Shown piece by piece: positions 1-64,000 of a DNA stretch of 64,000 bases. The first letter of the stretch is position 1, and every line of letters starts with the position of its first letter. The translations under genes and the position numbers were made by a program. The notes beneath the pieces are model-generated. The model was not told the DNA's origin and searched no databases. It saw only the letters and a list, made by a program, of their open reading frames with translations. The DNA is from Trichlorobacter thiogenes (GTDB lineage: Bacteria; Desulfobacterota; Desulfuromonadia; Geobacterales; Pseudopelobacteraceae), in NCBI RefSeq assembly GCF_900167465.1, contig NZ_FUWR01000006.1:62001-126000 (forward strand), read 5' to 3'.

Positions 1-3000
1 GGCACAGCCGCAGGTGGGACAAACGCGGTACCAGCCGGCCTGACCGGGGTGGTGGCCCTTGCTGCCGGCAACAATTTTTCATTGGCACTGAAGGAGGATG
101 GTACGGTAGTGGCCTGGGGGGACAATACCGGTAGCGGTGGTACGAACGCAGTGCCGGTCGGCCTGAGTGGGGTGGTGGCCATTACGGCCAGTCAGCTCCG
201 CTCTCTTGCCTTGAAGAGCGACGGCACGGTAGTGGCTTGGGGGGCAGATACCGGTAGCGGTGGTACGAACGCAGTGCCGGTCGGCCTGAGCGGGGTGGTG
301 GCAGTAGCTGCTGGCAGTTACAGTTCCATGGCCCTGAAGAGCGACGGCAGCATCGTGTCATGGGGAAGCAACAGCTATGGACCGGTGCCACCAGAGAACC
401 AATCCGGCATCACCGGCATTGCCACTAACAACACCCAATTCCTTGCTCTAAGGGGCGATGGCGGCCTGACCAGTTGGGGATGGGACTGGTACAGCAACAA
501 CAGCATACCGGCCGAGGCCCAATCCGGGGTCAAGGCCATTGCAGTGGGAGCCTATCACTTCGTAGCTTTAAAGAACAATGGCACAGTGGTGGCCTGGGGC
601 AACAACGATTCTGGTGAGGCCACTGTGCCCCAGGGGCTAGGCAATGTTGCTGCTGTCTCTGCTGGCAACAGTTTCTCACTGGCCCTGAAAAACGATGGTT
701 CAGTGGTGCACTGGGGATGGACCGGCTACAATCTGGATGTTATTCCCAGCGGAGCTCAGTCCCAGGTAACAGCCATTGCCGCCGGCGAAAGCCATGCCCT
801 GGTATTACGCTTTGACGGTTCAGTGGTGGCCTGGGGATCTAATGATTTCGGTCAGGCCACGGTGCCGGACAGTGCACAATCCGGTGTCACTGCCATTGCC
901 GCAGGCATTTACTTTTCCCTGGCCCTGAAAAGTGACGGAAGCGTGACAGCCTGGGGAGACAATCAGAATTATTACGATTTATCAGCGGTACCGCAGGGGC
1001 TTGGCAATGTGGTAGCCATTGCCGCAGGTGATTACCACGCCCTGGCCCTGAAGAGTGACGGCACGGTGGTGGCATGGGGGAGTAACACCTACGGCCAGAC
1101 CGAAGTACCGACCGGACTCACCGGGGTGGTGGCCATTGCTGCCGGCGGTTACAGTTCCATGGCCCTGAAAGGGGACGGCACCGTGGTGATCTGGGGTTAC
1201 ACCAGCGGCACACCTGGCGTGAGTCCGGTCGGGTATACCAAGGTTGCCGGTAGTGCAGGCAGTTCATTTGCGCTGAAAAGCGACGGATCTGTCACTGGCT
1301 GGGGGTCATCCAGCTACTCACAGACAACCATACCATCAGGCGCATTAAGCGGGGTAACCGCACTTGCCACAGGAAACAGCCACGTCCTGGCGTTGAAAAG
1401 CAACGGAACCGTTGTCGCCTGGGGCAATAACACGGCCGGGCAGGCACCGGCAACTATCTCGCATACCGGTGTAACCGCAGTGGATGCCGGTGCTTTTCAT
1501 TCTTTGGCACTGAAAGGTGATGGCAGTGTGGTGGCCTGGGGAAGCAACAGCTCTGGACAGATTACCGTGCCATCCGGACTGTCCGGAGTAACCGCCATAG
1601 CCGCTGGTTCTAACCATTCACTGGCCCTGAAAAACAACGGCACCGTGGTGGCATGGGGGGACAACAGCAGTGGCCAGGCACCGGCATCATTAGCCTATAC
1701 CGGTGTTATTGATATAGCCGCCGGTGGTAACCATTCTCTGGCACTGAAGAGCAACGGTACGGTGGTAGCCTGGGGATACAACGGCAGCGAACAGACGACT
1801 ATTCCGTCAGGGCTGTCCGGGGTGAAAGCCATTGCTGCCGGTAACGCCTTTTCCCTGGCCCTGAAAAGCGACGGCACCGTGGTGGCCTGGGGGGATGACA
1901 ACTATGGCCAGCTCTCTGGCGCATCCGGCCTCACTGGCGTTGTTGCCATTGCCGCCGGTGATTTCCACGCCATGGCCCTGAAGAATGACGGAACAATTGT
2001 GGCCTGGGGGTATAACGGCACTGGCCAGACCACGGTACCCCAGGCAGTTAAGCACACCGTGACCGTTGTCAACAACCTGGGGATACCGATCATTGGCGGT
2101 AACGGCACACGCCAGGCCTACCATGGCGATTATATCCTGCTGGGTTTCTCCGGCCCTTTAGTGCCAAATGTCAGCGGCTGCAACGGTGCGCTCTCCCCAG
2201 ACGGCGCCGCCTACAAGACCGGCCCGATTACTGCCGACTGCACGGTTACGCTTACCCTGGCGCCACCAGTAATACAGCCGGCCACCGGACGTTATGATGC
2301 CGGTTTTATTAGCAACTGGAGCGCAGTACCGGGCGCTACCGGCTACTATCTTGATGTGGCCACTGATTTTGGTTTTAACAGCATGCTCCCCGGCTACAAC
2401 AACCTGAATGTAGGCAACGTCACCAGCTACGAGGTCAGCAACCTGTCGCCACTTGTCACCTACTGGTACCGGGTCCGTGCCAGGAACGCCACGGAGACCA
2501 GCGCCAACTCTAGCCGGATCGCTACATCCACGGCACCGGCCCCGCCTGGTCTGCCCACCGCAACGGCAGCCACGGTGGTATCCCAGACCGGGTTTACGGC
2601 TAACTGGACCACGGTTGCAGATGCCGACGACTACCTGCTCTACGTGGCAACCGACAGCAGCTTTACTCATCCAGTTGCCAACTACAACGGCATAACCGTG
2701 ACCGGCACAAGCTCGACGGTCACCGGCCTCACCGCCGGAACCAGTTACTGGTACCGGCTACGAGCCCACAATGCCGGCGGTTACAGCAGCAACTCCAATA
2801 GCGTGAGTGTCACAACCGTACCACCGGCACCGGTCGCCAACCCGGCCAGTAACAAGAGCGCCACCTCCTTCACTGCCAGTTGGAACGCGGCGTTGGGCAC
2901 AGATGACTACCGCCTGGATGTCTCCACCAGCAGCACATTTGCCACCTATCTGCCGGATTACCAAAATCTGAACGTGGGTAATGTCACCTCGCGCCTGATT

Positions 3001-3624
3001 GACATCAGCACCCTTAACCCCGGCCAGATCTTCTATTACCGGGTACGGGCCAAGAACGCCAATGGCTTCAGCCCCAGCTCCAACATAGTTATTGCCGGGC
3101 CGGTGGTTACGATAACCGCAGTTACCGGTAGCGGATCGGTGGCCAGTAATCCGGCCGGTATCGCCTGCAGCTCTGGCTCTAGCACTGGATGCAGTGACAC
3201 CTTTGGCTTCAGCAGCAACGTAAACCTGACCGCCACACCGGACTGGAAATCAGTTTTTGGAAGCTGGGGCGGGGCATGCACCAGCAGTGCAAACCCTTGT
3301 TCATTGACCTCATTGGCCAGTGATCGAAGCGTGTCACTAAGCTTTGCTCCCAACTACCAGGCTATCCTGGCAGGTGTACCGACAACCGGCTACAACACCC
3401 TGCAGTCCGCCTACAATGCAACCGTAAACGGCTCAACTATCCTGGCCCATGTCCATGACTTTTACGAAGACCTGATCTTTAACCAGGCGCGGGCAATCAC
3501 GCTTGATGGAGGCAAAGCCCCCAATGACAGCAGCTACCAGACAACCACCGGCTATACGTCAGTAGTGGGAACGCTGAGCATCACCAACGGAAAAGTCACC
3601 ATTAAAAACATCATCATCAAGTAG
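1..3624 (+). CDS. RCC1-repeat / fibronectin type III surface protein (5' end outside window)
   Basis: The frame is open from base 1, so the true start and any signal peptide lie upstream; the GTG at 49 is inside a repeat. About 17 RCC1-type repeats of 38-40 residues (consensus HSLALKSDGTVVAWG) fill roughly bases 1-2040. A short linker domain follows, then three fibronectin type III modules (about 2270-3110, with YWYRVRA-type strands). A Gly/Ser/Asn-rich C-terminal module with paired cysteines ends in NIIIK. RCC1 repeats form beta-propellers that bind proteins; an extracellular binding or adhesive role is inference. The gene at 3669 has the same architecture 44 bp downstream, so the two are tandem duplicates and probably co-transcribed. 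Confidence 0.85.
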   Translation, partial: GTAAGGTNAVPAGLTGVVALAAGNNFSLALKEDGTVVAWGDNTGSGGTNAVPVGLSGVVAITASQLRSLALKSDGTVVAWGADTGSGGTNAVPVGLSGVVAVAAGSYSSMALKSDGSIVSWGSNSYGPVPPENQSGITGIATNNTQFLALRGDGGLTSWGWDWYSNNSIPAEAQSGVKAIAVGAYHFVALKNNGTVVAWGNNDSGEATVPQGLGNVAAVSAGNSFSLALKNDGSVVHWGWTGYNLDVIPSGAQSQVTAIAAGESHALVLRFDGSVVAWGSNDFGQATVPDSAQSGVTAIAAGIYFSLALKSDGSVTAWGDNQNYYDLSAVPQGLGNVVAIAAGDYHALALKSDGTVVAWGSNTYGQTEVPTGLTGVVAIAAGGYSSMALKGDGTVVIWGYTSGTPGVSPVGYTKVAGSAGSSFALKSDGSVTGWGSSSYSQTTIPSGALSGVTALATGNSHVLALKSNGTVVAWGNNTAGQAPATISHTGVTAVDAGAFHSLALKGDGSVVAWGSNSSGQITVPSGLSGVTAIAAGSNHSLALKNNGTVVAWGDNSSGQAPASLAYTGVIDIAAGGNHSLALKSNGTVVAWGYNGSEQTTIPSGLSGVKAIAAGNAFSLALKSDGTVVAWGDDNYGQLSGASGLTGVVAIAAGDFHAMALKNDGTIVAWGYNGTGQTTVPQAVKHTVTVVNNLGIPIIGGNGTRQAYHGDYILLGFSGPLVPNVSGCNGALSPDGAAYKTGPITADCTVTLTLAPPVIQPATGRYDAGFISNWSAVPGATGYYLDVATDFGFNSMLPGYNNLNVGNVTSYEVSNLSPLVTYWYRVRARNATETSANSSRIATSTAPAPPGLPTATAATVVSQTGFTANWTTVADADDYLLYVATDSSFTHPVANYNGITVTGTSSTVTGLTAGTSYWYRLRAHNAGGYSSNSNSVSVTTVPPAPVANPASNKSATSFTASWNAALGTDDYRLDVSTSSTFATYLPDYQNLNVGNVTSRLIDISTLNPGQIFYYRVRAKNANGFSPSSNIVIAGPVVTITAVTGSGSVASNPAGIACSSGSSTGCSDTFGFSSNVNLTATPDWKSVFGSWGGACTSSANPCSLTSLASDRSVSLSFAPNYQAILAGVPTTGYNTLQSAYNATVNGSTILAHVHDFYEDLIFNQARAITLDGGKAPNDSSYQTTTGYTSVVGTLSITNGKVTIKNIIIK

Positions 3625-3668
3625 CAGCAGAGTTGTTCAGTGCAAAGGCAGTCACAGGAGAGATACGC

Positions 3669-6600
3669 ATGAATATGACACGACACGTGACAACAGTACT
3701 TTTACTGGTCTTGTTGCTACTGAGCGCCTTAGCCAACACCGGCCTGGCAGCGTCCCAGGGATTTGTCAGGATTGCATCCAACAGCACGCACTCGTTGGGA
3801 CTGAAAAGCGATGGGACGGTGGTGGCCTGGGGAGACGACAACTCATTCAACGGGGGTAATATCCCGGCCGGCCTGAGCACTGTCACGGCAATAGCCACCG
3901 GCTACAAGCACTCTCTGGCGCTGAAAAGTGACGGCACGGTGGTTGCCTGGGGCCAGAACGAAAGTGGGCAGGCCACGGTTCCGCAAGGCTTGACCGATGT
4001 GATTGCCATTGCAGCAGGAGATTATCATTCCCTGGCGCTAAAAAGCGATGGAACCCTGGTAGGCTGGGGATCAAACGCTCAAAAACAGATTACGATACCG
4101 GCCGGGCTCAGCGGCGTAGCCGCCATAGCCGCCTGCGGTTACCGTTCTATGGCCTTAAAAAGCGATGGCACCGTGGTCATGTGGGGAGACAGCGCTGCAA
4201 CCATCTATGTTCCGAGTAACGTAAGCGGAGTAATCGCGATCGCGACCGGCTCAAATCATGCACTGGCATTAAAAAACGATCATACCGTGGTAGCCTGGGG
4301 CAGTAACACCTACGGACAAACCACAGTACCGGGAACTCTGAGCGGCGTGGTAGCCATTGCCGCGGGCGCCAATCATTCCTTGGCCTTGAAAGACGATCAT
4401 ACGGTGGTGGCCTGGGGCAATAACAACTGCATTGGTACAAATTATTGCGGACAGGCCACGGTACCGGCGAACCTTGATAATGTAACGGCAATTGCCGGCG
4501 GGTACTTTCATTCCCTTGCACTGAAAAGCGATGGTACGGTGACGAGTTGGGGGGACAACCGCTATGGCCAGATTACGCTACCGGCCGCAGCCCAGACCGG
4601 GGTAATTGCCCTTGACGGTGGTGGGGCCCATTCGCTGGCATTAAAAAGCGACGGCAGCGTCTCAGCCTGGGGCTACAACTACAACGGACAGGCGCCCGCC
4701 ACCCTTACCCATACCAACGTAACGGCCATTTCAGCCGGTTACGACAATCACTCTCTGGCATTAACAAACGGCAGCGTAGTGGCGTGGGGGGATAATACCT
4801 ACAATAAAGCAACAGTGCCCACTACAGCCCTGCAGAATATCGTCGCCATTGCTGCCGGTGGCACCCAATCCCTGGCCTTGCACAACAACGGCACGGTCAT
4901 CGGCTGGGGGGGGAGTGGCTCAGCGCCGTACAACCTTGCAGGGGTCGCCGCCATCTCGGCCGGGTTTTACCATTCCCTGGCATTAAAGTACGACGGCACC
5001 GTGGTGGCCTGGGGACTGAGCACCTACGGACAGGCAGTAGTGCCTTCCGGCCTGTCTGATGTTTCCGCCATTGCCGCTGGCGGCACCCACTCGCTGGTGT
5101 TAAAGCGCAACGGTACCGTCACCGGCTGGGGCGCAAACAGCAGCGGCCAGATCAATATCCCCCAGGGGCTTAGTGGGGTAGTCGCCATTGCGGCTGGTTA
5201 CTCGCACTCCATGGCGCTGAAAAGCGATGGTTCGGTACAGGTCTGGGGGGATAACAGCTATGGGCAGACAGCGTTGCCCGCAGCCGTGCAATCTGGAGTG
5301 GTTGCCATTGCATCCAGCAAAAACTACTGCTTGGCAATGAAGAGCGACGGCACGGTGGTTATCTGGGGATTGCAGGGTGGTGCGCCGGGAGTTCTGGATA
5401 CACAGCCGCCGCGGGTGCAGCATACGGTATCCATCGCCAACACGTCAGGATTAACTGTTATTCCTGCAGCATCCACCGTACCGTCCTATGAAGGAGATTA
5501 TCTTCTGATCGGCATTCCCGGCCCACTTACCCCGATTATCAGCGGCTGCGGCGGTACACGGTACGGCACAATCTACAAAACCGCTCCAGTCACTGCTGAT
5601 TGTACGGTCACCATCGGCCTGGCACCGCCTTTAGCAACCAGTGTAACAGACAGGACCGCCACCAGTTTTACCGCCCATTGGAATCCGGCTGCCGGCGCAA
5701 CCGGCTACTACCTGGACGTGGCCAGCGACCTGAACTTTACCACCATGCTATCCGGTTACAACGGCAAGGATGTTGGCCTGGCAACCAGCTCTGCCATCAG
5801 CGGCCTCACTGCTGGAACGACCTACTGGTACCGGCTGCGCTCCTATAATGGAATCGAGACCAGCACCAACTCCAACCCGCTGCCTGTGGCGCCGCTGCCC
5901 GCAACTCCACTGGCCACCTCTGCGACAGGTATCAGTACCACCGCCTTTACCGCCAACTGGACAACCGTTGCGGATGCGACCGGTTATCTGCTGGATGTGG
6001 CACTTGACAGCAATTTCACTACCATCCTGCCCAGCTATAACAGCCTTCCTGTCAGTGGCACCAGTTCTGTTGTTACCGGCCTCACCCCCGGCACCAACTA
6101 CTGGTACCGGTTGCGGGCTGTAAACATAAGCGGCACCGGCGCCATCTCGAACCTGGTGGGGGTAATTACCCTTCCGGCTGCACCGGTAGCCATAACTGCG
6201 ACAGGGCTGACAGCCGATGGATTCACAGCCAACTGGAGCACTGTCACCGGTGCCGTCAGCTACCTGCTGGATGTCTCCACCGACACCAACTTCAACAGTT
6301 TTTCCGGCACGTACCATGACCTGGAGGTACCCAACAATGCATCCTACCAAGTCAGCGGGCTCACCCCCGGCAACGTCTATTACTTCCGAGTAAGGGCCAA
6401 GAATGCCAGCGGTATCAGCGCCTATTCCAACACCAAAACGGTTGGCACGATCTTAACCATTACCGCTTTCAACGGCAGCGGCAGTGGTACGGTCACAAGC
6501 ACTCCTGCAGGAATTGCCTGTGAAAAGGGGTTAGGTCCAGGCTGCAGCATGCCTGTTTCTGTCGCATCCGTAAGCCTGGGGGCTGCACCCGACTGGAAAT

Positions 6601-6971
6601 CCGTCTTCAGCAGTTGGGGAGGAGCCTGCGACCTCAGCCCAAACCCATGCGTACTCACCATGGACAGCGATAAAAATGTAACCGTAACCTTCAACCCCAA
6701 CTTCCAGGCGATCCTGGCCGGAGACATCGGGACCGGTTTTGCAACCCTGCAGTCCGCTTATGATGCTGCAGGAAACGGGGCAATAATCCTGGCCCATATC
6801 CATGACTTCTATGAAGACCTGAACTTTAATCAGGCATGGGCTATCACGCTTGATGGAGGCAAAGACCCCAATGACGCCAGTTACCAGACAACCACCGGCT
6901 ACACCTCACTAGTTGGAACACTGAGTATCGCTAGTGGAGAAGTCACCATACACAACATCATCATCAAGTAG
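3669..6971 (+). CDS. RCC1-repeat / fibronectin type III exported protein, tandem paralogue
   Basis: I chose the ATG at 3669 because it follows a GGAG-type ribosome site (about 3656-3662) and opens a clear signal peptide: MNMTRH, a leucine-rich core, then a likely cut after GLAAS. An upstream in-frame start at 3633 would bury that signal. The mature protein has about 14 RCC1 repeats (bases 3760-5390), a linker, three fibronectin type III modules (about 5640-6440) and the same C-terminal cysteine/glycine module as its neighbour, again ending NIIIK. The last ~190 bases of the two genes are very alike, pointing to recent duplication or gene conversion. The family suggests a secreted beta-propeller protein with Ig-like spacers; the ligand is unknown. 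Confidence 0.85.
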   Translation: MNMTRHVTTVLLLVLLLLSALANTGLAASQGFVRIASNSTHSLGLKSDGTVVAWGDDNSFNGGNIPAGLSTVTAIATGYKHSLALKSDGTVVAWGQNESGQATVPQGLTDVIAIAAGDYHSLALKSDGTLVGWGSNAQKQITIPAGLSGVAAIAACGYRSMALKSDGTVVMWGDSAATIYVPSNVSGVIAIATGSNHALALKNDHTVVAWGSNTYGQTTVPGTLSGVVAIAAGANHSLALKDDHTVVAWGNNNCIGTNYCGQATVPANLDNVTAIAGGYFHSLALKSDGTVTSWGDNRYGQITLPAAAQTGVIALDGGGAHSLALKSDGSVSAWGYNYNGQAPATLTHTNVTAISAGYDNHSLALTNGSVVAWGDNTYNKATVPTTALQNIVAIAAGGTQSLALHNNGTVIGWGGSGSAPYNLAGVAAISAGFYHSLALKYDGTVVAWGLSTYGQAVVPSGLSDVSAIAAGGTHSLVLKRNGTVTGWGANSSGQINIPQGLSGVVAIAAGYSHSMALKSDGSVQVWGDNSYGQTALPAAVQSGVVAIASSKNYCLAMKSDGTVVIWGLQGGAPGVLDTQPPRVQHTVSIANTSGLTVIPAASTVPSYEGDYLLIGIPGPLTPIISGCGGTRYGTIYKTAPVTADCTVTIGLAPPLATSVTDRTATSFTAHWNPAAGATGYYLDVASDLNFTTMLSGYNGKDVGLATSSAISGLTAGTTYWYRLRSYNGIETSTNSNPLPVAPLPATPLATSATGISTTAFTANWTTVADATGYLLDVALDSNFTTILPSYNSLPVSGTSSVVTGLTPGTNYWYRLRAVNISGTGAISNLVGVITLPAAPVAITATGLTADGFTANWSTVTGAVSYLLDVSTDTNFNSFSGTYHDLEVPNNASYQVSGLTPGNVYYFRVRAKNASGISAYSNTKTVGTILTITAFNGSGSGTVTSTPAGIACEKGLGPGCSMPVSVASVSLGAAPDWKSVFSSWGGACDLSPNPCVLTMDSDKNVTVTFNPNFQAILAGDIGTGFATLQSAYDAAGNGAIILAHIHDFYEDLNFNQAWAITLDGGKDPNDASYQTTTGYTSLVGTLSIASGEVTIHNIIIK

Positions 6972-6986
6972 TTGATAGTTTCATAA

Positions 6987-7024
6987 CGCTGCAACCGCTC
7001 GTGCATGTCAGGGCGGTTGCAGCG
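6987..7024 (+). terminator. Hairpin after the RCC1 genes
   Basis: A perfect 12-bp inverted repeat (CGCTGCAACCGC at 6987-6998 and its complement at 7013-7024) encloses a 14-nt loop, 16 bp after the stop codon. No T-run follows, so it could end transcription weakly or protect the mRNA 3' end. Confidence 0.5.
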
Positions 7025-7086
7025 TTGGCATCCTGTTCTCTCCCACCTGCATTCATCCTGAACCTTCTCCGACTGGCTCCATCGTA

Positions 7087-7115
7087 TTGACATATCAGCC
7101 TTTCCTGATTGTAAC
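7087..7115 (+). promoter_or_regulatory. Candidate sigma-70 promoter for the 58-aa protein
   Basis: TTGACA at 7087-7092 and TGTAAC at 7110-7115 are 17 bp apart, 43 bp before the start codon at 7159. The -35 is perfect; the -10 matches four of six positions. Confidence 0.45.
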
Positions 7116-7158
7116 CGGCTTGTAAAATCAGGTAGTATGCCTCGAACGGAGGTGCACC

Positions 7159-7335
7159 ATGCTGCAGTACAAGGTAGTTGAACTGTCCAATGTAACCGAA
7201 GAGACCATTGAAGAGGCCTTAAACGAGAAGGTCGCCGAAGGATGGAGCTTCGACGGCATGCAGTTTGCCATGCGGGAGAGCAGCAAACGCCCGTCAATGG
7301 CCTTTCTGCTGTTTACACGGGAAGAGGAAGCGTAA
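7159..7335 (+). CDS. Small DUF4177-like protein, 58 aa
   Basis: An ATG at 7159 follows a strong ACGGAGG ribosome site at 7146-7152 and opens a 58-codon frame ending at TAA 7333. The product begins MLQYKVVELSNVTEE, continues with LNEKVAEGWSFDGMQF and ends in FLLFTREEEA. The pattern 'YKVVEL ... LN..a.eGW.fd... FLLF.R' is typical of DUF4177-type one-domain proteins, which have no known biochemical role. No signal peptide or membrane segment is visible. A candidate promoter lies just upstream and the gene appears monocistronic. Confidence 0.75.
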   Translation: MLQYKVVELSNVTEETIEEALNEKVAEGWSFDGMQFAMRESSKRPSMAFLLFTREEEA

Positions 7336-7441
7336 TTGAGTTGTTGTATTTTTTGCAGCAACTGACCTTGATTACAAAGTGGACTACCGAGTAATTATCG
7401 GCAATTCATAATGCGTTTACCAGATACCAGGAGCATACACC

Positions 7442-8158
7442 TTGGAGATCTCAACCAAACAAGAGCAGTTTAACGCTGCCATGGCGTTGTACAGTTCCCA
7501 AAGCAGATACAGGGTGTTTGGGCTGCTGGTCTCAACCACAAATATCAGTCTGCAGATCTACCTGCTCTATCGGATCTGGCCGGTATCAATCGGCCCTGTC
7601 TGGCAGGTTTTCTCGATTGGTGCAGCCTACCTGCTGACTGACTTCATCAACGGTCTGGTGCATATGTACATGGATAACAATGACCGCTATGAATCCCTTG
7701 ACGGACCGCTGATTGCCAATTTCCACCTGCACCACAAGACCCCGCAGTATCAAAAACACAACCTGCTGATGGTCTATTTTACGGAAACCGGATCAAAGGT
7801 CTGGCTGGTTGGCTATCTGCTGTTGATCGCTGTACTGCAGGCCCTGTTTGTGATCAATCCAGCCGTTTTATACACCCTTGTCTACATCGGCATCCTCTCA
7901 TCCGTGGCCGAGGTTTCCCACTACCTCTGCCACAGCTCAACTTCGCCGACAACCGCGTTTCTGGCAAAGATCGGCCTGCTGCTGTCAAAACGCCACCATG
8001 CACAGCACCACCTGCGAGATAACAATGGCTACGCCTTCTTGAACGGTTTTACCGATCCTGTCCTTGATCTGATTGCAGCCGCCTGCTGCAAAGGGTATAA
8101 ACAGCAGACAGACCTGCACTATGCACACTATCATGCTGCTGACGTGGAAGCCCGCTGA
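7442..8158 (+). CDS. Kua/PEDS1-type lipid desaturase domain protein
   Basis: The start is TTG at 7442, supported by AGGAG at 7429-7433; no ATG precedes the conserved region. The 238-aa product has hydrophobic segments around residues 26-45, 52-70 and 115-155. It also has the histidine boxes of the Kua (TMEM189/PEDS1/CarF) lipid desaturase family: DFINGLVHMYMD (His74), FHLHHK (His95, 97, 98) and a later KRHHAQHH. The family uses a di-iron centre; the studied members (PEDS1, CarF) introduce the vinyl-ether bond of plasmalogens. Plasmalogen synthesis here is inference from family only. The gene stands alone between unrelated genes. Confidence 0.72.
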   Translation: MEISTKQEQFNAAMALYSSQSRYRVFGLLVSTTNISLQIYLLYRIWPVSIGPVWQVFSIGAAYLLTDFINGLVHMYMDNNDRYESLDGPLIANFHLHHKTPQYQKHNLLMVYFTETGSKVWLVGYLLLIAVLQALFVINPAVLYTLVYIGILSSVAEVSHYLCHSSTSPTTAFLAKIGLLLSKRHHAQHHLRDNNGYAFLNGFTDPVLDLIAAACCKGYKQQTDLHYAHYHAADVEAR

Positions 8159-8189
8159 GGGTGAAAACCAAACCGATCATCCAAACAAC

Positions 8190-8218
8190 TTGCACTGCAC
8201 GCTCCAAGCAGATAGTAT
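8190..8218 (+). promoter_or_regulatory. Candidate promoter of ccdAB
   Basis: TTGCAC (8190-8195) and TAGTAT (8213-8218) lie 17 bp apart, 34 bp before ccdA. Neither box is perfect. Confidence 0.3.
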
Positions 8219-8251
8219 ATGCGTAGAAGCAATGCGCATAAGGAGCCCACC

Positions 8252-8500
8252 ATGCAGGTAGCCATTTACGACACAAACGCCCCTAAAAAGCCCACCAACG
8301 TCAGCATTAATCGTGATCTGCTTCAACAGGCCAAAGAACACCAGATCAACCTGTCACAGGCATTGGAATTGCGACTTGCCGAGCTGCTGCGTGAGCAGAA
8401 GCAACAGCAATGGCTGAGAGAAAATCAGGACGCTGTTGAGGCGTACAACCAGCGCATTGCTCAAAATGGTCTCTTCAGCGACGGCCTGAGGAAGTTCTAA
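8252..8500 (+). CDS. ccdA: CcdA-family antitoxin
   Basis: The 82-aa frame starts at ATG 8252 after AGGAG (8241-8245). The N-terminal half, with KKPTNVSINRDLLQQAKEH, is a ribbon-helix-helix DNA-binding domain of the CcdA type. The C-terminal half (LREQKQQQWLRENQDAVEAYN) is the toxin-wrapping helix with the usual NxxAIxxYNxxI-like pattern. The stop codon overlaps the next start as TAATG, giving translational coupling with ccdB. CcdA normally neutralises CcdB and, with it, represses the operon. Confidence 0.85.
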   Translation: MQVAIYDTNAPKKPTNVSINRDLLQQAKEHQINLSQALELRLAELLREQKQQQWLRENQDAVEAYNQRIAQNGLFSDGLRKF

Positions 8501-8814
8501 TGGCACAATTTGACATTTACACCAACCGCAACCCTGAAACCTGTCAGGCGATCCCGTATCTGCTGGATCTGCAGGCAGATTTTTTAGAAAATCTGGCAAC
8601 ACGAGTGGTTGTTCCACTCTATACCGCTGCCGCCTTCGGCAAGGCAGCAACCCACCTGAACCCCAGCTTTCCGGTACAACAGACCACGGTTGTCATGTCC
8701 ACGGCAGAGCTGGCCGGTGTGGCCCTTGTCCATTTAGGGGATAACGTCGGCTCCCTCAAAGAGTATCGCCAGGAGATCATCGCAGCCCTTGATTTTCTCT
8801 TTAGCGGATTCTGA
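8500..8814 (+). CDS. ccdB: CcdB-family toxin (DNA gyrase poison family)
   Basis: The 104-aa product begins MAQFDIYTNRNPETCQAIPYL and contains VVVPLYTAAAFGKAATHLNPSF, the CcdB beta-barrel signature. Family members trap DNA gyrase in its cleaved complex. The F-plasmid protein ends in Trp-Gly-Ile, residues needed for gyrase binding; here the aligned end reads Ser-Gly-Phe, so activity on gyrase is uncertain. Start and length (about 101 aa in the family) fit well, and the 1-nt overlap with ccdA is typical. Confidence 0.85.
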   Translation: MAQFDIYTNRNPETCQAIPYLLDLQADFLENLATRVVVPLYTAAAFGKAATHLNPSFPVQQTTVVMSTAELAGVALVHLGDNVGSLKEYRQEIIAALDFLFSGF

Positions 8815-8859
8815 TTTTTGCTGACCTGCCGCACTCATGCTCATAAAGGAGACCTGATT

Positions 8860-10143
8860 GTGTTCCGTCACCTGTTACTCATCATTCTGCTCTGTCTGGC
8901 AACATCCGCCTCTGCCGGTGCGCCGTCCTCTTCCATTAACCTGAGTGTTGAAGCCCCGGCAGCTGATCTCAGCGCTATTGTAAACCAGTCACTGCCCAAG
9001 GATCTGTACAAGGGGCAAGGTGGTCTGGGCACAGCGGTGACGGTTCAGCGCACCGGGCCTGTGGTAATAACAGCCAGCGATAACTTTATCTACCTGACCC
9101 TGCCGGTGCAGTTGGTCTTCAGCTATGGCTTCTATGAAAGCTATCCGTTGCGGGCCGGGCTGCGTTTTAAGGCCAGGATAAACGTTACCCCGGACTGGCA
9201 GCTGAAGACCGAGCTGTACTATACCGGCCTGTCAGACAATCTGGCTGACACCCTTAAGCTAGGGCCGCTTTCCCTGAAACCGAAAAGTATGGTTGAAGGC
9301 ATTACCCAGCCGGTACAACGGCTGCTGGCGCCGATCATCGATAACAAGGTAAACGATGCGGTCCAGTTGCGGGCCAAGGTTGCCCCCCTGTGGCAGAACG
9401 CCTTTAACCCGTCCATGGTCAGCAAGGAGTTCAGTACCTGGCTGAAACTGACACCGGAAAAGATTGTCATGAGTCCGCTGCTGGCCACAAACAATCAGAT
9501 CAGACTGTCGATTGGTGTTATCACCGGCGCAGCCATAACCGTCGGGCCCAAACCGGCTGCAGCTCCGGCGCGGCCCCTGCCGCCGGTACAGCAGGTATCG
9601 GCCTTTGATAAGCATTTTAATATCCAGCTTGCCACCGATATCTTTTTTGAAGATCTGGTAACGGCCCTGAACCCGGTCTTGCTGGACAAGACCTTTGGTG
9701 AAGACAAGAAGATCACCATCAAAAAGTTCAGCATGAAAGGTGAAGAAGGACGTTTGATGGTGAACCTGACCAGTACCGGTGATTTTGACGGCGAGCTGAC
9801 CGTGCTGGCCAAGCCGGTCTACAGCCCGCAGACCAACCGCCTGACCTTTGAAGAGGTTGATTTTGACACCAAAAACGCCGGATGGCTGATCAGCACCGGC
9901 AGTTGGCTGTTTAGCAGCAAAATCCGCAGCACCATTAAAGAGAAGCTGGACAGCGCCGTGGTGGAACAGTTGGAAAAGGCCCGCGTCAAGGCATCCGCAT
10001 CCCTGTCAACAATGCAGCTGGCCGAGCGGGTCAGGCTGACCGGCACGGTTAAAGCGCTCTCACTGGGAGAAGCGGCGGTGCTGAATGATCGCCTGTCTGT
10101 TCAGGTTGTTGCGCAAGGTGAGGCCGGGGTGATTTTAAAGTAA
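8860..10143 (+). CDS. DUF4403 family exported protein
   Basis: I prefer the GTG at 8860: AAGGAG lies at 8846-8851 and the frame then opens with a clean signal peptide (FRHLLLIILLCLATSASA). The 427-aa product alternates beta-rich segments and carries the DUF4403 hallmarks, including LGPLSLKPKSMVEGITQPVQRLLAPIIDNKVN near residue 140 and a late VDFDTKNAGWLISTGSWLFSSKIR. The family is conserved in Gram-negative bacteria and of unknown function; an envelope or lipid-binding role is only a guess. It probably has its own transcript, 45 bp after ccdB. Confidence 0.7.
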   Translation: MFRHLLLIILLCLATSASAGAPSSSINLSVEAPAADLSAIVNQSLPKDLYKGQGGLGTAVTVQRTGPVVITASDNFIYLTLPVQLVFSYGFYESYPLRAGLRFKARINVTPDWQLKTELYYTGLSDNLADTLKLGPLSLKPKSMVEGITQPVQRLLAPIIDNKVNDAVQLRAKVAPLWQNAFNPSMVSKEFSTWLKLTPEKIVMSPLLATNNQIRLSIGVITGAAITVGPKPAAAPARPLPPVQQVSAFDKHFNIQLATDIFFEDLVTALNPVLLDKTFGEDKKITIKKFSMKGEEGRLMVNLTSTGDFDGELTVLAKPVYSPQTNRLTFEEVDFDTKNAGWLISTGSWLFSSKIRSTIKEKLDSAVVEQLEKARVKASASLSTMQLAERVRLTGTVKALSLGEAAVLNDRLSVQVVAQGEAGVILK

Positions 10144-10182
10144 TGCGGGTGCATACCAGCTAACGCAGCTGTACCGAATCGA

Positions 10183-10239
10183 TTGACACCCCAAAGGCCA
10201 TGACGTATAATATATAAACATATGTACGTCATGGCCTTT
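10183..10239 (+). promoter_or_regulatory. Consensus sigma-70 promoter overlapped by a perfect operator-like dyad
   Basis: TTGACA (10183-10188), a 17-bp spacer and TATAAT (10206-10211) match the sigma-70 consensus at every position. A perfect 15-bp inverted repeat, AAAGGCCATGACGTA at 10193-10207 with its complement at 10225-10239, straddles the -10 box with 17 bp between arms. This is the expected layout for autorepression by the antitoxin encoded at 10256. Confidence 0.8.
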
Positions 10240-10255
10240 TATTGGAGCAACCATC

Positions 10256-10498
10256 ATGCAAACCAAACTCACACTGCGACTGGAAGATCATCTGATTGAA
10301 CAGGCTAAAGTCTATGCGGCGCAAGCCGGAAAATCTGTTTCTCAGGTAGTGGCCGATTACTTCAGGCTGCTAACCTCACAGAAACCTCAGATGGTCTCAC
10401 CTTCCAGCCCCATAACCCAGTCACTGCGTGGCCTCCTGCGGGAATCAAAGCTGGATGAGAATGACTACCGAGCCTATCTGGAGGAGAAACACCGGTGA
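10256..10498 (+). CDS. Antitoxin of a PIN-domain toxin pair (DUF6364/RHH-like)
   Basis: The 80-aa protein opens MQTKLTLRLEDHLIEQAKVYAAQAGKSVSQVVADYF, a ribbon-helix-helix fold (strand TKLTLRL, helices LIEQAKVYA and SVSQVVADYF), as in DUF6364-type antitoxins. The C-terminal tail (SLRGLLRESKLDENDYRAYLEEKHR) is the expected toxin-binding part. The last codons overlap the PIN toxin start as GTGA. The perfect dyad in its promoter is the likely binding site of this protein. Confidence 0.78.
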   Translation: MQTKLTLRLEDHLIEQAKVYAAQAGKSVSQVVADYFRLLTSQKPQMVSPSSPITQSLRGLLRESKLDENDYRAYLEEKHR

Positions 10499-10917
10499 AA
10501 CTGCTGCTAGACACTAACATTGTCCTTGATCTGCTCATGGATCGGACACCATTTGCCGACTCCGCTGCAGAACTGTTTTCAAAGGTTGAAGACGGAACCG
10601 TCAGCGGCTGCCTCTGCGCCACCACCATCACCACGATCTTTTACCTGACTGCAAAGGCAGTAGGTCCAGCGCAGGCTCAGCAGGAAATAAAAAAGCTGCT
10701 GCAACTGTTTGAAATAGCTCCAGTCAACCGTACTGTTCTTGAATCTGCAGTGGGAGCAGGATTTGCTGATTTCGAAGACGCAGTGATCTACCAGTCTGCC
10801 TGTTATATCGGGGCCGAAGCGATTGTTACGCGCAATATGAAGGATTTCAGCAAATCAAAAATACCGGTGTACACGGCGGAAGAGATGGTACATACACTCA
10901 GATTACGTACTTTGTAG
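10495..10917 (+). CDS. PIN-domain ribonuclease toxin (VapC-like)
   Basis: The GTG start at 10495 overlaps the antitoxin stop by four bases. The 140-aa product has the PIN acidic residues: Asp6 in LLLDTNIVLDLL, Asp92/Asp95 in GFADFEDAVIYQSA, and the TRNMKDF motif near residue 112. VapC-type toxins cleave specific RNAs with a metal-dependent PIN active site. The conserved YxxAxxxGAEAIVTRNxKDF block is as in chromosomal PIN/DUF6364 pairs. Co-translation with the antitoxin supports a functional pair. Confidence 0.85.
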   Translation: MKLLLDTNIVLDLLMDRTPFADSAAELFSKVEDGTVSGCLCATTITTIFYLTAKAVGPAQAQQEIKKLLQLFEIAPVNRTVLESAVGAGFADFEDAVIYQSACYIGAEAIVTRNMKDFSKSKIPVYTAEEMVHTLRLRTL

Positions 10918-10930
10918 AGAGCACTACACC

Positions 10931-11914
10931 ATGACTGATCAAACCAGCAACATACTGATTTATCAGGCTACTGACGGCAAGGCCATGCTGGAGGTCAAAC
11001 TTGACCAGGAAACTGTCTGGCTAACGCAAAAACAGATGGCCATGTTATTTGGCAAAACTGTTCCGACAATCAATGAACATATAAAAAACGCCTTTAAAGA
11101 GAGTGAGCTTGAAGAAAATTCAGTTATTCGGAATTTCCGAATAACTGCAACTGACGGCAAACAATATGATACGGCCCACTACAACCTTGATGTTATCATC
11201 TCTGTCGGCTACCGCGTTAAATCCCAGCAGGGAACCAGATTCCGTCAATGGGCCACCAAAACCCTGCGGGACCACCTGGTTAAAGGCTACACCCTCAACC
11301 AGCAACGCCTGCAGGAACAGACCGAGAAGCTGAACGACCTGCGCAAGACCGTTACCCTGCTGGAGCAAACGATTGCCCAACAGGAAATCGGGCTTGAAGA
11401 GGCCAAGGGCTTGCTGGCGGTTATCACTGACTACGCCTATGCCCTGACCACGCTGGATCGCTACGACCACGGCACCCTTAGCATCGGCTCCACCACCCAG
11501 AATAGCGATTATGTTCTCGGGTACGATGAGGCGATCAGTATTGTAGCCTCAATGAAGGGGGAGTTTGGTGGGCTGTTTGGTCTGGAGAAGGATGACGGCT
11601 TCAAGAGTGCTTTAGCTACCATCTACCAGACCTTTGGTGGTAAAGAGTTGTACCCCAGTGTGGAGGAAAAGGCTGCCAACCTGCTCTACTTTGTAGTCAA
11701 GAACCACGCCTTTTCCGATGGTAACAAACGGATTGCTGCGGCACTGTTCGTCTACTTCCTGGGCGGCTGTAACTGTCTCTACCGGCCAGATGGTGGCAAA
11801 CGTCTGGCTGACAACGCCCTGGTGGCGCTGACCCTGCTGATTGCCGAGAGCAGGCCGGAAGAGAAGGATACGATTGTGAAGGTCGTGGTGAATCTGATTA
11901 ACCGGGAGAATTAG
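10931..11914 (+). CDS. RhuM-like / Fic (DOC) fusion protein
   Basis: The 327-aa product has an N-terminal RhuM-type domain (residues 1-125, with VWLTQKQMAMLFG, VIRNFRITATDGKQYDTAHYNLD and FRQWATKTLRDHL). A coiled coil follows (126-160), then a C-terminal Fic/DOC domain (about 165-327) whose active-site loop reads HAFSDGNKR at 259-267, matching HxFx(D/E)GNxxR. Fic enzymes transfer AMP or another group from a nucleotide to a protein hydroxyl. RhuM proteins were first noted on pathogenicity islands. The gene follows the PIN pair by 13 bp and may share its transcript. Target unknown; a toxin or stress-defence role is inferred. Confidence 0.8.
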   Translation: MTDQTSNILIYQATDGKAMLEVKLDQETVWLTQKQMAMLFGKTVPTINEHIKNAFKESELEENSVIRNFRITATDGKQYDTAHYNLDVIISVGYRVKSQQGTRFRQWATKTLRDHLVKGYTLNQQRLQEQTEKLNDLRKTVTLLEQTIAQQEIGLEEAKGLLAVITDYAYALTTLDRYDHGTLSIGSTTQNSDYVLGYDEAISIVASMKGEFGGLFGLEKDDGFKSALATIYQTFGGKELYPSVEEKAANLLYFVVKNHAFSDGNKRIAAALFVYFLGGCNCLYRPDGGKRLADNALVALTLLIAESRPEEKDTIVKVVVNLINREN

Positions 11915-11952
11915 CGAGGACTACCGGAATAAATGTTCAGTTTGGGAAGATC

Positions 11953-11976
11953 ACCGGTTCACGCGCGTGAACCGGT
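11953..11976. repeat. Perfect 24-bp palindrome
   Basis: ACCGGTTCACGC is followed directly by its complement, with no loop base, between the RhuM-Fic gene and the small membrane protein gene. No T-run follows. It could be a protein-binding site or a weak terminator. Confidence 0.55.
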
Positions 11977-12009
11977 CAATAATGAGTTATGTGAGGGAAA
12001 GTTGTAACC

Positions 12010-12327
12010 ATGTTTATTAAAGAAAAAAAGAGCAACAGAATGCTACGAAGCGTTTTCAAGGCCGTCATCTTGGCTACCGGAAGCTACTCGATATTCGCAA
12101 TGTACATACTGAAAAAGCATAATGACATCTATCTGTGGGTTGCCATTCTATCCCTTACAGGAGCTTTTATCTTTGATCGTGTCACTTTCAAAGGATATTC
12201 CCAGATGGAATATTTCGAGGGACAGAGAGACAAGCGTAAACAAAAGAGAGAATTGTGGATTATCGCCGGCCTCTTCCTGCTAATCATCATTATTGGACTC
12301 CTTGCCTATCTGTTAGATTGGAAATAG
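12010..12327 (+). CDS. Small hypothetical membrane protein, 105 aa
   Basis: ATG at 12010; the upstream GAGGG at about 11992 is a fair ribosome site. The product has three hydrophobic segments, roughly residues 17-34, 40-56 and 82-101, and a charged stretch between the last two (EGQRDKRKQKRELW). It is basic and AT-rich compared with its neighbours, consistent with acquired DNA. I do not recognise a family. Confidence 0.55.
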   Translation: MFIKEKKSNRMLRSVFKAVILATGSYSIFAMYILKKHNDIYLWVAILSLTGAFIFDRVTFKGYSQMEYFEGQRDKRKQKRELWIIAGLFLLIIIIGLLAYLLDWK

Positions 12328-12455
12328 AAACACCGGAAACTAAGCATATAGCCACGTCCTTGGACCCCGACCGCCCCAAAAGACAGGGCGGGTCAAGGCC
12401 GACCCCGTTGCAACACACAGTACACGCAAAAATAGACCCAGAAACTGGACCCCCC

Positions 12456-15131
12456 ATGAATCCTGACAACAACACCCTTTACCTGATCGACGGTTCCTCC
12501 TACCTCTACCGGGCCTACTTTGCCATCAAGCGGCTGTCGTCTCCCAGCGGTTTTCCCACCAATGCCATCTACGGTTTTACCCAGATGCTGCTGAAGCTGC
12601 TGAAGGATTATCAGCCGCAGCACCTGGCCATGGTCTTTGATGTGGGGCGGGTCACCTTCCGCACTGAACTGTACCCGGCCTACAAGGCCAACCGGGCCGA
12701 GATGCCCGATGATCTGCGCCAACAGATCGGGCCGATCCGCGATCTGGTGCGGGCCTTCAACATCCCGGTGGTGGAACTGCAAGGGTTTGAGGCCGATGAC
12801 CTGATCGGCACCCTGGCAGCCCGTTGGGAAGCGACCGGCGGCAAGGTGGTGGTGGTGACAGGCGACAAGGATCTAATGCAGATTGTAACTGAGCAGACCA
12901 CCCTGCTGGATACCATGAAGAACGTGACCTCTGCCATCCCCCAGGTGCATGAGCGTTTTGGCGTGGGACCGGAAGGGGTGATCGACATCCTGGGGCTGGC
13001 CGGTGACACCTCCGACAACATCCCCGGTGTGCCGGGGATTGGCGAGAAAACCGCCATTAAGCTGGTCCAGCAGTTTGGCTCCATGGACAGTCTGCTGGAA
13101 CGGGCTACAGAGGTACCGGGCAAGGTTGGTGAAAAGCTGCGGGAGTTTAGCGAGCAAGCTCGGCTTTCCCGCACCCTGGCCACCATTATCAAGGATGTGC
13201 CCTATGAGTTGCACCCGGATCAGTTGCTGGCCCAGGAGCCGGATACCGAGCGACTGAATGAGCTGTTCAAGCTGTACGGCTTCCACACCCTGATCAAGGA
13301 GATGACCGCCCAGGCCACCCTGCAGACTGACCAGTACCATTGCATCCTGGCGCCAGACGATCTGGAAAAACTGGCTCAGCGGCTGGAAGCAGCCCAAGCC
13401 TTTGCCTTTGATACCGAGACCACCGGCCTTGATCCACGCAGCGCAGAACTGGTGGGGATCTCCATTTCGCTGCAGGCCCACGAAGCATTCTACATCCCGG
13501 TGGGGCACCGCTATCTGGGGATGCCGGATCAGCTGCCACGGCAAACCGTGCTGGAGCGCCTGCGTGCCGCCTTTGGCAACCCGGCCATCCGCAAGATTGG
13601 GCAGAATCTGAAGTTTGACCTGCAGATACTGGCGGTTGCCGGACTGGAGGTCCAGGGCAGCTGGTGCGACACCATGCTCTGTTCCTACCTGCTAAACCCC
13701 TCCCGTGGTGGCCACGGCCTGGATGCCCTGGCGCAGGAGCATCTGAATCACAAGATGGTCTCCTACGACGAAGTGACCGGCTCTGGCAAGAACCGGATCT
13801 GCTTTAGCGAGGTGGAGGTTGAAAAGGCCACCCGCTATGCGGCCGAAGATGCCGATGCCACCTGGTTGTTGCATGAAAAACTGCTACCAATGCTGAAAGA
13901 GCAGGGGCTGGAGAAGCTGCTGTTTGAGCTGGAGATGCCGCTGATGGAGATCATGACCCGGATGGAACAGCATGGCGTGCTGCTGGATCTGGGCTATCTG
14001 GCTGAACTGGGCCATGGTTTTGGCGGGCGGATGCAGGAGCTGGAAAAGCGGATCATTGAACTGGCGGGCGGGCCGTTTAACCTTAACTCACCCAAGCAGC
14101 TGGAAGAGGTGCTGTTTGAGCGGCTGGGCCTGCAGGCAGGCAAGAAAACCAAGGGCAAGACCGGCCGCTCCACTGACAATGAGGTACTGACCGGCCTGGC
14201 AGAGGAACATGAGATTGCCCGGCTGTTGTTGGATTACCGCGGACTGGCAAAACTGAAGTCCACCTACACCGACGCCTTGGCTAAGCTGACAGATAAACAA
14301 GGCCGTGTCCATACCTCCTATAATCAGGCGGTAACTGCCACCGGACGGCTTTCTTCTTCGGAGCCGAACCTGCAGAATATCCCGATCCGCACTGATGAAG
14401 GCCGCCGTATCCGCGAGGCGTTTATCGCCCCGGCAGGCAGCTGTATCCTGGCAGCTGACTATTCCCAGATTGAACTGCGGGTGCTGGCCCACCTCTCGGG
14501 TGATCCGGTTTTCTGCGATGCCTTCAGCCGTGATGAGGACATCCACACCCGTACTGCCAGCGAGGTGTTTGAAATTTTCCCGGAGATGGTTACCTCTGAG
14601 ATGCGTCGTCAGGCCAAGACCATCAACTTTGGCATCATCTATGGCCAGGGGGCGTTTTCTTTGGCCAAGCAGCTGGGGGTTGCCCGCAACGTGGCAGAGA
14701 AGTTTATTGCTGCCTACAAAGAGCGCCATTGCGGGGCGATTGCCTTTCTTGATTCCTGCATCAGCAGCGCAAAAGAGACAGGATACGTCACAACCATCTT
14801 GGGACGTAAACTGCCGATTGCAGATATCACCAGCAGCAACGGCAACCTGCGCTCCTTTGCTGAACGCAACGCCATCAACTACCCGATTCAGGGTTCTGCT
14901 GCCGATATCATCAAGCAGGCCATGCTTGGCGTGGATCGCGCCATCCGTGCCGAAGGGCTGCAGAGCCGCCTGATCATGCAGGTGCATGACGAACTGGTCT
15001 TTGAGGTCATAGAATCTGAGCTGGAACAGATGCGGGAACTGGTAAATCGGGAGATGTCCCAGGCTGTGGCGCTGAAGGTACCGCTTAAAGTGGATATCAA
15101 CTTTGGCAAGAACTGGAGCGAAGCCCACTGA
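12456..15131 (+). CDS. polA: DNA polymerase I
   Basis: I place the start at ATG 12456, which gives MNPDNNTLYLIDGSSYLYRAYFAIK, the usual beginning of the family; the longer frame adds 67 unrelated residues. The 891-aa enzyme has a 5'-3' exonuclease (about 1-290), a proofreading 3'-5' exonuclease with FDTETTGLD (about 310-490), and a family A polymerase. The polymerase shows motif A DYSQIELRVLAHLSGD, motif B RRQAKTINFGIIYGQG and motif C QVHDELVFEV. All three activities therefore look intact. It fills gaps in repair and replaces Okazaki primers. No strong ribosome site precedes the ATG. Confidence 0.96.
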   Translation: MNPDNNTLYLIDGSSYLYRAYFAIKRLSSPSGFPTNAIYGFTQMLLKLLKDYQPQHLAMVFDVGRVTFRTELYPAYKANRAEMPDDLRQQIGPIRDLVRAFNIPVVELQGFEADDLIGTLAARWEATGGKVVVVTGDKDLMQIVTEQTTLLDTMKNVTSAIPQVHERFGVGPEGVIDILGLAGDTSDNIPGVPGIGEKTAIKLVQQFGSMDSLLERATEVPGKVGEKLREFSEQARLSRTLATIIKDVPYELHPDQLLAQEPDTERLNELFKLYGFHTLIKEMTAQATLQTDQYHCILAPDDLEKLAQRLEAAQAFAFDTETTGLDPRSAELVGISISLQAHEAFYIPVGHRYLGMPDQLPRQTVLERLRAAFGNPAIRKIGQNLKFDLQILAVAGLEVQGSWCDTMLCSYLLNPSRGGHGLDALAQEHLNHKMVSYDEVTGSGKNRICFSEVEVEKATRYAAEDADATWLLHEKLLPMLKEQGLEKLLFELEMPLMEIMTRMEQHGVLLDLGYLAELGHGFGGRMQELEKRIIELAGGPFNLNSPKQLEEVLFERLGLQAGKKTKGKTGRSTDNEVLTGLAEEHEIARLLLDYRGLAKLKSTYTDALAKLTDKQGRVHTSYNQAVTATGRLSSSEPNLQNIPIRTDEGRRIREAFIAPAGSCILAADYSQIELRVLAHLSGDPVFCDAFSRDEDIHTRTASEVFEIFPEMVTSEMRRQAKTINFGIIYGQGAFSLAKQLGVARNVAEKFIAAYKERHCGAIAFLDSCISSAKETGYVTTILGRKLPIADITSSNGNLRSFAERNAINYPIQGSAADIIKQAMLGVDRAIRAEGLQSRLIMQVHDELVFEVIESELEQMRELVNREMSQAVALKVPLKVDINFGKNWSEAH

Positions 15132-15139
15132 TACCGCTT

Positions 15140-15250
15140 CCAGATCGCGGCGCTCTCTTCGTTGGCTCGTCATCGGCTCCTCGTCGTATGGTCATATACG
15201 CCTGCGTCGCCGAATTCCTCGCCGCCTTGAGATCATCCACGATCTGAAAC
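15140..15250. repeat. Nested inverted-repeat intergenic element
   Basis: Between polA and recO lies a GC-rich stretch that folds on itself: GCGGCG (15147-15152) with CGCCGC (15220-15225), inner GGC/GCC pairs, and CGTAT...ATACG at the tip. Only one copy is in the window. The look is that of a REP-like intergenic repeat. Confidence 0.4.
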
Positions 15251-15262
15251 CGGGGTAAAAGC

Positions 15263-15892
15263 ATGACTATGAAATCCGAGCAATGTCACGCCATAATCCT
15301 TTCAACCCTTAACTACGGGGAGAGCGACCGGATTGTCTCACTCTTCACCCTGGAACATGGTCGTCTGCGAGGGTTTGCCAAGTCTGCGCGGGCCAGTCGT
15401 AAGCGGTTTGGCGGACAGCTGGAACCGACCAATCGGCTTGAAGTAACCTTGTCCCTGAAAGAAGACGGTTTAAGCAGGATTGAACGGATCGAGCAGAGCA
15501 GTTGCTACCCGGAACTGCGTGAACAGCTTGAATCTCTGGCCTTGGCACTGTATGCTTGCGAACTGGTTGAGGCGTTGACCCCGGAAGGACATCCCCTGCC
15601 CAGACTGTTCAGGCTGCTGTCCACGCTGTTTGACCATCTGGCAGCCCAGACAGGATCAGCAGCAGACCGCCGTTTTTTTGAAATAAACGTCCTGAATATT
15701 CTGGGCTATCGTCCGGTACTGGATACAGCACTGCTGCAACCGCTTTCTGATTGCATGAAGACCGGCAGTTTTGGAAAAATCAGGTTTTCTGATACAGAGC
15801 TGGAGGCAGCAGGACGCCTGCTGGATCGACAGATCAGCAGCCACTGTACCCATCCACTAAAAAGCAGGGCATTTCTTGACAACCTGAACTGA
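15263..15892 (+). CDS. recO: DNA repair protein RecO
   Basis: The 209-aa product starts MTMKSEQCHAIILSTLNYGESDRIVSLFTLEHG, the OB-fold start of RecO, followed by the GFAKSARASRKRFGGQLEP signature. RecO works with RecR (and RecF) to load RecA on SSB-coated DNA in gap repair. The protein is shorter than the usual ~240 aa. The CxxC...CxxC zinc ribbon that normally follows GYRPVLD is missing; the chain goes directly to the C-terminal helices. The ribosome site is weak. The next gene starts 26 bp downstream. Confidence 0.88.
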   Translation: MTMKSEQCHAIILSTLNYGESDRIVSLFTLEHGRLRGFAKSARASRKRFGGQLEPTNRLEVTLSLKEDGLSRIERIEQSSCYPELREQLESLALALYACELVEALTPEGHPLPRLFRLLSTLFDHLAAQTGSAADRRFFEINVLNILGYRPVLDTALLQPLSDCMKTGSFGKIRFSDTELEAAGRLLDRQISSHCTHPLKSRAFLDNLN

Positions 15893-15918
15893 AGCCGTTG
15901 AAAGAATAAGGATTAGCT

Positions 15919-16611
15919 ATGAGGCACCGCATATACAGCAGACTACTCGCACCAGCAGCACTGTTCAGTTCTGCACTGATGCTGTTTCTGGCACAGATCT
16001 CCTGGGCTGCCCCCGGTTTTGATCTGGATCTGAAAGAGCTAAAAAAGCCATCACAACCGACTGCACCCAAGAAGGCTGCCCCCCCCAGAAAAAAGAAGAG
16101 TGAGGCTAAGGCAACACCAAAGAAACAACCAGCAATTGCAGATGCAAAACCTGCAGTCAAGCAGCCTGAAATCGCCCTTACACCACTACCACAACCTGTT
16201 CCTGAACAGTCAGAACTGATTCTACACCGGGGAGATAATGCCTGCCAACTGGCTGAGCGGATTGCCGTTGCCTTGGCCCGCACGGTTCCGACAGAATCAC
16301 TGTTAAATGGCCTGGTCCTGAAACCGGTTGCCACGGTGAATCATGGGCAGCTGGATCTTATGGTAACCTGTGGACTTCAGATTGCTGAGGCCTATACCTA
16401 CAGCCGTCTGTTGGAGGAACACCAGGTGGAATTGGTAAACATCAGGGGGGATGAAACAGCAGGTCAGACAGCACAAAAGATTATTGATGCCCTTGCCCTC
16501 TCCTACCAGCAGGAACAAGTTGAGAAAGAGCTCGACGGCAGCACACGCATCTACCTCTTTCCGGCAGATGCACAACGCCAGCGCCCGTTACGGCTGGTAG
16601 TACAGCCCTGA
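15919..16611 (+). CDS. Hypothetical exported protein with Lys/Pro-rich linker
   Basis: ATG 15919 follows AAGGA (15907-15911). The 230-aa product has a signal peptide (hydrophobic residues 8-28, likely cut at SWAAP) and a Lys/Pro/Ala-rich linker (about 45-85). A folded C-terminal domain (100-230) has two cysteines (DNACQLAERI, MVTCGLQIAEAYTYSRLLE). I do not recognise the domain. The gene follows recO closely and converges on the TonB-like gene 9 bp away, so an envelope role is possible. Confidence 0.65.
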   Translation: MRHRIYSRLLAPAALFSSALMLFLAQISWAAPGFDLDLKELKKPSQPTAPKKAAPPRKKKSEAKATPKKQPAIADAKPAVKQPEIALTPLPQPVPEQSELILHRGDNACQLAERIAVALARTVPTESLLNGLVLKPVATVNHGQLDLMVTCGLQIAEAYTYSRLLEEHQVELVNIRGDETAGQTAQKIIDALALSYQQEQVEKELDGSTRIYLFPADAQRQRPLRLVVQP

Positions 16612-16620
16612 CCCCAAAAG

Positions 16621-17493
16621 CTACCGCAACCTGCCGCGGGCATTACCATACTGGAAGAATGCAATCAGATGAAACTCATCCTTGTCGTAGTTTTTGGGAA
16701 AGTTACCCATCGGTCCAAGCAGACGCAGTGTTCTAAATACCTCATCATCAAGTACCCGGCTACCGGAACTTTCCAGTAACTGAACCTTCTTGATCTCACC
16801 GTTTTTGCTAAAGGTAATCTTTACCGGCGTTACTCCCTCAATCCCCTTAAGCGCTGCCTCCTGCGGGTAACGCCAGACCCCGTACACCGCAGTTTCAAAA
16901 CGTTTCAGGAAAGAACCGAACTGAATATCATTGGTATTGAGACCGATACGGGTTGAACCATCATCAATATCATCGGCAAAACGACGACGATAGCTCTCTT
17001 CCAGCTTGGCCATCCGACTAGCACTGGGGGCCAGATTGGGCTGGGGTTTGGTACCTCCGCCCCCTCCTGTGCCTGCCTGTTGTTGCGGTTTACGACGTAA
17101 CAGCTCATTAACAGAACTGCCCGCTTCCGATGGCTTGGCAGGCGGGCCTGCCGGACCGGGACGTCCGGGGGCTGCTGAAGGCTTAACCCTGGCGGATTGA
17201 CGTGTTGGGGCTGTTCGGGGAGGAGTAGGAATACCTGGAGTTACCTGCCGGGGGGCGGTTTCTTTGGCTACTCGGCGACGCTGGTCTGATGGACGCGCCT
17301 TCTGGTCCTGCTGCGGAGTTGGAGGAGTCTTGAGCTCCGGCATATCCTGGAGATCAATAAAGGTAGGCTCTGAAATCTGCTGCTGTTGCTCCTTTGGCCA
17401 TAAATACCACGATACAAAGACTGCCACGTGCAGCACAATTGAAATGAGCAGCAGGTACAGAAACGTCTTTTCTACATACTGATCTGACGACAT
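16621..17493 (-). CDS. TonB family protein
   Basis: The 290-aa product has a short cytosolic start, one transmembrane helix (about 12-32), a long Pro/Gln/Gly-rich periplasmic spacer (about 45-165) and a C-terminal TonB-like domain. That domain contains VYGVWRYPQEAALKGIEGVTPVKITFSKNGEIKKVQLLESSGSRVLDDEV. TonB transmits proton-motive energy from ExbB/ExbD to outer-membrane transporters. ExbBD are not in the window, so it may serve another TonB-like function. The region before the ATG has GAGGG directly abutting it, an unusual spacing. Confidence 0.8.
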   Translation of the reverse strand: MSSDQYVEKTFLYLLLISIVLHVAVFVSWYLWPKEQQQQISEPTFIDLQDMPELKTPPTPQQDQKARPSDQRRRVAKETAPRQVTPGIPTPPRTAPTRQSARVKPSAAPGRPGPAGPPAKPSEAGSSVNELLRRKPQQQAGTGGGGGTKPQPNLAPSASRMAKLEESYRRRFADDIDDGSTRIGLNTNDIQFGSFLKRFETAVYGVWRYPQEAALKGIEGVTPVKITFSKNGEIKKVQLLESSGSRVLDDEVFRTLRLLGPMGNFPKNYDKDEFHLIAFFQYGNARGRLR

Positions 17494-17526
17494 CCCTCTG
17501 GCCAGGGGTACATCCTCCCAAAACTG

Positions 17527-17559
17527 GAGAGGGGATGCTTAAAATCCGCATCCCCTCTC
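17527..17559 (-). terminator. Rho-independent terminator of the 6S RNA gene
   Basis: A perfect 12-bp stem (17527-17538 with 17548-17559, 9-nt loop) is followed on the minus strand by CAGTTTT. It lies directly after the predicted 3' end of the RNA and before the TonB-like gene. Confidence 0.75.
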
Positions 17560-17564
17560 GTTGT

Positions 17565-17757
17565 TTCGTCTCTCCGCTCTGACGTTGACCTTAAAAGGTC
17601 CTCTGGCGAGTTCCTACACAGATGGGTCTCAGTATGCCGTTTCAGGCAGTTCCCACGTATTGAGGGCAGCACACCACGGCAGGGAACGATCCCCGTTTCA
17701 ACAAGTATTCCGCCCGGGCGCTACAGGTACAACGGGCAGAGCAGAGAGCAATTGTTT
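17565..17757 (-). ncRNA. ssrS: Probable 6S RNA
   Basis: No protein gene fits 17494-17799. On the minus strand the stretch has the architecture of 6S RNA, the regulator that binds sigma-70 RNA polymerase by mimicking an open promoter. A 12-bp closing stem pairs 17737-17748 with 17570-17581 (one G-U). Inside are a small hairpin on each side (CGCCCGGGCG; GACCUU..AAGGUC) around an open middle, and an apical arm with GUUCCC pairing GGGAAC. The size, ~190 nt, is right. A promoter (TTGAAA, 17 bp, TAGGAT) and a strong terminator frame it. Identification is by structure only; exact ends are estimates. Confidence 0.65.
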
Positions 17758-17765
17758 ACGGTTTT

Positions 17766-17794
17766 ATCCTAGACCCAGCAGACTTTTTTTTCAA
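17766..17794 (-). promoter_or_regulatory. Promoter of the 6S RNA candidate
   Basis: On the minus strand TTGAAA (17789-17794) and TAGGAT (17766-17771) are separated by 17 bp, placing the transcription start near 17758-17760, just 5' of the closing stem. Confidence 0.55.
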
Positions 17795-17799
17795 GCGCT

Positions 17800-18816
17800 T
17801 TATGCACAAGAACCGAGGTAGTTCTGCAAACGCTTCAAATCAGCCATCAACGCCTCAAACCCAGGAAAAGTAAGGGATTGTGGGCCATCTGACAGGGCCT
17901 TTTCCGGCTCTGGGTGAACTTCCACCAGCACACCGTGGGCACCAGCCACCAGTGCAGCCTTGGACATGGGGGTGACCAGGCTACGCTTGCCGGTGGCATG
18001 GGATGGATCAACCATCACCGGCAGATGGGTCAGCTCTTTTACCAGCGGCACCATGGCAAGATCCAGGGTGTTACGGGTGGAGGTCTCAAAGGTACGGATC
18101 CCCCGCTCACAGAGGATAACCTGCTCATTCCCTTCTGCCAGGATATATTCAGCAGCAGCCAGAAACTCTTCAATGGTGGCGCTCATACCACGCTTCAGCA
18201 GGATCGGCTTTCTGATCTTACCCAGTTCCCGCAGCAGGTCAAAATTCTGCATGTTACGGGCGCCAACCTGCAAAAGATCAGCATACTCAGCCACCAGGCC
18301 AACGTTGTCCGGGCTCATCACCTCGGTTACAATCGGCAGGCCGGTTGCTTCACGTGCCTTGGCCAGCAGCTTCAGCCCTTCTTCACGCAAGCCCTGGAAG
18401 GTGTGGGGGCCGGTGCGAGGTTTAAAGGCGCCACCCCGCAGCAGATCAGCTCCGCACTGTTTGACAAAACGGGCAGTTTTCAGGATCTGCTCTTCTGACT
18501 CAACCGCACATGGCCCCCCCACCACCACGGCCCGCTGGCCTTCGCCGATCTTGACTCCGGCCACATCAACAATGGTATTTTCCGGGTGAAAATCACGGGA
18601 GACCAGCTTGTACGGCTTGGAAACATGGATCGCCTGCTGTACACCGGCCAGATCGCGAATCTTGGTATCATCCACATAGCCCTTGTTGCCCAGCACACCA
18701 ATGGCAGTCCGCTCTCCACCAGGGATCGGGGCTGCGGTAAACCCCATTTCACTGACGGTTGCAATGACGTTATCTATATCTGCCTGGGTAGCAGTGTGAT
18801 TCATGACGATTAACAT
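17800..18816 (-). CDS. aroF: 3-deoxy-7-phosphoheptulonate (DAHP) synthase, type I-beta
   Basis: The enzyme condenses phosphoenolpyruvate and erythrose-4-phosphate, the first step of the shikimate pathway. The 338-aa product has the N-terminal ferredoxin-like regulatory domain (about 1-70, [21 protein letters not shown]) and a TIM barrel. The barrel shows [42 protein letters not shown], and [10 protein letters not shown] with metal-binding residues. Length and domain order fit the Bacillus/Thermotoga type. It lies 11 bp downstream of the Crp/Fnr regulator on the same strand. Erythrose-4-phosphate comes from transketolase, encoded just upstream. Confidence 0.93.
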
Positions 18817-18827
18817 GCACTATCCTT

Positions 18828-19517
18828 TCACGCCTGACGGGTGGCCAGCTGCTGCAGTCGATCCATATTCAGAACCGTTACCTTACGGCCATCCAGCTCA
18901 ATAATTCCCTCTTCCTTCAGCTTACGGAAGGTGCGGGAAACGGTTTCACCGGCAGTGCCCAATTGCGCTGCCAGTTCCCCTTTTTTGATCCCCAGCTCCA
19001 GATAGGTAATACCATTGTAGCTGGTGGACTGTTCAGAAGCCCGTTTGATCAGAAACGAGGCCAGCCGGGAGGCAACATCGGCAAAGGTCAGTTCTTCTAT
19101 CTGGCGGGCAAAACGACGCAATGAAAGAGAAAGAGAGACCACCAGATTTAAGGCAAACTGAGGGTTTTTCTCCATCAGATTCATAAAGCCCTGCCTGGGC
19201 AGGAACAACGCCTCACCAGCTTCAAGGGCTCGGGATTCAGCCGGATACCGACCATCCCCGAAAAAGGCAGCTTCCGCAAATGTTTCACCAGGCCGGACAA
19301 AATGCAGCACCTTTTCCCGACCATCAGAAGAAACACGGCACAGCTTCAGATGCCCTGACACCAGCAGATAAAAACCGGTAGCCTCGTCCCCTTCACTGAA
19401 CAGTGTCTCACCTTTGGCAAAACTGCGTCGCACGGTGATAGCTGCCAGTGATGCCAGATCAGCGTCGTTCAGACCGGAGAACAGCAGGGAGTTTTTGAGC
19501 AGCGGCACCAGTTCCAT
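18828..19517 (-). CDS. Crp/Fnr family transcription regulator
   Basis: The 229-aa product has an N-terminal cyclic-nucleotide-binding fold (about 10-125, with FAKGETLFSEGDEATGFYLLVSGHLKL), a dimer helix and a C-terminal winged helix. The helix-turn-helix is KKGELAAQLGTAGETVSRTFRKLKEEGII. No cysteine set for an FeS cluster is present, so it is not a classical oxygen-sensing FNR; the ligand cannot be told from sequence. It is followed after 11 bp by the DAHP synthase gene. Upstream on the same strand is the inverted-repeat element. Confidence 0.88.
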   Translation of the reverse strand: MELVPLLKNSLLFSGLNDADLASLAAITVRRSFAKGETLFSEGDEATGFYLLVSGHLKLCRVSSDGREKVLHFVRPGETFAEAAFFGDGRYPAESRALEAGEALFLPRQGFMNLMEKNPQFALNLVVSLSLSLRRFARQIEELTFADVASRLASFLIKRASEQSTSYNGITYLELGIKKGELAAQLGTAGETVSRTFRKLKEEGIIELDGRKVTVLNMDRLQQLATRQA

Positions 19518-19556
19518 GTGAAATCCAATGAGTAAATTCGATAAAAAGCCATAATG

Positions 19557-19752
19557 ATAGAACGCTGATGACGCTGATGACGCGGATTAAGCGGATTTAC
19601 ACGGATTAAAAACTTAAAAACATTTTTCAGGGTAAAGGCAAAATCTAAAACCTTTTGATTTTATCCCTGTTTTTTTGTCTTTAAGGTTATATCCCTTCCT
19701 TTTTTAGCCTTATCCGCGTCTATCCGTCCGATCCGCGTTATCCGCGTTCTAT
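19557..19752. repeat. 196-bp inverted-repeat intergenic element with GCGGAT-type repeats
   Basis: The ends are inverted copies: ATAGAACGC... at 19557 and ...GCGTTCTAT at 19752. Each arm repeats a motif like GACGCGGAT two to four times. The inside is AT-rich and also pairs: CAGGG..AAAATC with GATTTT..CCCTG. The whole unit can fold into one long hairpin. It begins 8 bp after the tkt stop codon and ends before the Crp/Fnr gene. It has no coding capacity and resembles a non-autonomous, MITE-like or REP-like repeat. Confidence 0.65.
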
Positions 19753-19760
19753 TGTGTCTT

Positions 19761-21761
<2,001 letters not shown>

Positions 21762-21787
21762 CGGTACAGTTTCCTTTCAGATGAGGG

Positions 21788-22783
21788 TCAAAAATGGGTA
21801 TAGCCGGAAGCAGATGGCTGGAAGTTTGTTCCATCAGGCAGGATCGCTTGAACCTGTCTTGAGCTGGTTATTTTACCAATAACCGTAAGCGGAATGCCAG
21901 TAGTTTTTGATATTTTTTGGATAGCCCCATGGTTACAGACCGGGGCAGTGAAACAGAGCTCGTAATCCTCGCCACCGCTGACTGCCAGCTGCCAGGGGAA
22001 GGCATGCTGATTGGCAGCGTAGGCTTGAAATGCAGGAGAAAGGAGAAGTTGTCCAAGCTGAATCTCTGCGCCGCAGCCGGACTGTTCACCAATATGTCCC
22101 AGATCAGCCAGCAGACCATCACTGATATCAATCATGGCATTGACCAGACCAGCCTCTGCCAGTTTTCGTCCCAGATCGCAGCGCGGGGTCGGATCAAGTT
22201 GACGTTGCATCAGATAATCATCGGATTGCCCCAACCGTTTGCCTTCCATCAGCAGTTGCAACCCCAGGGCAGAATCGCCCAGACTGCCGCTGACCCAGAC
22301 CTCATCATCAAGCACAGCACCGCTCCGTTTCAGGATCAGCTCAGGCCGCTGCTCCCCCATGATGGTAACCGAGATCACTAGTCCGCTCTTTGATCCACAG
22401 GTATCGCCACCAGCCAGGATGCAGCCGTATTCAGCAGCCTGTTCAGCCAGACCATCCAGCAAGCCTTCAATGGTTTCAAGCGGGAATCCGGCCGGAATGG
22501 CCAGCGAGAGAAAGAACCAGCGGGGAACAGCCCCCATGCTGGCAATGTCGGAGAGGTTGACTGCCAGAGACTTGCGCCCCAGTAGCCGGGCCGGGCCAAA
22601 GCCCAGATCAAAATGAACCCCCTCTGCCAGCAGATCAGTGGAAACAACCACCTGACTGCCGGCAGAGGGGGAAAGTAATGCTGCATCATCGCCGATTCCC
22701 AGCTCAGGCGCCACTGGCTGGGGGAAACGGGCGCGAATCTGATCGATCAGACCAAATTCACCAAGCTCTGCCAGACCTTTCAC
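21788..22783 (-). CDS. thiL: Thiamine-monophosphate kinase
   Basis: ThiL phosphorylates thiamine monophosphate to thiamine diphosphate. The 331-aa protein shows GIGDDAALL, VVSTDLLAEGVHFDL, the nucleotide/metal loop SLAVNLSDIASMGAVPRW, a second ISDGLLADLGH and the late SGGEDYELCFT. The order is as in the PurM-like family and the length is normal. The start codon overlaps the lon stop by four bases (ATGA), so translation is coupled. Confidence 0.94.
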   Translation of the reverse strand: MKGLAELGEFGLIDQIRARFPQPVAPELGIGDDAALLSPSAGSQVVVSTDLLAEGVHFDLGFGPARLLGRKSLAVNLSDIASMGAVPRWFFLSLAIPAGFPLETIEGLLDGLAEQAAEYGCILAGGDTCGSKSGLVISVTIMGEQRPELILKRSGAVLDDEVWVSGSLGDSALGLQLLMEGKRLGQSDDYLMQRQLDPTPRCDLGRKLAEAGLVNAMIDISDGLLADLGHIGEQSGCGAEIQLGQLLLSPAFQAYAANQHAFPWQLAVSGGEDYELCFTAPVCNHGAIQKISKTTGIPLTVIGKITSSRQVQAILPDGTNFQPSASGYTHF

Positions 22784-25230
22784 GCTGAAATTTCTTTACT
22801 CGGCCTGACCACAACCTTCGGCGTGGCGGGCTTTGCCTTGCCCTTGGGGGCTGGAATCGGAAACTTCTCAAGGGCCAGTTTCAGTACTTCATCGATCTCT
22901 TTCACCGGCACTATTTTAACCTTCTTCTGCATATCTTTCGGGATATCCTCAAGGTCCTTCTTATTCTGCTCAGGGATGATGACCGTCTTCATGCCGGCCC
23001 GCACCGCTGCCAAAATCTTCTCCTTCAATCCGCCGATCGGCATGACCTTGCCCCGCAGCGAGAATTCACCGGTCATGGCCACATCCTTCCTGACCGGAAC
23101 CTTAGTCAGCACCGATACCAGGGCCGTTACCATGGCGCAGCCTGCTGAAGGGCCATCCTTGGGCACTGCACCGGCCGGAACATGGACATGAATTTCGTTT
23201 TCCTGAAACCATTCAGGAGCGATAGCAAATTCTGAGCCGTGGGAACGGATATAGGCCAGGGCTGCCTGGACAGATTCCTTCATGACATCCCCCAGCTGTC
23301 CGGTTAAGGACAGACCGCCCTTCCCTTGCATGGTGGTGGCCTCAATATGCAGCACCTCACCACCCACCGAGGTCCAGGCCAGGCCGTTAACCACGCCGAT
23401 CTCGTTCTTATCCATCTCATCATCCCGCAGGAACTTGGCAGCCCCCAACAGGGTGGCCACCATGGCAGGGTTAATCTTGATCTGACGCTTGTGCCCTTCA
23501 GCGATTTTGCGGGCCACCTTACGGCAGACATTGCCGATCTCCCGCTCCAGGCTCCGTAGACCTGCCTCACGGGTGTACTTGGCAATGATCTCCTTAAGTG
23601 CCTCCTGCTCAAACACAATATGTTTGGCCTTAAGTCCGTTGTCCTTCATCTGGCGCGGCACCAGATAGCGGGTGGCGATATCCAGTTTTTCCTCTTCGGT
23701 ATACCCGGCGAGGTTGATCACCTCCATCCGGTCATAGAGGGCCGAAGGGATCGGATCGCTGTGGTTGGCCGTGGCCACAAACAGGACGTTTGAAAGGTCA
23801 TAGGGCAGGTTGACGTAGTGATCTGAAAAGGCGTTGTTCTGCTGGGGATCAAGTACCTCCAGCAGGGCTGCCGATGGATCGCCCTTATAATCGTAGCCCA
23901 GCTTGTCAAGCTCATCAAGCATGAAGACCGGATTTTTGGTGCCAGCCTGCTTCAGCCCCTGAATGATCCGGCCCGGCAAAGCCCCCAGATAAGTACGACG
24001 GTGGCCGCGAATTTCAGCTTCATCACGCACCCCCCCCAGTGAGATGCGGACAAACTTACGATTCAGGGCACGGGCAATGGATTTACCCAGCGAGGTCTTA
24101 CCCACGCCGGGAGGCCCCACAAAGCAGAGGATCGGCCCTTTCATCTTCTTGTTCAGCTTGCGGACTGCCAGAAATTCCAGAATCCGCTCTTCCACCTTGT
24201 CCAGATAGGAGTGGTCCTCATCCAGGATCTTCTTGGCCCGGATGATATCCAGCGAGTCGCGGGTGGTCTTTGACCAGGGGATCTCAATCAGCCAATCCAG
24301 ATAGGTGCGGATCACCCCGGCCTCACCGGAATCACCATGCATCCGCTCCAGCCGCCCCAACTGTTTCAAGGCCTCTTTCTGCACGTTTTCCGGCATTTTG
24401 GCGGATTCGATCGATTTACGCAGTTCTTCCAGCTCTTCCTTGCCGTCGTTATCGCCCAGTTCCTGCTGGATCGCCTTCATCTGCTCCCGCAGGTAGTATT
24501 CCTTCTGGTTTTTGCCCATTTCCTCCCGGGCTGCGTTCTGAATCTGGGCCTGCACCGACAACATCTCATGTTCACGGGCCAGCAGATCATTCACCTTGGT
24601 CAGGCGCTTAACCGGATCTTCGATCTCCAGCAGCATCTGGGCCTCAGACAGCTTCAGACCAAGGTTGCTGGCGATCAGGTCAGCCATGCTGCCAGGGTCA
24701 GAGATATTCTCCAGGATCACCATCACTTCTGGCGAAATCTGCTTGCCCAGCTCGGAAATCTTGGTCAGCTGCTCCCGCACGGTACGCATCAGGGCTTCGG
24801 TTTCAAGGGTATCCAGTGCCGACGGCTCAACCAGACGCTCAATCCGTACCGTATGGAACGGTTTGAACTCAACAAACTCGGCGATTCTGGCCTTTACCAG
24901 CCCCTGCACCAAAATCTTGACCCGACCATCCGGCAGCTTCAGCATCCGCATGATCATGGCCACGGTGCCGACATTGTAGATCTTATCCGGCGTAGGATCT
25001 TCATCACCAATATCATGCTGGGTGGCCAGCATGATCATCCGGTCACCGGCCAGGGCCTGATCAACCGCCTTGATCGACATCTCGCGCCCCACAAAGAGCG
25101 GAATAATCATAAAGGGATAGACCACTACATCGCGAATAGGCAAAAGCGGCAACTGTTCCGGTATCTTCAGTTCCTCTTCCGTCACGATGACTGGTTCGTT
25201 AGTGTTTGATTCCTGATCAGACTTGCTCAC
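22780..25230 (-). CDS. lon: ATP-dependent protease Lon
   Basis: The 816-aa Lon degrades misfolded and regulatory proteins. It has the N-terminal LON substrate domain (about 25-220, LPLLPIRDVVVYPFMIIPLFVGR), an AAA+ module with Walker A GPPGVGKTS and Walker B FMLDELDK, and a C-terminal serine-lysine protease domain with the catalytic PKDGPSAGCAM. Two further copies of the LPxxP start are absent, so there is one complete protein. It overlaps the hsp20 gene by 14 bp upstream and thiL by 4 bp downstream. Pairing with hsp20 suggests stress control. Confidence 0.96.
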   Translation of the reverse strand: MSKSDQESNTNEPVIVTEEELKIPEQLPLLPIRDVVVYPFMIIPLFVGREMSIKAVDQALAGDRMIMLATQHDIGDEDPTPDKIYNVGTVAMIMRMLKLPDGRVKILVQGLVKARIAEFVEFKPFHTVRIERLVEPSALDTLETEALMRTVREQLTKISELGKQISPEVMVILENISDPGSMADLIASNLGLKLSEAQMLLEIEDPVKRLTKVNDLLAREHEMLSVQAQIQNAAREEMGKNQKEYYLREQMKAIQQELGDNDGKEELEELRKSIESAKMPENVQKEALKQLGRLERMHGDSGEAGVIRTYLDWLIEIPWSKTTRDSLDIIRAKKILDEDHSYLDKVEERILEFLAVRKLNKKMKGPILCFVGPPGVGKTSLGKSIARALNRKFVRISLGGVRDEAEIRGHRRTYLGALPGRIIQGLKQAGTKNPVFMLDELDKLGYDYKGDPSAALLEVLDPQQNNAFSDHYVNLPYDLSNVLFVATANHSDPIPSALYDRMEVINLAGYTEEEKLDIATRYLVPRQMKDNGLKAKHIVFEQEALKEIIAKYTREAGLRSLEREIGNVCRKVARKIAEGHKRQIKINPAMVATLLGAAKFLRDDEMDKNEIGVVNGLAWTSVGGEVLHIEATTMQGKGGLSLTGQLGDVMKESVQAALAYIRSHGSEFAIAPEWFQENEIHVHVPAGAVPKDGPSAGCAMVTALVSVLTKVPVRKDVAMTGEFSLRGKVMPIGGLKEKILAAVRAGMKTVIIPEQNKKDLEDIPKDMQKKVKIVPVKEIDEVLKLALEKFPIPAPKGKAKPATPKVVVRPSKEISA

Positions 25231-25669
25231 GTGTTAACTCCTTAATCAAAATACGACGCTCCTGCCCTTTGGGACAAATGATGCGCAAGACCCCGCACTG
25301 ATATTCAGCACGGATATGGCTTGGATCAACCAGATCCGGCAGCCGTACCGTACGACGCAGCCGCCCGAAATGGCGTTCCAGACAAAGATAGCGCACCGGC
25401 TCGTCAGGCGTATCAGACAGCTTATCCGCCTGAATCACACAGACCATGCCACGCTGGACTAGGCTGATCTGTTCAGGGCTTATACCTGGCAGATCAAACT
25501 CCAGCACCAGATGCCGATCTGTTTCGTAAATATCCATGGCAGCATTCAGGCTGCCTTCATCCTCTGCAGCCAAACCGGGATCAAGGGTACGCAGTAGCGA
25601 ACGCATCTCCTCAAGGTGCCGGTTGTACTGTCCTGCAAACGACGGTTTTTTCCCGCCTGAACGTGGCAT
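25217..25669 (-). CDS. Hsp20 / alpha-crystallin small heat-shock protein
   Basis: The 150-aa product has a short N-terminal arm, an alpha-crystallin domain from about residue 45 (AAMDIYETDRHLVLEFDLPGISPEQISLVQRG) to the end, and the typical strand ERHFGRLRRTVRLPDLVDPSHIRAEYQCGVLRI. Small heat-shock proteins hold unfolding proteins; here co-translation with lon (14-bp overlap) links holding and degradation. I saw no CIRCE or clear sigma-32 promoter upstream. Confidence 0.88.
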   Translation of the reverse strand: MPRSGGKKPSFAGQYNRHLEEMRSLLRTLDPGLAAEDEGSLNAAMDIYETDRHLVLEFDLPGISPEQISLVQRGMVCVIQADKLSDTPDEPVRYLCLERHFGRLRRTVRLPDLVDPSHIRAEYQCGVLRIICPKGQERRILIKELTREQV

Positions 25670-25857
25670 GGCATCACCTGTTACAATCTGTTAGAAGGCT
25701 GAAAGCAGACTAGTATGGTATGTTTTGAAGATGTAACCATTCCACTGCTGAAAGTCAAGCTGCAGACAACATGCCAGCCATGAAAAAAATATTGACATTT
25801 ACTGCCGCTTTACCTGAAAGTCTGCCCATTCTTTACTAAACAAGGAGTAGTTTTAAT

Positions 25858-26067
25858 ATGGAACTGAAAACAAAAATCTGGATGACCGGGTCACTGGACT
25901 GGTTCGGCTTTATTGATGATGCAGAGGTCTTCCTGGGGCATCGCAACTTTCCGAACCCGCCTGAAGAGGGGGACGAATGGACCTGTGAAAGTGGCGATAT
26001 GTTCAAGATTATTGATGGTGAAATCAAGAAGGTGGGTCATACAGAGCCACCAAAAAAATACTGGTAG
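25858..26067 (+). CDS. Small hypothetical protein, 69 aa
   Basis: ATG 25858 follows an AAGGAG ribosome site (25840-25845) and the frame ends just before a strong terminator, so it has the form of a complete one-gene unit. The acidic product begins MELKTKIWMTGSLDWFGFID, contains PPEEGDEWTCESGDMFKIIDGE and ends PPKKYW. It has no signal or membrane segment. I recognise no family. Confidence 0.65.
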   Translation: MELKTKIWMTGSLDWFGFIDDAEVFLGHRNFPNPPEEGDEWTCESGDMFKIIDGEIKKVGHTEPPKKYW

Positions 26068-26098
26068 TCCTGATTCCAACTCAACGTGGCATCCAAGC

Positions 26099-26136
26099 CC
26101 GGCCTGCTGTCAATGATAGCAGGCCGGTTTATTTTT
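26099..26136 (+). terminator. Rho-independent terminator
   Basis: CCGGCCTGCT (26099-26108) pairs with AGCAGGCCGG (26118-26127) across a 9-nt loop and is followed by TTTATTTTT. It ends the 69-aa gene and overlaps the tail of the convergent metallophosphoesterase gene. Confidence 0.88.
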
Positions 26137-27268
26137 GGGCAGGCTCAAGATCTATCACGGTCAGCTCTGGTGGTGCCAGAAACCTGATCGGCGGCCCCCA
26201 GGTACCGGTACCGCGACTGACATACAGGCGGCTACCGCCTGCCAGCTGGTTCATCCCGGCCCGCACCGGGAAGTTCAACCAGGTAAGCAGATTAAAGGGA
26301 AAGATCTGCCCCTTATGCACATGACCGGAAAGCTGCAGATCAAACTGCCCGATATTTTTTTGAACCACCACCGGGCGATGTTTCAGCAGCAGCACAAACC
26401 GATCATGGGGAATGCCATCCAAAAGACCTGTTTCATCTGCGATCCCGTTTCTTCCAAACCGTTTGGCAGCAGGATCATCCACCCCCACCAGGGCAAGATA
26501 CGCACCAACCAGCGTGGTTTGATCCTGCAACAGCTGAAAGCCTGACAGTTCCAGAAACCTGCGGGATGACCCAAGCCCGGCATAATACTCATGGTTGCCC
26601 AGCACCGCCACCATCCCCAACGGCGGCTGCAGCTCACGCAACATCTGCGAAACGCCATCAACATGGCTGATGTGGCCATCCACAATATCACCGGTGGCAA
26701 CCAGCAGATCCGGCTTCAAGCTCTTCACAGTGGCCACAAGCTGCTGCACCTGCTGTGACCCGACAATCAGGCCGATATGCAGGTCAGAAATCTGGACCAC
26801 CCTTACCCTGGCAGCCCCTTTGGGCAGCTTGGAGGTTATGACCCGATGCTGTTCAACCTTCAGCTTACCTGCCTCAAACCAGCCATAACAGCTGATCAGC
26901 AGGGCCAGACCAAAACAGCAGAGGAAACCAGGGCGAGGCGCTAACAGTCCAAGGTCAGGCAGCCGCAGGAAGAAATGGACAGACCAGTGAAGCAGACGTA
27001 CCAGCTCCAGAAACACTGACAGGGAAAGAAAGAGAAACAGCAGCCCCATCCAGCTATAGCCGATATAGGCTGCCAGAGATGCAGCAAAGGTCTGCCCTTC
27101 ACGCTCCAGCAGACGGCTTAGTATCGGCGCAGCCACCATCAACAGGCACCAGCCAACCGGAAACAGCCACCAGGTTTGCAGTACCGGAAAGGCCTGCATC
27201 AGCCTGAAAACAAACCAGCAGTGAGCTGCACCGTAGATCAGCAGAAAAACAAGCAGAAACAGGTTCAT
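26129..27268 (-). CDS. Membrane-anchored metallophosphoesterase
   Basis: The 379-aa product has four hydrophobic segments in its first 150 residues (starting MNLFLLVFLLIYGAAHCWFVF), then a calcineurin-like phosphoesterase domain. The domain shows QISDLHIG, ATGDIVDGH, LGNHEYYAG, KHRPVV and LSGHVHKGQ, the five di-metal motifs in order. This is the YaeI/YkuE-type arrangement; some relatives hydrolyse UDP-diacylglucosamine or other lipids, others are uncharacterised. The active site appears complete. The gene is divergent from priA with 69 bp between them. Confidence 0.85.
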   Translation of the reverse strand: MNLFLLVFLLIYGAAHCWFVFRLMQAFPVLQTWWLFPVGWCLLMVAAPILSRLLEREGQTFAASLAAYIGYSWMGLLFLFLSLSVFLELVRLLHWSVHFFLRLPDLGLLAPRPGFLCCFGLALLISCYGWFEAGKLKVEQHRVITSKLPKGAARVRVVQISDLHIGLIVGSQQVQQLVATVKSLKPDLLVATGDIVDGHISHVDGVSQMLRELQPPLGMVAVLGNHEYYAGLGSSRRFLELSGFQLLQDQTTLVGAYLALVGVDDPAAKRFGRNGIADETGLLDGIPHDRFVLLLKHRPVVVQKNIGQFDLQLSGHVHKGQIFPFNLLTWLNFPVRAGMNQLAGGSRLYVSRGTGTWGPPIRFLAPPELTVIDLEPAQK

Positions 27269-27337
27269 GGTTTTCTGGCTCTCCCCACCACTTTCCTCTT
27301 GTCACCACGCCATGGCTGAAAGATACTGACAACCATC

Positions 27338-29614
<2,277 letters not shown>

Positions 29615-30217
29615 TCAGTGTTGCACCCACTCAATGGTCTGGCTGCCCAGATTCACATGGTACCGGAAATCTCCCAGAAAGTTCATCCCCAGCAGGCCAT
29701 CAAACCCCATTGCCGGGCCATTCATCGGCAACACAGCGACTTCCACACTATGTTTGGTCTTTGGTCCAACCTGCATATAATCAACAACCGTATTATAGGC
29801 GGTAATAAAACTGCCATCAGCCACCCTGCCCACAGACCGGCTGGTATGCTCAGGTTTGATACCAAGCCGACTTGCCAGTTGCGGCGAGATGGTGGTTACA
29901 CTGGCACCGGTATCCAGTAGCATGCGAGCCTGGATGGTTTCGTTACGAAAACTGAGGGTTACCGGTACCAACACCTTGTTGCCCCGTACCGTGACCCCGG
30001 TATAACGATCCCCGCCACTGGAAGAACGGCTGTTCTTGACCTTTTTACGATACTGGGATGGAATCTTGCCCTCATCATCCACCATAACCACGGTGCCATC
30101 TTTATCAGTGTACTGAAACAGATCAGCCTGCACCTGATGGCTTTTCAGAACCGCAATCACAGCAATAACAACACAGATGAGATGGAAGAAATGGCGCAAG
30201 GAAGTCAGACACTGCAT
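29615..30217 (-). CDS. Exported retropepsin-like aspartic protease with DUF4124 segment
   Basis: I prefer ATG 30217 over the TTG four codons upstream. The 200-aa product has a signal or anchor (about residues 10-30), a DUF4124-like stretch (LFQYTDKDGTVVMVDDEGKIPSQY) and a clan AA aspartic protease domain. The catalytic motif is MLLDTGASVTTIS and the second motif is GFDGLLGMNFL. Such single-domain proteases work as dimers; substrates in the periplasm are unknown. It starts 12 bp after the lytic transglycosylase stop and converges on priA with no gap. Confidence 0.82.
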   Translation of the reverse strand: MQCLTSLRHFFHLICVVIAVIAVLKSHQVQADLFQYTDKDGTVVMVDDEGKIPSQYRKKVKNSRSSSGGDRYTGVTVRGNKVLVPVTLSFRNETIQARMLLDTGASVTTISPQLASRLGIKPEHTSRSVGRVADGSFITAYNTVVDYMQVGPKTKHSVEVAVLPMNGPAMGFDGLLGMNFLGDFRYHVNLGSQTIEWVQH

Positions 30218-30229
30218 AGGGGCTCTCAA

Positions 30230-31075
30230 TCAGGCAGTAAATGCCGAGTAATACTGTTTTACCTTCACCAGATACTCACGGGTTTCACGGGGAAGACGGT
30301 CCGGTTTGCGATCCACATTGCCCGGACCCCAGTTATAGGCTGCCAGGGCTGAATCAAGGTCACCGTTATACCTGTCCAGCAGTCCTTTTAAAAACCGGGT
30401 GCCGGCCATCACATTTTGTTCTGGATCAAAGGAGTTGCTGACCCCCAGTCCTCGGGCAGTAGCAGGCATCAGCTGCATCAACCCCTGGGCACCGGCGTGG
30501 GAAACAGCCCGGGGGTTAAAGTTACTCTCTGCCTTGATAACCGCCTTGATCAGCCCGGCATCAACGCCATAGCGTTGTGCTGCCTTGGATATGGTCTGCT
30601 CAATGTTGACTGACGGGGATGCATCCGACAAGCGGGACGAACGGCGCTCCACCTGCTCTGGTGCCTTGGGACCGGGCTCGGTTTCCAGCTCAGGCAGAGG
30701 CTGCTTGGCAGGATGGCTTGTACGGGTTTCGCCATTGGCAAGATTTGCAAGGTAGGCACTGATCGGTGAAGCGACCTGGGGTGAGCCAGAAGCGGGAAGA
30801 GTTGCCATGGGCAGTGTCATGCCACCATCAGTATCGGGATGATCCGCCAGCAGCTCCAGCGAGCTGCGCAAGGTGGTCAGCTGCAGCAGTTCTGCCGCAT
30901 TTTGTACCGCCTCGGGTGAAGCATCTGCAGGCACCATGCTACGGTCGATCACGGCATCCAATCGATCTGAAAAGCGGGACGAGGCTGTGGTTACAGGCTG
31001 CTCAGCTGCCGGGCGGGACTGTTCCCGCAGCATACTCTGCAATAACGACATTGTCTGGGCTGCATTAATCGACAT
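30230..31075 (-). CDS. Lytic transglycosylase (SLT family)
   Basis: The last ~120 of 281 residues form an SLT domain: AAQRYGVDAGLIKAVIKAESNFNPRA with the catalytic Glu in KAESNF, GAQGLMQLMPATA, and the later AYNWGPGNV. These enzymes cleave peptidoglycan to 1,6-anhydro products. The first 155 residues are low-complexity and have no clear signal peptide, as in flagellar or secretion-associated transglycosylases. The ribosome site GGAGG lies 6 bp before ATG. It follows the sigma-54 regulator by 15 bp on the same strand. Confidence 0.85.
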   Translation of the reverse strand: MSINAAQTMSLLQSMLREQSRPAAEQPVTTASSRFSDRLDAVIDRSMVPADASPEAVQNAAELLQLTTLRSSLELLADHPDTDGGMTLPMATLPASGSPQVASPISAYLANLANGETRTSHPAKQPLPELETEPGPKAPEQVERRSSRLSDASPSVNIEQTISKAAQRYGVDAGLIKAVIKAESNFNPRAVSHAGAQGLMQLMPATARGLGVSNSFDPEQNVMAGTRFLKGLLDRYNGDLDSALAAYNWGPGNVDRKPDRLPRETREYLVKVKQYYSAFTA

Positions 31076-31090
31076 TCAGGTCCTCCCCGA

Positions 31091-32491
31091 TCAGGGGAAC
31101 TGCAGGTTTTTCTTTTTCAGCTTCTCAATCAAGGTTGTCCGCTTCAGGTTCAAAAGGGTTGCAGCTTCTTTTTTGTTACCGCCAGTGCGTTGCAAGGCCT
31201 GTATAATAAGGCCGTTTTCAAAGGCATCAACGGCACTGTTCAGACAGATCCCTTCCGGAGGCAGCTCTTTAGCCGTACTGACAGTGCCTGATACTGCTGC
31301 AGATTGTTGTATAACCGTACGGGGTGCCAGATATTTTTCAGGCAGATCATCCACCGTAATAAACCCGCTCTCCTTCATGGTTATCATCCGCTCCACCAGA
31401 TTTTCAAGCTCCCGCACATTGCCGGGCCAATCGTAGTTACAGAGCATCTCAAGCGCTTCGCGGGTAAAGCCTTTCACCAGACGTCGCCGGTCACGGTTAA
31501 ACTGCCCCTGAAAGTGGTTGATCAAGAGCGGAATATCTTCACGCCGGTCCCGCAGGGGGGGAATCGTAATCGGGATCACTGAAAGCCGGTAGTAGAGATC
31601 CTCCCTGAAATCACGGGTGGCCACCTGTTCATCCAGGTTTTTGTTGGATGCAGCAATGATCCGCACATCCACCTTCTGGGAACGGGTTGATCCAACCGGC
31701 TCAAACTCCTTGGCCTGCAGCACCCGCAGCAGCTTGACCTGCAGGGTCGCCTTCATATCGCCGATCTCATCCAGAAACAGGGTTCCCTTGTCAGCCATCT
31801 CAAATCGACCAATCCGGTTGGCATAGGCGCCGGTGAACGAGCCCTTCACATGGCCAAACAGTTCGCTCTCCAACAGATCATCAGGAATGGCAGCACAGTT
31901 GACCGGCACAAAATTCCTGCCGCTCCTGCCTGAAAGCTGATGTATTGCACGGGCTGCAAGTTCCTTGCCGGTTCCTGACTCTCCCTGAATCAAGACCGTT
32001 GCACTGGATTCAGCAACCTTTTCAATCATCTCAAACAGATTAAGCATCTGGCGGCTTCTGCCAATGATGGTAGAACAGAGAAAATGGGGATATTCATCAA
32101 TCGGCTGCTCAGGGGCCCGCACCTTCATGGCCTGATATTCCAGAGCCCGCATTACCACACTTTCAAGCTCATCAAGGTTCAGCGGCTTGGGCAGAAAAAT
32201 CAACCGTTCATCATGGGGCAATGTACGGGCAGCATCGGGCTGACCGTAGACTATCGCCACCAGCTCTGGATCAACCTGCCAGAGCCGTTGCAGGGCATCC
32301 GATGAACTGGCAAACAGTGATGGCTGATCTGCAACCAGAATCCGGGGCGAGCGTACCGGGTGAGTGTCAAAAATATCCACTTCAGCATCAAATACAGCCG
32401 TTTCATAGCCCTTATATGTCAGAAACGCTGACACGAGGTCACGGGTTTTACGATCACTACCAAGAACACAAAAAGAGCTTTTAGGAAGCAT
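31091..32491 (-). CDS. Sigma-54-dependent regulator with degenerate receiver
   Basis: The 466-aa protein has a receiver-like domain (1-125) whose phosphoacceptor site reads PRILVADQPS, a sigma-54 AAA+ domain (about 140-375) and a Fis-type helix-turn-helix (NKKEAATLLNLKRTTLIEKLKKK). Walker A is GESGTGKE, Walker B is LFLDEIGD, and the sigma-54 contact loop is GSFTGA rather than GAFTGA, a known functional variant. The layout recalls FleQ/FlrA-like motility regulators, and the chemotaxis operon lies across the divergent intergenic region, but its targets are not shown by sequence. Confidence 0.88.
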   Translation of the reverse strand: MLPKSSFCVLGSDRKTRDLVSAFLTYKGYETAVFDAEVDIFDTHPVRSPRILVADQPSLFASSSDALQRLWQVDPELVAIVYGQPDAARTLPHDERLIFLPKPLNLDELESVVMRALEYQAMKVRAPEQPIDEYPHFLCSTIIGRSRQMLNLFEMIEKVAESSATVLIQGESGTGKELAARAIHQLSGRSGRNFVPVNCAAIPDDLLESELFGHVKGSFTGAYANRIGRFEMADKGTLFLDEIGDMKATLQVKLLRVLQAKEFEPVGSTRSQKVDVRIIAASNKNLDEQVATRDFREDLYYRLSVIPITIPPLRDRREDIPLLINHFQGQFNRDRRRLVKGFTREALEMLCNYDWPGNVRELENLVERMITMKESGFITVDDLPEKYLAPRTVIQQSAAVSGTVSTAKELPPEGICLNSAVDAFENGLIIQALQRTGGNKKEAATLLNLKRTTLIEKLKKKNLQFP

Positions 32492-32780
32492 AACAACCCC
32501 TTATAACACACAACACCTACCTTGGTGGAGCACTGCCTTAAAGTATATGACGCATCCCAACCAATGTCAATTATCTGACCCATCATAAAAATATGAATAT
32601 TTTATAATATACATTTCTATCAACAAAAACAGTTTCACTGCGCCATCTGCTTGCACAGGTACGGCTTGCATGGTACATATACAGGCATTCTGGCAGTATC
32701 CTGCTACATCTGGGACTGCAGCAAACTAAATTGTTTCTAAATTTATACTGATATAAGTCTTATCCCTGAAGGAGGTTTCC
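32492..32780 (+). promoter_or_regulatory. AT-rich divergent control region; possible sigma-28-like promoter for cheW
   Basis: This 289-bp gap separates the sigma-54 regulator from cheW. TAAATTGT (32727-32734) and ACTGATAT (32747-32754) resemble the flagellar sigma-28 boxes, with a 12-bp rather than 11-bp spacer. An AT-rich block with TATAAT-like sequence lies near 32605-32620. Nothing coding is visible. Confidence 0.3.
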
Positions 32781-33287
32781 ATGTCCAATGCCCTGGTGCC
32801 GATGAATAGCAATGAGGCACGTACTGGTGATCATGGTGAACTGATTCAACTGGTCAGCTTCAGCCTGGACAACGAAGAGTACGGCGTAGACGTCCTGAAG
32901 GTACGTGAAATCATCAGAATGCCCAGTATCACCAGGGTTCCCAATACTCCCCACTATGTTGAAGGGGTAATCAACCTGCGGGGCAAGGTTATCCCAATCA
33001 TCAATATGCGTCGCCGTTTCGGTCTGTGTGAACTTGAATACGACAAACAGACCCGCATTATGGTTATGGATGTAGAAGGTGAGCTGATGGGCTTTATCGT
33101 GGATGCCGTTTCAGAGGTTATCCGTATATCCAGCAGCGAGATCCAGCCGTCGCCTGCCGTTGTAACCAGTGGCATTGATCAGGAATGTATTGCCGGTGTG
33201 ATCAATCAGGCCGAGCGCCTGCTGGTTCTGCTTGATTTACAGAAGATGTTTTCCCAGGACGAGCGTCAACTTTTTGGAAACTTATAA
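32781..33287 (+). CDS. cheW: Chemotaxis coupling protein CheW
   Basis: The 168-aa CheW-domain protein couples chemoreceptors to the CheA kinase. The domain runs from LVSFSLDNEEYGVDVLKVREIIRM to the end and includes VEGVINLRGKVIPIINMRRRFG and the late AGVINQAERLLVLLDLQKMFS. ATG 32781 follows AAGGAGG. It is the first gene of cheW-cheA-cheR-HDOD-cheB, all on one strand with short gaps. Confidence 0.94.
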   Translation: MSNALVPMNSNEARTGDHGELIQLVSFSLDNEEYGVDVLKVREIIRMPSITRVPNTPHYVEGVINLRGKVIPIINMRRRFGLCELEYDKQTRIMVMDVEGELMGFIVDAVSEVIRISSSEIQPSPAVVTSGIDQECIAGVINQAERLLVLLDLQKMFSQDERQLFGNL

Positions 33288-33339
33288 GTAAGTATGTTCT
33301 GTTTCCCTTCACTTCCATCTCTGTATGGCGAGGTGTGCA

Positions 33340-35160
33340 ATGCCCATTGATTGCGAAGACCAGGAACTTCTTGAAGGATTTCTGGCAGAGACAACTGAGC
33401 TTCTGGAGAAGCTGGACGACGACCTGATTGCCCTGGAAAAAGCGTCAGATGATCCAGAGCTGATGAACCGGATCTTCCGTTCCATCCACACGGTTAAAGG
33501 GGCCTCCAGCTTTTTGGGGTTTGATCTGCTGGTACGGGTCACCCATAAAACCGAGGATGTTCTGAACCGCCTCCGTAAGGGTGAGTTGCAACTGACCTCC
33601 GAGATTATGGATGTGGTGCTTGAAGCCACAGACCTGGTCAAAACATTGGTGGCAGACATTAAGGGTGGTGAAATTGTTGATCGTGAGATCAATGAAACCA
33701 TCAATAAGCTCATTCCGCTCCTTACTGAACAGCCAGCTGCTCCGGCCCAGCCTGCTGCAGAGACTCCGCCCCCTGCAGCAGCAGAAGACGCACCTGCCAG
33801 CGCAGAAACCGCAGCACCCCAGCCGGAACAAAAACCTGCCCAGGAGCCCCCTCCTGCAGCAGCCATGCCTCCTGCGGCGCCCCGTCCTGCCCCTGAAGCG
33901 GCAAAAAAACCAGCCCCTCCCAAAGGCGGAGAAAAGGGTGGTGGCGACGACCTTTCCGACAACACCACGGTCCGGGTTGACGTCAAACGTCTTGACGACC
34001 TGATGAACCAGGTTGGCGAACTGGTGCTGGAACGTAACCGGATGATCCAGCTGAATCAGGATCTTCAGGGCGGAACCTCTGACCATATCCTGTTCAGTGA
34101 AGAATTCGGCAAGCTGGCCAAACGGATGAGTTTCGTCACCTCTGAACTGCAGATGCAGGTTCTGAAGATGCGGATGATTCCGGTGGAAAAAGTCTTCAAG
34201 AAGTTCCCCCGTATTGTTCGCTCTCTGGCCCGCGATCTGGGCAAAGAGGTTGACCTGCAGATCTTTGGTGAAGAGACTGAACTTGATCGATCTGTTGTGG
34301 ATGAAATCGGCGATCCGCTGATCCACTTGATCCGTAACGCCATGGATCACGGTCTTGAAACGCCTGATGACCGTATCGCCGCAGGCAAACAGCGCACCGG
34401 CACTCTGATTCTGGCAGCTATCCACGAAGGCAACTCCATCATCATCAGTATTAAAGATGACGGCCGCGGTATCGATACTGACCGGGTCGGCCGTAAGGCG
34501 ATTGAAAAAGGGCTGATCACCGAAGATCAACTGGCGGCCATGAGCCAGCGTGAGATGTTTGACCTGATCTTCCTGCCCGGTTTTTCCACAAAAGATCAGG
34601 CCTCTGACCTTTCAGGCCGTGGCGTTGGCATGGATGTGGTCAAGACCAACATCAAAAAATTGAACGGCCTGATCGAGATCAAGAGCGAAAAAGGGATGGG
34701 ATCAGAATTCATCCTGCGCCTGCCCCTGACCCTGGCCATTATTCAGTCACTGCTGGTAGAGGTTGAGGGGGAGATCTACTCCATCCCATTGGCCTCAGTG
34801 CTTGAGACTCTGCGGGTTGATCAACGTGAGTTCCATGTGATCGGCGGTCAGGAAGTACTTAAATTGCGTGACATGGTGCTGCCGCTGGTCCGCCTGGAGC
34901 AGGTCTTCAACGTCAAGCGCTGCCACGAGCAGGACAACTTCTGCTACATCGTGGTGATCGGCTCTGCTGACAAGCGGGTTGGTCTGGTGGTAACCCGTCT
35001 GGTGGGCCAGCAGGAAGTGGCCATCAAATCGCTGGGTAAATACCTGGCCAACGTCACCGGCATTGCCGGCTCAACCATTCTGGGTGATGGACGGGTGGCA
35101 TTGATTGTTGATCCGGTCGGCATGGTTGATGGCGGTGAAGGAACATCAGGCGCACGCTAA
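33340..35160 (+). CDS. cheA: Chemotaxis histidine kinase CheA
   Basis: I prefer ATG 33340, preceded by GAGG at 33329; the frame also opens at 33325. The 606-aa kinase has an HPt domain with phospho-acceptor His50 in SIHTVKGASSFLGF, then a ~75-residue Pro/Ala linker where many CheA proteins carry the CheY-binding P2 domain. Next come the dimerisation helices (VDVKRLDDLMNQVGELVLERNRM), the ATPase (LIRNAMDHGLE, DDGRGID, SGRGVGMDVVK) and a CheW-like C-terminus. P2 therefore appears to be missing. No receptor or CheY gene is in the window. Confidence 0.95.
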   Translation: MPIDCEDQELLEGFLAETTELLEKLDDDLIALEKASDDPELMNRIFRSIHTVKGASSFLGFDLLVRVTHKTEDVLNRLRKGELQLTSEIMDVVLEATDLVKTLVADIKGGEIVDREINETINKLIPLLTEQPAAPAQPAAETPPPAAAEDAPASAETAAPQPEQKPAQEPPPAAAMPPAAPRPAPEAAKKPAPPKGGEKGGGDDLSDNTTVRVDVKRLDDLMNQVGELVLERNRMIQLNQDLQGGTSDHILFSEEFGKLAKRMSFVTSELQMQVLKMRMIPVEKVFKKFPRIVRSLARDLGKEVDLQIFGEETELDRSVVDEIGDPLIHLIRNAMDHGLETPDDRIAAGKQRTGTLILAAIHEGNSIIISIKDDGRGIDTDRVGRKAIEKGLITEDQLAAMSQREMFDLIFLPGFSTKDQASDLSGRGVGMDVVKTNIKKLNGLIEIKSEKGMGSEFILRLPLTLAIIQSLLVEVEGEIYSIPLASVLETLRVDQREFHVIGGQEVLKLRDMVLPLVRLEQVFNVKRCHEQDNFCYIVVIGSADKRVGLVVTRLVGQQEVAIKSLGKYLANVTGIAGSTILGDGRVALIVDPVGMVDGGEGTSGAR

Positions 35161-35196
35161 GAGCAGCAGACGCTTAACACGAGAGAGGGATCAAAC

Positions 35197-36024
35197 GTGG
35201 CCATATCTGATAAAGATTTTGAACTACTACGCGACTTTATTTACAACCTGTGCGGGATGTACTTCCACACCACAAAAAAATATTTCCTTGAAAGCCGTCT
35301 TACCAAGCGTATGGAGGCCACCGGCACCAAGACCGCCATGGATTATTACGGCCTGCTCAAGTCACCCCGTGGCGGCGAAGAGCTGCGGTTTCTGCTGGAT
35401 GAAGTCACCACCAACGAAACCTATTTCTTCCGCTGTGTGCCTCAGCTAAACGCCATTGAGACCAAATTCCTGCCGGAAATAGTTGAAGCCAAAAGCAAGA
35501 TGGGGTTCCGCAAGTTGAGGATCTGGTCTGCTGCTTCATCATCCGGTGAAGAGGCCTACACCCTGGCCATGATGCTTCTGGAAAAGCGCGCGACCATCCT
35601 CAAAGACTGGATCATTGAAATCATCGGTACCGACATCAATGAAACCGTGGTTGCCCAGGCCAAGGAAGGGATTTACAACGCCTACTCGGTCCGCAACGTG
35701 CCAGATCTGTACAAGAGAAAATATTTCAAGGAGGATGCCGGCAAGTTTATTCTCTCTCCTGATGTCAAAAAATTTGTCACCTTCAACAAAATGAACCTCT
35801 ATGACGACACCAAGATGGTCTTCATGAAGAGTTTTGACTTTATCTTCTGTGCCAACGTCCTGATTTACTTTGACCTCGCTTCAAAATCAAAGGTTGTGCA
35901 GCACTTCTACAACAACCTGCAACCCTACGGATACTTCTTTGTTGGCCAGTCTGAATCACTTCACGGCGTTAACGACAAGTTCAAGACCGTCCATTTTCCA
36001 GGCGGTTTTGGTTATAAGAAATAA
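35197..36024 (+). CDS. cheR: Chemoreceptor methyltransferase CheR
   Basis: The 275-aa enzyme transfers methyl groups from SAM to receptor glutamates. It has the N-terminal helical domain (about 1-80, with DEVTTNETYFFRC) and a Rossmann SAM domain with RIWSAASSSGEEAYTLAM, IIGTDINETVVAQAKEG, and FDFIFCANVLIYFD. It begins 36 bp after cheA. Confidence 0.94.
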   Translation: MAISDKDFELLRDFIYNLCGMYFHTTKKYFLESRLTKRMEATGTKTAMDYYGLLKSPRGGEELRFLLDEVTTNETYFFRCVPQLNAIETKFLPEIVEAKSKMGFRKLRIWSAASSSGEEAYTLAMMLLEKRATILKDWIIEIIGTDINETVVAQAKEGIYNAYSVRNVPDLYKRKYFKEDAGKFILSPDVKKFVTFNKMNLYDDTKMVFMKSFDFIFCANVLIYFDLASKSKVVQHFYNNLQPYGYFFVGQSESLHGVNDKFKTVHFPGGFGYKK

Positions 36025-36038
36025 CGGGGGACCCCACG

Positions 36039-36932
36039 ATGGATAAACAGGCAATGATGGAAACAGCCCGCCAGTTGGTGGCTAAAATTGACGATCTGCC
36101 CACAATTCCGGTGGTGGCTACCCAGGTGCTGCAACTGCTTGACGACCCGGATGTCAATGTAGACAAGGTAGCAGACCTGATGCTGACCGATCTGGTCATG
36201 ACCGCCCGGGTCATGAAGATGGTCAACTCCCCCATTTATCGCGCAAATCAGGAAATCACCTCCCTGAAGCGGGCTCTGGTCTATCTTGGTATCCGCCACA
36301 TAAAAGAGATCGCCCTCACCTCATCATTCATCAGTGCCTTTGAAGACAAGGGTGGTGTGATTGACATCAGCACCTTCTGGGCCCACTCATTTGGTGTGGG
36401 CATGGTTTCCAAGATCATTGCAGAAAAGATCCGCTACCCGGATATTGAGAAGGCCTACCTTGCAGGGATCGTGCATGATATCGGCGAGGTTGTGCTGAGC
36501 TATTATCAAGCGGAATCCTTCTCAAAAATACTGACTGCAATCAAGGAACGACCGGTACGTCTGATTGACATGGAGCTGGAAGAATTCGGCACCACCCATA
36601 ATGAAATCGGCTACTGTATCGCTGAAAAATGGAATTTCCAGGAAGCCTACAAGGAAGTGGTTCTGTACCACCACAGCCCGCGTGAGGCCACCAGCGACCC
36701 TGTACTGTGCGCTATCATCAATCTGGCTGACCTGTTCTGCTCAGTTCGGGATCTCTACTACGGAGGTAACGCCTGGGCCAGCTTCAACCTCTCAGAAGAA
36801 GAGGGTTGGGCCATACTTAAAGAGCAACATCCCAGCCTTGAAGATCTTGATATTGAACGATTCTGCTATGAACTGGATGATGCCGTTCCTGATGTCAAGG
36901 AACTGGTCACATCCATATTTTCCAAGGCATAA
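36039..36932 (+). CDS. HDOD domain protein
   Basis: The 297-aa product starts with an HDOD domain: LPTIPVVATQVLQLLDDPDVNVDKVADLMLTDLVMTARVMKMVNSP and later AGIVHDIGEVVLSYY, with an ITSLKRALVYLGIRHIKEIAL helix. HDOD domains are related to HD phosphohydrolases and act in signalling; no activity is certain. It sits between cheR and cheB, a position seen in Geobacter chemotaxis operons, suggesting a link to the pathway. Confidence 0.86.
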   Translation: MDKQAMMETARQLVAKIDDLPTIPVVATQVLQLLDDPDVNVDKVADLMLTDLVMTARVMKMVNSPIYRANQEITSLKRALVYLGIRHIKEIALTSSFISAFEDKGGVIDISTFWAHSFGVGMVSKIIAEKIRYPDIEKAYLAGIVHDIGEVVLSYYQAESFSKILTAIKERPVRLIDMELEEFGTTHNEIGYCIAEKWNFQEAYKEVVLYHHSPREATSDPVLCAIINLADLFCSVRDLYYGGNAWASFNLSEEEGWAILKEQHPSLEDLDIERFCYELDDAVPDVKELVTSIFSKA

Positions 36933-36943
36933 CCTACGGAGGC

Positions 36944-38041
36944 ATGATGTTTTCTCCAGCGTCGGGTGCTAAAACCCGTGTACTGATCGTAGATGATTCA
37001 TCCTTCATGCGGATGGCTATTCGTGGCATTCTGGTTAAAGACCCTTCCCTCGAAATCATCGGCACCGCCAGTGATGGGGTTGAAGGGGTTGAAAAGGCGA
37101 TTGCCCTCAAGCCTGACCTAATTACCATGGATGTTGAGATGCCCCGCATGGACGGCATTTCTGCCCTGAAGCAGATCATGGCCAAGGCTCCCACCAAGGT
37201 TTTGATGGTTTCCACCCTTACCAATGAAGGGGCCAAGGCCACCTTTGAAGCACTGGATGCCGGTGCCCTGGACTATATCCCCAAAAACGTAACTGATTCA
37301 TCCGATGCACAAAACATCTTCAAAGAAGAATTACTTAAAAAAGTTCGTGAAGCGACCCGTTCTCGCATCCTTCGGCCAGCAGCCGGCTTGAGTATGCCTC
37401 GTCCGGGCACATTGACTGCGCCACCCCCACGTGCAGCAGTCAAGACATCAAAGATCCACAGTAAAAAAATCACCCATGTCGGCATTGGTGCTTCAACCGG
37501 CGGACCGGTTGCGCTGCAGGAGGTCATCTCCCGTATCCCGATGAACTTTCCCTATGGTATTGTGGTGGCGATCCATATGCCCAAGGCCTTTACCGGCCCC
37601 TATGCAGACCGCCTGAACGCTAAATGTTCTATTACGGTTAAAGAGGCGGTTGACGGCGAGCAGGTTAAGCCCGGCACCATTCTGGTTGCACCTGGTGGTA
37701 TGCATACCCAGGTGGTACGAAGTGGCAGCGGTTTAGTAGTCAAGACAGCACCCACCACCGCCTATCCCCAATACGTCTATATCCCTTCCGTTGACCTGAT
37801 GATCTCATCCATGGCAGAGGCAACTGCAGGTTCAATGCTGGGGGTGGTCTTAACCGGCATGGGTAATGATGGTTTCAAAGGGATGCAACTGCTGAAACAA
37901 AAAGGCGGGGTGACGCTGGTGCAGGATGAGGCGACCTCAACCATTTACGGCATGCCCAAGGCCTGCGTTGATGGCGGGGTGGCTGATGAAGTGCTGCCGC
38001 TGGGACAGATCGGCTATGAAATCGGCAAATTCATGGGCTGA
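36944..38041 (+). CDS. cheB: Chemotaxis methylesterase / glutamine deamidase CheB
   Basis: The 365-aa protein has an N-terminal receiver with VLIVDDSS and Asp63 in LITMDVEMPRMDG, then a linker and the methylesterase domain. The catalytic Ser is in GIGASTGGPVAL, the His in VAIHMPKAFTGPYADRL and the Asp in GMGNDGFKGM. Two ATGs lie at 36944 and 36947 after GGAGG 36938-36942; the second has the better spacing. It removes the methyl groups added by CheR. It closes the operon before a strong terminator. Confidence 0.94.
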   Translation: MMFSPASGAKTRVLIVDDSSFMRMAIRGILVKDPSLEIIGTASDGVEGVEKAIALKPDLITMDVEMPRMDGISALKQIMAKAPTKVLMVSTLTNEGAKATFEALDAGALDYIPKNVTDSSDAQNIFKEELLKKVREATRSRILRPAAGLSMPRPGTLTAPPPRAAVKTSKIHSKKITHVGIGASTGGPVALQEVISRIPMNFPYGIVVAIHMPKAFTGPYADRLNAKCSITVKEAVDGEQVKPGTILVAPGGMHTQVVRSGSGLVVKTAPTTAYPQYVYIPSVDLMISSMAEATAGSMLGVVLTGMGNDGFKGMQLLKQKGGVTLVQDEATSTIYGMPKACVDGGVADEVLPLGQIGYEIGKFMG

Positions 38042-38063
38042 GGCCCATTTTGCTGTTGTTGTT

Positions 38064-38098
38064 AAAAAGGCGACCAGTCTACAACTGGTCGCCTTTTT
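38064..38098. terminator. Bidirectional terminator between cheB and the 62-aa gene
   Basis: A 15-bp perfect stem (38064-38078 with 38084-38098) has A5 on one side and T5 on the other and a 5-nt loop. It can end the che operon rightward and the prfC unit leftward. Confidence 0.9.
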
Positions 38099-38286
38099 TA
38101 TCTTTGGGCGTACACCACCAGCCCTTTAGCACTGCTGTCTACCCGACAGTTGGAATAGCCCAGGCGTTTCAGGCGACGCAGGATAAAGAAGGCCGCAACC
38201 TTGTGTACATCAGGCAGGATCAACGGAAAATGATCCGTGGGTAGATCGGTCATCGCCCGCCAGGTGGCTTTCAGATTCAATGCCAT
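38098..38286 (-). CDS. Small hypothetical protein coupled to prfC, 62 aa
   Basis: The ATG at 38286 shares its A with the prfC stop (TAATG), so ribosomes ending prfC can restart here; the frame ends at the terminator. The basic product, [20 protein letters not shown] to GLVVYAQR, has no membrane segment and contains a Lys/Arg helix (FFILRRLKRLGYSNCRVD). I recognise no family. Coupling and exact fit to the transcript end are the reasons for calling it real. Confidence 0.6.
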   Translation of the reverse strand: MALNLKATWRAMTDLPTDHFPLILPDVHKVAAFFILRRLKRLGYSNCRVDSSAKGLVVYAQR

Positions 38287-39872
38287 TATGAATGCTCGGA
38301 GGTGGCGTGGAACTCCAGGTCCGGCCAGTTCTCAACCGTATTATCCAGCCGCCACTGGCTACCAGCCATGTAGGTCAGCTTGCCCTCTCCGTCAATATAC
38401 AGGTTCATCTTCTCCTTCTTCTCAAACTCTTCCATCAGCTTCTTCTCGCCAGTAACCCAGCGGGCCGTGGCATAGGCCACCGGTTCATAGGCGATCTTGA
38501 CCCCGTACTCAAACTCAAGCCGGTGCAACACCACCTCAAACTGCAGAATACCAACCGCACCAACTACCCAATCAGCACCAAAGATCGGCTTGAACACCTG
38601 GGTTGTGCCTTCTTCTGCCAGTTGTACCAGCCCTTTTTCAAGAGCCTTGGACTTCATCGGATTCAGCAACCGCACCTTACGGAAATGTTCTGGTGCAAAG
38701 CTGGGGATACCGGTGAATTTCATATCCTCACCCATGGTAAAGGTGTCACCGATCTTGATGGTGCCATGGTTGTGGATACCGATAATATCACCGGGGAAGG
38801 CCTCTTCCACGTTACTGCGATCCTGGGCCATGAAGATGGTGGCATTGCTGATCTGAAAATCCCGTCCCAGCCGCAGATGTTTCACCTTCATACCCCGTTC
38901 AAATCGACCTGAGCAGATTCTGAAAAAGGCGATCCGGTCACGGTGGGCCGGGTCCATGTTTGCCTGAATCTTGAACACAAACCCGGAAAACGGCTCTTCA
39001 AAGGGAGAGACCAGCCGGGTGGTGGTGGCACGGGGACGGGGATGGGGGGCATGCTGCACAAAGGTATCCAGCAGTTGCTGCACCCCGAAGGTGTTGATGG
39101 CACTGCCAAAAAAGACCGGGGTCTGACGACCAGCCAGATAGGCATCCAGATCAAAGGGATGGGCAGCACCTTCCAGCAGCTCCACATCATTACGCAGCTC
39201 TTCTGCCTGGCTACCCAGCAGTTCATCCAGCAGCGGATCATCCAGCCCCTGTACGGTCACAATCCGATCAACACCGTGCTCTGCATCAGGATCAAACAGC
39301 AACACCTCTTTGCTGTAGAGGTGGTAAGTGCCCCGAAAACGCTTACCCATCCCGATCGGCCAGGTCATGGGGGCGGTCTGCATCCCCAGATTCTTCTCCA
39401 CATCATCCAGCAGGTCCAGCGGTTCCTGTCCTTCCCGGTCCAGCTTGTTCATAAAGGTCATGATCGGGGTATCACGCAGACGGCAGACATCCAGCAGCTT
39501 CTTGGTCTGGCTCTCCACCCCTTTAACCGAGTCGATCACCATCAGGGCTGAGTCAACGGCGGTCAGCACCCGGTAGGTATCCTCGGAAAAATCATTGTGA
39601 CCGGGGGTATCCAGCAGGTTGATCTCAAAGCCGTCATAGGTAAACTTCATTACCGATGAGGTGACCGAGATGCCCCGCTGTTTTTCCAGCTCCATCCAGT
39701 CTGAGGTGGCATGGCGACCGGATTTACGTGCCCGCACTTCGCCAGCCTGTTGGATCGCGCCACCAAACAGCAGCAGCTTCTCGGTAATGGTTGTCTTACC
39801 GGCGTCAGGGTGGCTGATGATGGCAAAGGTACGTCGTTTATTGACTTCTTCCTGATTGTACATAGCTTCCAC
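38286..39872 (-). CDS. prfC: Peptide chain release factor 3
   Basis: RF3 is a GTPase that recycles RF1/RF2 after termination. The 528-aa product shows G1 [16 protein letters not shown], the G2 switch region [20 protein letters not shown]3 [16 protein letters not shown] and G4 MNKLD, then the RF3-specific domains II and III. The start is GTG 39872 with AAGGAG seven bases upstream; an ATG three codons later has worse spacing. Confidence 0.95.
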
Positions 39873-39891
39873 GCTACTGCTCCTTACACAG

Positions 39892-39913
39892 AAAAGGCGG
39901 GCAAAAGCCCGCC
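39892..39913 (-). terminator. Terminator of the DoxX gene
   Basis: On the minus strand GGCGGGC-TTTT-GCCCGCC-TTTT lies 21 bp after the DoxX stop and just before prfC. Confidence 0.75.
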
Positions 39914-39933
39914 TGATAGGTTAATTGTCACTG

Positions 39934-40380
39934 CTAGGCTCTAAAAATAAGGCGGTCGATACACCACTTACCGCCACCGGCCACCATCAGATAGACCGCC
40001 ATCCCCAGCAGGGCCAGGGGAAATTCGATACCGTGGCCCCGGCCTGAGACACAGTTGGCATTCATAAAGAAACCATGGGCCCAGTGGACCTTGTAAATGG
40101 CCACCGCCATCACTGAGGAGATACCGGCAGCTGAGACACGGGTCAGAAATCCGGTCAGCACCCCCAAGCCACCGCCAAACTCGGCAATGATCGCCAACAG
40201 GGTAAAAATCGGCGGAATCCCCAGTTTCTGCTCAAAAACACTGAAGGTTGCGGTTAAACCACTGCCGCCAAACAGGCCGAACAGCTTCTGGGAGCCGTGG
40301 GCAAGAAAGATCAGCCCCAGCGGGATACGGATGACCAGTGGTGCTACGGCATCAGACAGTTCAAAACCACCTCTGGCCAT
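39934..40380 (-). CDS. DoxX family membrane protein
   Basis: The ATG at 40380 follows GGAGGTG, so I reject the 37-codon upstream extension that runs into the tRNA gene. The 148-aa product has four hydrophobic helices. It carries the DoxX pattern PLVIRIPLGLIFLAHGSQKLFGLFGG, followed by ALLAIIAEFGGGLGVLTGFLTRVSA. DoxX proteins are small quinol- or redox-linked membrane proteins, mostly uncharacterised. It lies directly downstream of tRNA-Arg on the same strand, with a terminator hairpin between. Confidence 0.85.
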   Translation of the reverse strand: MARGGFELSDAVAPLVIRIPLGLIFLAHGSQKLFGLFGGSGLTATFSVFEQKLGIPPIFTLLAIIAEFGGGLGVLTGFLTRVSAAGISSVMAVAIYKVHWAHGFFMNANCVSGRGHGIEFPLALLGMAVYLMVAGGGKWCIDRLIFRA

Positions 40381-40407
40381 GGGACACCTCCGCAGCATGA
40401 AATAGAA

Positions 40408-40426
40408 AGGGGACCAATGGTCCCCT
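40408..40426 (-). terminator. Terminator after tRNA-Arg
   Basis: On the minus strand AGGGGACC-ATT-GGTCCCCT is followed by TTCTATTT, 13 bp past the CCA end of the tRNA. Confidence 0.6.
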
Positions 40427-40438
40427 CTTGTGCTGATT

Positions 40439-40515
40439 TGGCGGGCGGTATTGGATTCGAACCAACGACCTTTGGCTTCGGAGGCCAACACTCTATCCAG
40501 CTGAGCTAACCGCCC
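40439..40515 (-). tRNA. tRNA-Arg (anticodon CCG)
   Basis: The minus strand folds as a complete 77-nt tRNA. Acceptor GGGCGGT pairs with ACCGCCC, the D-arm is GCTC..GAGT, the anticodon stem TTGGC/GCCAA has loop CTCCGAA (anticodon CCG, reading CGG), and the T-arm is GTTGG-TTCGAAT-CCAAT. The discriminator is G and the CCA end is encoded. Confidence 0.96.
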
Positions 40516-40600
40516 GTGAACTAAATCTTTTACACTATCGGCCCTGCCAACTCAAGGGAAAAATCTGGCCAGCCCAGTGATGCTCTGCTACTATTGCGTC

Positions 40601-41197
40601 ATGTTGACTATCGGACTGACAGGCGGAATAGCCACCGGCAAGAGCAGTGTTGCGGCACTCCTGGCCGAACAGGGTGCAGAGGTGATTGATGCGGATCAAC
40701 TTGCGCGGGATGCCGTAGCGCCGGGAACTGCTGCCCTGCAACGGATTGTGGAGCTATTTGGACAGCAGGCCCTGCTACCGGATGGCAGCCTGAACCGTCA
40801 GGCAGTACGGGAGATGGTCTTTAGCGAACCAGCCAAACGGCAGCTGCTTGAGGCGATCCTACACCCGGCCATTAAAGAGCTTGCCCTGCAGCAGATTGAG
40901 CAGGCACGAATCCGCGGTTGCGACGTGGTGGTCTATATGGCGCCACTGCTGATTGAGGCCAATGCCACCGACAGGGTGGATGAAATCTGGGTAGTGACGG
41001 TACGGCCCGAGGTGCAGCTGGCACGCCTGATGGCCCGCGATGGTTGCGATCAAAAACAGGCAGAGCAGATCGTTGCGGCCCAGATGCCGCTTGCAGAAAA
41101 AGAACGCTTCGGCGTGGTGGTTATCGACAACAGTTCCAGCCTGGAGGCAACCCGTCACCAGATTGAAGCAGCATGGCAGCAAAGGATAGGATCATGA
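40601..41197 (+). CDS. coaE: Dephospho-CoA kinase
   Basis: CoaE phosphorylates dephospho-CoA, the last step of coenzyme A synthesis. The ATG at 40601 gives MLTIGLTGGIATGKSSVAALL, the family start with its P-loop; the upstream ATG would add eight odd residues. The 198-aa product also has VIDADQLARDAVAPG and VVVYMAPLLIEANATDRVDEIWVV. Its TGA overlaps the next start (ATGA). Confidence 0.94.
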   Translation: MLTIGLTGGIATGKSSVAALLAEQGAEVIDADQLARDAVAPGTAALQRIVELFGQQALLPDGSLNRQAVREMVFSEPAKRQLLEAILHPAIKELALQQIEQARIRGCDVVVYMAPLLIEANATDRVDEIWVVTVRPEVQLARLMARDGCDQKQAEQIVAAQMPLAEKERFGVVVIDNSSSLEATRHQIEAAWQQRIGS

Positions 41198-42375
41198 CTG
41201 AACAACGCACCATACTCCGTCGCAAAAGCACCGTAGTCAGACAGCCGGACAACCAGCTTAACCTGTTTGCCACCGTACCGCTTGGGGCCGAAGAGCTTAC
41301 CGCTGCAGAGCTGGGGCGGTTGGGGGCCGAAGGGACCACAGCAGTACGGGGCGGCGTCAGCTTCAGCGGCAACCGTAGCACTCTCTACCGCAGCCTGCTG
41401 CAGGTACGGACCGCTAGCCGGATACTGCTGCAGCTTGGGCAGTTTCCCTGCGGATCACCACAGGAACTGTATGACGGCATGCGCAACCTGCCCTGGGCTG
41501 AGCTGCTGACCCCAACCATGACCCTGGCAGTGGACTGCACTGTGCGGGATTCAGCCATCACCCACTCTCACTTTGCCGCCTTAAAGGCCAAGGATGCCAT
41601 TGTTGACCTGCTGCGGGACACAACCGGCAGCCGTCCCAATATCGACACCAAAGCACCTGATCTGCGGATCAACCTGCATATTGCCAAGAACCAGGCCAGT
41701 GTCTCACTGGATGCCAGCGGAGATCCGCTGGACCGGCGCGGTTGGCGTCTGGATCGTAATGATGCCCCCCTGCGTGAAACCCTGGCAGCCGCCATCATGC
41801 TGCACACCGGCTGGGACGGCAGCGTGCCGCTGCTTGACCCGATGTGCGGCTCCGGCACCCTCTTGCTGGAAGGGACCGCCATTGCTCTGGGGCAGGTAGC
41901 AGGTGCTGGACGGGAGTTTGGGCTGATGCGCTGGCGCGATTTTGATCGCAGGCTGTGGGAACAGGTACTCAAAGAAGAACAGACCAAGGCAGCCGAAAGC
42001 CTGGAACTGCCGGTGCTGGGCTATGATCAGGACCCGAGGGCAATCATAGCCTGCCGCGAGAATGCCCGCCGGGCCGGGCTGGCCTATCAGGTGGCCTTTG
42101 ATCGCAAACCGTTTGAGGAATCAGAACCGTGCGGCCATCAGGGGGTGCTGGTGATGAACCCGCCCTACGGTGTACGGATGGGCGATCGACAGGAGTTAGA
42201 GGTCCTGTACCGCAAAATCGGCGAGGTCTTCAAGCGCCGTTTCACCGGCTGGACCGCCTATCTGCTGGCCGGAGACCTGGAACTAGCAAAGCTGGTGGGT
42301 CTGAAACCTTCCCGTCGCTTTGTGCTGTTTAACGGTCCACTGGAATGCAGGCTGCTGAAGTACGAGCTGTACTGA
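41194..42375 (+). CDS. THUMP-domain class I RNA methyltransferase (RlmL/YpsC-like)
   Basis: The start at 41194 overlaps coaE by four bases and is preceded by AAAGGA. The 393-aa product has a short N-terminal part and a THUMP RNA-binding domain (about 40-160), then a SAM methyltransferase fold. The fold shows RRGWRLDRNDAPLRETLAAAI, the SAM loop PLLDPMCGSGTLLLEG and the catalytic NPPYGVRMG. The NPPY motif and domain order match the enzymes that make N2-methylguanosine in 23S rRNA (RlmL N-terminal half, YpsC). The exact target base is unproven. Confidence 0.85.
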   Translation: MTEQRTILRRKSTVVRQPDNQLNLFATVPLGAEELTAAELGRLGAEGTTAVRGGVSFSGNRSTLYRSLLQVRTASRILLQLGQFPCGSPQELYDGMRNLPWAELLTPTMTLAVDCTVRDSAITHSHFAALKAKDAIVDLLRDTTGSRPNIDTKAPDLRINLHIAKNQASVSLDASGDPLDRRGWRLDRNDAPLRETLAAAIMLHTGWDGSVPLLDPMCGSGTLLLEGTAIALGQVAGAGREFGLMRWRDFDRRLWEQVLKEEQTKAAESLELPVLGYDQDPRAIIACRENARRAGLAYQVAFDRKPFEESEPCGHQGVLVMNPPYGVRMGDRQELEVLYRKIGEVFKRRFTGWTAYLLAGDLELAKLVGLKPSRRFVLFNGPLECRLLKYELY

Positions 42376-42432
42376 TCTTCCATCCTGAATGCCTGGTTAC
42401 CGTTTGATGAAAGTTTTGGTTAGAGACGGAAT

Positions 42433-42463
42433 AAAAAAAGAGGAATCCATTACGGATTCCTCT
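42433..42463 (-). terminator. Terminator belonging to the vanished tRNA-Gly gene
   Basis: On the minus strand a 10-bp stem (AGAGGAATCC with its complement, 5-nt loop) is followed by TTTTTTT. It lies 10 bp past the CCA of the tRNA-Gly 3' fragment, the normal spacing for a tRNA terminator. It also faces the rlmL-like gene, which it could not end efficiently. Confidence 0.75.
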
Positions 42464-42473
42464 GGTGAGTTCT

Positions 42474-42496
42474 TGGAGCGGGAAACGAGATTCGAA
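42474..42496 (-). pseudogene. 3' fragment of a tRNA-Gly gene (attachment-site scar)
   Basis: Read on the minus strand, these 23 bases are the T-loop, the 3' half of the T-stem, the acceptor strand TTTCCCGC, the discriminator T and the encoded CCA of a tRNA-Gly. The sequence further 5' (from 42497) no longer pairs as a tRNA, and the rest of the gene is absent. The last T-loop-to-CCA block of a tRNA is the usual crossover core of integrases, so this looks like one end (att) of an integrated element, present or past. Confidence 0.7.
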
Positions 42497-42671
42497 TCCT
42501 CAATTCACACAAGGTTTTTGCTGTGTAACTATCTGCTATTATTTGTTTGTTTAGAAAGTGTTGGCACTCCTACAGGCGAGTATCGTTCGCAAATATACAG
42601 AGCCGTCCATAAGAGTTCAGCGCTGTTGTCAAAAAAATGGTCACATTCGGCTTCTGTATATTTTACAGCAA
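42497..42671. other. Non-coding AT-rich stretch next to the att scar
   Basis: Between the tRNA-Gly fragment and the receiver remnant I see no gene on either strand. An open frame at 42389-42700 crosses the terminator and tRNA scar and has no family resemblance. Confidence 0.5.
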
Positions 42672-42871
42672 CTACTGTCCATCCATTTCCGGCATCATGA
42701 TATCAAGACAGATTAGGTCATATCATATGGCATCCCTTCCATGTGAGCCAGATCAAACGCCACCAACGCCTCAAGATCGTTTACCGTAACATCACAACAT
42801 CCATAAACAGACAGTATCCTTTGCAGCAGTAGACGGCTGGTAACGTCATCTTCCACGGTCAGACATCTCAT
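42672..42871 (-). pseudogene. Frameshifted, truncated response-regulator receiver
   Basis: ATG 42871 with AAGGAG just upstream opens MRCLTVEDDVTSRLLLQRIL, a CheY-like start with its acidic pair. The frame stops at 42713 after MPYDMT. In a shifted frame the next bases read LICLDIMMPEMDGQ, the phosphoacceptor block of the same domain, ending in TAG at 42672. A net one-base shift therefore breaks the gene right before the active Asp. The remaining half of the domain is gone. Confidence 0.75.
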
Positions 42872-43158
42872 GAAATAGTCTCCTTTTCTTGATGACAACA
42901 AGTAAGTCTAAAATGCTCATTCCAGTTTTCCTGCCCCTCGGATACTCCATCTCCGCGTATTTCATAAGTCAAAGGAGTCAACGTATCGTTCTATGTTTTA
43001 GTCCGCTGATACAGCCAATGGACGGAGTCTGGCATCAATCCGCCAGACAAGCAGCATAAGTATTTTACCTGCGTTCAACTAATGCGTGTCCCGATCAAAG
43101 CTGTTGAAGAATCCACTTTCTGCTGTAACAGAACGCCATTTGCAGTATACTACCCACT
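42872..43158. other. Intergenic region before the ORP regulator
   Basis: The 287 bp hold no gene. TATACT at 43146-43151 lies only eight bases before the ATG at 43159, and no ribosome site is visible, so the next gene may be translated from a leaderless message. Confidence 0.35.
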
Positions 43159-44538
43159 ATGAGCAAATCCCCTCGACATACCCCTGTCACAGCACCAGCC
43201 ACCACCGACGCAATCCTTGAAAGTATCTCCGATGGTGTCTTTACCGTTGATCCTGAGTGGAGAATCACCTCTTTTAACCGGGCTGCGGAAGAGATTACCG
43301 GTATCTCACGCAGAGATGCCATTGGGCGGCTCTGTTCAGAAGTGTTCCGTTCCAATATGTGTGAGACCGACTGTGCCCTGCGCAAGACGCTGAAAAGCGG
43401 CAAACCGGTCATCGGTCGTTCCGGCTATATCATTGATGAAGAGGGCAACCGGATTCCGATCAGTCTATCCACAGCGGTGCTGAAAGACAACAGCGGTAAA
43501 GTGGTTGGCGGCGCTGAGACCTTTCGTGACCTGAGTGAAGTTGAAACACTACGCCATGAGCTTGAGGGGCGTTTTCATATGGGGGATATTGTCAGTCGCA
43601 GTCCGCTGATGCAGCGCCTGTTTGAGGTGATCCCCACCATCGCCGTCAGCCCCAGTACGGTTCTGCTTAATGGTGAGACCGGCACCGGCAAGGAGCTGAT
43701 GGCACGGACCATTCATAGTTTAAGTAAGCAGAGCAAAGGACCGTTTATTGCGCTTAACTGCGGGGCGTTGCCGGATACCCTGCTGGAGTCTGAGCTGTTC
43801 GGCTATAAGGTCGGGGCCTTTACCGGAGCCACCAAGGACAAGCCGGGCCGTTTTGCCCTGGCCAAAGGCGGCACCCTGTTTCTGGATGAGATCGGGGAGA
43901 TAAGTCCGGCATTACAGGTCCGTCTCTTGCGGGTGTTGCAGGAGCACTGTTTTGAACCGTTGGGCGGTACACATTCTGTTACAACCGATGCCCGGATCAT
44001 TGTTGCTACCAACCGCGATCTGGCCGAGTTAACCCGCAACGGAACCTTTCGTGAGGATCTGTACTATCGGGTGAATGTGGTACGGATTGAGCTTCCACCG
44101 CTAAGACGGCGTAAAGAAGATATCCCGCTGTTAGTGGAGCAGTTCATTATCAAATTCAACCACTTGCACCATGCCACGGTACGATGCATGGCGCCTGAAG
44201 CGCTCTCTCTACTGATGGCCCATGATTGGCCCGGTAATGTACGTGAACTGGAAAACGTGATTGAGCGGGCCTTTGTACTCTGCCCTGACGGTACGATTGA
44301 GATTCCCCACCTGCCCGATGAACTGACCCTTCATGGCAGCCGTTCTGCCGGTCCGGTCTCACTGCAGGATGCCCGCTCCCAGATGGAGGCTCAGGCGATC
44401 CAGACCTCCCTTGAACAGAACGGTTTTAATCGTCTGGCCACAGCAAAGGCCTTGGGCATGCATAAAACCACCCTGTTTCGCAAGATCAGACAGCTCGGTA
44501 TAGTGCTTCCAGGGCAGGATGGACGATCAAGGCGATAG
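43159..44538 (+). CDS. PAS / sigma-54 / Fis-type activator of the ORP locus
   Basis: The 459-aa protein has a PAS domain (about 15-130: ILESISDGVFTVDPEWRITSFNRAAEEITG) with a cysteine cluster RSNMCETDCALR that could hold a redox cofactor. An AAA+ sigma-54 domain follows with GETGTGKE, the contact loop GAFTGA and LFLDEIGE, then a Fis helix-turn-helix (FNRLATAKALGMHKTTLFRKIRQLG). No receiver is present, so the signal is probably sensed directly. It lies next to a -24/-12 promoter at 44663. In Desulfovibrio vulgaris a regulator of this type controls the orange-protein genes; the same role here is inferred from synteny. Confidence 0.88.
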   Translation: MSKSPRHTPVTAPATTDAILESISDGVFTVDPEWRITSFNRAAEEITGISRRDAIGRLCSEVFRSNMCETDCALRKTLKSGKPVIGRSGYIIDEEGNRIPISLSTAVLKDNSGKVVGGAETFRDLSEVETLRHELEGRFHMGDIVSRSPLMQRLFEVIPTIAVSPSTVLLNGETGTGKELMARTIHSLSKQSKGPFIALNCGALPDTLLESELFGYKVGAFTGATKDKPGRFALAKGGTLFLDEIGEISPALQVRLLRVLQEHCFEPLGGTHSVTTDARIIVATNRDLAELTRNGTFREDLYYRVNVVRIELPPLRRRKEDIPLLVEQFIIKFNHLHHATVRCMAPEALSLLMAHDWPGNVRELENVIERAFVLCPDGTIEIPHLPDELTLHGSRSAGPVSLQDARSQMEAQAIQTSLEQNGFNRLATAKALGMHKTTLFRKIRQLGIVLPGQDGRSRR

Positions 44539-44662
44539 AGTTCTATTGTTGCAACCAAACCCACCAAGCAGAGTAGCTTAATCACTACCCAAAGTCCTGC
44601 AAAACAACTCCCATTTCAAATTTATACCTGCATAACCAGTAAGTTACCAACCTAGAGATCCT

Positions 44663-44678
44663 TGGCATGGTCACTGCA
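44663..44678 (+). promoter_or_regulatory. Sigma-54 promoter of the ORP-like operon
   Basis: TGGCATG-N4-CTGCA matches the -24/-12 consensus TGGCACG-N4-TTGCW with GG and GC at the exact spacing, 47 bp before ATG 44726. Confidence 0.82.
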
Positions 44679-44725
44679 TAGTGTATACGCCATGTAATGT
44701 ACTACCTGTCTGGAGACGCAAGGTA

Positions 44726-45136
44726 ATGAGAATCGCATTTTCTCTCTGGAACGAACGGATCGCGCCGGTATTTGATGTTGCCAGACATTTCTGGATTGTT
44801 GACGTTGAAGAAGGCCGGATCGTTGGCCAGACAGGACGTCGCTTTTCCAGTGATGATCCGCAGGAGCGGGCCATGCGATTAAGCACGCTGCAGGTTGAAC
44901 AACTGGTCTGCGGCGCCATTACCCGCAGTTCCTACCAGGCGCTGGCCGAACGGGGAATGCAGGTGGTCTCGTTTATTGCCGGGGATCTGGATCAGGTTAT
45001 ACATGCATGCCTGGCTGATCGGCTGAAGGATGGTGAGCTGAGTATGCCGGGCTGTCACCGGGGCAAGCGGCACGGCGCACGGCGCTATCCCGGTAGAAAT
45101 GCGTGCGTCATGATGTCAGAACAGACAAAGGAGTAA
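44726..45136 (+). CDS. NifX/NifB-type (Fe-Mo cofactor-like) domain protein
   Basis: Starting at ATG 44726 the product reads MRIAFSLWNERIAPVFDVARHFWIVD and has QVEQLVCGAITRSSYQALAERGMQVVSFIAGDLDQV, the PF02579 fold of NifX, NifY and the Desulfovibrio orange protein. Such proteins carry or bind Mo/Fe-S cofactors. The 136-aa protein has a basic tail (PGCHRGKRHGARRYPGR). It is the first gene after the sigma-54 promoter and next to the Gly-rich gene. Confidence 0.83.
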   Translation: MRIAFSLWNERIAPVFDVARHFWIVDVEEGRIVGQTGRRFSSDDPQERAMRLSTLQVEQLVCGAITRSSYQALAERGMQVVSFIAGDLDQVIHACLADRLKDGELSMPGCHRGKRHGARRYPGRNACVMMSEQTKE

Positions 45137-45141
45137 TACAG

Positions 45142-45372
45142 ATGCCAAACAGAAATGGACAAGGACCAATGGGAGCTGGTTCAGGAACCGGACGTGGACG
45201 TGGCCAGTGTAACAAGAACAATCAACCGGCCATGACAAACCAGGAGCAGCCGCAAAGTCAGGCAGCCGCTGAGCAGCAACCGTCTGCTACGAATTGCAGG
45301 GGACCTCGCAGCTGCGGCACCGGCAAAGGCCGCCGGGGTGATGGATGTGGCAACGGACGTGGCCAACGCTAG
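45142..45372 (+). CDS. Gly/Cys-rich DUF5320-like protein
   Basis: ATG 45142 follows AAAGGAG. The 76-aa product starts MPNRNGQGPMGAGSGTGRGRGQC and ends in a Gly/Arg/Cys tail (NCRGPRSCGTGKGRRGDGCGNG). The GxGPMGxGxxTGRGxGxC start is that of DUF5320 proteins, which accompany NifX-like genes in anaerobes. The cysteines could bind metal; function unknown. Confidence 0.75.
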   Translation: MPNRNGQGPMGAGSGTGRGRGQCNKNNQPAMTNQEQPQSQAAAEQQPSATNCRGPRSCGTGKGRRGDGCGNGRGQR

Positions 45373-45424
45373 TGGATTCCCGATCATGCCGGCCTATCAC
45401 CTGTGAAGGCTGAGCAATGCGGGA

Positions 45425-45467
45425 GCGCCGGTGTCTTACCGGAGGGAGAGGCACCGGCGCATTTTTT
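45425..45467 (+). terminator. Intrinsic terminator inside the ORP operon
   Basis: GCGCCGGTG (45425-45433) pairs with CACCGGCGC (45452-45460), then ATTTTTT. It sits between the Gly-rich gene and the next NifX-like gene, so it should lower expression downstream. The loop contains a second ACCGG that could compete in pairing, allowing attenuation. Confidence 0.75.
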
Positions 45468-45481
45468 AGTCAGGAGAAGCT

Positions 45482-45844
45482 ATGAATAAAATTGCATTTA
45501 CCACCGCCGGACAAGAGCTTTCTGCAGCACTGGACCCCCGTTTTGGGCGTGCAGCACGCTTTCTGATCTACGATCTGCAGTCAAAAAGCGTCCAGATTAT
45601 AGAAAATCAGCAAGGCCGTAATGCAGCCCAAGGTGCCGGCATTCAAGCCGCGGAAACTGTCGTAAAGGCGGGAGTTGACACCCTTGTAACCGGTCATTGC
45701 GGCCCCAAGGCGTTCAAGGTGCTGGCTGCAGCCGGCGTACAGGTATTTAACTGCAATGCTGCAACCGTTGATGAGGCCCTGCATGAGCTACTGGTCGGCA
45801 GACTGCCTGCTGCAGAAAACTCTGATGTTGAAGGACACTGGTAA
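45482..45844 (+). CDS. Orange-protein-like NifX family protein
   Basis: The 120-aa product MNKIAFTTAGQELSAALDPRFGRAARFLIYD... with GAGIQAAETVVKAGVDTLVTGHCGPKAFKVLAAAGVQVF is a canonical single-domain member of the NifX/Orp family. The D. vulgaris orange protein of this type holds a mixed Mo-Cu-S cluster; whether this one does cannot be read from sequence. Its TAA overlaps the next ATG (TAATG). Confidence 0.85.
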   Translation: MNKIAFTTAGQELSAALDPRFGRAARFLIYDLQSKSVQIIENQQGRNAAQGAGIQAAETVVKAGVDTLVTGHCGPKAFKVLAAAGVQVFNCNAATVDEALHELLVGRLPAAENSDVEGHW

Positions 45845-46725
45845 TGGCAGCGGCACGCAAACAAAACGCATACAGAATCGCCGTTGCATCCGGCAAGGGG
45901 GGCACCGGCAAGACCACCGTGGCCCTGAACCTGGCAGCTATGTTCGGAGAACCGGTGCAGCTGGCCGATTGCGATGTGGAGGAGCCCAACGACAATCTGT
46001 TCCTGCGCTGCGAGCAGTTGACCCCGCACGAGGTCACCATGCTGGTGCCGGAAGTGGACCCCCAACGCTGCAACGGCTGTGGGGCCTGTGGTGAACTGTG
46101 CCAGTTTCGCGGGATTGTTTCTCTGGGAAGCAGGGCGCTGGTTTTTCCGGAACTCTGCCATGGCTGCGGTGGCTGCGCGCTGGTCTGCCCAACCGGCGCC
46201 CTTACGGAACATCCCCATCGGATTGGCACCATCTCGGTTGGACAATCAGGTACGATCAGGCTGATTGAAGGCAGGCTGGAGGTCGGTGTCTCGCTGGTTC
46301 CACCGGTGATCCGTGCAGTGCGGGATCAGTTGCTGGACGATGTTCCAGCCATCCTTGATGCTCCCCCCGGCACATCCTGTCCGGTGGTTGCCACCCTGCG
46401 TGAATCTGATTATCTGGTGCTGGTGACCGACCCGACCCCTTTTGGCCTGCATGACCTGAAACTGGCGGTAGCCCTGGCCAAAGAGCTTGGACTGCCCTGC
46501 GGCGTGGTGGTAAACCGGGCTGGTGAAGATCTGGTCGGTCTGCATAGCTACTGCCAGGCCGAAAACCTGCCGATCCTGCTTTCCCTGCCAGATGATCGAC
46601 AGATTGCCGAAGTCACCTCACGGGGAGATCTGGTTGCCCTGGCACTGCCTGAGTATGGCCAGATGTTTTCAGAACTGGCGACAAAGCTTAAGCACGAGCT
46701 GACTCATCCGGGAGGTACGCCATGA
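45844..46725 (+). CDS. Ferredoxin-MinD type P-loop ATPase, copy 1 (ORP cluster)
   Basis: The 293-aa product has a deviant Walker A (GKGGTGKTTVALNLAAM) at the start, then an inserted two-cluster ferredoxin (CNGCGACGELCQF..., CHGCGGCALVCPTGAL) at about 75-125, then the rest of the MinD/ParA fold (LDAPPGTSCPVVATLRESDYLVLVTDPTPFG). In D. vulgaris a pair of such ATPases belongs to the ORP complex, which affects cell division. It is coupled by overlaps to both neighbours. Confidence 0.88.
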   Translation: MAAARKQNAYRIAVASGKGGTGKTTVALNLAAMFGEPVQLADCDVEEPNDNLFLRCEQLTPHEVTMLVPEVDPQRCNGCGACGELCQFRGIVSLGSRALVFPELCHGCGGCALVCPTGALTEHPHRIGTISVGQSGTIRLIEGRLEVGVSLVPPVIRAVRDQLLDDVPAILDAPPGTSCPVVATLRESDYLVLVTDPTPFGLHDLKLAVALAKELGLPCGVVVNRAGEDLVGLHSYCQAENLPILLSLPDDRQIAEVTSRGDLVALALPEYGQMFSELATKLKHELTHPGGTP

Positions 46726-47600
46726 GCAAGGATCATATCCGCGAACTGGTGGTGCTGTCCGGTAAAGGCGGTACCGGAAAGACCAGTGTCACCGCCTCGT
46801 TTGCCCTGTTAGCCAACAAGGCGGTGCTGGCTGATTGTGATGTGGATGCAGCCGACCTGCATCTGCTGCTTACCCCGATGGTTGAACAACGTCATGCCTT
46901 CATGAGTGGCCACGAAGCGGTCATCCGGCCGCAGGACTGTACCGGTTGCGGCATCTGCATGGATAGCTGTCGCTTTGACGCCATCCGCAAGGATGGGGCA
47001 GTCTGCAGGATTGATCCGGTTGCCTGTGAAGGATGCAGTGTCTGCTACCGTCTCTGCCCTGACAAGGCGATTGATTTTCCTGAACGGGTCTGTGGAGAAT
47101 GGATGGTATCTGGCACCCGCTGCGGCCCGATGGTCCATGCCCAGTTGGGTGTTGCTGCCGAGAACTCCGGCAAGCTGGTAACCACCGTACGGGAACAGGC
47201 CTGGGCAGTTGCCGTTGACAAACGGATTCCGCTGATCATCTCAGACGGTCCTCCCGGTATCGGCTGTCCGGTGATCGCCTCCTTAAGCGGTGTATCATTG
47301 GCTTTGGTGGTGACTGAGCCAACCGTATCCGGCCTGCACGACCTGCAACGGGTATTGGCCCTGGCCCGGCATTTTTCTGTCCCTACGGCTGTCTGTGTCA
47401 ACAAGTGGGACATCAATCCGCAACAGACTGAAAAAATTGAAGCAGCTGCACGATCTGCCGGTGCAGCAGTAACCGGACGGATCCGTTACGACCGCTCGGT
47501 AACCCAGGCACAACTGCAACAAAAAGCGGTGGTAGAACTTGATGCAGGGGCTGGCGATGATATTCGCGTTATCTGGAAACAGGTAACAGAGTTGCTTTAG
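46722..47600 (+). CDS. Ferredoxin-MinD type P-loop ATPase, copy 2 (ORP cluster)
   Basis: This 292-aa paralogue has the same plan: GKGGTGKTSVTASFALL, two 4Fe-4S sites (CTGCGICMDSCRF, CEGCSVCYRLCPD) and SDGPPGIGCPVIASLSGVSLALVVTEPT. It starts in an ATGA overlap with copy 1, with GGAGG before it. Two unlike copies suggest a heterodimer. FeS-loaded ATPases of this type may deliver or insert metal clusters into NifX-like partners (inference). Confidence 0.88.
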   Translation: MSKDHIRELVVLSGKGGTGKTSVTASFALLANKAVLADCDVDAADLHLLLTPMVEQRHAFMSGHEAVIRPQDCTGCGICMDSCRFDAIRKDGAVCRIDPVACEGCSVCYRLCPDKAIDFPERVCGEWMVSGTRCGPMVHAQLGVAAENSGKLVTTVREQAWAVAVDKRIPLIISDGPPGIGCPVIASLSGVSLALVVTEPTVSGLHDLQRVLALARHFSVPTAVCVNKWDINPQQTEKIEAAARSAGAAVTGRIRYDRSVTQAQLQQKAVVELDAGAGDDIRVIWKQVTELL

Positions 47601-47629
47601 AGACTTATTATTCTTCAGGAGGCATCAGT

Positions 47630-48550
47630 ATGGACGCAGCACAACAGGAAAACAGTTCGCAGGAGCAGGCCTGCCCACCTTCAGCATGTGAATCATGCTC
47701 ATCCAGCAGCTGCTCGGCAACCAGTAAAAAACTGACTGAGAGCGAGCAGGAATTTGAAGATCGCCGTCGTCTGGCCTCGCGGCTCTGCAGGATAAAACAC
47801 AAGATTGTGGTGATGTCCGGTAAAGGCGGTGTTGGTAAAAGTACCGTGGCAGTCAACCTGGCCATGGGGCTGCATCTGGCTGGCAAGAAGGTCGGTTTGC
47901 TTGATGTGGATATCCATGGTCCCAGTGTACCCACCATGCTTGGCCTGGAAAAAAGCCAGGTTCTGGAAGGCAATGGTGAACTGGTACCGGTAGATCTGAA
48001 CGGCATGAAGGTCATCTCGCTGGGGTTCTTTTTGAAAGAGCAGGATGAAGCGGTGATCTGGCGCGGTCCGATGAAGACCGGCGTGATTACCCAGTTTATC
48101 CGCGATGTGGCCTGGGGTGATCTGGACTACCTGATTGTGGACTCCCCTCCAGGCACCGGCGATGAACCGCTTTCAGTCTGCCAGACCCTTGAGGGGGCAG
48201 ACGGCGCAGTGATCGTCACCACCCCGCAAAAGGTGGCTGCGGTGGATGTCCGCAAATCCATCTCCTTCTGTCGTCAGATCAACCTGCCGGTGCTGGGGGT
48301 GATTGAAAACATGAACGGCTTTGTCTGCCCCAAATGCGGAGAACTGACCGCTGTCTTTCAATCCGGTGGCGGCAAGCTGATGGCCGATGATATGGGGGTG
48401 CCGTTTCTGGGGTCAGTGCCGATTGATCCCCAGATTGCCGAGGCCGGTGACAGCGGAGTAGCGTTTTTGCAACGGTATGCCAGCTCTACCACTGCAGAGC
48501 TGTTTCAGAAGCTGCTCAAACCGGTGGTAGCCCTGGATCATGCCAGTTGA
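47630..48550 (+). CDS. Mrp/NBP35 family FeS-carrier ATPase
   Basis: The 306-aa protein has a Cys-rich N-terminus (CPPSACESCSSSSC) like NBP35, a MinD-type ATPase (MSGKGGVGKSTVAVNLAMGL, DVDIHGPSVPTML, VDSPPGTGDEPLS) and the Mrp CxxC (FVCPKCGE) that binds a bridging 4Fe-4S cluster. Mrp proteins assemble and pass on FeS clusters; one is also encoded at the D. vulgaris orp locus. ATG follows AGGAGG. Confidence 0.92.
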   Translation: MDAAQQENSSQEQACPPSACESCSSSSCSATSKKLTESEQEFEDRRRLASRLCRIKHKIVVMSGKGGVGKSTVAVNLAMGLHLAGKKVGLLDVDIHGPSVPTMLGLEKSQVLEGNGELVPVDLNGMKVISLGFFLKEQDEAVIWRGPMKTGVITQFIRDVAWGDLDYLIVDSPPGTGDEPLSVCQTLEGADGAVIVTTPQKVAAVDVRKSISFCRQINLPVLGVIENMNGFVCPKCGELTAVFQSGGGKLMADDMGVPFLGSVPIDPQIAEAGDSGVAFLQRYASSTTAELFQKLLKPVVALDHAS

Positions 48551-48756
48551 TGTTTACCCAGGTTACACCGGATAGCACCGTGCTGGAACTGGTGGAGTAC
48601 CACCCTGAAACCGAGGCTGTGTTTAACCGTTACGGCCAGCGGCTTGGGGTCTGCCTCTGTTGTGAGGCATTGTTTTGCACGCTTAGGGAGGTTGCAGTGC
48701 GTTATGAGCTGAATCTTGACGAACTGCTCTCCCGGCTGAACAGCGTTATTGAATAA
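48550..48756 (+). CDS. Small DUF1858-like protein
   Basis: The ATG at 48550 shares its A with the Mrp stop codon (TGATG), so the two are coupled. The 68-aa product MFTQVTPDSTVLELVEYHPETEAVFNRYGQRLGVCLCCEALFCTL has the 'PETxxVFxxYG..CxxCx..F' pattern of DUF1858-type helical domains, with four cysteines that could bind a metal. Function unknown. Confidence 0.75.
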   Translation: MFTQVTPDSTVLELVEYHPETEAVFNRYGQRLGVCLCCEALFCTLREVAVRYELNLDELLSRLNSVIE

Positions 48757-48778
48757 CCACTACTGAACAGGGGCTCCC

Positions 48779-50197
48779 ATGGATGACGTAAAAAAGCTGC
48801 TGGTAATTGATGATGAGCCTGCCATTCGCGAAGGGGTACGCAGGATTCTGGAGTCAGAATCGTTTCAGGTGGAGACCTTTGCCAATGGCCATGCTGCCTT
48901 GGAACGGATCAAGCAGGAGCCGTTTGATCTGGTGGTCACTGACCTGAAGATGCCCGGCATCAGCGGCATGGAGGTGCTGAAGGCGATCAAGGAGATCCAG
49001 CCGGATCTGCCGGTGATCTTCATTACCGGCTATTCTTCCGTTGACAGCGCCGTAGAGGTAATGAAGCTGGGGGCGGTGGATTATATTGCCAAGCCATTTA
49101 CCCCGGAAGAGATGCTGAACACCATCAGGCTGGCCCTTGAGCAGCGGGTTGTTGACCTTGGTGATCTATACCTGCTCAAGGAGCTGCGGGATGGCGAAGG
49201 GTTTGATCGTTTCGTGGGCAAGAGCCATGAGATGGTCAAGGTCTATCGCAGGATCATGCAGGTTGCCCCCACTGACAGCACCGTGCTGATCACCGGCGAA
49301 TCAGGCACCGGCAAAGAGCTGGTGGCCCGTGCCATCCACAAGCACAGTTCCCGACGGGATCACCCCTTTGTGGCGGTGGATTGCACCTCGCTGGTGGAAA
49401 GCCTGCTTGAATCAGAACTGTTCGGCCACGTCAAGGGCTCCTTTACCGGGGCGATGCACACCAAGACCGGCCTGTTCAAGGTGGCGGAGGGCGGCACCCT
49501 GTTTCTGGATGAAGTCTCCAACCTGAGCCTGACCACCCAGGCCAAACTGCTGCGGGTACTGCAGGAACGGGAGGTCACCCCGATCGGCGGCACCCAGCCG
49601 ACCCCGATCAACATCAGACTGGTGGCAGCCACCAACCGCAGCCTGCGTGAGATGGTGGCAGAAGGAACCTTTCGGGAGGATCTGTTTTTCCGCTTAAATA
49701 TCATCCCGATGGATCTGCCGCCTTTGCGGGATCGTATCGGTGACATACCGCTGCTGGTTGGGCACACGGTACGCACCGTGGCCGAAGAAGTGGGTAAGGA
49801 TATCAAAGGGGTGACTGCCGGGGCGATGCAGGTACTGCAGAGTTACAGCTTCCCCGGCAATGTGCGGGAGCTTGAAAATATCATTGAGCGGGCGGTGGTG
49901 TTGGCTGAAGACAGCCTGATTACCCCGGATGATCTGGAGCTGAACCATGCCGCAAGCCCGGCCATACTGCTGGATTACACGGCTGTGCCGTTGAGTGTGG
50001 AAGAGCTGAAAGAGACCAAGCGCCACCTGCGGGAACAGGCGGTGGAAGATATTGAAAAGGCCTTTGTGGTAAATGCCCTGCAACGCAACCGGGGCAATAT
50101 TACCCGCGCTGCCGAAGAGACCGGCATGCTGCGCCCCAACTTCCAGGCCATGATGAAGAAGCTTGGCATATCGGCCAGGGATTATGTTGAAGCCTGA
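48779..50197 (+). CDS. NtrC-family sigma-54 response regulator
   Basis: The 472-aa protein has a complete receiver (LVIDDEPAIREG, Asp55 in LVVTDLKMPG, Lys in YIAKPFT), an AAA+ sigma-54 domain with GESGTGKE, GSFTGA and LFLDEVSN, and a Fis helix-turn-helix (NITRAAEETGMLRPNFQAMMKKLG). It overlaps the histidine kinase gene by 14 bp and is surely its partner. The four -24/-12 promoters in this part of the window are natural target candidates. Confidence 0.92.
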   Translation: MDDVKKLLVIDDEPAIREGVRRILESESFQVETFANGHAALERIKQEPFDLVVTDLKMPGISGMEVLKAIKEIQPDLPVIFITGYSSVDSAVEVMKLGAVDYIAKPFTPEEMLNTIRLALEQRVVDLGDLYLLKELRDGEGFDRFVGKSHEMVKVYRRIMQVAPTDSTVLITGESGTGKELVARAIHKHSSRRDHPFVAVDCTSLVESLLESELFGHVKGSFTGAMHTKTGLFKVAEGGTLFLDEVSNLSLTTQAKLLRVLQEREVTPIGGTQPTPINIRLVAATNRSLREMVAEGTFREDLFFRLNIIPMDLPPLRDRIGDIPLLVGHTVRTVAEEVGKDIKGVTAGAMQVLQSYSFPGNVRELENIIERAVVLAEDSLITPDDLELNHAASPAILLDYTAVPLSVEELKETKRHLREQAVEDIEKAFVVNALQRNRGNITRAAEETGMLRPNFQAMMKKLGISARDYVEA

Positions 50198-51815
50198 CCA
50201 ACTGTTAAGACAACTACTACCACGCCGATTCTCGCTGATTCAAAAGTTGACTATCCTGACCGGCACCGTGGTGGTGCTGTTCATGACCTTGTTTGCCTGG
50301 GTTAATATCAACAACCTGCAAAAACTGCTGGTCAACAACACCATCCGGGATCTTGACAACCTGGCATCCACCATCATCAGGATGACCCACCATCAGATGC
50401 TGGTGGACAATCGTGTCGTCGTCTACCAGATGATCAATGAAGTGGCCAACCGTCCAGGGATTGAGCGGATCAGGATGATCAATCGCAGCGGCGTGATCGT
50501 CCACTCAACCGCCACTGATGAAATCGGGCAACTGCTGGATCAGAAAGCAGCCCAGTGTAACCTTTGCCACAAACCGGGACAGACGCTGATCCGCCCGCCG
50601 CTGCTTGAGCGCAGCCGTTTCTTTACCCTGCCCAATGGCAAGCAGGTTATGGGACTGGCAAAAGCGGTACAGAACGAACAAAGCTGCTCCACAGCTGCCT
50701 GTCATGCCCATGTCGCTTCCACCAAGGTACTGGGGGTGGTTGATATCATTGTATCCCTGGATGTGCTCAAGGCGGATCTTGCCTCCTATCGCAACCGGAT
50801 CATTCTGCTGACGGTGCTGCTGATCATCCTGCTGGGGGCCTCACTGACCTTTTTTACCCTGCATCTGGTTAATCGACCGGTCAATGAACTGCTTCGCCAC
50901 ACCGCCAGGCTGGCCCAGGGACAACTGGATTGCGAAATGACGCCTACTTCCAATGATGAGCTGGGGGAGCTGATGCGTGCCTTTCAGCTGATGACCAACA
51001 ACCTTCGACAGGCCCGCAATGATCTGGAGGAATGGGGACGCACCCTTGAAGAAAAGGTAAGAGACCGCTCGGAACAGTTGCAGCGGATGCAGATGCAGCT
51101 GGTGCATACAGAAAAACTGGCATCGCTGGGAGAACTGGTGGCCGGTATTGCCCATGAGATCAACAACCCGCTTTCCGGCATCCTGATCTTCAGTTCCTTG
51201 GCAGCCAAGGATAAACGGCTTGATCCGGCGTTAAAGGGAGATCTGGAGACCATCAGCAGCGAAGCCCAGCGCTGCGCCGGTATTGTCAAGGGGTTGCTGG
51301 AATTTGCCCGGGATTACCAACCCAAGATGACGGTATGTGACATCAACCAGGTTGTCGTGGATTCCCTGCGGCTGGTTGAATGCCAGTCTGTCTTCCAGAA
51401 TGTCGCGATCCTGCGCCAACTGGCCAATGACCTGCCGCTGATCATGGCTGACCAGAACCAGCTTAAACAGGTCTTCATCAACATCTTCATCAATGCAGGC
51501 CAGGCCATGCAGGATCTTAAACGGGGCGAACTGAAGATTATCACAGCCAGAGCAGGTGATCCGGCAGGCGGTGTTATACTACGAATTTCTGATTCAGGTT
51601 ACGGCGTGCCGGAAGAACAACTGGGAAAGTTGTTTGATCCCTTCTTTACCACCAAAGGCACCGGTGGTACCGGGTTGGGACTGTCGGTCTCCTACGGCAT
51701 CATTCAGGCCCATGGCGGCACCATTACCGCTGAAAGCAGCATTGGTGTTGGCACAACCTTCAGTATCAGCCTGCCCCCTTGCACTGACAGTAACCAGACC
51801 GATCCGGGGGTTTAA
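50184..51815 (+). CDS. Histidine kinase with periplasmic heme-c-like sensor
   Basis: I chose ATG 50184 (MLKPDQ), which overlaps the regulator stop. The 543-aa protein has TM1 (about 21-41) and a periplasmic domain with CNLCH at 125-129 and a CSTAACH motif at 168-174. TM2 (206-229), HAMP (to ~285) and a coiled coil follow, then HisKA with GIAHEINNPLSG and an HATPase with DSGYGVPEEQLGKLFDPFFTTK and GTGLGLSVS. CxxCH covalently binds heme c; Cx4CH is a rarer accepted variant. A redox- or ligand-sensing heme is therefore likely. The same sensor domain recurs at 53875-54726. Confidence 0.88.
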   Translation: MLKPDQLLRQLLPRRFSLIQKLTILTGTVVVLFMTLFAWVNINNLQKLLVNNTIRDLDNLASTIIRMTHHQMLVDNRVVVYQMINEVANRPGIERIRMINRSGVIVHSTATDEIGQLLDQKAAQCNLCHKPGQTLIRPPLLERSRFFTLPNGKQVMGLAKAVQNEQSCSTAACHAHVASTKVLGVVDIIVSLDVLKADLASYRNRIILLTVLLIILLGASLTFFTLHLVNRPVNELLRHTARLAQGQLDCEMTPTSNDELGELMRAFQLMTNNLRQARNDLEEWGRTLEEKVRDRSEQLQRMQMQLVHTEKLASLGELVAGIAHEINNPLSGILIFSSLAAKDKRLDPALKGDLETISSEAQRCAGIVKGLLEFARDYQPKMTVCDINQVVVDSLRLVECQSVFQNVAILRQLANDLPLIMADQNQLKQVFINIFINAGQAMQDLKRGELKIITARAGDPAGGVILRISDSGYGVPEEQLGKLFDPFFTTKGTGGTGLGLSVSYGIIQAHGGTITAESSIGVGTTFSISLPPCTDSNQTDPGV

Positions 51816-52115
51816 TCAAAACAAGCAGCAACTGCATAGCTGCCGCATACAACTACGAATGAGTGCATATAATTTATATCATCAGTAATTTAAGAATGTT
51901 AGCTGGTATTTGGCATACAGTTTCAATCTGCTACTGCATAGCTAAAACATACAGCAAGCAATCCAGCAACCGCTTAAACGGTCACTGTCTCTAAAAATAA
52001 GTTGATCAATTACAGTTGGTTGCATTTTTATTTTCGATATTTTCATGTTTGGCATCCTCTGTGCTCTATACAGATCATCGTTTATCGATCATACGCAGCA
52101 CCCTGGGAGGATGCC
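51816..52115 (+). promoter_or_regulatory. AT-rich control region before the first small-protein operon
   Basis: The 300 bp carry a sigma-54 promoter (listed separately) and two direct copies of ACTGCATAGCT-N3-RCATACA at 51831-51851 and 51933-51953. They are centred about 235 and 135 bp before the expected transcription start, where sigma-54 activators usually bind. No gene is visible. Confidence 0.55.
52050..52065 (+). promoter_or_regulatory. Sigma-54 promoter of the family A/B/tatA operon
   Basis: TGGCATC-N4-GTGCT has GG and GC at the right -24/-12 spacing, 50 bp before ATG 52116. Confidence 0.8.
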
Positions 52116-52358
52116 ATGAAAACTAAAATCGTTAACTTTTTGATCCCGATGCTCGGCGGCAGTGCAACTTCAGCATTTGCAGCAGACGGCGCACTGCAGG
52201 ATGGCGGTGGACCACTGGTCTGGTTCTTTATCGGCTTTGGCGTACTGGTGTTGATGGTGCAGGCTGTTCCAGCCCTGGTTCTGCTCTATTCGATGGCCAA
52301 GGCTGTTTTCAGCCCATCTGAATCCAGCACCACCGCATCAGTGACAAGTCACAAATAA
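52116..52358 (+). CDS. Small single-pass membrane protein, family A copy 1
   Basis: ATG 52116 follows GGGAGG with good spacing, so the longer frame from 52002 is rejected; it would also cross the promoter. The 80-aa product has a signal peptide (MKTKIVNFLIPMLGGSATSAFA), a ~10-residue Gly/Asp stretch, one transmembrane helix (LVWFFIGFGVLVLMVQAVPALVLLY) and a short tail. The FIGFGVxVxxxQAxPA core recurs in copies at 59413 and 62328 and, more distantly, in family B. Function unknown; position at the head of each sigma-54 operon suggests a structural or assembly role. Confidence 0.82.
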   Translation: MKTKIVNFLIPMLGGSATSAFAADGALQDGGGPLVWFFIGFGVLVLMVQAVPALVLLYSMAKAVFSPSESSTTASVTSHK

Positions 52359-52401
52359 ATCTGATTCATACCAAACCATCTTTATCAAGGAGAACAAAGC
52401 C

Positions 52402-52671
52402 ATGAAATCTGTTCGCACCGCCCTTACCACCCTTGCATTGTCTGTCATTGGCATGAGTAGCGCCTTTGCTTCCGCAGATCACGCCAACCATATTGATACC
52501 AGCCTGACCTATAACAGCGGCATCCTGGTATTGGCCTTTGCCGGCTTCCTGGCCCTGGTGGTAGTGGTGCAGACCATACCTGCCGTTATCAGCCTCTACA
52601 ACATGATCAAAAAGACTGCAGAAGAAAGCAGCAGACAGCAGCAGACTGTACGGGCCAATGCACGGGACTGA
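52402..52671 (+). CDS. Small single-pass membrane protein, family B copy 1
   Basis: The 89-aa product follows AAGGAG. It has a signal peptide ending near SSAFA, a short periplasmic part with DHANHIDTSLTYNSG, one helix (ILVLAFAGFLALVVVVQTIPAVISLY) and a polar tail. The segment HIDTSLTYNSG to VQTIPA is almost identical to the copy at 61645. The helix aligns with family A (GF..LV...VQ.xPA...LY.M..K), so A and B are probably ancient duplicates. Confidence 0.82.
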   Translation: MKSVRTALTTLALSVIGMSSAFASADHANHIDTSLTYNSGILVLAFAGFLALVVVVQTIPAVISLYNMIKKTAEESSRQQQTVRANARD

Positions 52672-53059
52672 TAGTCAGTATGACGGGGGCGAGTCCCTGG
52701 CTCGCCCCTCAGAATCTGATGAGCTGCCAGCAGCAGCGTCCACCGTCTGTGCGTTGCCCAATCAGCCAGATCCTGTTGCCTTCAAACAGGCGATGGATCT
52801 GATCCGCAGACGGCGTAAATATTTTTTCGCCACGGTTATCGCTTATATGCCCCTAATGTGGGTGGCCAACAAGATTTCCCCCACCTTTCGCAGCATGGCC
52901 ATCACCTTCTCTGTCTGGGTGGTGGTGCTGTTTATTACCGCCCTGTACTCTGCCCTGGCACGCTGCCCGCGCTGCGGTCATTACTTTCATATGAACGGCA
53001 TGTCGCTGTTGTATCTGCGGCGCTGTCTGCACTGTCAAAACCATATAAACGCTTCATAG
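52658..53059 (+). CDS. Membrane protein with C-terminal zinc-ribbon-like motif
   Basis: The ATG at 52658 overlaps the family B stop. The 133-aa product has a polar N-terminus, two hydrophobic helices (about 54-70 and 79-97) and a C-terminal CPRCGHYFHMN...RRCLHCQNH, two CxxC pairs that should bind zinc. I do not recognise a family. It lies between family B and tatA in the same operon. Confidence 0.7.
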   Translation: MHGTDSQYDGGESLARPSESDELPAAASTVCALPNQPDPVAFKQAMDLIRRRRKYFFATVIAYMPLMWVANKISPTFRSMAITFSVWVVVLFITALYSALARCPRCGHYFHMNGMSLLYLRRCLHCQNHINAS

Positions 53060-53071
53060 AGGAGAGAGAAT

Positions 53072-53245
53072 ATGTTTGGATTTGGAATGCCGGAACTGGT
53101 GGTGATACTGGGGATTGTGGTGGTGGTGTTTGGAGCAGGCAAGCTGCCGGAGATCGGCGCTGCCATGGGTAAGAGCATCAAGAACTTCAAAACTGCGACA
53201 GAAGGAAATGAAGTAGAACTGCTGCCCAAAAAAGAGGTTCAGTAG
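53072..53245 (+). CDS. tatA: Twin-arginine translocase subunit TatA
   Basis: ATG 53072 follows AGGAGAG. The 57-aa product [40 protein letters not shown] is a textbook TatA/E: a short transmembrane helix, the FGxxKLPE hinge and an amphipathic helix, then a charged tail. TatA forms the pore for folded proteins. Its presence in a sigma-54 operon next to a cluster encoding a Tat-signal ferredoxin (57219-58127) suggests dedicated export. No tatC is in the window. Confidence 0.92.
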
Positions 53246-53259
53246 CGTTCCTCAAAGAG

Positions 53260-53300
53260 ATAAGGCTGGTTCACCTTTCAGTGATACCAGCCTTATTTAC
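53260..53300. terminator. Bidirectional terminator between tatA and the convergent gene
   Basis: ATAAGGCTGGT (53260-53270) pairs with ACCAGCCTTAT (53286-53296), followed by TTAC on the plus strand. It lies just past tatA and overlaps the end of the gene at 53297. Confidence 0.65.
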
Positions 53301-53809
53301 TTTTCCTGCCCGATTCTCCGCTCCAGTATTGCAAGCGTTTCTTCCTCTTCTCTGATCTGAGCCATGCTTAACGACCAGATGTGGTAGCTTTCAAGGCTTA
53401 AGATTGTCATGCCAGTGGCCAGCACGGCCCAGAAGTTCTCCGGCAGCACTCCTGAAAAAAAGTAGAAGGCATAGAAGCAGATCAGGTAGCCGATATGGCT
53501 GAAGGAGACCATCTTGGGGGAGCCGTTGGTGATCCTGCCCAGTACCAGCAGAATGGCGGAAAAAGCATAGACCACCAGCAAGGCGCTGATCATGTTGCTG
53601 GAGGGCGGGGTGCCCAGCATCTTTTTTACTGCAGGGGTAAGGGGGGGGAAGATCCGGTCGCTGAGCATGGCCGGAACACTGGTGCAGGCAAAAGCAGCTA
53701 TGGCCCACAGTCCCTGATGGGAGCGGGTACGCAATCTGCGAATTGATTCCTGCAGGGCGGTACGCTGCGCTTCCTGAGACAGCGTGCTGCCGGTTTCCTG
53801 ATTGGACAT
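53297..53809 (-). CDS. Hypothetical membrane protein, 170 aa
   Basis: The product has a polar N-terminus, four hydrophobic segments (about 33-50, 74-91, 103-119, 125-141) and an acidic C-terminal coil (QIREEEETLAILERRIGQ). I recognise no family. It is the last gene of the minus-strand unit that starts at the sigma-54 promoter 59715-59730, or a separate unit after the terminator at 54771. Confidence 0.65.
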   Translation of the reverse strand: MSNQETGSTLSQEAQRTALQESIRRLRTRSHQGLWAIAAFACTSVPAMLSDRIFPPLTPAVKKMLGTPPSSNMISALLVVYAFSAILLVLGRITNGSPKMVSFSHIGYLICFYAFYFFSGVLPENFWAVLATGMTILSLESYHIWSLSMAQIREEEETLAILERRIGQEK

Positions 53810-53874
53810 GGGATGAGACCTTCTCCGGTTACCGCATGATACCGCTATCTGAATCCCAACCAGCTTTCAGGCCG

Positions 53875-54726
53875 CTAGCCGTTTTCGGTATCATCCTTTT
53901 CTTTGCTGCAATTTCGGCAGCGCGCCAACGCTTCACGGGTATCATTTAAACGTGCGACAATTCGTTGATAGTTACGGGCCAGAATGGAAAGCTCACCGTA
54001 GCCTGATTCCAGTTGTTGTTCAAAATCACACGGTTTTTCGTCGCTGGTAACAGCCAGTAGTTTTTTTAGTGGAACAAAGAATGAGCGGTTCAGCAGGGCA
54101 GCAACACCGCCCACGGTTAGAACCAAAGTCATAAGTGTAAACACTATCATACGGTAGCGCATTAACGCGAGTGAATTTTGAAGTGGCCCTTGATCAAGCC
54201 CGATATCAAGCATACCGAGGACTTTTTGTGTAGGAGAGTGGTAGTGACAGGAGGTGGTTGAGCAGGAAGGTTCATTGTAGATCGGTTGTGTCATGGCTAA
54301 TACTTCAACGCCACGCTCATTGGTAAACCGGCGGGTCTGTTTTACCGCAGCCAGTTGTTCAGCCGGTTTTTCTCCGCTGTGACAGCCACTGCAGCCTTCT
54401 ACCTTTTTATTGACCTGTTGGCCGATCTCAGTCTGGTTACGGGAAAAGGTGATAAATCCATCATGATTGAATACCCGCAGATGCTCAACCCCCTGATGCT
54501 GGCCAATGTTGGCAATGATGCTGCCAAGATGCTGGCGATCATTATGCAGCATGGCGTAGCGGGTCGAGAGCACAACGGTATTGGCGATATTTCGCCCCCC
54601 TTGCGCAGCATCTTCAATCATATCCTGTTTCATGATTGAATAGAGACTTAAGCAGCAGATAGCAACAAAGCCGGTGACGGCAAGACCAACCGGAACGATT
54701 GTTCGGGTAGCGATACTCTGGAGCAT
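53875..54726 (-). CDS. Orphan periplasmic heme-c-like sensor without output domain
   Basis: The 283-aa protein starts with a membrane helix (about 10-30). A periplasmic domain follows with CSGCH at 112-116 and CSTTSCH at 155-161, then a second helix (about 190-210) and a short HAMP/coil region with no kinase, cyclase or receptor-signalling domain. The spacing of the two motifs and the surrounding residues (SCSTxxCHxHxxxxKVLGxxDI) match the kinase at 50184. It could titrate or modulate that kinase, or signal by contact. GGAGGTG precedes the ATG. Confidence 0.8.
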   Translation of the reverse strand: MLQSIATRTIVPVGLAVTGFVAICCLSLYSIMKQDMIEDAAQGGRNIANTVVLSTRYAMLHNDRQHLGSIIANIGQHQGVEHLRVFNHDGFITFSRNQTEIGQQVNKKVEGCSGCHSGEKPAEQLAAVKQTRRFTNERGVEVLAMTQPIYNEPSCSTTSCHYHSPTQKVLGMLDIGLDQGPLQNSLALMRYRMIVFTLMTLVLTVGGVAALLNRSFFVPLKKLLAVTSDEKPCDFEQQLESGYGELSILARNYQRIVARLNDTREALARCRNCSKEKDDTENG

Positions 54727-54770
54727 TGGGCACCTCCGTAGATAGCGCCTTGAATTAAAACAGTAAGCCT

Positions 54771-54810
54771 AAAAAGGGTCGGCAGAGGGGTGCGCCTCCC
54801 CCTGCCGACC
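54771..54810 (-). terminator. Terminator after the dodecaheme cytochrome gene
   Basis: On the minus strand GGTCGGCAG...CTGCCGACC forms a GC-rich stem followed by CTTTTT, 9 bp past the stop codon. Confidence 0.85.
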
Positions 54811-54818
54811 ATAACATT

Positions 54819-55832
54819 TCAGGAGCTCTTATGGCACTTCAGGCAGTCGCCCTTGACCGAGAATGCCGACTTCCCGTCATGGCAGGCGCCACATGATGCG
54901 CCGCTTTCCATCTGCTTCATGGTGATCCGTTTCCCGTTACCGTAGGGATACAACTTGGTGTGACAGTCATTGCACTGGTAGGCAGCGGTGTGAAACTGGT
55001 GGCTGAAGTGGCCGATAACCGTTCCTTTTTTATTTTTAAAGGTCATTTTGGCAGGCAGCTTGAATCCGGTGTGGCACTTGGCGCAGTCGTCCTTGACTGA
55101 AAAGGCTACCTTACCGTCGTGACAGGCACCGCAGGACTGCCCTTTTTCCATATCAGCCATACTGACCCGCTTGTTCTTCTTCATATCCGGCTTCACAATG
55201 GTGTTGTGGCAATCTTTGCAACTATAGGCCGAAGTGTGGAAGGCATGGCTGAAGGTTGCCTTGGGCACCGGCGCTGTTGTGTAGGTCAGCTCCGGGCTCT
55301 TGTGGCATTTGCTGCACTTGTCCACACCAAAGGCCTTTTTGCCGTTGTGACAGAAACCACAGGACTTGCCCTTTTCCATCTCTGCCATGCTGACTGTGGG
55401 GTTCTTGCCGGTCTTGTACAGCTTGGTGTGGCAGGTCGCACAATCCTTTACCTTTGCCAGGTGCTTGGCATGACTGAAAGGGGTTGGTCCGGTCTCTTTG
55501 ACCTGATAGACGATCTCTTTTACCTGGTGACATTTACTGCACTCATGGGCATCAAAGGCCTGCTTGCCGTTGTGACAGGCTCCACAGGACTGACCTTTGT
55601 ACATATCTGCCATGGTGTAGTGTTTCTTACTCTTGTTGCCGGTGTGACAGGTGGCACAACTAAAGGCCGCATTACCGCGAACTGACTTCTTTGCAAGGTG
55701 CTTGTTATGGCTGAATACAACCTTGCCGGCACCTTTGGTGTCGTAATTGATCTCTTTCAAATCTATCGCACCTGCATGGGTGGCCATCAGACCGACCAGT
55801 CCTGCCAATGCGAGTGTTAGGGCGCGTTTCAT
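54819..55832 (-). CDS. Dodecaheme c-type cytochrome (four c7-like triheme repeats)
   Basis: The 337-aa product has a signal peptide (cut near THAGA) and twelve CxxCH motifs. They come in four repeats of three hemes, each of the form FSHxxH...FSCATCH...MxKGxSCGACHxGKxAF...CxKCH. This is the triheme c7-type fold joined in a chain, as in the dodecaheme 'nanowire' cytochrome of Geobacter sulfurreducens. It should carry electrons across the periplasm from the NrfD module encoded just upstream. AGGAG precedes the ATG. Confidence 0.92.
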   Translation of the reverse strand: MKRALTLALAGLVGLMATHAGAIDLKEINYDTKGAGKVVFSHNKHLAKKSVRGNAAFSCATCHTGNKSKKHYTMADMYKGQSCGACHNGKQAFDAHECSKCHQVKEIVYQVKETGPTPFSHAKHLAKVKDCATCHTKLYKTGKNPTVSMAEMEKGKSCGFCHNGKKAFGVDKCSKCHKSPELTYTTAPVPKATFSHAFHTSAYSCKDCHNTIVKPDMKKNKRVSMADMEKGQSCGACHDGKVAFSVKDDCAKCHTGFKLPAKMTFKNKKGTVIGHFSHQFHTAAYQCNDCHTKLYPYGNGKRITMKQMESGASCGACHDGKSAFSVKGDCLKCHKSS

Positions 55833-55890
55833 GACGATCTCCTGAATCCCTCTGCCTGCATGGTGTCAGACAGAGGGATGGTCGGTTGTA

Positions 55891-57222
55891 TTACTTGCTG
55901 CTTGCAGCTTCGGCCTCGGCAATGGCTGCCGGTGTGGGTTCAAGCACCGCATACTCGCTGTAGCGGGTCTTCCATTTGAACAGGATCGGCCAGCGGTACA
56001 GGATTGCACGGTAGGTAACGATATAGACCGAGTAGACCGTAACGGTGATGATGATCTCGCGGATTGGCGGAATATGCACATGTCCCTGCTGCCAGTTAAA
56101 GGTGAACATGTAGACATTCAGGCGGTTCAGCACGACACCGATGATGGTGGTCCAGGCACCCATCCGTACCAGGGTAACACTGTTGTTTCTGATGCCTGCG
56201 GTCAGCAGGATCATTGACAGCACAACCCCAAAGCCGATCTCGAACATCCACCAGGCACCCCAGCCGGTTCCCAGGTAGGCCCACTTGTTGTCATGGGCAA
56301 TGCCGATCAGACGGATGGTCAGGTAGGTGATCAGGCCCATGGAGGCGCCTTTGGCCAGGGCGATCTGCAGCTTGCTCAGGCTGTTTTTAAAGGTTCCGTC
56401 ACAACGCCAGCCCATGGTCTTTACTGCAATGGTACTGACTACGATGACCATACAAAGGCCGCCAGGCAGTGAGGAGACAAAGAAGTAGAGCCACTGGAAT
56501 GACGCTGAATACCAGAGCGGGTGAACCTTACCCGGTGCATAGGTGGAAAGCGCGCCCAGAGCGCCCTGGTGCAGGGTTGAGAGAATGATACCGGCTACGG
56601 CCAGACCCAGGGCCATCTTTTTTACAAAGGTCTTGCCAGCCGGCCAGCCCATCCATTCAAAGAAGGCGGTGGATGTTTCTGCAGCCTGTACCGACAGGTA
56701 GGTGGCAACGTGCCAGGCCACCAGGAACAGTACCGCTTCAGGACCCCAGGAGACCACCATCGGGTAGGGCAGACGCCAGGGTTGCCCAAGGTCAACCATC
56801 AGGAACATGACGGCAAAGAAGTAACCAAGGATACCGTTCAGGATACCCAGACGCTCAATAGGTTCAAAATCATGGCGTCCGAACACCTCAACCGCAGAGC
56901 CAAGCTGGAAGCCGGATGATGATAGCGGCACCATGCCGAACAGACCAAAGGCCAGAAACAGACCCCAGGCGTTATCGTACGGGTCACCTACGGCCCAAGA
57001 GAGACCGAAGATGTAGCGACCGATCAGAACCGGGAAACCGATCAGGAAGATCACGGCAAAGATCCAGTTCAGCGGATTGCTCATGGCCTGAGAAAGGTAC
57101 TGCTGCGGTGTCAGACCAAGGAAGATCTTTTCCATCAGGGTCCAGGGACGACCCTTATCATTATCCTTGCGCAGACTGTCAATGATCTGCGTGCTGGGAT
57201 TACGGCTCAGAAACTGTTTCAT
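55891..57222 (-). CDS. NrfD/PsrC-type quinone-interacting membrane subunit
   Basis: The 443-aa protein has about ten transmembrane helices and the NrfD family pattern, beginning PLNWIFAVIFLIGFPVLIGRYIFGLSWAV and including FEPIERLGILNGILGYFFAVMFLMVDLGQPWR. NrfD proteins exchange electrons between menaquinol and a periplasmic ferredoxin subunit. The start overlaps the ferredoxin stop (ATGA), so the two are co-translated. With the flanking cytochromes it makes a Cbc- or Qrc-like quinone-cytochrome complex. Confidence 0.92.
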   Translation of the reverse strand: MKQFLSRNPSTQIIDSLRKDNDKGRPWTLMEKIFLGLTPQQYLSQAMSNPLNWIFAVIFLIGFPVLIGRYIFGLSWAVGDPYDNAWGLFLAFGLFGMVPLSSSGFQLGSAVEVFGRHDFEPIERLGILNGILGYFFAVMFLMVDLGQPWRLPYPMVVSWGPEAVLFLVAWHVATYLSVQAAETSTAFFEWMGWPAGKTFVKKMALGLAVAGIILSTLHQGALGALSTYAPGKVHPLWYSASFQWLYFFVSSLPGGLCMVIVVSTIAVKTMGWRCDGTFKNSLSKLQIALAKGASMGLITYLTIRLIGIAHDNKWAYLGTGWGAWWMFEIGFGVVLSMILLTAGIRNNSVTLVRMGAWTTIIGVVLNRLNVYMFTFNWQQGHVHIPPIREIIITVTVYSVYIVTYRAILYRWPILFKWKTRYSEYAVLEPTPAAIAEAEAASSK

Positions 57223-58127
57223 TGGTGATCTCCCTCCTCATGGTCATGGTGGCCGTCCTTGTTTTTGGTTGCCAGCAGGTGAACGCCGGTAAACAGGGCT
57301 GGCCAGATGGAAAGTACCATTGGCACGAATCCCAGGAAGTCTTTGACGTTGGAGATGATCGGCTCATTCTGGATATGACCGTCAAAACCGACCTTGTCGA
57401 AATCAACGCTGCTCAGATACATCCAGCTGGTGCCACCAACGGCCTTTTCACCATACAGCTTGTCCACATATTTTGCCGGGTTGGCCTGAATCCGGTCATG
57501 GCCCAGCTTGATCAGGTCTGCCCTGCGACCAAAGGTCATGACCTGCTGTGGACAGATATCGACACATGCCGGTGGCTTGCCATCTTTCAGGCGGGTGTCG
57601 TAGCAGAAGATACATTTCTTAACCAGCGGGTTCAGCGGGCTTGAGTAGCTGTACGCCGGGATATTAAAGGGACAGGCGATCATGCAGTTACGACAGCCGA
57701 CACAGACCTTGGCGTTGTAGATAACCGCACCTTCCTTGGTCTTGGTGTAGGCGTTTACAAAGCAGGAGCTGAGGCAGGCCGGCTCGGTGCAATGGTTACA
57801 CTGGATCTTGCGGAACAGGGTTTCCTTGTCGGCCACTTGGTACTTGTTAACAACCGTATAGGCCTTTTCTGTGGTACGCCGCTTGTCGCTGAATACAGAC
57901 GTGTCATCAAATGCCAGATCAGGCTCCGGCAACTTCTGCTCTGCGTTACAGGCGGCCTCGCAACTACGGCAGCCAACACAACGGGTCAGGTCAACCAGCA
58001 CCCCCATTGCATCCGGGTATCCTTCAAATGAACCGGCTGCCATCGCCTTTCCACTGGCAACAGATACTGTTGCAGCGGTTACACCGCAGGCCAGACACCC
58101 TTTCAGAAAATCTCGACGTTCAATCAT
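57219..58127 (-). CDS. Tat-exported ferredoxin subunit with four [4Fe-4S] sites (NrfC/PsrB type)
   Basis: I place the start at ATG 58127 with AAGGAG upstream; it gives MIERRDFLKGCLACG, a Tat signal (RRDFLK). The longer frame (58274) runs into the cytochrome gene. Sixteen cysteines form four clusters: CVGCRSCEAAC, CNHCTEPACLSSC, CVGCRNCMIACP and CIFC...CVDICP. A C-terminal helix (FLGFVPMVLSIWPALFTGVHLL) anchors it, and the tail is His-rich. It should pass electrons between NrfD and the cytochromes. Tat export links it to tatA at 53072. Confidence 0.92.
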   Translation of the reverse strand: MIERRDFLKGCLACGVTAATVSVASGKAMAAGSFEGYPDAMGVLVDLTRCVGCRSCEAACNAEQKLPEPDLAFDDTSVFSDKRRTTEKAYTVVNKYQVADKETLFRKIQCNHCTEPACLSSCFVNAYTKTKEGAVIYNAKVCVGCRNCMIACPFNIPAYSYSSPLNPLVKKCIFCYDTRLKDGKPPACVDICPQQVMTFGRRADLIKLGHDRIQANPAKYVDKLYGEKAVGGTSWMYLSSVDFDKVGFDGHIQNEPIISNVKDFLGFVPMVLSIWPALFTGVHLLATKNKDGHHDHEEGDHQ

Positions 58128-58158
58128 GGTACACGTTCTCCTTCCCGTGGATATCAGT

Positions 58159-58689
58159 TCAGTGGTGTGCTGCCTTAGGCTTGGCAGGTGCCTTGGGGGC
58201 GTATTTGCCGGACTTGAAGATGGCATCGCCGCCATCGTTCCGTTTGTGGCAATCCTGGCAGCCGGTTGGTCCATGCATCTTCTCGTGGCATCCCAGGCAA
58301 CTGATATGGTAGGCAGCTTTCAGACCCGGCTTGTCACGGTGATAGATCGGCGGCTGCTGATCACGCTGTTGTTTGAGCGCCTCAGGGGTAAACGGCTCTG
58401 CGGTGTGACACCCTTTACAGCTGACCACCGCCTGGGCACCACTGTTCTTGTGGCAACGGGCACAGTTGGGATCGGTAACCTGAGCTCCGGTGGTGTGGTG
58501 GTGGCACAGACCGCAGTCTTTCAGCTTGTTGATGTGGGCTGCGTGGTTGAAACTGACCGGGGCGTAGTACTTCTGAATTGAGTTGATGGTGACCTTGTCC
58601 GGAATACCGGCTCCAAAACAGACGCTGGATACCAGCATCATCAGTATGCCTGTCACTCCCAGGATCATCTGTCGCTTTACTGCATGCAT
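58159..58689 (-). CDS. Pentaheme c-type cytochrome
   Basis: The 176-aa product has a signal peptide (cut near CFGAG) and five CxxCH motifs: CGLCH, CARCH, CKGCH, CLGCH and CQDCH, with class III-like spacing and extra histidines (FNHAAHINK, GCHEKMHGP) for axial ligands. A Lys/Pro/Ala tail ends in HH. It is encoded directly before the ferredoxin and should be the partner cytochrome of the NrfD complex. Confidence 0.9.
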   Translation of the reverse strand: MHAVKRQMILGVTGILMMLVSSVCFGAGIPDKVTINSIQKYYAPVSFNHAAHINKLKDCGLCHHHTTGAQVTDPNCARCHKNSGAQAVVSCKGCHTAEPFTPEALKQQRDQQPPIYHRDKPGLKAAYHISCLGCHEKMHGPTGCQDCHKRNDGGDAIFKSGKYAPKAPAKPKAAHH

Positions 58690-58759
58690 AGCCCTCTCCT
58701 TGTAAAAGATGGCCGGTATCGCTGTAGATACCGGTAGTAAGTGCAGAAACCGGATGTTC

Positions 58760-58936
58760 CTAGTGGGCTGCTTCCTGCGTGCTGCTTTTGCCGCTCATCA
58801 TGTACCGGTAGAACATCGGAAAACCGACAAAGAACGCAACACAGATCAGGTATTCAACCGTTTTGATGTACTGGTAAAAATCCACCAGCGTGTACACCGA
58901 CTTGACATGTCCAATTGCACTGAATAACTCCGTCAT
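58760..58936 (-). CDS. 58-aa membrane protein, family C copy 1
   Basis: ATG 58936 follows AAGGAGG and the frame closes at TAG 58760. The product starts MTELFSAIGHVKSVYTLVDFY and has one helix (VEYLICVAFFVGFPMFYRY), then MMSGK and a polar tail. It differs from the copy at 61444 at only 7 of 58 positions; residues 8-50 are identical. Small one-helix subunits accompany NrfD complexes such as Hmc and Tmc, so a subunit role is plausible. I recognise no named family. Confidence 0.85.
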   Translation of the reverse strand: MTELFSAIGHVKSVYTLVDFYQYIKTVEYLICVAFFVGFPMFYRYMMSGKSSTQEAAH

Positions 58937-59001
58937 GATCCTATCCTCCTTTTATCTGTGCCGATTGATGATCGGCTGTATTTGCTTTACTGGTTCCGGC
59001 G

Positions 59002-59382
59002 TTATGAATTTTTCATATTCTCAAAGGCACAGGCCACGGCCTGACGCAGCTCTTCCCGATCTGCCGGATCGATCGGCTTCAGGGAGTGATAAAAGATCCC
59101 TTCCTTACGCATCTTGCGGATCACCGGCAGCGAGGTCTCGTCCGAGACAAGAATAATGGTCAGGTCACGACTGCACTTCTTCAGCAGCGGAATCAGCTCT
59201 GCTGCTGCCAGTTCATCAAATTCACTGCTTAACAACACCACCTGGGCAGACTTTTTCAAAATGCCGTGCAGTACGTTTGCGGCCGAGGTGGTTACCATCA
59301 CATTGTAGCCGGCCTCAATACAGAGGTCGGCCAGCACCTTGCGGGATTCAACGTTTTCATCTGCTATCAGAACACCTTGCAT
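59002..59382 (-). CDS. Receiver-like protein lacking the phosphoacceptor Asp, copy 1
   Basis: The 126-aa single-domain protein has the CheY fold: LIADENVESRKVL (acidic pair kept), strand VVLLS where Ser52 replaces the phosphoacceptor Asp, IILVSDETS and FYHSLKP with the conserved Lys. Most residues agree with the copy at 61930. It is thus unlikely to be phosphorylated in the normal way and may act by protein contact. It sits between families A and C. Confidence 0.83.
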   Translation of the reverse strand: MQGVLIADENVESRKVLADLCIEAGYNVMVTTSAANVLHGILKKSAQVVLLSSEFDELAAAELIPLLKKCSRDLTIILVSDETSLPVIRKMRKEGIFYHSLKPIDPADREELRQAVACAFENMKNS

Positions 59383-59412
59383 AGCGGTTACCTCTGTTTC
59401 CTGGAGAAAAGT

Positions 59413-59664
59413 CTACTTGTTGCCTTTTCCCTTAAACGGAGAGAAGGAGGCCTCAGCCGGATTGCTGGAAAACAGCCCTTTCATCATCGATGCAAACATC
59501 ACAACAGCTGGGGCGGCCTGGAACAGCACAACCATGACGCCAAAGCCGATGAAGAACCAGACCAGCATGCCGTTGCCGCCCGGTTCTGCACCGCTTGCCG
59601 CAGCAGATGCGGCGGTTGCACTACCGGCAACTATCGGAACCAGTATTTTCAAGACTTTTTTCAT
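59413..59664 (-). CDS. Small single-pass membrane protein, family A copy 2
   Basis: The ATG at 59664, after CGGAG, gives MKKVLKILVPIVAGSATAASA, a signal peptide; the track-length frame adds eight residues before it. After a Gly-rich stretch comes one helix (MLVWFFIGFGVMVVLFQAAPAVVMF) and a tail of 30 polar residues. It is the first gene 51 bp after the sigma-54 promoter at 59715-59730. Confidence 0.82.
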   Translation of the reverse strand: MKKVLKILVPIVAGSATAASAAASGAEPGGNGMLVWFFIGFGVMVVLFQAAPAVVMFASMMKGLFSSNPAEASFSPFKGKGNK

Positions 59665-59714
59665 GTTTACGCTCCGGGAGTCTCTCAAGAATCATTAAAA
59701 TACACTTAACCTAG

Positions 59715-59730
59715 AGCACGCATCGTGCCA
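59715..59730 (-). promoter_or_regulatory. Sigma-54 promoter of the cytochrome/NrfD operon
   Basis: On the minus strand TGGCACG-N4-GTGCT: the -24 box is the exact consensus and the -12 GC is at the right spacing. Confidence 0.87.
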
Positions 59731-60052
59731 GTCTTGAATCGAGCAGAAAGTTAGCCACTAACCTGCTGGTATAGTTGAATAATTAATATCGTATCATGTA
59801 TCCAAAACATGGTTTTGATTTGTGTATACTGTATACAATCAGGATACACAGATGCAGACAGCACCCTGTCATGACGGATAAATGCAATTGCAACTAGCCG
59901 TTATTGCGGTGTTTATTTATGGTGTATACGCAATATATACGTGGTCTGCAGGTGTATAGCTGAAGAGAGAGGGCGAGGATGCTACAAAAAAAACCCTCCC
60001 CGGCAGCAGCAAGGGAGGGATGAAAAGATCTGACAAGAAGAACTGGTTTAGG
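59731..60052 (-). promoter_or_regulatory. Upstream region with TATAC dyads, candidate activator sites
   Basis: The gap holds the dyad TGTATACTGTATACA (59823-59837), about 100 bp before the sigma-54 promoter, and further GTGTATA motifs at 59932 and 59951 (about 200 and 225 bp). The ten bases GTGTATACGC at 59932-59941 recur beside the ORP promoter at 44681-44690. The right end holds the terminator listed below. No gene is seen. Confidence 0.5.
59986..60019 (-). terminator. Terminator of the HAD gene
   Basis: On the minus strand CCCTCCC pairs with GGGAGGG (12-nt loop), followed by eight T. Confidence 0.9.
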
Positions 60053-60520
60053 TCAGCTGCGCAGAGTGGCTGCAATCCGCTGAGGAACCATAAGCAGTCC
60101 GAGGGCATCATAGATGCTTCGGGCGACAATATCCGCCTGCAGGATGGCGCTGACAGCGCTGCCTTCACCTTCCAGCACCGCAATGCCAAGCCGGGCGACC
60201 TTCAGCATCAGCCGGTCATTGGCACCATTACCGATGCAGACCACAGAATCAGCGCCTAATGCCTGGACATAGGCCTCCTTCTGCTCTGCCTCATTTCCGC
60301 TTGCAATGATATGCAGCGTACAGGGCAATCCATCAACCTCCTGCGCTACTGTGCCACCACTGTCTGCAGTAAGGATATGAATGGTAATCCTGCCTGCAAG
60401 ATCTGTAATGGTCTTATCAAGATTGGACAGTAACAGGCCATCACGGGCAATGGTGCCGTTATAGTCAAAGACCAGATGTTTCAGCTCAATGGATCCGATG
60501 CTGGGAATAGTGATCTGCAT
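60053..60520 (-). CDS. HAD-superfamily soluble phosphatase (P-type ATPase-like domain)
   Basis: The 155-aa protein shows HAD motif I FDYNGTIA (Asp nucleophile in LVFDYNG), motif II LTADSGG and motif IV GNGANDRLML, in the compact capless form related to the phosphorylation domain of P-type ATPases. Substrate unknown; the second acidic residue of motif I is Asn rather than Asp. It follows the 82-aa gene by 12 bp and ends at a strong terminator. Confidence 0.83.
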   Translation of the reverse strand: MQITIPSIGSIELKHLVFDYNGTIARDGLLLSNLDKTITDLAGRITIHILTADSGGTVAQEVDGLPCTLHIIASGNEAEQKEAYVQALGADSVVCIGNGANDRLMLKVARLGIAVLEGEGSAVSAILQADIVARSIYDALGLLMVPQRIAATLRS

Positions 60521-60532
60521 GGTTTAGTAACC

Positions 60533-60781
60533 TCAAGGGTTTGAAATACGCTTCAGGGTTTCCGAAATATCCTTAACACTGCAGGTCTCACTGAAACAAC
60601 CGGTACCGGCATACAGGTCAAAATTGCGTAGCTGACCAATCAGCTTTTTCAGTTCCGGTTCATGCTCCGGCAGGGCTGCCGTTTCAGCAACGGCAAGAAT
60701 CTCTGCCAGAAGACTGTCAGGCAGTTCAGCATCACGGTTTTGCTCACAGGCAACGGCTCGTAACTCTTCAGATACGGTCAT
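60533..60781 (-). CDS. Small hypothetical helical protein
   Basis: I prefer ATG 60781 (MTVSEELRAVACEQ) with GAGGGG upstream over the start 11 codons earlier. The 82-aa acidic product is mostly helical, with LPDSLLAEILAVAETAALPEHEPELKKLIGQLRNFDLYAG and two cysteines near the end (TGCFSETCSV). No family recognised. It appears co-transcribed with the HAD gene. Confidence 0.6.
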   Translation of the reverse strand: MTVSEELRAVACEQNRDAELPDSLLAEILAVAETAALPEHEPELKKLIGQLRNFDLYAGTGCFSETCSVKDISETLKRISNP

Positions 60782-60872
60782 GGCATTCCCCCTCACAGGT
60801 TCAGGATTAAACATGAATGTATTTTAATGGTATGCAGTATGCCAAAGCTCCACGAAACAGTAAACCGCAAAC

Positions 60873-60911
60873 CTCAGAAGGGGGCCGGAATATACCAGGC
60901 CTCCTTCTGAG
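60873..60911. terminator. Hairpin between the NifX-like and the 82-aa genes
   Basis: A 14-bp stem (60873-60886 with 60898-60911, one mismatch) has an 11-nt loop and no T-run. It may end or process the sigma-54 transcript from 62610. Confidence 0.45.
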
Positions 60912-61018
60912 TATATGCGGACCTGGCCGCCTGCGAGTAAAGTCACGGGCATTTTTAACGTTCAATTAGGCAAACAATTACAAGAACATTTCTCTGAATG
61001 CTGCCCATCTCAGGGAAA

Positions 61019-61333
61019 TCAGATCAGACAGAGTGTTGAGAGGATCCTGCTTGCAGATTCATCAGCTGCATTAACGACGCAGATCCCTGATTTCAACATT
61101 GATTCTTTAATCTCTTTTTCAGGCATATGGGTACAGACAAGCTGTTTGACATTCAGAGAAATCAGCCACGCAGCTAAAAGAGGCTGTTCGCTGGCATCCC
61201 AGACCCCCATGTTGACATTGCTGGTGCTTCCGTTTCTGTCGTCGTATTCCAGCAAGAAAAAGATCCGCTCAAACCCTTTGCCTTCATAGGTGAGTGAGCC
61301 GTAGTACGGTATAGCTGTCTTGATTATGGTCAT
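61019..61333 (-). CDS. NifX/Orp-like domain protein
   Basis: The 104-aa product MTIIKTAIPYYGSLTYEGKGFERIFFLLEYDD... with LLAAWLISLNVKQLVCTHMPEKEIKESMLKSGICVVN follows the PF02579 (NifX/orange protein) pattern, though divergent: the usual AF..F(G/D) start is altered. It is the last member of the sigma-54 unit from 62610 and links that unit to the ORP-type genes at 44.7-48 kb. Start chosen by frame; no strong ribosome site. Confidence 0.65.
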   Translation of the reverse strand: MTIIKTAIPYYGSLTYEGKGFERIFFLLEYDDRNGSTSNVNMGVWDASEQPLLAAWLISLNVKQLVCTHMPEKEIKESMLKSGICVVNAADESASRILSTLCLI

Positions 61334-61386
61334 GGATTGGTTACTTTGGTTTTGTCCGGCAGAAGTAGATTACTCAGAGAAACGTA

Positions 61387-61422
61387 TACACAGGGTGTCT
61401 TCTGAATTAGACACCCTGTGTA
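61387..61422. terminator. 13-bp perfect inverted repeat
   Basis: TACACAGGGTGTC (61387-61399) and its complement (61410-61422) enclose 10 nt between family C copy 2 and the NifX-like gene. No T-run; it may reduce read-through. Confidence 0.5.
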
Positions 61423-61443
61423 CACGAGGATTACTGTACTGGG

Positions 61444-61620
61444 TCAGTGTGCAGTTTCCTGTGTGTTGTTCTTGCCGCTCATCATGTAGCGATAGAACAT
61501 GGGAAAACCGACAAAGAAGGCAACGCAGATCAGGTATTCAACGGTCTTGATATACTGGTAAAAATCAACCAGGGTGTAGACAGATTTTACATGGCCTATG
61601 GTATCGAAAAGTGCTGACAT
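61444..61620 (-). CDS. 58-aa membrane protein, family C copy 2
   Basis: ATG 61620 follows AGGAGG. The product MSALFDTIGHVKSVYTLVDFY...YLICVAFFVGFPMFYRYMMSGK is identical to the copy at 58760 from residue 8 to 50; differences are confined to both ends. Such strong conservation in a one-helix protein means tight contact with a partner. The partner NrfD complex is absent from this second unit, so this copy must serve a complex encoded elsewhere or share the one at 54.8-58.7 kb. Confidence 0.85.
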   Translation of the reverse strand: MSALFDTIGHVKSVYTLVDFYQYIKTVEYLICVAFFVGFPMFYRYMMSGKNNTQETAH

Positions 61621-61644
61621 GGTGGTATCCTCCTGTATGGTTAG

Positions 61645-61911
61645 CTACCTGTTGGATGAGGTTGAACGAGCTTCCTTGTTTTTAACTGCCTCAGCTGCGC
61701 CCTTGATCATGCCGTACAGACTGATGAGTGCCGGGATGGTCTGGACAACAACTACCAGGGCCAGGAATCCGGCAAATGCCAGCACCAGAATGCCGCTGTT
61801 ATAGGTCAGGCTGGTATCAATGACATCACCATGACCGGCAGAAGCAAAGGCGGTTGTCAGGCTTGCAAGCAGCAGGGTTACGGTGTTGATCATAGTTGCG
61901 GTTGTTTTCAT
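61645..61911 (-). CDS. Small single-pass membrane protein, family B copy 2
   Basis: The 88-aa product has a signal peptide ending near TTAFA, then SAGHGDVIDTSLTYNSG, one helix (ILVLAFAGFLALVVVVQTIPALISLY) and a polar tail (GMIKGAAEAVKNKEARS). The IDTSLTYNSG-to-VQTIPA block is identical to copy 1 at 52402. AAGGAG precedes the ATG. Confidence 0.83.
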   Translation of the reverse strand: MKTTATMINTVTLLLASLTTAFASAGHGDVIDTSLTYNSGILVLAFAGFLALVVVVQTIPALISLYGMIKGAAEAVKNKEARSTSSNR

Positions 61912-61929
61912 GGCATTTCTCCTTTTGAT

Positions 61930-62316
61930 CTAGCAGTAGCAACGCTTTGGTTGGTGTAAGGCACAGTTGATAACCTGCTTCAACTCTTCCCTGTCTTCGG
62001 GCAGTACCGGCCGGAGCAGGTGATAAAAAATCCCTTCGTTACGCATCTTGCGAATCACCGGCAATGAAGCCTCGTTTGATACCAGTATGATGGTCAGGTT
62101 TCGGCAGCACTTTTTAAAAAGCGGAATCAGGTCTGTTGCTGCCAGTTCATCAAAGCTGCTCCCCAATAAAATAACTTGTGCTGTTTTTTTCAAGATCCCC
62201 TGCAGTACCGCAGCAGCCGTGGTGGTGACGGTCACGTTATAACCGGCTTCCATACAGAGGTCTGCCATTACCTTACGTGATTCAGGGTGCTCTTCAGCGA
62301 TTAAGATCCGGTTCAT
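61930..62316 (-). CDS. Receiver-like protein lacking the phosphoacceptor Asp, copy 2
   Basis: The 128-aa protein parallels the copy at 59002: LIAEEHPESRKVM, strand VILLG with Gly52 where Asp is expected, IILVSNEAS and FYHLLRP, where the conserved Lys is Arg. Two of the key receiver residues are thus lost, and phosphorylation at the usual site is excluded. It lies between families A and B. Confidence 0.83.
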   Translation of the reverse strand: MNRILIAEEHPESRKVMADLCMEAGYNVTVTTTAAAVLQGILKKTAQVILLGSSFDELAATDLIPLFKKCCRNLTIILVSNEASLPVIRKMRNEGIFYHLLRPVLPEDREELKQVINCALHQPKRCYC

Positions 62317-62327
62317 AGCTGACCCCT

Positions 62328-62564
62328 TCAGTGTTTATTGACGGTAATTTCTTTATCTGAGTGGGCAAAAAGCCCTTTCAGCATTGAGGCAAATAGAATC
62401 ATGGCCGGTACCGCCTGCACCATAATCACCATGACACCAAAGCCTATGAAGGCCCAGATCAACAGGCCGTTTTCTTCAGCGCCAGCACCGGTTGTTGCTG
62501 CAAAAGCTGCTGCTGCACCTGCGCCGATTAGTGCTATGATCATTTTGATGATTGTTGCTTTCAT
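62328..62564 (-). CDS. Small single-pass membrane protein, family A copy 3
   Basis: The 78-aa product has a signal peptide (MKATIIKMIIALIGAGAAAAFA), a short TTGAGAEENG stretch, one helix (LLIWAFIGFGVMVIMVQAVPAMILF) and a polar tail. It is the first gene 45 bp after the sigma-54 promoter at 62610-62625. Confidence 0.83.
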   Translation of the reverse strand: MKATIIKMIIALIGAGAAAAFAATTGAGAEENGLLIWAFIGFGVMVIMVQAVPAMILFASMLKGLFAHSDKEITVNKH

Positions 62565-62609
62565 GACATCCCCCTTTTACTGCATCAGTTCCCGCTTGTT
62601 GTTCTAATA

Positions 62610-62625
62610 AGCACAGACAGTGCCA
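62610..62625 (-). promoter_or_regulatory. Sigma-54 promoter of the third small-protein operon
   Basis: On the minus strand TGGCACT-N4-GTGCT has the -24 GG and -12 GC at the exact spacing. Confidence 0.85.
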
Positions 62626-62874
62626 ACGGCTGGCTACTTATGGTATTTAGTTGTAATTGAATGATATTATTGCGATAAAATTATGGCAAGGCCAAGGCGG
62701 GCGGGGGTCAATGATCCGCTGAGGAGTATTGCTTTGCTATGCACCAAACCGAAAAAATAACGTGATTATGAGGCTAAGATGCTGATAAGACTGTAATACA
62801 GTATATGGCAGGAAAGAAGGCTGCTGTATGAAGGAATCATGCAGGGGGATATTCGGCTGGAGATACTATGCTGA
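62626..62874. other. Intergenic region upstream of the third operon
   Basis: No gene is visible. CTGTAATACAG (62792-62802) is a small dyad about 170 bp before the sigma-54 promoter. The histidine kinase gene ends at the right border, so this is the space between two same-strand units. Confidence 0.35.
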
Positions 62875-64000
62875 TCAAGCGGAACCGGGCTCTTGAATCG
62901 GCAGACAAACCGCAATGGTCGTGCCTTCGTCTGAGGATGAGGCTATGGAAACAAAGCCACCATGCTGCTGCAGGGTACCAAAGGCCATTGAAAGACCCAG
63001 GCCGGTACCTTGGCCCACCTCTTTGGTGGTAAAAAACGGATCAAATATCTTCTGCCTGATCTCTTCTGGAATACCGCTCCCTTGATCAGTCACCATCAAA
63101 CGGGCAAAAGGCCCACGGTGAGAAGAGTTGTGGAGCCGCAACAACTCCTGATCAGGAATCAACACCTTCTTGGTCGCAACCGTAATGGTACCGCCGGCAG
63201 GCATGGCATCACGGGCATTGGTCAGGAGGTTAAACAAGACCTGCTGCAGCAGGGTACTGTCAGCCGTAACATGCAGTTCTTCAACGCAGGGGATAAACTC
63301 AAGCTGAATCGTCTTGGGTAACAATTTCCGGCCCAGCAGCAAGGCATCCGTCAGCATTCGGTTCAGCTCCAGTGGTTTCATCCGCATAAACTGTTTGCGA
63401 CTGAAGGCCAGCATACTGCGGGTCAGATTTGAACCACGCTCTACTGCGGTTATCATCTCCTGCAGGCTGTCATAGAGTGAATCAGTCTTGTCAAAACGTT
63501 CCATGGCAAGTCTTGTATTGTTGGATACAATCTGCAGTATGTTATTAAAGTCGTGGGCGATACCGCCTGAAAGCTGCCCCACCGCCTCCATTTTCTGGGC
63601 CTGGCGTAACTGCTCCTCTATCTGGAGTTTTTCCGTTATATCCATGAAACTGCAGACCATACCAACCGCCTGCTGACCATCCCGCATCGGCAGCACACTG
63701 TAGGATACCGGAAAAAAACTGCCATCCCTGCGCCAGAATACCTCGTTCTCAATCACGTTGACCACGCCGGTTTCACTCATCCGGTGGGCTGTACACTCCT
63801 CAGCCGGATAGTGGCTGCCGTCTGCTCTGGTGTGGTGCATCAGGTTATGCATCTGTTGCCCCAGCAACTGCTCCGGGGTGTCAAACCCCAACATCCGGGC
63901 ACAGGCCTTATTGGCCATGGTGCAGCAACCGTGATGATCAGTGCCGTAGATCCCCTCCTGGGTTGAGTCCAGCAATAGCTGGATTTTGTACAGATGCTCC
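62875..64000 (-). CDS. PAS-domain sensor histidine kinase (5' end outside window)
   Basis: The frame stays open to base 64000 (EHLYKIQLLLDSTQEG), so the start lies beyond the window. The visible ~374 residues hold a PAS domain (GIYGTDHHGCCTMANKACARMLGFDTPEQLLG... VGMVCSFMDITEKLQ), HisKA with GGIAHDFNNILQIV, and an HATPase with NARDAMPAGG, DQGSGIPEE, DPFFTTK and GTGLGLSMAFG. It is a soluble-type NtrB-like kinase part; upstream domains are unknown. No partner regulator is adjacent in the window. Confidence 0.9.
   Translation of the reverse strand, partial: EHLYKIQLLLDSTQEGIYGTDHHGCCTMANKACARMLGFDTPEQLLGQQMHNLMHHTRADGSHYPAEECTAHRMSETGVVNVIENEVFWRRDGSFFPVSYSVLPMRDGQQAVGMVCSFMDITEKLQIEEQLRQAQKMEAVGQLSGGIAHDFNNILQIVSNNTRLAMERFDKTDSLYDSLQEMITAVERGSNLTRSMLAFSRKQFMRMKPLELNRMLTDALLLGRKLLPKTIQLEFIPCVEELHVTADSTLLQQVLFNLLTNARDAMPAGGTITVATKKVLIPDQELLRLHNSSHRGPFARLMVTDQGSGIPEEIRQKIFDPFFTTKEVGQGTGLGLSMAFGTLQQHGGFVSIASSSDEGTTIAVCLPIQEPGSA

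Follow-up and report, generated by a model that had tools for sequence, protein, structure and literature searches.

A putative sigma-54 regulon joining a Cbc5-like operon with an NrfD-type core to a small membrane protein family in Trichlorobacter thiogenes

Three described systems are closest to the locus analyzed in the present study. First, Cbc5 of Geobacter sulfurreducens (cbcEDCBA; CbcBA) is presented in excerpts of two reports as a menaquinol:ferricytochrome c oxidoreductase (PMC7726332, PMC11434368), and extracts of two others place the use of CbcBA near -0.2 V (PMC12307469, PMC10553843). Second, Nhc (NhcABCD) is listed in an extract of one paper as a Tpic3:quinone oxidoreductase (PMC8076601). 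Third, Hmc comprises HmcABCDEF, Rrf1, and Rrf2, according to an excerpt of a further report (PMC10924467). No Geobacter paper on an Hmc/NrfD-type core was listed for the corresponding terms in an open-licence library.

The window, i.e. the whole 64,000-nucleotide stretch of T. thiogenes DNA that was analyzed, contains the features given below. BccR is presumably the name of the sigma-54 regulator of G. sulfurreducens Cbc5.

48779-50197, + strand: BccR-like sigma-54 response regulator, proposed activator of units 1-3 (Pfam receiver, AAA, and Fis HTH)
50187-51815, + strand: heme-type sensor histidine kinase (one CxxCH, one Cx4CH, HAMP, HisKA, HATPase)
51833-51851, unstranded: upstream dyad of unit 1, far copy, proposed regulator site (TGYAT-N9-ATRCA)
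51935-51953, unstranded: upstream dyad of unit 1, near copy (same pattern)
52050-52065, + strand: sigma-54 box of unit 1 (box pattern)
52116-52358, + strand: family A protein 1 (AxA signal peptide and one TM helix, by eye)
52402-52671, + strand: family B protein 1 (same superfamily as A)
52658-53059, + strand: membrane protein with zinc-ribbon-like Cys pairs (sub-threshold Pfam zinc-ribbon matches)
53072-53245, + strand: TatA (PF02416, E 2.5e-18)
53297-53809, - strand: CbcE-like membrane protein (38-40% identity at the CbcE position of loci L040, L043, L047, L048, and L050)
53875-54726, - strand: CbcD-like heme-HAMP membrane protein, kinase-less (relative of the sensor of kinase 50187-51815)
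54819-55832, - strand: CbcC-like dodecaheme cytochrome (12 CxxCH; 48-50% identity at the CbcC position of the same five loci)
55891-57222, - strand: HmcC-like NrfD-family quinone subunit (NF045714, 313 bits, cut-off 550)
57219-58127, - strand: HmcB-like 4Fe-4S protein with Tat signal (NF045715, 390 bits, cut-off 420; TIGR01409)
58159-58689, - strand: pentaheme cytochrome c of the core (5 CxxCH; PF02085)
58760-58936, - strand: family C protein 1, HmcD-like (88% identical to C protein 2, the copy scanned)
59002-59382, - strand: Asp-less receiver 1 (PF00072; Ser at the acceptor site)
59413-59664, - strand: family A protein 2 (family comparison)
59715-59730, - strand: sigma-54 box of unit 2 (box pattern)
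59830-59848, unstranded: upstream dyad of unit 2 (same pattern)
61383-61426, - strand: terminator-like hairpin after unit 3 (18 bp; z -7.1)
61444-61620, - strand: family C protein 2, HmcD-like (NF045712, 21.6 bits, E 1.6e-4, cut-off 34)
61645-61911, - strand: family B protein 2 (family comparison)
61930-62316, - strand: Asp-less receiver 2 (acceptor Asp missing)
62328-62564, - strand: family A protein 3 (family comparison)
62610-62625, - strand: sigma-54 box of unit 3 (box pattern)
62825-62843, unstranded: upstream dyad of unit 3 (same pattern)

The pentaheme, Tat ferredoxin, NrfD, dodecaheme, and heme-HAMP genes that the first-pass annotation had assigned to unit 2 were all present, and unit 2 is a Cbc5-like operon in which the quinol core consists of C, the pentaheme cytochrome, and the HmcB- and HmcC-like subunits, not CbcA and CbcB (CbcB being PF01292). 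With the CbcB-type loci of relatives it shares CbcC-, CbcD-, and CbcE-like genes, A and a receiver at the operon head, and an adjacent sigma-54 regulator (65-67% identical) and heme kinase (41-44% identical); however, heptaheme CbcA and b561 CbcB are absent from the ORFs of units 1-3. This comparison is with relatives' CbcB-type loci rather than G. sulfurreducens sequence, and the make-up of Cbc5 is as given in excerpts of the published papers. No Pfam match was obtained for the CbcE-like protein. A terminator-like hairpin (54777-54810) lies between the CbcC-like and CbcD-like genes and is a point against the overall model proposed below. Regarding Hmc, HmcB-, HmcC-, and HmcD-like subunits are present, but their NCBIfam scores all fall under the cut-offs; no HmcE- or HmcF-like protein was observed among the ORFs scanned from 51.7 to 63 kb, and the dodecaheme cytochrome scored 13 bits versus 400 for the hexadecaheme HmcA. 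Regarding Nhc, the multiheme cytochrome, 4Fe-4S protein, NrfD subunit, and small subunit correspond by subunit description, as given in the extract of PMC8076601, and not by sequence; the cytochrome is pentaheme here and nonaheme (NhcA) there, and unit 2 has a Cbc5-type chassis and regulation. The correspondence with Nhc, whose listing as a quinone-reducing system indicates that NrfD complexes can work in that direction (PMC8076601, in part), raises the alternative that the complex runs in reverse, passing electrons from periplasmic cytochromes (hydrogen, formate, or partner cells) to menaquinone; this is unlikely, as the chassis, regulator, and kinase match those of Cbc5, for which the excerpts describe menaquinol oxidation (PMC7726332, PMC11434368).

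The distribution of the two cores was compared in 78 named operons, which comprised 49 of the HmcB/C type, 17 of the CbcB type, 12 with neither or cut off, and none with both. C was observed in 49/49 HmcB/C-type operons versus 0/17 CbcB-type operons, and C thus goes with the NrfD core. CbcD was found in 40/49 NrfD-type and 14/17 CbcB-type operons, CbcE in the same numbers, and CbcC was scored in only 18/49 NrfD-type operons. At the genome level, C was present in 23/23 genomes with a high-scoring HmcC-like gene versus 2/53 without one, the 310-bit line that delimits this type having been set after a gap from 313 to 276 bits was observed. This NrfD type occurs in 23 of the 76 family genomes; when every HmcC-like NrfD gene down to a limit of E 1e-30 is counted, 64/76 genomes have one, so that NrfD broadly defined is widespread. 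No PDB match was found for the NrfD protein or C. These sequence data support the view that C belongs with the NrfD core; A and B do not, as many A genes stand by themselves. In trees of the receiver (66 rows), CbcD (53 rows), and the regulator (48 rows), 5, 6, and 4 changes of core label were needed, of which 2, 3, and 2 were forced by well-supported branches; the 12/78 loci without a readable core had been dropped, and 53/54 CbcD and 48/50 nearby regulator sequences were kept by length and distance. The trees indicate that two kinds of quinol core may have been swapped several times on one chassis, and this exchange, like the architecture and co-occurrence described here, can be read from the sequences.

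The three sigma-54 boxes, each heading a unit with a family A gene first, were borne out by a box scan and ORF comparison. TGGCAY-N6-TGCT, a form derived from the three window sites themselves, occurs in exactly three places in the window, versus a dinucleotide-shuffle mean of 0.53 (three were reached in 1/100 shuffles), and the spacing from box end to ATG is 51, 51, and 46 bases, in line with the earlier reading. The generic -24/-12 consensus with two mismatches gave 52 matches in the window versus 52.6 expected and is uninformative alone; across the organism's own genome, the box gave 75 matches versus 27 with the backward pattern. Family A recurs in three units (the other two copies 49 and 47% identical to A1), and, as had been noticed before, B, C, and the Asp-less receivers each recur in two (59, 88, and 69% identity). 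The phospho-acceptor position is Ser or Gly in both window receivers, neither of which has the Asp of a functional receiver; among 50 distinct homologues it is Gly in 33, Ser in 13, and Asp in 4 (L123, L141-L143). tatA was confirmed in unit 1, which also holds the zinc-ribbon-like membrane protein gene, not listed by the first-pass annotation; relatives lie close to A genes in L226, L232, L245, and L256. A NifX-like gene (61019-61333) had been placed in unit 3; the hairpin at 61383-61426 precedes it, so the gene is probably outside the unit, and it gave no NifX-type Pfam match.

The dyad TGYAT-N9-ATRCA was observed upstream of all three boxes. Five copies lie in the window, including one at 60818 (shuffle mean 0.34, largest 2), and five of the 17 places in the 3.57-Mb genome fall within the 11 kb of this locus (backward control, 6). 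The dyads at 51833, 51935, 59830, and 62825 are additions to the earlier feature list. With boxes and upstream activator sites, the units show the make-up of sigma-54 enhancer-dependent operons. When 76 family genomes were searched gene-blind for the dyad combined with the box, 62 sites in 34 genomes were obtained, and none with the backward pattern; an A gene lay downstream of 58/62 sites (56/60 without the two window sites), although many of these genomes are close relatives and the counts are thus not independent. The first start codon lay within 65 nt at 56/58 A-leading sites, and a profile built from the window only recovered 58/58 A genes at these sites (worst E 5.6e-10). The remaining four sites end near contig ends (two) or begin with a receiver (two). 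Unit 3 itself is outside the near-spacing combined pattern because its dyad is the far one. At receiver operons of the 78 named loci, 76 of which had enough upstream sequence, the box was found in 52/76, the dyad in 53/76, and both in 41, versus 45, 58, and 20, respectively, in 2444 windows drawn at random from these loci; by these strict patterns the box is missing at 24/76 operons and the dyad at 23/76. The shared dyads and boxes might be remnants of a recent duplication of the three units, since these are paralogous and three dispersed copies in genome G063 share about 690 bp. However, dyad, spacing, and box precede A genes only 25-48% identical to A1, and the DNA between dyad and box varies widely, making this origin very improbable compared with selected regulation. 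Between dyad and box, one form of an IHF site was found at 1/62 sites forward and 13/62 in either orientation (shuffle mean 1.0), the other orientation giving 12/62 exact versus 0.54 in mononucleotide shuffles and 36/62 with one change versus 8.9; an IHF site here is suggestive only.

The regulator (48779-50197) and heme kinase, which the earlier units had left out, lie beside unit 1. The sensor halves of the kinase and the CbcD-like protein are homologous (E 3e-26). The regulator (E 1e-140) is present in 60/76 family genomes; among the matches listed, 60 genomes had both regulator and A, none the regulator only, two A only, and 14 neither, one A-only genome being 73% complete and the other having a single weak match (Fisher p 1.7e-13, with shared ancestry ignored). 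The earlier proposal that the small-protein units are switched on as one regulon is supported by the linkage of dyad, box, and A (58/62) and by the co-occurrence of A with the regulator. It is thus well supported that units 1-3 would form one sigma-54 regulon, and in this metal-reducing type of bacterium the three linked, A-headed gene sets appear to be under the control of a heme-sensing switch. The activator at 48779-50197 would bind the dyad; the dyad could also belong to another activator.

The earlier separation of A and B stood as to their recurrence in three and two units and failed as to distinctness: B proteins share 33-37% identity with A1 and an invariant G..F..Q..PA, and both, as newly recognized here by sequence comparison, are a single superfamily. 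A/B genes were found in 62/76 family genomes (among the matches listed), with up to 12 copies per genome. No curated family for A was found: the best E values of 16 diverse members were 0.01 in Pfam and 0.0038 in PHROGs, from one or two members each, A1 had no Pfam or NCBIfam match at 0.1 (best PDB E 0.51), and B1 gave only sub-threshold Pfam and NCBIfam matches. A plasmid or phage passenger was also considered for A, and tblastn of A1 alone at 1e-3 gave no match in plasmid and phage collections. The proposal that the small proteins are subunits, assembly factors, or regulatory parts of the NrfD system is supported for C (49/49 versus 0/17 operons) and unsupported for A/B, membership of A in the NrfD complex being rejected because of the lone A genes; of the co-occurrence expected from profile searches, sigma-54 boxes are usual (strict pattern, 52/76), whereas A often lacks an adjacent NrfD gene. 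A and B might instead be structural or assembly subunits of quinol:cytochrome complexes of both core types, several copies serving several complexes: A heads 58/66 operons with a readable core (15/17 CbcB-type, 43/49 NrfD-type), and A plus receiver precedes either core also in distant families (L240, L241, L246, L250, L253). This is doubtful, as 18/62 gene-blind sites carry a lone A gene with at least 900 nt downstream free of a receiver, second A, or C, the 21 loci picked around lone A genes have no common neighbour beyond sister-genome pairs and a zinc-ribbon-like gene in two, and 9/20 distant A contexts have neither core. A further reading, somewhat less doubtful and held tentatively, is that a dedicated switch has A as its principal product, with many of the A/B copies under the same dyad and sigma-54 control; A would alter the inner membrane or quinone pool near the energetic limit of respiration, the quinol core being a passenger. 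From their sequences, A and B are a putative undescribed small-protein family heading the regulon units.

Herein, we propose that a single low-potential-respiration regulon has its home locus in this region, with an NrfD-core complex on a Cbc5 chassis and A/B in a general role; we regard this as the best explanation as a whole and as probable. We infer the signal of the kinase, the direction of electron flow, and the roles of A/B and the receivers. The heme kinase would sense the periplasmic redox state and phosphorylate the adjacent activator, which would bind TGYAT-N9-ATRCA at a distance of roughly 100 bp, 200 bp, or both, upstream of TGGCAY-N6-TGCW, such that units 1, 2, and 3 would fire together. 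The unit 2 product would be a membrane quinol:cytochrome c oxidoreductase, in which the NrfD-type subunit may exchange electrons with menaquinone. Through the Tat-exported ferredoxin and pentaheme cytochrome, the electrons may then reach the CbcC-like dodecaheme cytochrome and, from there, periplasmic carriers. This core would replace the b561 CbcB and heptaheme CbcA of the relatives' Cbc5 operon, with C as its small subunit. A/B, predicted signal-peptide, single-helix inner-membrane proteins, would be produced each time the regulon is active, whether accompanied by one of the two cores or by neither, and therefore may serve the membrane or respiratory state generally rather than the unit 2 complex. 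Feedback on the switch would probably come from two kinds of non-catalytic signalling copy, namely the Asp-less receivers and the kinase-less heme-HAMP protein.

Expression data from G. sulfurreducens, each taken from excerpts of the report cited, concern genes that may include members of the A family. GSU0597 and GSU0596 change together, and of 11 counter-regulated genes, seven (GSU0597, GSU0596, GSU3489, GSU2750, GSU2751, GSU3409, GSU3410) have one sign and four the other (PMC10599522). Under cobalt, GSU3410 and GSU3489 increase together with cbcA and cbcB (PMC7726332), GSU3409 and GSU3410 rise on Fe(0) (PMC6520446), and GSU3409, GSU0597, and GSU3410 fall in a csrA mutant (PMC11934962). Locus order suggests GSU0597 and GSU0596 as candidate A and receiver genes, respectively.

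Thus, dyad, spacing, and box provide a testable DNA code for what appears to be the relatives' switch for metal respiration close to its lower energy limit. An undescribed, multi-copy small-protein family is tied to this low-energy switch, and the quinol core on a common chassis has apparently changed between two distinct types on several occasions.

Several findings bear on the three gene sets headed by sigma-54 -24/-12 boxes (units 1-3). First, the inventory of the first-pass annotation was borne out: three boxes, three genes of the small membrane-protein family A, two of family B, two of family C and two receiver-domain proteins lacking the acceptor Asp are present in the window, where the box trio is distinguishable only by the specific form TGGCAY-N6-TGCT (three versus a shuffle mean of 0.53). 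The individual features discussed here are:

50187-51815, kinase with two c-type heme motifs in its sensor half
52658-53059, zinc-ribbon-like membrane protein
53875-54726, CbcD-like heme-HAMP protein
60818-60836, fifth dyad
61019-61333, NifX-like gene, downstream of an 18-bp terminator-like hairpin
62875-63999, PAS histidine kinase

Second, a dyad, TGYAT-N9-ATRCA, first spotted by eye, lies upstream of each of the three boxes. The window has five copies of it (shuffles: mean 0.34, largest 2), and the organism's own genome (42 contigs, 3.57 Mb) has it at 17 places, versus six for the backward control. Since it was discovered on the window, its testing must use other genomes. By our count over 21 sources (20 relatives' loci and the window), an A-led unit carries the box in 20 (exception L051) and the dyad in 18 (exceptions L041, L042 and L051), the distance to the box being about 101-128 and/or 198-228 bases; L038 and L039 also hold single units without a dyad. 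A gene-blind search of the 76 family genomes for the box with a near dyad returned 62 sites in 34 genomes, and none for the backward pattern. An A gene follows 58 of the 62 sites (two of them the window's own; the genomes are related and the counts not independent), two of the others lying near contig ends and two leading into a receiver gene. All 58 are recovered by a profile built from the window's own A/B proteins (worst E 5.6e-10). By content, the sites comprise lone A where 900 nt or more of downstream sequence is available (18), lone A on short contigs (2), A+A (17), A+A+C (1), A+A+receiver (11) and A+receiver+C (9). Box and dyad occur together at 41 of 76 receiver operons of the named loci versus 20 of 2444 random windows from the same loci, the strict patterns missing about one third of receiver operons. 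The fifth dyad stands directly before a 93-aa/HAD-like gene pair, with no matching sigma-54 box.

Third, counterparts of the sigma-54 response regulator next to unit 1 occur in 60 of the 76 genomes (E 1e-140 or better), as a single copy in 57 of them. The name BccR and a role in cbcBA expression reportedly come from Joshi et al. 2021. Family A is present in 62 genomes, including all 60 with the regulator, and is missing from 14 of the 16 without it; of the other two, G069 is 73% complete, and in G058 A rests on a single weak match. Together with the gene-blind sites, this sequence evidence supports the earlier proposal that units 1-3 form one sigma-54 regulon. The kinase would be driven by heme redox state. 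The CbcD-like protein is homologous to its sensor half (30% over 184 aa, E 3e-26) and has no kinase part; this copy and the Asp-less receivers may tune the switch. Distant receivers of the same family (L141-L143, L123) retain the acceptor Asp, which suggests that its loss is derived. The PAS histidine kinase, upstream of unit 3 in the window and, where covered, in relatives (e.g. L034-L039, L144-L148), is a possible second input. A strong hairpin separates the NifX-like gene from unit 3, to which it had been assigned, and a Pfam scan gave no NifX-type match. In L034 (12846-14318) and L035 (10198-11670), a 490-aa ORF with five CxxCH motifs, absent from the window, lies between the HAD-like gene and A2; the L034 copy is of cytochrome c554 type (PF13435).

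Fourth, NCBIfam scores for the unit 2 ferredoxin (HmcB, 390 bits, cut-off 420), NrfD protein (HmcC, 313, cut-off 550) and C (HmcD, 21.6, cut-off 34) are below cut-off, making them relatives rather than members of the Hmc families. C occurs in 25 of 76 genomes, among them all 23 with an HmcC-like gene of at least 310 bits, and lies within 3.5 kb of that gene in 21 (separate contigs in G024 and G070); the other two are G069 (HmcC fragment) and G005 (52% complete). At E 1e-30, HmcC-like genes appear in 64 of 76 genomes. By this co-occurrence C belongs with the NrfD core. The ferredoxin bears a Tat signal, and the TatA encoded in unit 1 fits its export.

Genes around the core usually follow one order: the regulator with the heme kinase, then A, receiver, A/B, the core itself and finally CbcC, CbcD and CbcE. 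Other genomes hold the same chassis with a heptaheme cytochrome and cytochrome b561 (PF01292) as core, the make-up of Cbc5 in the excerpts available of PMC7726332, PMC7894505 and PMC11434368. Among 78 named loci, where the best receiver match listed is a Trichlorobacter MAG contig (99% identity; two further loci also 99%), the HmcB/C core is present in 49 operons and the CbcB core in 17, another 12 have neither or are cut off, and none scored both; a CbcB gene lies on the opposite strand in 16 of the 49. The receiver tree (few columns), CbcD tree (long branches) and regulator tree need 5, 6 and 4 core-type changes, of which well-supported branches force 2, 3 and 2, which points to an exchangeable core. 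Judging from the Cbc5 chassis, electrons would flow from quinol to cytochromes; the opposite direction is listed for Nhc-type complexes in the portion available of PMC8076601. Unit 2 is a new variant of the Cbc5 type, with an Nhc/Hmc-like core and an undescribed small-protein family at its head.

That family, A, forms one superfamily with B by alignment. Read by eye from the sequence, an A protein begins with a signal peptide in which AxA is conserved; a short linker leads to a single hydrophobic helix, where Phe, Gln and Pro are conserved, and the polar tail that follows is short. Searches of Pfam, NCBIfam, PHROGs and PDB matched no curated family, and A is a small-protein family without earlier description. 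Around 21 lone A genes the neighbours are unrelated, save in sister-genome pairs (L228/L229, L042/L227), and a zinc-ribbon-like gene neighbours two of them; relatives of the window's zinc-ribbon-like membrane protein are encoded close to A genes in L226, L232, L245 and L256. G063 holds three dispersed B-type copies (L236, L237, L238) at unrelated sites, sharing about 690 bp (77-88% identical) with dyads, box, B-type gene and terminator. Across the phylum, A occurs in at least 40 of 395 sampled genomes, and 20 contexts taken from these comprise, by our count, six CbcB-type cores, five HmcC-type cores and nine with neither. The first-pass view of A and B as parts of the NrfD complex is thus not upheld. 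In the excerpt available of PMC10599522, GSU0597 and GSU0596 (from locus order, presumably the A and receiver genes), GSU3409, GSU3410, GSU3489, GSU2750 and dcuB share the same sign among 11 counter-regulated genes; in that of PMC7726332, cobalt raises GSU3410 and GSU3489 along with cbcA and cbcB. These data fit but do not prove a link between A and the switch. With confidence held back by the missed receiver operons and the non-independent genomes, we consider it probable that one switch, the regulon of units 1-3, a Cbc5-like complex with an NrfD core and generally acting A/B proteins together explain the system. From their unrelated neighbours and mixed cores, the A proteins appear tied to the switch, not to any one complex.
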